DNA of 21,039 bases. Source: a virus. The notes below the pieces were generated by a model. The model saw only the letters and a list, made by a program, of their open reading frames with translations, had not been told where the DNA came from and ran no database searches. A program made the translations under genes and the position numbers. The stretch spans positions 1-21,039 of the IMG/VR virus record IMGVR_UViG_3300032299_001266; one strand, written 5' to 3'. This document shows, piece by piece, positions 1 through 21,039 of the stretch; position 1 is the stretch's first letter, and each line of letters starts with the position of its first letter.

Positions 1-443
1 AATTCGTTGTCGAGTTGAAATTTCCAATTATCCGATTCAATAACTTCAACCATTCTTGATTCTCGGTCTCTGTGCCACTTTAGTTCTCCATCATCAACTG
101 ATTCGGTGAACACCCTTAAACTTTTACCTTCACTTATTGTTTCATCATATGGATGTGTATTTTTTTCTGATTTATTTAAATAAACCATAACCGTATTATC
201 ATCTTCACCGATAAATACAACCCCCATTTTAACATAGTCAATAATAATTTTGGTAACATCAAATTTGATGGTATCACTCAATGCTGGATTACTTTCAATA
301 TAAAAAGTATATCCACCTAAAACATTTTTACGAATATTAGATATTGATAAAGAAACTTCATAACCAAATTTTTTCTTTATTTTTGGTTCCGCAAATTTTT
401 TCAAATATGCGATTATAACTTTTTTCAATACTTCATTACCCAT
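1..443 (-). CDS. Hypothetical protein, C-terminus off the window edge
   Basis: An open frame begins at the ATG complementary to 441-443 (MGNEVLKKVIIAYLKKF) and stays open to base 1, giving 147 visible codons; the stop lies outside the window. The start overlaps the stop of the upstream gene by one base (TGATG), so translational coupling is likely. The visible protein is mixed alpha/beta with no signal peptide or membrane segment. A charged stretch near residues 127-135 (WHRDRESRM) precedes an EVIESDNWKF segment. I do not recognise the family. Pairing with the neighbouring ARHNC/YWSC-like gene suggests they work together, but that is inference from coupling only. Confidence 0.75.
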   Translation of the reverse strand, partial: MGNEVLKKVIIAYLKKFAEPKIKKKFGYEVSLSISNIRKNVLGGYTFYIESNPALSDTIKFDVTKIIIDYVKMGVVFIGEDDNTVMVYLNKSEKNTHPYDETISEGKSLRVFTESVDDGELKWHRDRESRMVEVIESDNWKFQLDNE

Positions 444-1018
444 CACCAATACCCTCCGTAAGTTTTACCGCCCCATAGGTGCGCATATCGGTTAATTCTA
501 CACGACCAGTACCCCGCTGTCATTCTATCTTTTTTTGCTTTACAATTATGTCTTGAAGCAAATTTACGTCTTGCCTCAGGATTTGATACTTTAGCGGATA
601 AACCACCTTTAACGTCACCAAATGAAATCTTTTTTACTTTACCTGTTGATGGATTTTTAACATATACAACATATTTTTTACCACCACCGGTGTTTCTCAT
701 AGGTCTACCTAATTGAACTTTCCTTCCTTTATACTCCGCCTCATTGATTTGTTCTACAATATATGGAACTTCTAAACGAACCACTTCACCATTTGACAAT
801 TTAACTTGTTTTCCAAAATCGGATTCTACTAACCATTTATCACTCAAACCAATTTGTATTTTATTTTGGTTATATAGCTCTCTAACTTCATTGATTAGTC
901 CAAAAAAATTATCAGAATAAGGTCTGTAAATATTTTCAGTTAATGATATTCCTTCATCTAAATGAAATTCAAGATTTTTAGAAACTTCGGCTTCTGTTAT
1001 TAAAATTAATGGTGTCAT
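443..1018 (-). CDS. Tagged basic protein with ARHNC/YWSC-like C-terminal domain
   Basis: A 191-residue protein. I chose the ATG at 1018 rather than an upstream in-frame start because it lies 13 bases after an ATATTTAT motif and avoids overlap with the divergent gene at 1055. The N-terminus (MTPLILITEAEVSKNL) resembles the ITE-type tag seen on other proteins here. The C-terminal half holds a glycine/lysine-rich stretch (residues 105-135, YVVYVKNPSTGKVKKISFGD) and a conserved-looking end with RRKFASRHNC (150-159) and GYWSCR (169-174), so C159 and C173 could bind metal or form a disulfide. Similar C-terminal motifs occur, from memory, in uncharacterised proteins of large marine myoviruses. The function is unknown; a virion-related role is an inference. 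Confidence 0.8.
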   Translation of the reverse strand: MTPLILITEAEVSKNLEFHLDEGISLTENIYRPYSDNFFGLINEVRELYNQNKIQIGLSDKWLVESDFGKQVKLSNGEVVRLEVPYIVEQINEAEYKGRKVQLGRPMRNTGGGKKYVVYVKNPSTGKVKKISFGDVKGGLSAKVSNPEARRKFASRHNCKAKKDRMTAGYWSCRINRYAHLWGGKTYGGYW

Positions 1019-1019
1019 A

Positions 1020-1050
1020 TTTGTTTTTAATATAAATATTCGTATCTTTG
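1020..1050 (+). promoter_or_regulatory. Bacteroidota-type promoter, 4 nt before the start codon
   Basis: TTTG at 1020-1023, 19 bases, then TATCTTTG at 1043-1050, matching the Bacteroidota -33/-7 consensus. The ATG at 1055 follows after only 4 bases, which predicts a leaderless mRNA for the 1055-1683 operon. Confidence 0.8.
1032..1039 (-). promoter_or_regulatory. ATATTTAT motif before gene 443-1018
   Basis: ATATTTAT on the minus strand, 13 bases before the ATG at 1018. It lies inside the spacer of the divergent TAnnTTTG promoter, so the two could compete for polymerase. Confidence 0.5.
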
Positions 1051-1054
1051 TAAA

Positions 1055-1258
1055 ATGAAAGAGCAAATTATCTATTGTGAACGTTGTGGGGATAAATTAA
1101 ACCCTAATACTGCCGTTTGGCTTGAATTGTCAAATACTGATGGTAATTATTACGCTGAAAATGAATTCCCGTCTGACCATGTAAGTCAGGGTGGTTTTTC
1201 ATTTGGAAAGGCTTGTGCAAAAACGGAAATAAAAGAGACTAAACAAAGATTAAAATAA
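1055..1258 (+). CDS. Small CxxC protein, unknown
   Basis: A 67-residue protein that begins MKEQIIYCERCGDKL. The Cys-x-x-Cys at residues 8-11 looks like half of a zinc knuckle; a single further Cys (C54) follows in GKACAKTE, so a full four-ligand site is not evident. Its stop overlaps the next ATG by one base (TAATG), so it is cotranscribed and probably translationally coupled with the P-loop kinase-like gene. The start is fixed by a TAnnTTTG promoter ending 4 bases upstream. I do not recognise a named family; its place as first gene of this two-gene unit suggests an accessory role for the kinase. Confidence 0.75.
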   Translation: MKEQIIYCERCGDKLNPNTAVWLELSNTDGNYYAENEFPSDHVSQGGFSFGKACAKTEIKETKQRLK

Positions 1259-1683
1259 TGAACACTCAAAAGACTTTATACATCGTAAGAGGCGTATCAG
1301 GCTCAGGTAAATCAACATTTGCCAAAAAATTGGTTCATGATGATTTTTTAGTTTGTGAAGCGGATAAGTACTTCATTAACGAAGAAAATGGTAAATATGA
1401 GTTTGACATATCTAAAATAAGAGATGCTCATAAATGGTGTCAAAACTTGGTTGAGACCTATATGAAAGATAGTTTGATTAACGACCAATATTATCGTGAA
1501 ATTGCGGTATCCAACACATTCACTCAAGAATGGGAAATGGAACCCTATTTTGAATTGGCAAAAAAATATGGTTATACCGTGTTTACACTTATCGTTGAAA
1601 ACAGGCATGGTGGTGTTAACCAACACGGAGTACCCGAAGAAAAAATTAAAATAATGAAAGACAGGTTCGAAATTAAATTATAG
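1258..1683 (+). CDS. P-loop kinase of the AAA_33 / polynucleotide 5'-kinase-like type
   Basis: A 141-residue protein with a Walker A motif GVSGSGKST at residues 12-20. An acidic AD-KYF segment (36-39), a YEFD...AHKWCQ region (47-61), a VSNTFTQEWEMEPY segment (84-97) and a KKYGYTVFTLIVEN strand (102-115) follow. This order matches the compact N4BP2-like / AAA_33 kinases related to polynucleotide kinase, which phosphorylate 5'-OH ends of RNA or DNA using ATP; R116 and the following HGGVNQHGVP may form the lid. It is single-domain, with no phosphatase or ligase fused. It shares an operon with the CxxC peptide. The family call is good; substrate (RNA end, DNA end or small molecule) is not shown. 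Confidence 0.8.
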   Translation: MNTQKTLYIVRGVSGSGKSTFAKKLVHDDFLVCEADKYFINEENGKYEFDISKIRDAHKWCQNLVETYMKDSLINDQYYREIAVSNTFTQEWEMEPYFELAKKYGYTVFTLIVENRHGGVNQHGVPEEKIKIMKDRFEIKL

Positions 1684-1700
1684 TGTGAAATTATTCTTGA

Positions 1701-1726
1701 ATATTTATCAATTTGTTGATATTTAT
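1701..1726 (+). promoter_or_regulatory. Double ATATTTAT motif before gene 1744
   Basis: Two copies of ATATTTAT, at 1701-1708 and 1719-1726, both on the sense strand. The second lies 17 bases before the ATG at 1744. Confidence 0.45.
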
Positions 1727-1743
1727 TGAATAAACACATTTTT

Positions 1744-2265
1744 ATGAGTAGAAATATCATTGACGAAAGAAAACTTCGTAAAGCAATTAGACGACATATT
1801 TTAGAACAGACAAATATTCAACAAGATTCTAAAAAAGAAAATTCTGAAGGAAAACAGAGATGCGTTTCAGGTAATGTTACACCGTTAGATGAAATCATAG
1901 GCCCTTCTGATAGTTTTTCAAAATACGCCAAAAATTTAAACAAACGTGATGGCGGAATTAACGGAATGGTCGATACTTTAGACATGTTAAGAACACTAAG
2001 ACTTCATCCTGACATTAGCGATGGCGGTGAACACTTATCATATGGTTTGATGAACCATTTAAATAAGTTTAGAAATAAAAATTACTTTGACGAGACTAAC
2101 GGTGGGTGTACTAAAGCAATGGATAAAGTAATTGAACTATATAAAGAAAGTGAGCACGGTGAAGAATTAGTCAAAGACATAGAAAAGGTTTTAAGACACA
2201 ATGACCCAAGTCCGAGAGCAAAAGAATATCTTAAAAGATGTCTTACATTAATTAAAGAAAAATAA
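1744..2265 (+). CDS. Tagged hypothetical protein
   Basis: A 173-residue, mostly helical, charged protein. An earlier in-frame TTG at 1726 lies inside an ATATTTAT motif, so the ATG at 1744 is the better start. The N-terminus MSRNIIDERKLRKAIRRHIL is an amphipathic basic helix, a looser relative of the tag on other proteins in this window. The body has no motif I recognise; residues around 85-105 (ISDGGEHLSYGLMNHL) and two cysteines (near 121 and 163) are the most distinctive points. It ends just before a cluster of three hairpins, the last of which is a good terminator. Function unknown. Confidence 0.75.
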   Translation: MSRNIIDERKLRKAIRRHILEQTNIQQDSKKENSEGKQRCVSGNVTPLDEIIGPSDSFSKYAKNLNKRDGGINGMVDTLDMLRTLRLHPDISDGGEHLSYGLMNHLNKFRNKNYFDETNGGCTKAMDKVIELYKESEHGEELVKDIEKVLRHNDPSPRAKEYLKRCLTLIKEK

Positions 2266-2284
2266 TCCTCTAATGAGGACTTTT
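2266..2284 (+). terminator. Hairpin directly after the stop codon
   Basis: TCCTC-TAAT-GAGGA (2266-2279) followed by CTTTT. A short stem with a weak T run; a first, possibly leaky terminator of gene 1744-2265. Confidence 0.45.
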
Positions 2285-2313
2285 AGGACCGTTATCGTTT
2301 CGGTAACAAAATT

Positions 2314-2340
2314 AAGGGGAATTCGCTACTCCCCTTTTTT
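2314..2340 (+). terminator. Rho-independent terminator
   Basis: AAGGGGA (2314-2320), a 9-base loop and TCCCCTT (2330-2336) running into six T. It is preceded at 2291-2307 by another hairpin (GTTATCG-TTT-CGGTAAC, one T-G pair). Confidence 0.8.
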
Positions 2341-2357
2341 ATTTGATAATTTTTCAT

Positions 2358-2365
2358 TACCTTTG
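2358..2365 (+). promoter_or_regulatory. TAnnTTTG promoter element
   Basis: TACCTTTG, 13 bases before the ATG at 2379. No clear TTG is seen at the -33 position; the region there is the T run of the upstream terminator. Confidence 0.6.
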
Positions 2366-2378
2366 TAAAAAAATTAAG

Positions 2379-2987
2379 ATGAAAACTAACTTTACAGATT
2401 CATTTTTTGATAGTTTTAAAAGAATGGTCAATAGAAATAAGTGGTATTGGAAACTTTGGGATTTATTCAGATATGATATTCCAAGATTCTTTTGTAATTT
2501 ATGGATTTTTCGTAAAAATTTATGGAACCATACTTGGTATAATGGTGATGGGTCTATTCTGCCTTGGGTGAAAACCGCAGTTGATGATATGTCTTGGAGG
2601 ATTGAGAAAAATGGTAATGAAGTGGAGGAAAGTCGTATGAAAAAGGTTGCCAAAATGAAACGTCTATCTTATTTAATTGATGTGTGTGTTAATGATACTT
2701 TTATTGAGGAAGCCGAAAAAGAATTAGGTATTAATATGATTTTGCACGATTGGGAATTTGAGCCTGTTGAAGGTAAGACTGACGTATATCAATTAAAAGA
2801 CAAAGATACCCCCGAAGAAAAGGAAATTAATTCAAAGATTTTAAAAAGAGCTCACCAAATTCAAAAAGAGTATTGGGAAGAACTTTGTAAAATAATTAAA
2901 GGCCCTGATTATGACGCAATTAGAGCGTCAAATGAAGATTTCGATAAATTATACGATGGTTCTGACATTAGAGCTTGGTGGGATTAA
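2379..2987 (+). CDS. Hypothetical aromatic-rich phage protein
   Basis: A 202-residue protein starting MKTNFTDSFFDSFKR; an upstream in-frame start is rejected because the TAnnTTTG element would fall inside the coding region. Residues 18-55 are strikingly rich in Trp, Phe and Tyr, with W-Y-W-K-L-W, a DIPRFFCNLW segment and W-N-H-T-W-Y. An acidic helical part and a final SDIRAWWD follow. The aromatic stretch is broken by charges and is not a clean membrane helix. From memory, similar aromatic-rich hypothetical proteins occur in many large phages; no function is known to me. It is transcribed from its own promoter and is followed at once by the promoter of the phosphoesterase gene. Confidence 0.8.
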   Translation: MKTNFTDSFFDSFKRMVNRNKWYWKLWDLFRYDIPRFFCNLWIFRKNLWNHTWYNGDGSILPWVKTAVDDMSWRIEKNGNEVEESRMKKVAKMKRLSYLIDVCVNDTFIEEAEKELGINMILHDWEFEPVEGKTDVYQLKDKDTPEEKEINSKILKRAHQIQKEYWEELCKIIKGPDYDAIRASNEDFDKLYDGSDIRAWWD

Positions 2988-3005
2988 AAAAAAGTTGTAT
3001 ATTTG
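2975..3005 (+). promoter_or_regulatory. Bacteroidota-type promoter, 4 nt before the start codon
   Basis: TTG at 2975-2977, 20 bases, TATATTTG at 2998-3005, then 4 bases to the ATG at 3010. It overlaps the end of the upstream gene (stop at 2985-2987) and predicts a leaderless mRNA. Confidence 0.78.
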
Positions 3006-3009
3006 TAGT

Positions 3010-3702
3010 ATGAAAATAACATTGTTGAGCGACACTCATAATAAACATAAACAAATCACAGATGATTTGCCAGGTGGTGAACTTATATTACACGCTGGTG
3101 ATATGACCAGTATGGGTTATAAGCACGAATTAATTAATTTCTTCAAATGGTATGAAAGTTTAAGTAATTACGACCATAAAGTTTTTATTGCCGGAAATCA
3201 TGATTGGGGGTTTCAAGACAACACTAACGAAATTAAAACTTTATTGGAAGATTATCCTTTTATCGATTATCTTGAGGATAACATGTATGTTCTTGGGGAT
3301 GACTACCAAACCGCAATTAAGATTTGGGGTAGTCCTTGGCAACCTGAGTTCTACAATTGGGCGTTCAACTTACCACGAAATGGTGAAAAATTAAAAAACA
3401 AATGGGAAATGATTCCAATGAACACCGATATTTTAATCACTCACGGACCTGCTTGGGGTTATGTTGATGATGTTGAGGGTCGAAGAGGTGAACATTTGGG
3501 TTGTGAATTACTTACCGAAAGAATTAAGGTGGTAAAACCAAAGATTCATCTTTGTGGTCACATTCACACAGGTAATGGTTATATGTTTGATGGTGATACT
3601 CATTATATCAACGCGGCGGTTCTTAATGAAAGATATAATTACGCTCACAAACCATTTAACATCGAATGGGACCCCGAAACAAATGATTTACAATTCATTT
3701 AA
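3010..3702 (+). CDS. Calcineurin-like metallophosphoesterase, MPPED type
   Basis: A 230-residue enzyme with the full metal-binding set: D8-x-H10 (SDTHNKH), GD at 30-31 (LHAGDMTS), GNHD at 62-65, H145 (THGP) and GHIH at 183-186. The WGSPWQPEFYNWAF segment at 106-119 is typical of the MPPED1/MPPED2-like branch, cytosolic phosphodiesterases with broad substrates. I chose the ATG at 3010 over an upstream in-frame start within the previous gene because a TAnnTTTG promoter ends 4 bases before it and the sequence after it begins directly with the first metal motif. The next gene starts 12 bases after the stop, so both probably share a transcript. The substrate is unknown; cyclic nucleotides or nucleic-acid ends are possibilities. 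Confidence 0.88.
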   Translation: MKITLLSDTHNKHKQITDDLPGGELILHAGDMTSMGYKHELINFFKWYESLSNYDHKVFIAGNHDWGFQDNTNEIKTLLEDYPFIDYLEDNMYVLGDDYQTAIKIWGSPWQPEFYNWAFNLPRNGEKLKNKWEMIPMNTDILITHGPAWGYVDDVEGRRGEHLGCELLTERIKVVKPKIHLCGHIHTGNGYMFDGDTHYINAAVLNERYNYAHKPFNIEWDPETNDLQFI

Positions 3703-3714
3703 TAAAAAAACACT

Positions 3715-4335
3715 ATGAAAAATTACGTATTAGTTATTACTGGTTGGGAAACAAACGCATCAGGACACAAATTAACAAATGAAGAAGTTGACATTATTGA
3801 AAACTATAAAGAAGAAAATGGGGTTGATAATTTAAGTGATGTTAATTATGAACTTGAGGAAACCCTTGAAAATTACCAACCTTTTGACACGAATATGTGG
3901 GTTATAGACAAACCAGCAGTGAATGATATACTTCATTTTCTTTTGTTTGAGTCGGATAATATGGAAAAACCAATTTTAGAATTTGGTTATAACGATTTAG
4001 GCGACCATTCTAACTATGAAGAAGATTTTGAATCTAAGATTCTAAATGGACACCCGATAAAAGATAAAGAAGAAAATATCTTACTTTGGATTGAAGAAAA
4101 CAAAGGGTGGATTTGTGATTTTGCCTTTGAGTCTGAAGAGGAACCTAAACCATCTGATTTTACCGTTAAAGAGGGATTTATTGAAACCCCCGATGGTGAT
4201 TGGGATTTTATTGATGAGGTCTATCTCAAAGGTGAAAAACTTGATATGAATTACAATCATCAAAGCACTGATGGTAAAGGGTTAACCGTGGTGTTGTGGA
4301 CATTAAATGATGTTAGGAGTTGGGATGAAGAATAA
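3715..4335 (+). CDS. Acidic hypothetical protein
   Basis: A 206-residue, strongly acidic protein (many Asp and Glu, for example EEDFESK and ESEEEPKPSD), beginning MKNYVLVITGWETNASG. It has no membrane segment, signal peptide or motif I recognise. It follows the metallophosphoesterase by 12 bases and ends at a symmetrical terminator, so it is the last gene of that unit. Such acidity could reflect DNA mimicry or simply a soluble accessory protein; there is no direct evidence for either. Confidence 0.8.
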   Translation: MKNYVLVITGWETNASGHKLTNEEVDIIENYKEENGVDNLSDVNYELEETLENYQPFDTNMWVIDKPAVNDILHFLLFESDNMEKPILEFGYNDLGDHSNYEEDFESKILNGHPIKDKEENILLWIEENKGWICDFAFESEEEPKPSDFTVKEGFIETPDGDWDFIDEVYLKGEKLDMNYNHQSTDGKGLTVVLWTLNDVRSWDEE

Positions 4336-4360
4336 AAAAAGGGGTTTAAACCCCTTTTTT
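4334..4360 (+). terminator. Bidirectional terminator
   Basis: A7-GGGG-TTTAAA-CCCC-T6 perfect palindrome between convergent genes ending at 4335 (+) and 4364 (-). It can terminate both transcripts. Confidence 0.9.
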
Positions 4361-4363
4361 GTT

Positions 4364-5278
4364 TTATAAACTTAACAACATTTGTACTAATTCGGGTTGT
4401 GGGAACATATCCACTTTTCCTCTCATAACATTTGTATGGTTCCACATACCTTTGGTTCTTTCACATAAAGCAACATCCGTTCTATCAAAAGCCACAAATT
4501 CACCTTCTTTTTTTATTAGTTCGATTAATCCTTTTGTTACATTAATTGAATCTCTGTTTGCAATGAATAATACTAATTCTTTTAAATTATCAATTTGATT
4601 ATCAGAATATTTATGCCAATGTTTAAAACCTCTAAAAGGTTGGGATAACTCAACGATTTGACTTGGGTGAACTTCAGTACCAACATAGGTGTAAAATTTA
4701 TCAGGATTTAATTTCACCCAAACACCCTTTTTAGTATAACCACCTTTGGTTAATTGACCAAAATTACATACTTCAATACCCACGGAATTTCTGTGTATAA
4801 CATTATTACCAGTACCTAAATGCCACCCATATCCACCGTCAGGAATACATTTAACAACTTCACCATCAAATTTCTCATCATCACCTTTTATTGATTGACC
4901 ACCAATTACAAATTCCGTTGCAATTTGACCTCGAGTGTCATTACCCCAAGCACTAATAGTGTTATATGGATTATGCCATCCGGCGGTATGGTGTAAAAAT
5001 AACCATTCTTTTTTGGTTGGTCCTGAAAAATATTGGCCTCTAGGTAATAATTTTTCTTTAATAAGAATTTCACTATTTTCCACGATGTCGGTTGTTGAAA
5101 TACCCATAGCGTTCCATGTTATATGTCCAACAACACCATCATCCAATAGTCCATTTTGTTTTTGCCATTTTTTAACCGCCTTTTCAGTATTGGGACCGAA
5201 ATCACCATCAACGTAAATGTTTAAGAATTCTTGTAGCAATTCTACGTTTCTACCTTTTGTACCAATTTTTAATATCAT
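4364..5278 (-). CDS. N-acetylmuramoyl-L-alanine amidase (Amidase_2) with N-terminal peptidoglycan-binding domain
   Basis: A 304-residue endolysin-like enzyme that cuts the bond between MurNAc and the stem peptide. Residues 2-58 are a PG_binding_1 domain (GTKGRNVELLQEFLN, VDGDFGPNT, AVKKWQKQNGL). The Amidase_2 domain shows HHTAGWHNP at 96-104 (first Zn ligand H96), GYGWHLG at 149-155, NSVGIEVCN at 164-172 (E169 likely catalytic) and WNHTNVMRGKVDMFP at 279-293 (H281 and D290 as further ligands, K287). There is no signal peptide, so export depends on a holin or delivery from a virion. It lacks the ITE tag. An ATATTTAT motif lies 13 bases upstream, in a divergent region shared with the tagged SleB-type hydrolase. 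Confidence 0.92.
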   Translation of the reverse strand: MILKIGTKGRNVELLQEFLNIYVDGDFGPNTEKAVKKWQKQNGLLDDGVVGHITWNAMGISTTDIVENSEILIKEKLLPRGQYFSGPTKKEWLFLHHTAGWHNPYNTISAWGNDTRGQIATEFVIGGQSIKGDDEKFDGEVVKCIPDGGYGWHLGTGNNVIHRNSVGIEVCNFGQLTKGGYTKKGVWVKLNPDKFYTYVGTEVHPSQIVELSQPFRGFKHWHKYSDNQIDNLKELVLFIANRDSINVTKGLIELIKKEGEFVAFDRTDVALCERTKGMWNHTNVMRGKVDMFPQPELVQMLLSL

Positions 5279-5291
5279 AACTTTTTATTTA

Positions 5292-5299
5292 ATAAATAT
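5292..5299 (-). promoter_or_regulatory. ATATTTAT motif before the amidase gene
   Basis: ATATTTAT on the minus strand, 13 bases before the ATG at 5278. Back-to-back with the plus-strand copy at 5310-5317, 10 bases apart. Confidence 0.5.
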
Positions 5300-5309
5300 A
5301 TATTAAAGA

Positions 5310-5317
5310 ATATTTAT
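5310..5317 (+). promoter_or_regulatory. ATATTTAT motif, 5 nt before a start codon
   Basis: ATATTTAT, 5 bases before the ATG at 5323. If it is a -10-like element the transcript would start at or very near the start codon. Confidence 0.5.
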
Positions 5318-5322
5318 ACAAT

Positions 5323-6162
5323 ATGAAACTAATTATCACTGAAAATCAATTAAAAATCCTTATTAAAGAGATTGAAAACCCATGTCCAAAAGGTACCGCA
5401 GAAAATGAATTAATCGCTTTGTCTCAAGTTGAGAGTGGTTCGGTAATTAAAAAAGGGTATTGTAATACCAACAAAGAATCCGCAATCGTTAAAATCCAAT
5501 TAATGTTGCAAAATAAAGGATTATTAGATGTTAAAAATTATAATGGATATTACGGTGATAAAACTCAAAACGCGATTAAAAAACTTTTTGAACCCGAAGT
5601 TATTCAGGGAACAATGATAGGTAAAAAAACATTAGAAAAATTAAAAACATATAAAACATCGGTCAATAAAATTAATTCAAAACCTAATAATATTTCGGAA
5701 AAAGAATCTGAAAAATTGTTTAATTCTTTACCCACAAATGAAAAAAAGTTGGTTTGCACTTTGTTAGGGGAGGCTGGTGGTGAGTCCAATCCGATTAAAG
5801 GTATGACCGCAGTTGCAAATGTATTACAAAATAGAGCCAAAAATAACCATTATAATTTTGGTGGTTCTGCGGTTGAGCAAGCATTATATCCTTCACAATT
5901 TTCAATGTGGAATAAATATAATAAAGGTTCTGAAAAATTACAAAACGTTTATGACAAATATAAAAAGCATGGACAAATGAAGAATGCCATCGATATTGTC
6001 AAATCAATTGGTAATTTAAAAGATATTACAGGTGGTGCAAAATTTTATTATGCTAACTATGTCTCACCGAATTGGAGTAAAGAAACTAATGATAGTATTT
6101 TTGTTAAGACGGCAACAATTGGAAAACATATATTTGGTAATATTTTAAAAAAGAAAAAATGA
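5323..6162 (+). CDS. Tagged cell-wall hydrolase, SleB (Hydrolase_2) type
   Basis: A 279-residue protein in three parts. Residues 1-17 are the tag MKLIITENQLKILIKEI. Residues about 50-108 form a peptidoglycan-binding-like repeat (AIVKIQLMLQNKGLLD, YYGDKTQNAIKKLF). Residues about 140-275 are a SleB-type hydrolase: LLGEAGGE at 147-154 (E150 likely catalytic), GMTAVANVLQNRAKNN at 160-175, ALYPSQFSMW at 187-196, GGAKFYYANYVSPNW at 237-251 and IGKHIF at 266-271. SleB enzymes are lytic transglycosylases or muramidases acting on peptidoglycan. No signal peptide is present. The stop overlaps the next start (ATGA), coupling it with the next tagged gene. A virion-borne lysin is my preferred reading of tag plus enzyme. 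Confidence 0.88.
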   Translation: MKLIITENQLKILIKEIENPCPKGTAENELIALSQVESGSVIKKGYCNTNKESAIVKIQLMLQNKGLLDVKNYNGYYGDKTQNAIKKLFEPEVIQGTMIGKKTLEKLKTYKTSVNKINSKPNNISEKESEKLFNSLPTNEKKLVCTLLGEAGGESNPIKGMTAVANVLQNRAKNNHYNFGGSAVEQALYPSQFSMWNKYNKGSEKLQNVYDKYKKHGQMKNAIDIVKSIGNLKDITGGAKFYYANYVSPNWSKETNDSIFVKTATIGKHIFGNILKKKK

Positions 6163-6509
6163 AACTAATCATAACAGAAAGTCAGAAGAATAAGATTATT
6201 GAAAAGGTAATCTTTAAATATTTGGATAAACAAAACTATAATCAATTAGAAATTAATAATAGATTATACTTTGTTAAAAATGTTGGTGACAAAGATGCCG
6301 ACATTAGATTCGATATAAGTGATGGTTGGTGTTCTATTCATTATGATTTGATATCATTTTTTTCGAGGATGATGGGTATTGAAGACGATGATATTAAAGC
6401 GATTATCGGAAGGTGGGTTGAACATACCCTACAAATGGAGGTGGAACACACCCACAGGGTCGGTAAGTCCTTGATGGGTTTGTTGAACATACCCTACAAA
6501 TTAATATAG
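6159..6509 (+). CDS. Small tagged protein, unknown
   Basis: A 116-residue protein beginning MKLIITESQKNKIIEKV, with the same tag as its neighbour but different codons for several residues. The body has a short beta region (RLYFVKNVGDKDADIRFD), then IEDDDIKAIIGRWVEHTLQ and a C-terminal LLNIPYKLI. A 20-base exact repeat occurs twice in its last 95 bases and is read in different frames (WVEHTLQM and LNIPYKL). It overlaps the SleB-type gene by 4 bases. It ends 2 bases before the stop of a convergent minus-strand gene, with no terminator in between. Function unknown; not a family I can name. Confidence 0.78.
   Translation: MKLIITESQKNKIIEKVIFKYLDKQNYNQLEINNRLYFVKNVGDKDADIRFDISDGWCSIHYDLISFFSRMMGIEDDDIKAIIGRWVEHTLQMEVEHTHRVGKSLMGLLNIPYKLI
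6417..6501 (+). repeat. 20-bp exact direct repeat read in two frames, with a third imperfect copy
   Basis: GTTGAACATACCCTACAAAT occurs at 6417-6436 and 6482-6501, a 65-bp offset that is not a multiple of three. A third copy matching 15 of 17 bases lies at 6802-6818. In one frame the third copy reads KS...CLNIPYN, similar to the GKS...LLNIPYK end of the gene above, so it may be a relic of a related gene. Confidence 0.8.
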
Positions 6510-6511
6510 AA

Positions 6512-6673
6512 TTATTTTAATTTAGAGGTTCTGATTGGCTTGTATTTAATCTCAACCTCATAAGGGTTTATTTTACTTATTTTTATATCGTATTTCCAAA
6601 TACTAATGGTTTCATTTGTTTCAAAAATTCTCACCCATTTATTAACCTCAGTTTGTGTTGATTTTTTACTCAT
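6512..6673 (-). CDS. 53-aa basic hypothetical protein
   Basis: An open frame from the ATG complementary to 6671-6673 to the TAA complementary to 6512-6514. The product starts MSKKSTQTEVNKWVRIF and ends with a lysine-rich tail (IKYKPIRTSKLK). It is supported mainly by its promoter: TATATTTG on the minus strand ends 4 bases before the ATG, the same spacing as at four other genes here. The alternation of charged and hydrophobic residues (WKYDIKISKINPYEVEIKY) suggests a small beta-rich fold. It fills an otherwise empty stretch between two tagged plus-strand genes. No family recognised. Confidence 0.72.
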   Translation of the reverse strand: MSKKSTQTEVNKWVRIFETNETISIWKYDIKISKINPYEVEIKYKPIRTSKLK

Positions 6674-6677
6674 ATTG

Positions 6678-6685
6678 CAAATATA
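6678..6685 (-). promoter_or_regulatory. TAnnTTTG promoter element, 4 nt before the start codon
   Basis: TATATTTG on the minus strand, then CAAT and the ATG at 6673. No clear TTG at the -33 position; that part is A/T only. Confidence 0.6.
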
Positions 6686-6834
6686 TAAAAAAAATAAAAA
6701 TTTTTAGGTGTTTTAGAAACAAAAAAAGTTTAAATGAACTAATTAATGATTTAAATCAATCAAAAACTAAGATTTTGAAAAGTGTGTCGATTACGTTCTG
6801 TTTGAATATACCTTACAATAAATTTAATTTTCAT

Positions 6835-6842
6835 GTATTTAT
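6835..6842 (+). promoter_or_regulatory. ATATTTAT-like motif (GTATTTAT), 5 nt before a start codon
   Basis: GTATTTAT followed by 5 bases and the ATG at 6848. One mismatch from the motif, same spacing as at 5323. Confidence 0.4.
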
Positions 6843-6847
6843 CATGT

Positions 6848-7429
6848 ATGAAACTAATCATTACTGAAAGACAATATAAATTACTTGAGGATATCCAATC
6901 TATCCCAGTATATAAACCGACATCTTCGGTTTGTAAATCATTTTATAATAGACTTAAAAAGGAATTTCCTAATACCCCTGAATATATTTTGAAAGAATTT
7001 ACTAACAATGTTTTGTGTGGTGAAGTTGAAAATTTTAAGACTATTATGTCCCAATATTACGGAGACCCAATACCTTTTTTAAGTAAAATGGTGTATGAAT
7101 ATCTTGGTAGTAATTGGGAATTAAAAATAATTAAGGTTAATCCTGAGGATTTTACCGATAATACCGTAAATGCATTCCTTGAAAGAAATTTTGGGGAGAT
7201 TGATTCCTATCTGGTGGCTAACGATAAAGAACGAATGGATATTCAAAGAAAATTGGCAACCACTACCGGTAAAAACGAACCAATAATCGTTATTAAACAT
7301 AAAAATGGTAAATACGAACTGGTTGAAGGGTGGCATAGAGTTATGTCTACCTTAAAACTTGGTGATAATGGTGAAGACCTTAAAAATTGGGATAAGGTTA
7401 AACTACGAGCCTTTGTTAGTGAGAAGTAA
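6848..7429 (+). CDS. Tagged protein with ParB/Srx-like C-terminal domain
   Basis: A 193-residue protein starting MKLIITERQYKLLEDIQ. An in-frame ATG at 6833 would add MYLSC before the tag but overlaps the GTATTTAT motif, so 6848 is preferred. Residues about 90-193 look like the ParB/sulfiredoxin-like fold: a parameter strand (ELKIIKVNPEDF, 91-102), NEPIIVIKHKNGKYELVEGWHR (143-164, with the signature EGWHR where ParB-like proteins have GxxR), then VKLRAFV. ParB-like domains of phages bind DNA or nucleotides, and some are nucleases or kinases. The middle (28-85) is helical and unknown. The 3' end overlaps the convergent receiver-domain gene by 27 bases. Confidence 0.75.
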   Translation: MKLIITERQYKLLEDIQSIPVYKPTSSVCKSFYNRLKKEFPNTPEYILKEFTNNVLCGEVENFKTIMSQYYGDPIPFLSKMVYEYLGSNWELKIIKVNPEDFTDNTVNAFLERNFGEIDSYLVANDKERMDIQRKLATTTGKNEPIIVIKHKNGKYELVEGWHRVMSTLKLGDNGEDLKNWDKVKLRAFVSEK

Positions 7430-7780
7430 TACTCTTTCAATATTTAACTTACCTTCAGGATTTGCCGAGTGAACCTTAAACTTTGGTAATTCAAAATTAT
7501 TTATTCTACAATAACCAATTAACCACAACGCAGCGTCATATCCGGTTCTATCTTCTATATTATCATAATTGATATTATTTTGATTTTCCGGTAGATAATG
7601 ATTTTGAGATAAATCGTGGTCAAACGAAATTATTTCAGGTAATCCTGATTCTAAGATTGTGTCCACAAATTCTTCATAATTTTTAACTATAACCCATTCA
7701 TTATTATTTTCATAAATTGGGTCAATAGTGTTTCTAAATACATCGTAAGGTTTTCGGTTATCGTCTAAAAATAATTTCAC
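7403..7780 (-). CDS. cREC-type (cyclic-phosphate processing) receiver domain protein
   Basis: A 125-residue single domain starting at GTG (MKLFLDDNRKP). It has acidic LDDNR at 5-9, a central SFDHDL at 52-57 where receiver domains carry the phospho-acceptor Asp, TGYDAALWL at 79-87 and HSANPEG at 104-110. This pattern matches the cREC family, which was linked by comparative genomics to processing of 2',3'-cyclic phosphate ends in RNA repair. It carries no output domain. A complete Bacteroidota promoter (TTG, 19 bases, TATCTTTG) ends 4 bases before the GTG, which fixes the start. The 3' end overlaps the ParB-like gene by 27 bases. The family call is good; the biochemical role is from family association only. 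Confidence 0.82.
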   Translation of the reverse strand: MKLFLDDNRKPYDVFRNTIDPIYENNNEWVIVKNYEEFVDTILESGLPEIISFDHDLSQNHYLPENQNNINYDNIEDRTGYDAALWLIGYCRINNFELPKFKVHSANPEGKLNIERVLLLTNKGS

Positions 7781-7784
7781 AATG

Positions 7785-7814
7785 CAAAGATAATATTTTA
7801 TTTTAATTCCACAA
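7785..7814 (-). promoter_or_regulatory. Bacteroidota-type promoter before a GTG start
   Basis: Minus strand: TTG (complement of 7812-7814), 19 bases, TATCTTTG (7785-7792), then CATT and the GTG at 7780. An exact consensus promoter with the 4-base spacing. Confidence 0.82.
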
Positions 7815-7866
7815 CTTTTTATATAAAAATAATAGGGATTGATTTAGGATTTATTAAAAACATTAT

Positions 7867-7874
7867 ATATTTAT
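7867..7874 (+). promoter_or_regulatory. ATATTTAT motif before the HNH gene
   Basis: ATATTTAT, 15 bases before the ATG at 7890. Confidence 0.42.
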
Positions 7875-7889
7875 TGGAAATGACTTATT

Positions 7890-8573
7890 ATGAAAAATTG
7901 TAAAATATGTAATATTGAAATAGACGATAAAAGAAAATATTGTTCTAATACTTGTTATTCTGTGGATAACAAAAAACGGTTAGTTGAAATGAATAAATCT
8001 AACATTGGTAAAAGTTGGGAAAACATTATGGGCGAAGATGTTGCAAAACAAAGAAGGATAAAACAATCCGCCCGATTATCTGAAAATAACCCATCAACTA
8101 ATCCGGAAACCGCAAAAAAAATATCAAATTCTCTATCCAAATACAGACAAAAAAATCCGTTAATTGGTGAAAAAAACCCATTTTTCAATAAAAATCATAC
8201 TGAAGAATTTAAGATTAAAACCTCTGAGAGTAAAAAAAATAAAAGAGCTTATAATGAAGAACAATTTTTAAAACAAAATCAAAATACACCAAAAGGTGAA
8301 AATCACCCAAATTGGAATGGTGGGTCATCCACTTTTCCATACCCATTTGGATTTAATAAACAATTAAAAGAAAGTATTAAAAAAAGAGATAATCATAAGT
8401 GTATGATATGTAATAAAGAAACTCAAAAATTGGCAATACACCATATTGATTATAATAAAGATAATATTGATTTATGTAATTTAATTTCTTTATGTTATAA
8501 TTGTCACCCAAAAACAAATTTTAATCGTGAAAATTGGATTAAATTTTTTGAGAATATGACAATTTGTCAGTAA
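7890..8573 (+). CDS. HNH endonuclease with N-terminal zinc ribbon
   Basis: A 227-residue protein. The N-terminus has a four-cysteine ribbon (C4, C7, C18, C22). Residues about 60-115 have NUMOD3-like DNA-binding repeats (ENNPSTNPETAKKIS, GEKNPFFNKNHTEEFK). GENHPNWNGG at 136-145 is typical of the linker before phage HNH domains. The HNH domain uses C171/C174 and C202/C205 as zinc ligands, with HH at 184-185 and the NLISLCYNCH segment at 197-206. This organisation is that of free-standing homing-type endonucleases. It sits directly upstream of dnaK, 95 bases away. Codon use is very A-rich. It may be an intron-less mobile gene inserted next to dnaK. Confidence 0.88.
   Translation: MKNCKICNIEIDDKRKYCSNTCYSVDNKKRLVEMNKSNIGKSWENIMGEDVAKQRRIKQSARLSENNPSTNPETAKKISNSLSKYRQKNPLIGEKNPFFNKNHTEEFKIKTSESKKNKRAYNEEQFLKQNQNTPKGENHPNWNGGSSTFPYPFGFNKQLKESIKKRDNHKCMICNKETQKLAIHHIDYNKDNIDLCNLISLCYNCHPKTNFNRENWIKFFENMTICQ
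8557..8569. promoter_or_regulatory. Palindrome upstream of dnaK, possible operator
   Basis: TGACAATTTGTCA is a 6-bp inverted repeat around one base, overlapping the last codons of the HNH gene. It lies about 41 bases before a TTGGCACG element. From memory, TGACA/TGTCA palindromes precede heat-shock genes in Flavobacteriia, but I could not verify this. Confidence 0.4.
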
Positions 8574-8601
8574 AGTATGTTATTGTGTCGGATTAATTAT
8601 T

Positions 8602-8617
8602 TTGGCACGATTTTGAT
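8602..8617 (+). promoter_or_regulatory. Sigma-54-like element upstream of dnaK
   Basis: TTGGCACGATTTTGAT resembles the sigma-54 -24/-12 consensus (TTGGCACG, then TTGC), but the gap between GG and the second G is one base short and the final C is A. It is the only promoter-like element found before dnaK. A second palindrome, TGTGT-TAG-ACACA, follows at 8629-8641. Confidence 0.35.
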
Positions 8618-8668
8618 AAAATGAGTTTTGTGTTAGACACATTAAAAATAAACATACAAACTTAAACT

Positions 8669-10525
8669 ATGGGAAAAATTTTAGGTGTGGATTTAGGAAC
8701 CACAAATTCTTGTTGTTCAATTATGGAGGGTGGAGACCCAATAATTATTGCCAATTCTGAAGGTAAAAGAATAACACCATCAATCATTGCTTTTTTAGAA
8801 GGCGGTGAAAGAAAAGTTGGTGACCCAGCAAAAAGACAAGCGGTTACCAATCCAACAAAAACTATCCACTCAATTAAACGATTTATGGGACTTACCTATG
8901 ATGAGAGTAAAAAAGAACTTAAAAATGTTCCTTACTCAGTAATTAATGAAGGGTCTCAACCAAGAGTTCAAATTGATGATAGACAATACTCACCACAAGA
9001 ATTATCCGCAATTATCTTACAAAAGATGAAACAAACTGCGGAAGATTATGTTGGTGAAACAATTACAGATGCGGTTATCACCGTACCAGCTTATTTTAAC
9101 GATGCCCAACGTCAGGCAACTATTGAAGCGGGACAAATCGCCGGATTAAATGTGTTAAGGATAATTTCGGAACCAACCGCGGCTGCTCTTGCGTATGGAC
9201 TTGATAAAAAGGGGGATAGTAAAATTGTTGTGTTTGACTGCGGAGGTGGAACTCACGACGTGTCTATTCTTGACTTAGGTGGTGGAGTATTTGAGGTATT
9301 ATCTACCGATGGAGACACTCACTTAGGAGGGGACGACTTTGACAGAGTCATTATTGATTACTTGATTGAAGAATTTAAGAATGATAATGGCGGTATAGAC
9401 ATCTCAAAAGACGCTATGGCATTACAAAGGTTAAGAGAAGGTGCTGAGAAAGCGAAAGTTGAATTATCTTCATCTCCTCAGACAGAAATCAACTTACCTT
9501 ATTTAAGTGCTGACGCTACCGGACCAAAACACTTGGTTAAAACTTTATCGAGAGCTAAGTTTGAACAACTTGCTTCTGATTTAATTAAAAGAACAATTGA
9601 CCCTTGTAAATCGGCATTAAAAAATGCGAATCTAAAACCATCAGATATTGATGAAGTTATTTTGGTTGGAGGTTCAACTAGAATACCTGCAATTCAGGAA
9701 GCGGTTAAAAAGTTCTTTGGTAAAGAACCATCAAAAGGTGTTAATCCGGATGAAGTAGTTGCGTTAGGAGCAGCTATTCAAGGAGGTGTGTTGGCTGGTG
9801 ATGTGAAAGATGTGTTGTTATTAGACGTAACACCACTTTCATTGGGTATTGAAACCATGGGTGGTATTTTTACAAAACTGATTGAATCTAATACAACAAT
9901 TCCCGCCAAAAGGTCTGAAACATTCTCAACCGCTGTTGATAATCAACCTTCCGTTGAAATTCATGTACTTCAAGGTGAAAGAGCCATGGTTAAGGATAAC
10001 AGAACTATCGGTCGTTTTCATCTTGATGGATTACCACCATCAATGAGAGGGGTTCCTCAAATTGAAGTGACTTTCGATATTGACGCAAACGGTATTATTA
10101 ATGTATCCGCAGTTGATAAGGCAACTAAAAAACAACAATCAATTAGAATTGAATCATCTTCAGGATTATCAAAGGAAGAAATTGAGAAAATGAAAATTGA
10201 GGCTGAACAAAATGCCGAATCTGACAAAAAATTAAAAGAAGATGCGGACACTTTAAATTCTGCCGATTCATTAATTTTCCAAGTTAATAAATCAATGGGT
10301 GATTTGGGTGATAAAATAACTGAAGAACAAAAAAATGAAATTACCACAACAATAGACAAACTTCGTGAAGCTCACAATCAAAAAAATGTTTCTGAGGTTA
10401 AGGTGTTGATTGAGGAGGTTAATTCAAAATTTCAAAAGATAACTCAAGACCTTTATCCTCAAACTCAAGAAACCGATGAAGGGGGGTTTGACGCTTCAGA
10501 TGTTGAATTTGAAGAAATTAAGTAA
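8669..10525 (+). CDS. dnaK: Hsp70 chaperone DnaK
   Basis: A 618-residue, full-length Hsp70, slightly shorter than the usual 635-640. The nucleotide-binding domain has VDLGTTNSC at 7-15, ITVPAYFND at 137-145, [13 protein letters not shown] at 166-178 and [11 protein letters not shown] at 215-225 with T217, the equivalent of the autophosphorylated Thr. The VGGSTRIPA motif, the [11 protein letters not shown] linker, a beta-sandwich peptide-binding domain and a helical lid follow, and the protein ends [11 protein letters not shown], close to the C-terminal EEVK-type tail that docks co-chaperones. Phosphate-2 loop residues are unusual: [11 protein letters not shown], with C191 and H196 where Leu and Phe are near universal. 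No dnaJ or grpE lies nearby, so host partners are probably used. It could help virion assembly or replication. Confidence 0.97.
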
Positions 10526-10535
10526 ATAATTTGAA

Positions 10536-10561
10536 CCCCGATTGAAATGTCGGGGATTTTT
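10536..10561 (+). terminator. dnaK terminator overlapping the next promoter
   Basis: CCCCG (10536-10540), a 10-base loop, CGGGG (10551-10555) and ATTTTT. The loop contains the TTG -33 element of the next gene's promoter. Confidence 0.85.
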
Positions 10562-10571
10562 ATTATATTTG
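10542..10571 (+). promoter_or_regulatory. Bacteroidota-type promoter, 4 nt before the start codon
   Basis: TTG at 10542-10544, 19 bases, TATATTTG at 10564-10571, then CATT and the ATG at 10576. Confidence 0.82.
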
Positions 10572-10575
10572 CATT

Positions 10576-11178
10576 ATGAAAGTACTATTTTTAGACCACG
10601 ATGGTGTAATCTGTCTATCCACAGAGTGGGGAGGTCGATTTAAAAAAGAAAAAAAGCTTAGAGATGAAACGGGTGTTCTACGTAAATTAGGTTCACCACA
10701 TTACGGTTTACCTGTTGATTGTAGATTTGATAACTTTAATAAAAAAGCTATTAATGTACTTAACTCAATCCTTGAGGAAACAGAGGCTGAAATTGTAGTT
10801 TCTTCTGATTGGAAAAGATGGGCGAATGTTGAGGAAATGGGCGAATATTACCTATCACAAGGTATCATCAAAAAACCAATTGATTTCACACCAAGTTTAA
10901 GTCAATGCACTAACTACGATAACGACACATTCCCTTGGTCACGTCAGTGGGACTTGGAACAAACTAGGTCTATCGAAATTAAACAATATCTTCAGGACCA
11001 CCCTGAAATTACACATTGGGTTGCGGTAGATGATTTGAATATGGGTAAGACAGGATTATACTATAGTATGGAGTTTGAACATGAATGGGGTTTAGATAAT
11101 TTTGTGTTAACCCCATTACGTAATCAAGGAATCAAACAATCGGGCATCAAAGAAAAGATTGTAAAGTTCCTTACATAA
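10576..11178 (+). CDS. HAD phosphatase of the SAK RNA-repair type (HAD_SAK_2-like)
   Basis: A 200-residue protein. HAD motif I is FLDHDGV at 5-11, with nucleophile D7 and acid/base D9. Motif II is VVSSDWK at 74-80 (S76), which also supplies a lysine (K80). Motif IV is WVAVDDL at 148-154 (D152, D153). The segment RFDNFNKKAINVLNSIL and the acidic end match the HAD branch found in Swiss-Army-Knife RNA repair proteins, where it removes phosphates from nucleic-acid ends. Here it stands alone. It has its own consensus promoter with a 4-base leader and its own terminator, so it is a one-gene unit. Nucleic-acid end processing is inferred from the family. Confidence 0.82.
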   Translation: MKVLFLDHDGVICLSTEWGGRFKKEKKLRDETGVLRKLGSPHYGLPVDCRFDNFNKKAINVLNSILEETEAEIVVSSDWKRWANVEEMGEYYLSQGIIKKPIDFTPSLSQCTNYDNDTFPWSRQWDLEQTRSIEIKQYLQDHPEITHWVAVDDLNMGKTGLYYSMEFEHEWGLDNFVLTPLRNQGIKQSGIKEKIVKFLT

Positions 11179-11179
11179 A

Positions 11180-11208
11180 AAAACCTCCAGATATCTGGGG
11201 GTTTTTTT
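11180..11208 (+). terminator. Bidirectional terminator
   Basis: AAAACCTCCAG-AT-CTGGGGGTTTTTTT type stem-loop (one T-G pair) between the convergent genes ending at 11178 (+) and 11207 (-). Confidence 0.88.
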
Positions 11209-11452
11209 ATTCTTCGGTATTTTCAGTCTCCTTAAAAAAGTTGGTCATAAATTTACCAACAACACCTAAAACTATTGACGCAATTATCAATCCTTTAAGT
11301 TCTGTTTGAGTAAAAATATCTTTTAAATTATCAAATTGCCATATACCACCAATCGATAATACTGTCGCCACCGCTAACAATGAGTCACCTAATCTTCTCC
11401 ATTTTTTTGGAGTTGGTTTCCAATAATTTTTAATAGTTATTTTATTTGCCAT
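11207..11452 (-). CDS. Putative holin
   Basis: An 81-residue protein. The polar, basic N-terminus (WKPTPKKWRRLGD, 11-23) is followed by two hydrophobic segments, about 22-38 (LGDSLLAVATVLSIGGIW) and 53-69 (KGLIIASIVLGVVGKF). A charged C-terminus (FFKETENTEE) ends it. Two transmembrane helices, small size and charged ends fit a phage holin, and similar WKPTPKK...GVVGKFxTNFF proteins are, from memory, annotated as holins in Bacteroidota phages. It would open the inner membrane for the amidase. It starts 4 bases after an ATATTTAT motif. The amidase gene is 6 kb away, so there is no single lysis cassette. Confidence 0.7.
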   Translation of the reverse strand: MANKITIKNYWKPTPKKWRRLGDSLLAVATVLSIGGIWQFDNLKDIFTQTELKGLIIASIVLGVVGKFMTNFFKETENTEE

Positions 11453-11456
11453 ATCT

Positions 11457-11464
11457 ATAAATAT
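11457..11464 (-). promoter_or_regulatory. ATATTTAT motif, 4 nt before a start codon
   Basis: ATATTTAT on the minus strand followed by AGAT and the ATG at 11452. Confidence 0.5.
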
Positions 11465-11476
11465 TATAAATTTTGT

Positions 11477-11608
11477 TTATCTACCCTGACCTTTGTATTT
11501 TTTTGGTTTTTCTTCTTTAGGTCCGAATTTCTTTTTAAAATTACCAACACTTCTTTTTCCGAAAGATTGTTTCATCGAATTACTTGTTGTTGATTTACCT
11601 TTAGCCAT
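11477..11608 (-). CDS. 43-aa highly basic protein
   Basis: ATG complementary to 11606-11608, TAA complementary to 11477-11479. The product MAKGKSTTSNSMKQSFGKRS is followed by a lysine-rich half ending KKYKGQGR. About a third of the residues are Lys or Arg, and the only acidic residues are two adjacent Glu. It has no hydrophobic core, so it is probably unstructured until bound. It resembles small nucleic-acid-binding or DNA-condensing phage proteins in composition, but I do not recognise a family. An ATATTTAT motif lies 31 bases upstream, and a holin-like gene follows on the same strand. Confidence 0.7.
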   Translation of the reverse strand: MAKGKSTTSNSMKQSFGKRSVGNFKKKFGPKEEKPKKYKGQGR

Positions 11609-11639
11609 TTTATTTAAAATTTTTGGTTTATAATATTAA

Positions 11640-11647
11640 ATAAATAT
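11640..11647 (-). promoter_or_regulatory. ATATTTAT motif before the basic-protein gene
   Basis: ATATTTAT on the minus strand, 31 bases before the ATG at 11608. Confidence 0.4.
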
Positions 11648-11661
11648 CAAATTTTTTAAAT

Positions 11662-11694
11662 AAAAAAAAAGGAGGTTAAAAACCCCCTTTTTTT
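11662..11694 (-). terminator. Bidirectional terminator, stronger on the minus strand
   Basis: Minus strand: GGGGGTT-TTT-AACCTCC followed by nine T, with one G-T pair. On the plus strand the same site has an A-C mismatch. It ends the transcript of 11748-11984 and the candidate small RNA. Confidence 0.8.
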
Positions 11695-11740
11695 GTATAT
11701 ATAAAGGCTCTCGTGATGAGAGTGATAGTTTAATAAATAT
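11662..11740 (-). ncRNA. Candidate small RNA between a promoter-like motif and a terminator
   Basis: On the minus strand, ATATTTAT (11733-11740) lies just after the stop of 11748-11984. About 30 bases with a CTCTC-ATCAC-GAGAG hairpin follow, then the terminator at 11662-11694. There is no ATG in the interval. It may be an independent small RNA of about 65 nt, or merely the 3' end of the upstream mRNA. Confidence 0.3.
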
Positions 11741-11747
11741 TAAATTT

Positions 11748-11984
11748 TTATTTTTTCCGTTTAGAAAACATATTATTCAAAGATTTAAATAACTCGTCTT
11801 GATTTGAGAGTAAATCGCCCATGTTTTTAAACATATTCGGATTCATTTTATTGTTCGTAATATTTTTCATGTTGTCCATTAGTTCAAATAATTTTTTACC
11901 ATAATTTCTCCACCAAAAATAGACACCACATGAGATTAATATAAGAATTAAGACTAAAAAGGTAAGAATAATATTTAGATACAT
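11748..11984 (-). CDS. Small membrane-anchored protein
   Basis: A 78-residue protein with one N-terminal transmembrane helix at about residues 3-26 (NIILTFLVLILILISCGVYF). A WWRNYGKK boundary follows, then a polar, methionine- and asparagine-rich helical domain (MDNMKNITNNKMNPNMFKNM) and a basic end SKRKK. It probably sits in the inner membrane with the polar part in the cytoplasm. This could be a lysis accessory (spanin-like or antiholin-like) or a superinfection protein; the sequence does not decide. No clear promoter of either class is seen upstream. Confidence 0.72.
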   Translation of the reverse strand: MYLNIILTFLVLILILISCGVYFWWRNYGKKLFELMDNMKNITNNKMNPNMFKNMGDLLSNQDELFKSLNNMFSKRKK

Positions 11985-12054
11985 ATTTTTTTTTCATAAT
12001 TATATATTAAATGGATTAATAAGTCAATATGTTGAATAATGTTTTAAATTAATT

Positions 12055-12062
12055 ATATTTAT
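12055..12062 (+). promoter_or_regulatory. ATATTTAT motif, 4 nt before a start codon
   Basis: ATATTTAT followed by TCAG and the ATG at 12067. Confidence 0.5.
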
Positions 12063-12066
12063 TCAG

Positions 12067-12336
12067 ATGAGACGTGCGATAGAACTATTGATAAATAAAC
12101 TTTATAAACCAGATTTAGAATTATTGTTTGGTGGTGGTAGTCGTGTAATTGTTAATTATTGTAGGTACTGCACGAACAACTTAAGTTTCGTTATTGACTG
12201 TAAAGTTTTAGTTTCAGATATTGAATTATCCAAAGATGTTTATCCCGATGGTTTGGTTTTACTCGTTAAAGATTCTTGGAGATTTATAGGTTTGGATGAA
12301 AAAATCTCAGTGATATGCTCTATTGATATTACATGA
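12067..12336 (+). CDS. Hypothetical phage protein
   Basis: An 89-residue protein starting MRRAIELLINKLYKPD, with a glycine-rich GGGSRVIVN (22-30), two cysteines in YCRYC (31-35) and a beta-rich second half (SFVIDCKVLVSDIEL, YPDGLVLLVKDSW). The second half is reminiscent of small conserved proteins of Bacteroidota phages that I cannot name. It starts 4 bases after an ATATTTAT motif, the closest spacing of that class. Its last 30 bases overlap the end of the convergent gene 12307-12510, with no terminator between them. Confidence 0.7.
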   Translation: MRRAIELLINKLYKPDLELLFGGGSRVIVNYCRYCTNNLSFVIDCKVLVSDIELSKDVYPDGLVLLVKDSWRFIGLDEKISVICSIDIT

Positions 12337-12510
12337 TTCTGAAATAAATCCTCTTTTAATGTATTCACGATGAACATCCTCAACAATAATAATATTGTCA
12401 ACATTATATGAATTCTTTATTTTTTCACTAATATCGTTATGAAATTCGTTAAAAACACCACAGTTATAAGCTTCCCAATAAAGTTCTTCAATTAAAGATT
12501 CGTTTGTCAT
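12307..12510 (-). CDS. Hypothetical acidic protein
   Basis: A 67-residue protein. The ATG at 12510 (MTNESLIEELYWEAYNCG) is chosen; an upstream in-frame codon runs into the ATATTTAT motif region. A helical N-terminus is followed by NVDNIIIVEDVHREYIKRG. No family recognised. Its upstream ATATTTAT motif is 22 bases away. The 3' end overlaps the plus-strand gene by 30 bases. Confidence 0.65.
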   Translation of the reverse strand: MTNESLIEELYWEAYNCGVFNEFHNDISEKIKNSYNVDNIIIVEDVHREYIKRGFISESCNINRAYH

Positions 12511-12532
12511 AATAAGTTTAGATGATATTAGT

Positions 12533-12540
12533 ATAAATAT
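12533..12540 (-). promoter_or_regulatory. ATATTTAT motif before gene 12307-12510
   Basis: ATATTTAT on the minus strand, 22 bases before the ATG at 12510. Confidence 0.4.
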
Positions 12541-12570
12541 CACGTTAATTTAATAATATTTAAATATTTG

Positions 12571-12601
12571 TTGATTATTTGAAAAATAAAACCTAACTTT
12601 G
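12571..12601 (+). promoter_or_regulatory. Bacteroidota-type promoter of the FKBP gene
   Basis: TTG at 12571-12573, 20 bases, TAACTTTG at 12594-12601, then 14 bases to the ATG at 12616. Confidence 0.8.
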
Positions 12602-12615
12602 TAAAAAAATATATT

Positions 12616-13041
12616 ATGAAACAAATTAAAAACGGTGATACTGTAAAAGTACACTACACAGGAAAATTAGACGATGGAACAGTGTTTGATTCATCATTAA
12701 CTGAGGGACGAACACCTTTGGAGGTTGTATTGGGTTCCAATATGTTGATTAAAGGGTTTGAAAATGGTTTGATTGGTTTATCCGAAGGCGATAAAAAAAC
12801 CTTAGAAATTAACCCATCTGAAGGGTATGGTGAATATCAAAAAGAAATGATTAATGAAATTCCAAAGACAAGCGTACCTGAGAATGTTAAAGTTGGTGAG
12901 ATGTTGCAGGGTATGAGTCCTATGGGGCCGATAAATGTTAAAGTGGTTCAAATTAATGAAGAAACCGTGGTTATTGATGCCAACCATCCTTTAGCGGGTA
13001 AAAATCTTGTTTTTGATATTGAAATTGTAAGTGTTAATTAA
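12616..13041 (+). CDS. FKBP-type peptidyl-prolyl isomerase, SlyD-like
   Basis: A 141-residue protein. The FKBP core shows KVHYTGKLDDGTVFDSS at 11-27, PLEVVLG at 34-40, LIKGFENGLIGLSEGDK at 44-60 and NPSEGYGEY at 66-74. An inserted flap-like domain (about 75-120) follows, then VVIDANHPLAGKNLVFDIEI at 118-137. This is the SlyD architecture, which combines prolyl isomerase and chaperone activity; the histidine-rich metal-binding tail of E. coli SlyD is absent. It should act in the cytoplasm, speeding proline-limited folding. It has its own host-type promoter and leads a short plus-strand run. With DnaK and ClpP it forms a phage-carried protein quality-control set. Confidence 0.92.
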   Translation: MKQIKNGDTVKVHYTGKLDDGTVFDSSLTEGRTPLEVVLGSNMLIKGFENGLIGLSEGDKKTLEINPSEGYGEYQKEMINEIPKTSVPENVKVGEMLQGMSPMGPINVKVVQINEETVVIDANHPLAGKNLVFDIEIVSVN

Positions 13042-13049
13042 AAAAAAAT

Positions 13050-13367
13050 ATGAATATGTTAAATAATGTTATTAAAAAAATAACCCCAATTTTAAAATCC
13101 TTATTAATTTATGGTATTATTTTATTGTTGGCGGCATCTTCGTTCTTAATTGGGAGTTATTACCAAAAAATTAATACAACCCCAAAAATTAGAGAAATTT
13201 CAAATGTATTTAAGCGGGACATTGTTATTGCTGTGGATGAAAACAATAATTTAATAATTATTGAAAAATCAACGGGTGACTATACGGTATATCAAGATTC
13301 AATAGGTAAGAGTATTTTTACCATTTATGCAAATAAAGTTTTGAGTCAGGGTAGTTCAGAAAAATAA
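13050..13367 (+). CDS. Membrane-anchored hypothetical protein
   Basis: A 105-residue protein with a short basic N-terminus, one transmembrane helix at about 15-37 (LKSLLIYGIILLLAASSFLI) and a polar remainder with FKRDIVIAVDENNNLIIIEK. It starts 8 bases after the FKBP stop and ends 2 bases before the next ATG, so it is in the same operon. The orientation, with positive residues before the helix, predicts the C-terminal part outside the cytoplasm. An i-spanin-like role is possible but not shown. No family recognised. Confidence 0.75.
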   Translation: MNMLNNVIKKITPILKSLLIYGIILLLAASSFLIGSYYQKINTTPKIREISNVFKRDIVIAVDENNNLIIIEKSTGDYTVYQDSIGKSIFTIYANKVLSQGSSEK

Positions 13368-13369
13368 TT

Positions 13370-13561
13370 ATGAAATTCACGGACAAAGTTGAAATTACCT
13401 ATCATACGTTAGTTGAGGTAAATAGAGCATTTAACTCTTTAATAAAAAATAAGAAAAGTTACTTATACAAAGTATTTTCTGATGATGGTGTTTTCTTCGC
13501 AATTGATGAAATAAAAAATAAATTAAATGAAATTGAGGGGATGACCGAAAATCAACCCTGA
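13370..13561 (+). CDS. Small hypothetical protein
   Basis: A 63-residue protein (MKFTDKVEITYHTLVEVN), mixed charge and likely helical, ending EIEGMTENQP. It follows the membrane protein by 2 bases and precedes the transglycosylase by 22 bases, so it belongs to the same operon. No motif recognised. Confidence 0.65.
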   Translation: MKFTDKVEITYHTLVEVNRAFNSLIKNKKSYLYKVFSDDGVFFAIDEIKNKLNEIEGMTENQP

Positions 13562-13583
13562 TAATATCACAACAACTTATTTT

Positions 13584-14126
13584 ATGAAAATTAAAAACAT
13601 ATTTTTATTCTCAATCTTAACAGTTTCAACAATCATTATTGTTGGTTATTATAATAAAAAAGAACATGTTAAAAATAATCATACATATATTGGTGGGGTG
13701 GGTAGTGAATCGTCATTACCCGTCTCATTAAATATGTACGAAATAATTGAAGAATTATGTGGTGAATATAATATTCCAAAATATATTGCATACAATATTG
13801 CGTTTTTGGAGACCAGATATGAAGGTCCTTTTGATAAGAATTATAACCCATATTTAACCTCATTTGCGGGCGCTGAAGGGCCTATGCAAATAATGCCATC
13901 AACCGCCAATGGTATTCACAAGAAACATATCAATATTAATACCCTTAGAACCGATTTAAGGTTAAATATTGAGACAAGTATGAAATTATTGAAAAGATTA
14001 CATAACAAATATGGTGATTGGTCTTTAGTGTGCGGATATTATAATACAGGTAGACCGATTATTAACGGATATGCACAATTTTGTTCAACAAATAAAAATT
14101 ATCAAAAAAATTGGGTCAAACCTTAA
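13584..14126 (+). CDS. Lytic transglycosylase (SLT domain) with N-terminal membrane anchor
   Basis: A 180-residue protein. An N-terminal hydrophobic segment at about 5-22 (NIFLFSILTVSTIIIVGY) acts as signal anchor; no clear signal-peptidase site follows. The SLT lysozyme-like domain shows YIAYNIAFLETRYEG at 67-81 with likely catalytic E76, GAEGPMQIMPSTANG at 96-110, NIETSMKLLKRL at 128-139 and GDWSLVCGYYNTGRP at 144-158. Such enzymes cut the MurNAc-GlcNAc bond with 1,6-anhydro formation. Secretion by the host makes this one different from the signal-less amidase and tagged hydrolases in the same window. It could be an export-type endolysin. It is the last gene of the FKBP-led run. Confidence 0.88.
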   Translation: MKIKNIFLFSILTVSTIIIVGYYNKKEHVKNNHTYIGGVGSESSLPVSLNMYEIIEELCGEYNIPKYIAYNIAFLETRYEGPFDKNYNPYLTSFAGAEGPMQIMPSTANGIHKKHININTLRTDLRLNIETSMKLLKRLHNKYGDWSLVCGYYNTGRPIINGYAQFCSTNKNYQKNWVKP

Positions 14127-14129
14127 AAA

Positions 14130-14519
14130 TTATTCGTACATTTTTGGTTCTTTACCAGGATTTTCTTTTTCAAAAGTTTTAATTAGTGAGCCGGCTTTGG
14201 AGTTAGCCTCATTTTCATTCTTACCACCAATATCGGGACCATTATTTCGGTTTAAAACCTTCATTTGATACTCATGTATCCATTCGTGTACTAAAGTCCT
14301 GCAAATGTCACGATTCATCCTATTTTTACTTAAAATTTTTAAAACACCATGTTTGTTTCTACTACCTGTAGACATTCCTTCAGTTTTTTTACCTAAAAAT
14401 AAAACTGTGATATCTTTTTTTAACGGAACCTCTTTCTGTAAGAACTTTATAAAGTTGTTAAAAAACTTATGTTCTTTAGTTGGTATACCTGAATTGATAT
14501 GTTTCACAATTACTTTCAT
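14130..14519 (-). CDS. HExxH metallopeptidase-like protein
   Basis: A 129-residue protein with a zinc-binding HEWIH at 78-82 (LVHEWIHEYQ) and a candidate third ligand in NENEANSKAG at 101-110, the arrangement of small zincins. Upstream, FLGKKTEGMSTGSRNKHG (41-58) and LKILSKNRMNRDICRTL (60-76) fit a minimal peptidase core. No signal peptide or propeptide is visible. From memory, similar HExxH proteins occur in large phages, where a role in virion protein processing or cell-wall peptide cleavage has been guessed. It starts 5 bases after an ATATTTAT motif and is divergent from the tagged lysozyme-like gene. Confidence 0.75.
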   Translation of the reverse strand: MKVIVKHINSGIPTKEHKFFNNFIKFLQKEVPLKKDITVLFLGKKTEGMSTGSRNKHGVLKILSKNRMNRDICRTLVHEWIHEYQMKVLNRNNGPDIGGKNENEANSKAGSLIKTFEKENPGKEPKMYE

Positions 14520-14524
14520 ATATG

Positions 14525-14532
14525 ATAAATAT
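14525..14532 (-). promoter_or_regulatory. ATATTTAT motif, 5 nt before a start codon
   Basis: ATATTTAT on the minus strand, CATAT, then the ATG at 14519. Divergent partner of the copy at 14556-14563. Confidence 0.5.
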
Positions 14533-14555
14533 AGTTGATTTAAATAATAAATAAG

Positions 14556-14563
14556 ATATTTAT
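14556..14563 (+). promoter_or_regulatory. ATATTTAT motif before gene 14577
   Basis: ATATTTAT, 13 bases before the ATG at 14577. Confidence 0.48.
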
Positions 14564-14576
14564 TTTAAAAGTGATT

Positions 14577-15188
14577 ATGTATAAAAAATTAATTATAGAA
14601 GAATCTGAAAAAATTCATATACAAAATTTGTATGGATTAAATGAACAGGAAGTTTCTAATCCAATTTTATTAGACTTACTTAAAAAAGCGTTGGAGTTAT
14701 CTAAAAATGGTGATAATGATAAACCTGATTTAGATAATTTATCAAAAACACCATTAACAAAAACAACATCTGACGATGATTTTTATAAAAAAATTTTAGA
14801 TGGTGTTGACGCCCCCGTCACTCCTGAGAATATGAAATTTTTATACGCTTGGAGGCAAGCTGAAGGTGGTAAAGCAAAAAACAACCCATTTAATACGACA
14901 CAACCAAAACCAAATTCAACATTTTATAACTGTCTAAAACAAAGAAATAACGGGTGTGTTTCAGGTGTTAGAAACTATCAAACAGAACAAGACGGTGTTG
15001 ACGCGACTATTCAAACATTAAAAAACGGTAGATATCAAGGCATTTTGAACGCACTGAAAAAAGGTGATAGCGCAATTGATGTTGGTATGGCACTTAAAAA
15101 TTCTCCGTGGGGTACAGGTGAATTAGCGATTAAAGTATTAAAAGGTTATGAATCAGGTGCTACACCAAAACCGCAGGATATTGCTTAA
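14577..15188 (+). CDS. Tagged lysozyme/transglycosylase-like protein
   Basis: A 203-residue protein. The ATG at 14577 is preferred over the GTG six bases earlier. The N-terminus MYKKLIIEESEKIHIQNLYG is a variant of the tag, followed by a low-complexity linker (about 40-65). The C-terminal domain (about 70-190) shows FLYAWRQAEGGKAKNNPFNTT at 88-107 (candidate catalytic E96), GVRNYQTEQDGVDATIQTLKNG at 130-151 and YQGILNALKKGDSA at 153-166. This pattern occurs in phage tail or virion-associated lysozyme-like domains. With the SleB-type protein, it is the second case of tag plus peptidoglycan hydrolase. The 3' end overlaps the convergent gene by 4 bases. Confidence 0.8.
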   Translation: MYKKLIIEESEKIHIQNLYGLNEQEVSNPILLDLLKKALELSKNGDNDKPDLDNLSKTPLTKTTSDDDFYKKILDGVDAPVTPENMKFLYAWRQAEGGKAKNNPFNTTQPKPNSTFYNCLKQRNNGCVSGVRNYQTEQDGVDATIQTLKNGRYQGILNALKKGDSAIDVGMALKNSPWGTGELAIKVLKGYESGATPKPQDIA

Positions 15189-15424
15189 GATATTAATATT
15201 TGTAGCGTTATACCCGCTTCCCCTGATGACAACTTATAAGTATTATATCGGTTGTCATTAATAAACCCATAATTATTAAATTTAAATATAATAACATCTT
15301 CATTGTTATATTTACCATTTATCGTATTTGTTTGATAATCAATATGGGGGTCTTTAATTAAATTTAGTTTCCAAGGATTAACAAAATCCCCCTCTAATTC
15401 TTCCGGTATTATGTGTATAAACAT
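15185..15424 (-). CDS. Hypothetical protein
   Basis: A 79-residue protein (MFIHIIPEELEGDFVNPWKL) that looks beta-rich, with many Asn and Tyr (NNYGFINDNRYNTYKL). It is the last gene of the thyA operon and starts 2 bases after the stop of the membrane-protein gene. Its end overlaps the convergent tagged lysozyme-like gene by 4 bases. No family recognised. Confidence 0.65.
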   Translation of the reverse strand: MFIHIIPEELEGDFVNPWKLNLIKDPHIDYQTNTINGKYNNEDVIIFKFNNYGFINDNRYNTYKLSSGEAGITLQILIS

Positions 15425-15426
15425 TA

Positions 15427-15741
15427 TTACAATAATTGAAGTAAAATATAACTTAATTTATATCCTATGAAGGCTCCTAATGCAGATGGTATTGGGAAAA
15501 CTATTAATTTACCAAAGTCTGTAACATATTTTGGTCTATTAACTATTCTACCCATAAAAAAATAGTAAATTAAATACCCAATTAAAACCGCAACATCAGT
15601 TCTAGTTGAGATGAAGACCACAAGAATCGCACTTAAAAATCCGAAAGTGAAATTATCTCTAATTCCTTCCCACACCTCAATCGGTGATGCGGCCCTCCAT
15701 TCTTTAACTATTTTATAATATTTGTAATGTTTTTTTTTCAT
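15427..15741 (-). CDS. Small multi-pass membrane protein
   Basis: A 104-residue protein with a basic N-terminus (MKKKHYKYYKIVKEWR), then about three hydrophobic segments: 32-46 (TFGFLSAILVVFIS), 49-64 (DVAVLIGYLIYYFFM) and 79-102 (LIVFPIPSALGAFIGYKL). It lies in the thyA operon, 9 bases after the preceding gene. It might affect the host membrane, for example in superinfection exclusion, but nothing in the sequence shows this. No family recognised. Confidence 0.72.
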   Translation of the reverse strand: MKKKHYKYYKIVKEWRAASPIEVWEGIRDNFTFGFLSAILVVFISTRTDVAVLIGYLIYYFFMGRIVNRPKYVTDFGKLIVFPIPSALGAFIGYKLSYILLQLL

Positions 15742-15750
15742 AAAATTAAA

Positions 15751-15966
15751 TTAACAACCACCAATTCCTGGCCATGGGTCTAATGGTATTTCGTGTTTCA
15801 CTAATTGGCCCTCATTAAAAATATGTAATAACCCATATTCTTCCATTTCGGCAACGACCCTGACATCACCTTTAGTAGTTTTAAATACTGACACAATGGT
15901 ACAAGGAAATCTATATCCTTTTGGTTTATAAGCCGTATCTCCGATTTTAAATTTTGTATTCTCCAT
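15751..15966 (-). CDS. Small SH3-like hypothetical protein
   Basis: A 71-residue protein: MENTKFKIGDTAYKPKGY, then CTIVSVFKTTKGDVRVVAEM, and a C-terminal DPWPGIGGC. The KIGD-x(2)-Y-x-P opening and alternating strands suggest a small SH3-like barrel of the kind common in phage accessory genes. A KIGD-x-YFLPG stretch occurs in the protein at 20262-20450, which may have a related fold. It lies 32 bases after thyA in the same direction. Function unknown. Confidence 0.7.
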   Translation of the reverse strand: MENTKFKIGDTAYKPKGYRFPCTIVSVFKTTKGDVRVVAEMEEYGLLHIFNEGQLVKHEIPLDPWPGIGGC

Positions 15967-15998
15967 TTAAGTTTTTTTTAATTTGATAATTGTTGGTT

Positions 15999-17204
15999 TT
16001 AGTTGGAGAGTTTTGCTTTAATTGTTGGGTGTGATTGATAGTGTTCAATAACAAAATCATTTATGTCTAAATGTGTTAGTAAACTTATATCCTTACTCAA
16101 TGATTCATAAAACACATCAGTTTTCATATGTTTCAAATTAGGAAGTGGATATGGCTCTCTTGTTCTTTTTGGTGTTGGTGTATAATATTCATTATCAAAG
16201 TCAGGTAAATTATTTGGGTCAAAATAATTTTCCATACCAGTTTCATAATTGTTAGTAAACCAAATATTATATCTTTCTTCGTCAGTTAACTCTCTACCAA
16301 TCTGCTCTTTTGCTTGCTCAATATGATTTGAATATAAATGAGTATCTCCTAAGTTTCCAATCAATTCATCAGGAACCATATTAACTGCTTTAGCAATTAT
16401 TTCTAATAATAATCCATAAGATGCAATATTGAATGGTAAACCTAAAAATGTATCTACTGAACGTTGATTCCACATTAAAGAGATTGCTCGTTTAGGAAAT
16501 CCGTTGTCATCTAACCATTTAGAGTATGAATAATCTCTATCTATACTATCATTATGTCCAAACAAATCACATCTTTCTTTATGACTCAACTCTCTTGTAT
16601 AAACTTGAAATCCATAATGACAAGGAGGAAGCACGCATTGGTCCAATTCTCCAACATTCCAAGCTGAAACCACTAATCGTCTTGAGTCTGGGTTTGTTTT
16701 AAGGTCGTTGATTAGGTTTGCGATTTGGTCAAAATGTTGAGGTATTAGTTTTCCTAATTGAATGGTCGGTCTGCTCCAGTTTCGCCATTGCTTACCATAC
16801 ACGGGCCCGAGCTCACCCCACTTCTTAGCAAACTCATCATCTGTTTTGATTTTGTTGATAAATTCTTCTTGTGTTAAGATAGGTTTATTATCAATGTATT
16901 CAATATTAGGTTCCCAATATTTTACATATCTCTTATAAGCATCACCATCCCAAATATGACAATTATTATCAACCAAATACTTAATATTTGTATCACCTCT
17001 TAAGAACCATAACAACTCAGTTACTATACCTTTGAAGTACATCTTCTTTGTGGTTAGCAATGGAAATTTACCATCTTTAAACTTATATCTGATAGTACGA
17101 CCAAATACACTTAAAACCTCACCATTGCGAGTATTTTTCTTCACTCCGTTTTCCAATATATCCTTTAAAAGGTCTATATATTGTTCGTCTAATCCATTTT
17201 TCAT
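15999..17204 (-). CDS. thyA: Thymidylate synthase ThyA, enlarged
   Basis: A 401-residue enzyme that methylates dUMP to dTMP with methylene-tetrahydrofolate; typical bacterial ThyA is about 264 residues. Conserved parts are intact: FGRTIRYKF at 34-42, TTKKMYFKGIVTELLWFLRG at 51-70, LGPVYGKQWRNW at 132-143, DSRRLVVSAWN at 173-183, LPPCHYGFQVY at 192-202 with catalytic C195, RSVDTFLGLPFNIASYGLL at 248-266, GDTHLYSNHIEQ at 286-297 and SHPTIKAKLS at 391-400. The extra length is in three insertions, at about 87-130, 203-245 and 303-352, all outside the core motifs. Its start overlaps the stop of the nuclease-like gene (ATGA). It would supply dTTP for phage replication in an AT-rich genome. Confidence 0.96.
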   Translation of the reverse strand: MKNGLDEQYIDLLKDILENGVKKNTRNGEVLSVFGRTIRYKFKDGKFPLLTTKKMYFKGIVTELLWFLRGDTNIKYLVDNNCHIWDGDAYKRYVKYWEPNIEYIDNKPILTQEEFINKIKTDDEFAKKWGELGPVYGKQWRNWSRPTIQLGKLIPQHFDQIANLINDLKTNPDSRRLVVSAWNVGELDQCVLPPCHYGFQVYTRELSHKERCDLFGHNDSIDRDYSYSKWLDDNGFPKRAISLMWNQRSVDTFLGLPFNIASYGLLLEIIAKAVNMVPDELIGNLGDTHLYSNHIEQAKEQIGRELTDEERYNIWFTNNYETGMENYFDPNNLPDFDNEYYTPTPKRTREPYPLPNLKHMKTDVFYESLSKDISLLTHLDINDFVIEHYQSHPTIKAKLSN

Positions 17205-17422
17205 AATATAATAAAATTAAAATTAATGTTTTTATTTAAAACCGATTCTCTTTTTAAAAGGTTTTTTTCTTTTTCCTTATTAAAGGTGTAAGTTGACTTC
17301 ACCTCAACTACTCTGTTTTCTGATTTGATATAAATGTCTGGATAGTATCGATGAGTTTCGTTTTCATACTCATATAGTAAACACTCTATACCCTTCTTTT
17401 GTTTTAACAATGTTGATACCAT
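17201..17422 (-). CDS. PD-(D/E)XK-like nuclease, short or truncated
   Basis: A 73-residue protein. HRYYPDIYIKSENRVVEVKS (24-43) contains PD and, after a strand, E-x-K, the catalytic pattern of the PD-(D/E)XK superfamily. TYTFNKEKEKNLLKRESVLN and a hydrophobic end (FNFIIL) follow. From memory, this matches the C-terminal part of longer phage and giant-virus endonucleases, so the gene may be a remnant. The DNA just upstream also codes, in another frame, for a 26-residue peptide starting MNIDNKYIIDGINIVK at 17450, which could be the displaced N-terminus. It overlaps thyA by 4 bases; nuclease genes beside thymidylate synthase genes are a recurring phage arrangement. Confidence 0.65.
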   Translation of the reverse strand: MVSTLLKQKKGIECLLYEYENETHRYYPDIYIKSENRVVEVKSTYTFNKEKEKNLLKRESVLNKNINFNFIIL

Positions 17423-17436
17423 CGATAATGTATTTG

Positions 17437-17640
17437 TTATCTATATTCATAACTTTCTAATTTAATCATTGCAAAATATTCAAATTCGGATATAGTGAAT
17501 TCTTCTGTCCTACCAGGCGTAGAATCTAAGTACTCAACAATCACCTTATCTTTTGTTACATCTTTAACAATCATTGATACAGGTGCCGATGACCCTAAAT
17601 CTAAATTGAATTTTTTGCCAATTAATTCTTCTTTATTCAT
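17437..17640 (-). CDS. Hypothetical protein, small beta fold
   Basis: A 67-residue protein starting MNKEELIGKKFNLDLGSSAP, with alternating strands (SMIVKDVTKDKVIVEYL) and an acidic end (EEFTISEFEYFAM). Its coding region is bounded by a 19-base direct repeat: one copy covers its start, the other its last codons. No family recognised. It lies in the thyA operon. Confidence 0.65.
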   Translation of the reverse strand: MNKEELIGKKFNLDLGSSAPVSMIVKDVTKDKVIVEYLDSTPGRTEEFTISEFEYFAMIKLESYEYR

Positions 17641-17652
17641 AACTTTCTAATT
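17444..17652. repeat. 19-bp direct repeat flanking a small gene
   Basis: TATTCATAACTTTCTAATT (plus strand) occurs at 17444-17462 and 17634-17652. On the minus strand each copy includes AGAAAGTTATGAATA, so an initiation region has been duplicated. Confidence 0.85.
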
Positions 17653-17686
17653 ATATCCACGAATATAAAAAATATTTTTTTTAGAG

Positions 17687-17914
17687 TCAACTAATTGAGA
17701 ACTCATATCCGGTGAAATCAAATAAAAATTTGGGTAATTCGTTAAATTCAGGGTTATATTTATCCCATCTAATTTCGACAAAAACCGCAGGTGTGTCCAA
17801 AACCCATTCATTATTCTCATATTTATTTTTTTCCAAAATTTGATAACTAATAATTTGAACCCTTTGTTCAGGATATCGTTTTTTTAATATTTTTTCAAAA
17901 ATTTCACGTCTCAC
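17687..17914 (-). CDS. Hypothetical protein with GTG start
   Basis: A 75-residue protein starting at GTG (MRREIFEKILKKRYPEQRV); no in-frame ATG offers an alternative. It contains VQIISYQILEKNKYEN, then TPAVFVEIRWDKYNPEFNELP and ends FLFDFTGYEFSIS. It is the first gene of the minus-strand run that includes thyA. No consensus promoter of either class was found in front of it; the upstream TTTATTTG has one mismatch and touches the start codon. No family recognised. Confidence 0.65.
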   Translation of the reverse strand: MRREIFEKILKKRYPEQRVQIISYQILEKNKYENNEWVLDTPAVFVEIRWDKYNPEFNELPKFLFDFTGYEFSIS

Positions 17915-17956
17915 AAATAAAAATAATTAAGCGGATTTAAAATATCAACATAATTG

Positions 17957-17987
17957 TTGTTATTTTCAAAAAAATGATTTAACTTTG
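17957..17987 (+). promoter_or_regulatory. Bacteroidota-type promoter
   Basis: TTG at 17957-17959, 20 bases, TAACTTTG at 17980-17987. The ATG at 18026 follows after 38 bases, the longest leader of this class here. Confidence 0.82.
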
Positions 17988-18025
17988 TGGTGTAATTAAA
18001 ATCAAATAATAATAATTAAAAGAAA

Positions 18026-18262
18026 ATGGCTACAAAATCAGGAACAAAAGGTCGTTACATTTGTAAAGTAGGTTTTTATGATGTTTACGCGAAAGATTCA
18101 ATGAAAAAAGACTCAAAAGGTAAAGAAGTGGTAGGTTCAACCGACTATTTAGTGTATCACGCTAAAAAAATGGTTGAGAGGGGGTTGAAAACAAAGGATT
18201 TGGCGGTTACAAAAGCCCTTAATTTGTTGGGCGATAAATATAGAGGTGTATATAATCTCTAA
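18026..18262 (+). CDS. Small lysine-rich hypothetical protein
   Basis: A 78-residue protein starting MATKSGTKGRYICKVGFYDV, rich in lysine, with a YLVYHAKKMVERGLKTKDLAV helix region and a C-terminal LGDKYRGVYNL. It has a full host-type promoter with a 38-base leader and its own strong terminator, so it is a one-gene unit that could be expressed highly and early. A nucleic-acid-binding role would fit the charge, but no domain is recognised. Confidence 0.75.
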   Translation: MATKSGTKGRYICKVGFYDVYAKDSMKKDSKGKEVVGSTDYLVYHAKKMVERGLKTKDLAVTKALNLLGDKYRGVYNL

Positions 18263-18270
18263 TTTTAAAG

Positions 18271-18296
18271 AAAAGTCGGAATTTCCGACTTTTTTT
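18271..18296 (+). terminator. Rho-independent terminator
   Basis: AAAAGTCGG-AATTT-CCGACTTTTTTT hairpin directly after gene 18026-18262. Confidence 0.9.
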
Positions 18297-18345
18297 ATTT
18301 GAATTTATCTTAAATAACACTTATTATTATAAAAAATTAAATAAT

Positions 18346-19020
18346 ATGGATTTTAGTAAAGATTTTAAAAAGTACGCACAGAGTGAACATAATTTGTCAT
18401 CAATGAACCTACAGTATTATGGTCAACAGATTGAAAGTTCTATGACACCTTACATTTTGGAAGAAAGAGAAATGAGGGCAACTCAAATTGATATTTTCTC
18501 TAGATTAATGAGAGACCGAGTGTTGTGGGTGGCAGGTGTTGTTGATGATAGAATGTCAACCGTTGTACAAGCTCAATTAATGTATTTGGATTCTGTGGAT
18601 AATACGGACATAACAATGCACATTGATAGTCCTGGAGGTTCCGTTAAATCAGGTTTAAGTATGGTTGATGTGATGGACTATATCAAATGTGATATTAGAA
18701 CCGTAAATACAGGTATTGCGGCATCTATGGGTTCGATTTTATTAGGTGCGGGAACAAAAGGTAAGCGTTCTTCATTAAGATTTTCAAGAACCATGTTGCA
18801 CCAATCATCAGGTGGTTTTAGAGGAAATATTCTGGACGCTGAAATCGACATGGTTGAGTGGAAAAAAGTTAATCAACTTTTGTTTGATTTATTGGGGGGT
18901 TATTGTGGTAAATCAACAAAACAAGTTATGAAAGACGCCAGTCGTGATTTGTGGTTAAGCGCTGATGAGGCATTAAAATACGGAATAATTGATGAGATTG
19001 TAAAAACCAAGAAAAAATAA
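18346..19020 (+). CDS. clpP: ClpP-like serine protease
   Basis: A 224-residue Clp protease subunit. The Ser-His-Asp triad is intact: S127 in GIAASMGS (123-130), H152 in MLHQSSGG (150-157) and D201 in SRDLWLSADEAL (199-210). IDSPGGSV at 93-100 forms the oxyanion strand, and YGIIDEI (212-218) closes the fold. The N-terminal 45 residues before EREMRATQIDIFSRLM are longer than a mature ClpP and could be a propeptide or an adaptor segment. ClpP forms tetradecamers and needs a ClpX- or ClpA-type ATPase, which is not in this window. Phage ClpP-fold proteases can also be prohead proteases, but the canonical motifs and YGIIDEI favour a true ClpP. It follows a terminator. Confidence 0.93.
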   Translation: MDFSKDFKKYAQSEHNLSSMNLQYYGQQIESSMTPYILEEREMRATQIDIFSRLMRDRVLWVAGVVDDRMSTVVQAQLMYLDSVDNTDITMHIDSPGGSVKSGLSMVDVMDYIKCDIRTVNTGIAASMGSILLGAGTKGKRSSLRFSRTMLHQSSGGFRGNILDAEIDMVEWKKVNQLLFDLLGGYCGKSTKQVMKDASRDLWLSADEALKYGIIDEIVKTKKK

Positions 19021-19043
19021 AAGGTTATCCTTTTATTTTTTTT
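19018..19043 (+). terminator. Terminator overlapping both stop codons
   Basis: TAAAAGG-TTAT-CCTTTTA followed by eight T. The stem starts in the clpP stop codon and overlaps the stop of the convergent gene at 19033. Confidence 0.7.
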
Positions 19044-19488
19044 CGGAAATATTTATAAAATTATTAGGTTTAAGTGAAACAACAGTCTCATGGAATTTGT
19101 CATTAACTTTTACATACCAAAACATTTTGTATTTTTTTGGTAAAAAACTATATAAGTCATTTAACTTTCCAATAAAGTCTTTTTCGTATAAACTTACAAT
19201 TTCTCTAGTTTCTTGGTTATTTTTAAAAAAAGGAGTTATAGTCGAAGAAGATATCCTGTCTGGATATTTTACATAATATTCCTCTACCTCCAAATTTAAA
19301 ATTTCCGCAATTTTAAAAAAATCAACAAAAAAATCAAGATATAGTGACGCCATAAAGTTATCATAATCTGATGTTAATTCCCAACCCAATAAAAACGGAT
19401 ATGTTTTTTTGGCGGCATTTACAGTTAACTCTAACCCTTTTCTTTGGTCTTCAGTAATTTTATCTCTATAACTTTCCCTTGATGACAT
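19033..19488 (-). CDS. Hypothetical protein
   Basis: A 151-residue soluble protein. It starts MSSRESYRDKITEDQRKGLE and continues with KKTYPFLLGWELTSDYDNF and several aromatic-rich helices (YLDFFVDFFKIAEILN). It ends with a beta-like MFWYVKVNDKFHETVVSL. No motif recognised. An ATATTTAT motif lies 40 bases upstream, beyond a 22-codon frame. Convergent with clpP across a shared terminator. Confidence 0.72.
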   Translation of the reverse strand: MSSRESYRDKITEDQRKGLELTVNAAKKTYPFLLGWELTSDYDNFMASLYLDFFVDFFKIAEILNLEVEEYYVKYPDRISSSTITPFFKNNQETREIVSLYEKDFIGKLNDLYSFLPKKYKMFWYVKVNDKFHETVVSLKPNNFINISEKK

Positions 19489-19528
19489 AATTTATTATAT
19501 ATTTGTATGAACAATAGATTCCCAATCG

Positions 19529-19536
19529 ATAAATAT
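19529..19536 (-). promoter_or_regulatory. ATATTTAT motif before gene 19033-19488
   Basis: ATATTTAT on the minus strand, 40 bases before the ATG at 19488; the longest spacing of this class, so a weaker case. Confidence 0.35.
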
Positions 19537-19555
19537 ATTGTTTTTTGGAAATTTA

Positions 19556-19624
19556 TTAATTCATCCAAACATTATTTTTTAGACAAACCCTATCATATTG
19601 TCTAACCGTGGTGATTATATTCAT
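19556..19624 (-). CDS. 22-aa peptide frame with tag-like sequence
   Basis: ATG complementary to 19622-19624, TAA complementary to 19556-19558. The peptide begins MNIITTVRQYDRV, close to the tag MKLIITERQYKLL of the 6848 protein. It starts exactly 5 bases after an ATATTTAT motif. It may be a tiny gene, a regulatory leader peptide or a decayed tagged gene. The coding region also carries an 8-bp inverted repeat. Confidence 0.35.
   Translation of the reverse strand: MNIITTVRQYDRVCLKNNVWMN
19579..19605. repeat. 8-bp inverted repeat
   Basis: TTAGACAA (19579-19586), 11 bases, TTGTCTAA (19598-19605). No T run follows on either strand, so it is not a terminator; an operator or RNA hairpin is possible. 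A second inverted repeat, AAATCTT...AAGATTT, lies at about 19650-19671. Confidence 0.6.
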
Positions 19625-19629
19625 ATAAA

Positions 19630-19637
19630 ATAAATAT
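19630..19637 (-). promoter_or_regulatory. ATATTTAT motif, 5 nt before the 22-aa frame
   Basis: ATATTTAT on the minus strand, TTTAT, then the ATG at 19624. Confidence 0.42.
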
Positions 19638-19679
19638 CTTAATAACCCAAAAATCTTGTAGAGTAAAGATTTACTACGG

Positions 19680-19868
19680 TTATCTTGACATCATTTCATT
19701 GATATGTCTCATAATTTGGTATTGCCTCATTTCAAACCTTTTAATTTCATCCATCTGAGACTTATTTAGCTCAATACTTTGACCTTTGATTTCATTAATT
19801 TTATTGTGTAGTCTAGTATGTTCATTCAATAACTGACCATAAAGTTCTGCTTTTTGTGATTCATTCAT
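19680..19868 (-). CDS. Small coiled-coil protein
   Basis: A 62-residue, fully helical-looking protein (MNESQKAELYGQLLNEHTRL) with heptad-like spacing of Leu, Ile and Met through residues 5-60 and no proline. It probably forms a coiled coil. The upstream sequence TATATTTAAAATT is a degenerate version of the ATATTTAT motif. Scaffold-like or adaptor roles are possible; no family recognised. Confidence 0.65.
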   Translation of the reverse strand: MNESQKAELYGQLLNEHTRLHNKINEIKGQSIELNKSQMDEIKRFEMRQYQIMRHINEMMSR

Positions 19869-19907
19869 AATTTTAAATATAATTCTCCACTTAAATATGT
19901 AAATGGT

Positions 19908-20246
19908 TTAGTGTTCAAATGTTGGGTTAAAGTTGGTATCATCTATTATTTCGTTAATGTATAACTCAACATTTGGCATCCACCCTCCAATTCTATATTG
20001 TATTTCAGCTCTAATATTATCAAAGTCCCACCTATAAGAGTTGTTATAGATATCAATATAAACCTTAATTTTGTCAACAGTAGTGATTCGGTCAATTACA
20101 ATTTTATTAACAGAGTTTACTTCATCCAACTCATCCATTTCACCTAACCCCCAGTCTTCGGATTCTTCCCTAACCATATTCAGTGATGAATCAATTAGAT
20201 TTTGAATTATTGATTTTAATTTTTCATTCTTAACTTTAATATTCAT
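19908..20246 (-). CDS. Hypothetical protein with helical N-terminus
   Basis: A 112-residue protein. MNIKVKNEKLKSIIQNLIDS is an amphipathic helix that may be a divergent form of the tag. An acidic stretch (EESEDWGLGEMDELDE) and a beta-rich part follow (KIKVYIDIYNNSYRWDF, IRAEIQYRIGGWMPNVELYI). It starts 4 bases after TTATTTAT, a one-mismatch motif. It is part of a same-strand run of small genes. No family recognised. Confidence 0.7.
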   Translation of the reverse strand: MNIKVKNEKLKSIIQNLIDSSLNMVREESEDWGLGEMDELDEVNSVNKIVIDRITTVDKIKVYIDIYNNSYRWDFDNIRAEIQYRIGGWMPNVELYINEIIDDTNFNPTFEH

Positions 20247-20250
20247 AATG

Positions 20251-20258
20251 ATAAATAA
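20251..20258 (-). promoter_or_regulatory. ATATTTAT-like motif (TTATTTAT), 4 nt before a start codon
   Basis: TTATTTAT on the minus strand, CATT, then the ATG at 20246. Confidence 0.35.
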
Positions 20259-20261
20259 TAA

Positions 20262-20450
20262 TCAAAGTGTTTTTTTTGTTAATAAAACTGAAGATGTGAT
20301 GTCTTTTAGTGGGACATTTAAATTTTCACCATCTTTCATTAATTGAACATAAAATTCGGTATTTCCTGGTAAAAAATAAACATCACCAATTTTATATTTC
20401 ATGTTTTTATACTTAATTTTTAAACCAGATAGCACAACACCGTCTTTCAT
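20262..20450 (-). CDS. Small hypothetical protein
   Basis: A 62-residue protein from the ATG at 20450 (MKDGVVLSGLKIKYKNMKYK). An internal ATG at 20402 would give a 46-residue protein starting MKYKIGDVYFLPGN, whose KIGD-x(2)-F-x-PG opening resembles the small protein at 15751-15966. I keep the longer form because it lies 12 bases after the preceding stop, but the shorter form is plausible. No function recognised. Confidence 0.55.
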   Translation of the reverse strand: MKDGVVLSGLKIKYKNMKYKIGDVYFLPGNTEFYVQLMKDGENLNVPLKDITSSVLLTKKTL

Positions 20451-20462
20451 TTTTCTAAATAA

Positions 20463-20642
20463 TTATATTCTATTTAAAATTCTAACAATGTCCTTAATAG
20501 CGTCTTTTTTATTTTGAAAGGGTCTGTGTTTGACTATATCATAAATTCTTTCTGCGAAATCTGTTAATCTATCGTCTCTATTGCTTTCATTCAATTTGGA
20601 AACCAAGGATGATATTTGCTTTTCAGTTAAAACTATTTTCAT
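20463..20642 (-). CDS. 59-aa tagged protein
   Basis: ATG complementary to 20640-20642, TAA complementary to 20463-20465. The product begins MKIVLTEKQISSLVSKLNES, a clear variant of the tag, and continues with a charged helical body (RDDRLTDFAERIYDIVKH, KKDAIKDIVRILNRI). Here the tag makes up about a third of the protein. It follows the next tagged gene (21016-20654) by 11 bases, so the two form one transcript. Function unknown. Confidence 0.75.
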   Translation of the reverse strand: MKIVLTEKQISSLVSKLNESNRDDRLTDFAERIYDIVKHRPFQNKKDAIKDIVRILNRI

Positions 20643-20653
20643 GTGTTTCCGTA

Positions 20654-21016
20654 TTAAATTTCTTGATAATTTAGGTTTTTACCCATGGTAATATATTTAT
20701 TTTTATTGGGTAATTCGTTTAGAGATTTTAAAATAGTATTTAATAATGCTTTGGACTCATTGGGTAATTTATTGTAATCAGATTGAACTTTGTTTCGTAA
20801 ATTAAGTAGATGTTTTAATAATAGATTTCTAAACTCATTATTTTTCATGGTATCATTAATAACATTCATTTCTGTGCCGTGGCTATATAGATATCCGATT
20901 GATGCCAAAATATCATTATCATTATCAGTAAGTTGTTTTGGGTCGGACATCTCCGATATAACCCGTTTAACAATCCTTGTTAAATCTGATTCTGTAAGTC
21001 TTATAACTTTTGACAT
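20654..21016 (-). CDS. Tagged hypothetical protein with RLTESDL N-terminus
   Basis: A 120-residue protein beginning MSKVIRLTESDLTRIVKRVI, the form of the tag that I have seen many times in uncharacterised proteins of Bacteroidota phages. The rest is helical and polar (NDNDILASIGYLYSHGTEMN, LKHLLNLRNKVQSDYNKL), without a motif I recognise. An ATATTTAT motif 15 bases upstream lies exactly at the window edge. It heads the minus-strand run down to 19680. Confidence 0.8.
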   Translation of the reverse strand: MSKVIRLTESDLTRIVKRVISEMSDPKQLTDNDNDILASIGYLYSHGTEMNVINDTMKNNEFRNLLLKHLLNLRNKVQSDYNKLPNESKALLNTILKSLNELPNKNKYITMGKNLNYQEI

Positions 21017-21031
21017 AATAATATTTTACAT

Positions 21032-21039
21032 ATAAATAT
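21032..21039 (-). promoter_or_regulatory. ATATTTAT motif before gene 20654-21016
   Basis: ATATTTAT on the minus strand, 15 bases before the ATG at 21016, at the last base of the window. Confidence 0.45.

Follow-up and report, generated by a model that had tools for sequence, protein, structure and literature searches.

A host-type, probably early, and a phage-type, probably late, promoter element interlocked in a 36-bp divergent gap of a large Bacteroidota phage

The window analysed here, a virus record of 21,039 bases with 30.4% GC, derives from a large virus of Bacteroidota bacteria, and its genes include those for DnaK, ClpP, thymidylate synthase and a cell-wall hydrolase. Two divergent genes are separated by a 36-base gap between start codons at 1018 (minus strand) and 1055 (plus strand). 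The original prediction placed two promoter classes in this gap, the minus-strand element lying inside the spacer of the plus-strand promoter, and every element and both starts read as claimed. The features are as follows:

443-1018, minus strand: gene for a 191-aa protein, late class, relative of phrog_7595 (a family of unknown function)
1020-1023, plus strand: TTTG, -33 element of the host-type (early) promoter, assigned from sequence and a family-wide 19-20 nt spacing to TAHHTTTG
1032-1039, minus strand: ATATTTAT, late element, 13 nt 5' of the minus-strand ATG, with a putative transcription start near 1025-1027
1043-1050, plus strand: TATCTTTG, early -7 element, 4 nt 5' of the ATG, with +1 predicted at 1055 from sequence and the start spacing given in PMC6847099
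1055-1258, plus strand: gene for a 67-aa protein, early class
1258-1683, plus strand: ATPase/polynucleotide-kinase-like gene, the next on this strand

The two -10-type elements, early on the plus strand and late on the minus strand, lie 3 bp apart. Statistics for both motifs were gathered from the window and six related records of 164-294 kb (L094-L164), handled as pieces no longer than 20 kb, with gene starts taken from our own simple hexamer-based caller.

By count within the window, TTTG-N19-TANNTTTG with at most one mismatch is not significant (14 versus 9.2 expected; 9 of 100 shuffles reach 14); the significance of this class comes from position. Of 1647 called starts across the window and six records, 53 have TAHHTTTG at a distance of exactly 4 nt, compared with 1 at 3 nt and 3 at 5 nt; from 10 to 59 nt the mean is 2.2 per position. 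TTTG is found 19-20 nt upstream of the motif as a spacing peak across the related phages. The site at 1020-1050 (TTTG-N19-TATCTTTG) has both the -7 TAHHTTTG and the -33 TTTG spacing of the Bacteroidota primary-sigma promoter. For Flavobacterium johnsoniae, PMC6847099 reports many starts 4-5 nt downstream of the -7 element and leaders longer than 10 nt in 87% of predicted transcripts. A 4-nt gap, combined with this start spacing, therefore predicts leaderless mRNA, of which the TTTG-N19-TATCTTTG-N4-ATG site at 1055 is a clear predicted case. The host control comprised 80 Bacteroidota loci reached via the window's DnaK, 23 below 40% GC and 57 others. TAHHTTTG stood at a gap of 4 nt in 0 of 58 occurrences in the former and 10 of 135 in the latter, versus 53 of 220 in the phages; the host loci of at least 40% GC had nine further occurrences at a gap of 6 nt. 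Such host loci thus also have leaderless-type promoters, and the layout is enriched in these phages rather than unique to them.

The late element is over-represented in the window itself: ATATTTAT occurs 23 times versus 7.1 (sd 2.8) in dinucleotide shuffles, none of 100 reaching 23. In the window and six records it lies within 80 nt upstream in sense orientation for 325 of 1649 genes and in antisense for 99. Within 100 nt upstream of 1647 genes, TATTTAT preceded by A, G or C gave 497 sense and 173 antisense cases; preceded by T, it gave 67 sense and 106 antisense. The wider late consensus is VTATTTAT, a strand-specific class in the six related large phage records. It is a short -10-type element with no evident -35 partner; its distance from the start codon peaks at 4-7 nt and again at 12-20 nt, and it also occurs at least 30 nt upstream. 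In the host loci ATATTTAT is rare, found in sense orientation upstream of 3 of 296 genes (the 23 loci below 40% GC) and 4 of 851 (the 57 others). In the literature searched, we noticed no VTATTTAT late promoter and no leaderless Bacteroidota phage genes, which does not show that none exists. As a separate observation from the window and L094-L164, few sites of either class lie between the modes (5, 6 and 4 VTATTTAT at 9, 10 and 11 nt; 14 TAHHTTTG in total at 5-11 nt), as though leaders only a few nucleotides long were avoided.

The genes behind the two motifs fit an early and a late class. In the six records, VTATTTAT precedes all five head-tail adaptor ORFs (one record had no match); these were not chosen from the class lists, and this count is not circular. 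The motif precedes three of five long terminase matches and is absent from two (11 rows in all, six shorter ones being left out of the count), and TATCTTTG-N4-ATG precedes both RNA ligase genes. Because both ligases and two of the five terminases were already in the class lists, these two counts are partly circular; of the three terminases not in the earlier lists, one has the motif. Among eight late-class proteins compared with PHROGs, one matched a terminase, one a family of unknown function, and six had no match there; ten early-class proteins included matches to RNA ligase, peptidase, phosphoesterase and phosphohydrolase, with four lacking a PHROG match. VTATTTAT is borne by some non-structural genes, among them the HNH-like gene at 7890 and ORFs without an assigned function. 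That 1019-1054 holds an early/late pair is well supported; the timing itself is an inference.

Late-class proteins often begin with a short tag of the type MKLIITESQ..., seen in the window in the proteins at 443-1018 (minus), 5323-6162, 6848-7429, 14577-15188 and 20654-21016 (minus). ITE with S, N, R, D, K or Q as the next residue occurs within the first 16 residues of 24 of 387 late-class proteins, as against 0 of 53 in the leaderless early class, 1 of 59 among other early proteins and 17 of 1158 among the remainder. Certain T4 proteins carry capsid-targeting sequences, which the tag resembles, and it may mark virion-packed proteins.

The gap had also been likened to other close divergent pairs in the window, which contain the following elements:

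5292-5299, minus strand: late element of the amidase-like gene 4364-5278, in a late/late pair
5310-5317, plus strand: late element of the cell-wall-hydrolase-like gene 5323-6162
7785-7792, minus strand: early -7 element TATCTTTG, 4 nt before the GTG at 7780
7867-7874, plus strand: late element of the HNH-endonuclease-like gene 7890-8573, in a loose early/late pair with 7785-7792
14525-14532, minus strand: late element of gene 14130-14519, in a late/late pair
14556-14563, plus strand: late element of the gene at 14571/14577

The two copies of ATATTTAT claimed for each of 5279-5322 and 14520-14576 are present, but the likeness does not extend to promoter class: there is one copy per strand, each in sense to its own gene, so that both are late/late pairs. 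The pair at 7781-7889, described as looser, is early/late, 109 bp apart and not interlocked. Among 126 divergent pairs with gaps of up to 400 bp, 16 were early/late versus 10.0 expected (P 0.0065; 2000 label shuffles within gap bins), in a test devised after the fact that includes four window pairs; the others were 23 late/late, 51 late/none, 29 none/none, 6 early/none and 1 early/both. Only 3 of the 53 leaderless early promoters in the window and six records have an antisense late element in the 48 nt upstream, at offsets of 3, 4 and 4 nt, one of them (in L146) outside the early/late pair list; a sense late element was found upstream of one, at an offset of 31.

At the window's own locus the interlock is kept by several relatives. 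One contig (L001; protein 91% identical) has an identical 36 bp. In L085, L003, L409 and L101 (the record of L002) the letters between the elements vary, while TTTG or TTG, TAnnTTTG and the antisense ATATTTAT are all preserved. The plus-strand gene is the kinase-like gene in L409; L002 and L003 have it too, to judge by a visual reading of the first residues. The interlock is absent from L004-L006. Of 80 relatives of the 443-1018 gene (five without a start found), 20 of the remaining 75, several of them identical copies, have an exact ATATTTAT within 75 nt upstream. TAHHTTTG lies 4 nt before the start in 7 of 13 relatives of the 67-aa gene, and the late partner is also present in two of those seven (L081, which is the contig of L001, and L085). 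The early and late elements also occur apart.

Recurrence beyond this locus was assessed in two IMG/VR scans, one requiring ATAAATA within the spacer of the early promoter and the other, as control, the permuted AATAATA. Each scan covered at least 120 stretches, and 227 loci were pooled; a downstream ORF of at least 40 aa and a divergent ORF of at least 50 aa were required, with start distances of 0-22 nt allowed. The scans were compared only by the share with a divergent ORF, using this single permuted control. Among the matches listed, 21 of 83 distinct ATAAATA early promoters had a divergent ORF at the right distance (12-20 nt observed), as did 2 of 69 in the permuted control, both from L366, which also carries ATAAATAT and counts among the 21. 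The base after ATAAATA, corresponding to V before TATTTAT, was non-A in 21 of 21 divergent cases versus 31 of 62 others, again among the matches listed. Fisher P values of 6e-5 and 8e-6 assume that related contigs are independent and are too small. The ATAAATA-to-TANNTTTG offset was 3-4 nt in 19 of the 21 divergent cases, within a pattern that allowed only 1-6 nt; non-divergent matches favour 3 nt as well (20 of 62), so the fixed offset may partly reflect an A/T preference of the early spacer.

Proteins were inspected for 18 of the 21 loci, and L439, L449 and L452 were placed by promoter sequence. One N-terminus is common to eleven late genes, of which the member tested (L411) matches head-tail adaptor phrog_211. 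Six late genes resemble the window's 443-1018 family, the two tested (L377, L369) matching phrog_7595; L367 and L449 form a pair, and L445 and L366 are singletons, the latter doubtful (67 aa). At least four late-gene families occur in interlocks, and their early neighbours vary. The interlock at 1019-1054 is real and part of a recurrent layout. The early genes opposite the adaptor gene are of at least five kinds by N-terminal sequence; in L393, L411, L418, L425, L429, L435, L359, L387 and L441 the early gene has been swapped, mostly for ORFs of about 280-350 aa, and the four tested (L411, L418, L435, L359) had no PHROG match. This position has the look of a hotspot for accessory genes.

A protein of about 250 aa is a candidate for the sigma factor that reads VTATTTAT. 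Its match to the T4 late-sigma family is weak, with E values of 1.2e-4 to 1.4e-3 in five of six records, and four homologues gave weak values against PHROGs (E 0.0035-0.034). With one homologue as query, it was found in all six large records and not in G006, a 185-kb record. Its gene lies outside the window, which counts against the explanation that we favour below. An AlphaFold model (mean pLDDT 75.9, pTM 0.39) gave tied best structural matches to T4 gp55 (7d7c_F, Z 11.3, rmsd 4.8, 119 aligned) and S. aureus sigB. Sigma factors made up most of the best 50 listed; three unrelated ribosomal proteins scored Z 9.4-10.7, and the structure-comparison tool warns that helical models can reach such values. 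Alignment with nine gp55 sequences by hhalign gave a probability of 46% (E 2e-4) over region 2. Foldseek alone returned no match at E 0.001 or better, with many sigma factors among the best 50 listed, and a PDB sequence search with the sigma alignment returned five chains up to E 1, no sigma factor among them. VTATTTAT stands 4-6 nt before the ATG of the gene following the candidate in all 36 loci read by eye, out of 45 around the candidate gene (one dropped by length, eight without a start).

Taking these observations together, we favour with reasonable confidence a reading of the 36-bp gap as a composite divergent promoter, in which a host-sigma early and a phage-sigma late promoter are ordered mainly by sigma replacement. 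Early in infection, host holoenzyme with the primary sigma (sigma-ABfr type) would read TTTG-N19-TATCTTTG and initiate on the first base of the ATG at 1055, and the 67-aa and kinase-like genes would be expressed from a leaderless mRNA. The gp55-like protein, as the most probable phage sigma, would later bring host RNA polymerase to VTATTTAT, and transcription of the 443-1018 gene would start near 1025-1027 with a leader of about 7-9 nt. The footprint of RNA polymerase exceeds such element spacing; with the -10-type elements 3 bp apart, the early and late complexes would exclude each other, since by this geometry two holoenzymes could not occupy the gap together. The two flanking genes probably take turns. 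A change of sigma factor could by itself set the order, and shut-off of the early promoter by late occupancy would be a likely, secondary effect. Against this reading speak the weak sequence matches of the sigma candidate, the presence of exact ATATTTAT at only 20 of 75 relatives of the 443-1018 gene, and the two long terminase matches that lack the motif.

The overlap could instead be the regulator, a selected switch in which binding of the late holoenzyme turns the early gene off and the late gene on at once and the offset is maintained by selection. The occurrence of interlocks with four or more late-gene families, the 3-4 nt offset in 19 of 21 divergent cases among the matches listed and the excess of early/late divergent pairs are consistent with this; however, that offset was measured with a scan confined to 1-6 nt and is favoured by non-divergent matches too, as a spacer A/T preference may explain, the pair test was post hoc with four window pairs included, and only 3 of 53 leaderless early promoters show the arrangement. 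We consider such a switch rather unlikely; compact promoters may interlock for economy, which we consider the likelier cause. A bolder proposal, tentative and also rather unlikely, is a portable early/late composite promoter of about 45 bp, with the late element in the early spacer at a fixed offset. Late sigma replacement would then, by a single binding event, turn the late gene on and the opposite early gene off, and one early gene after another would have been acquired behind the promoter with the late gene retained.

Other alternatives concern VTATTTAT itself. It may be a phage promoter class that is read by a factor other than the gp55-like protein, or that is middle rather than late. The sigma assignment was built on weak sequence matches, a search for the T4 clamp family (phrog_223) gave no match in any of the six records, its controls also being without a match, and the motif occurs at some non-structural genes; the head-tail adaptors (5 of 5) and terminases (3 of 5) nevertheless point to late genes, and we judge this alternative improbable. 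That VTATTTAT is an mRNA 5'-region signal or a regulator site is very unlikely: a fixed distance to the start codon would suit a translation signal too, but there are two distance modes as well as sites at least 30 nt upstream, and TATTTAT lies near tail genes in the cultured phage immuto as well. Finally, TATAAATA can be read on the plus strand at 1031-1038, where a T4-type late promoter might drive the 1055 gene. Strand statistics led us to reject this candidate as highly implausible, TATTTATA being the sense orientation family-wide (255 sense versus 72 antisense genes, within 50 nt upstream).

Under the favoured composite-promoter reading, we offer a promoter code consisting of an early TAHHTTTG at 4 nt, a late VTATTTAT at 4-7 or 12-20 nt, and the sigma candidate. 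Such a code could allow the early and late genes of a group of large Bacteroidota phages, known mainly from metagenomes, to be told apart with no more than the sequence. Leaderless mRNAs are predicted to be a regular feature of these phages, and the gap offers a clean site for testing whether overlapping two-sigma promoters act as a switch.

Comparison with known systems places each part among familiar kinds. The early promoter resembles the Bacteroidota primary-sigma promoter of F. johnsoniae (-33 TTTG/-7 TANNTTTG) in both elements and in the 19-20 nt spacing, as described in PMC6847099; the phages differ in that the -7 element precedes the start by exactly 4 nt in 53 of 220 upstream occurrences. 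Immuto, an Immutovirus of Flavobacterium, encodes a homologue of the sigma candidate (25.8% identity over 91%), and of its 47 starts listed, 6 have TATTTAT in the 60 nt upstream, including those of a tail-spike gene and of the gene after the sigma homologue; ATATTTAT there is distributed by strand 8 versus 1 and 9 versus 2. It differs in that many of its starts do not have TAHHTTTG at 4 nt but are preceded by TATATTTAGG-type elements and have longer leaders, and a near-identity DNA search matched thymidylate synthase only. L346 (immuto 3-5A) contains, at 9501-15692, a run of short genes, mostly of unknown function, many behind a near-identical GTTG...TATATTTAGGTATCAATAATTAAAA promoter.

The late class shares with the T4 late promoter a short -10-type element that lacks an obvious -35 partner, and its sigma candidate may correspond to gp55. 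The T4 late consensus is TATAAATA, whereas the motif here is VTATTTAT, and the T4 clamp family, as noted, had no match in a search whose controls had none either. The lambda PR/PRM promoters are divergent, overlapping phage promoters, likewise opposed and near enough to compete for polymerase; there a repressor sets the order, whereas here two sigma specificities would. The interlock is a variant of known promoter arrangements, and the late motif, sigma candidate and leaderless subclass together form a testable code for a mostly uncultivated group.
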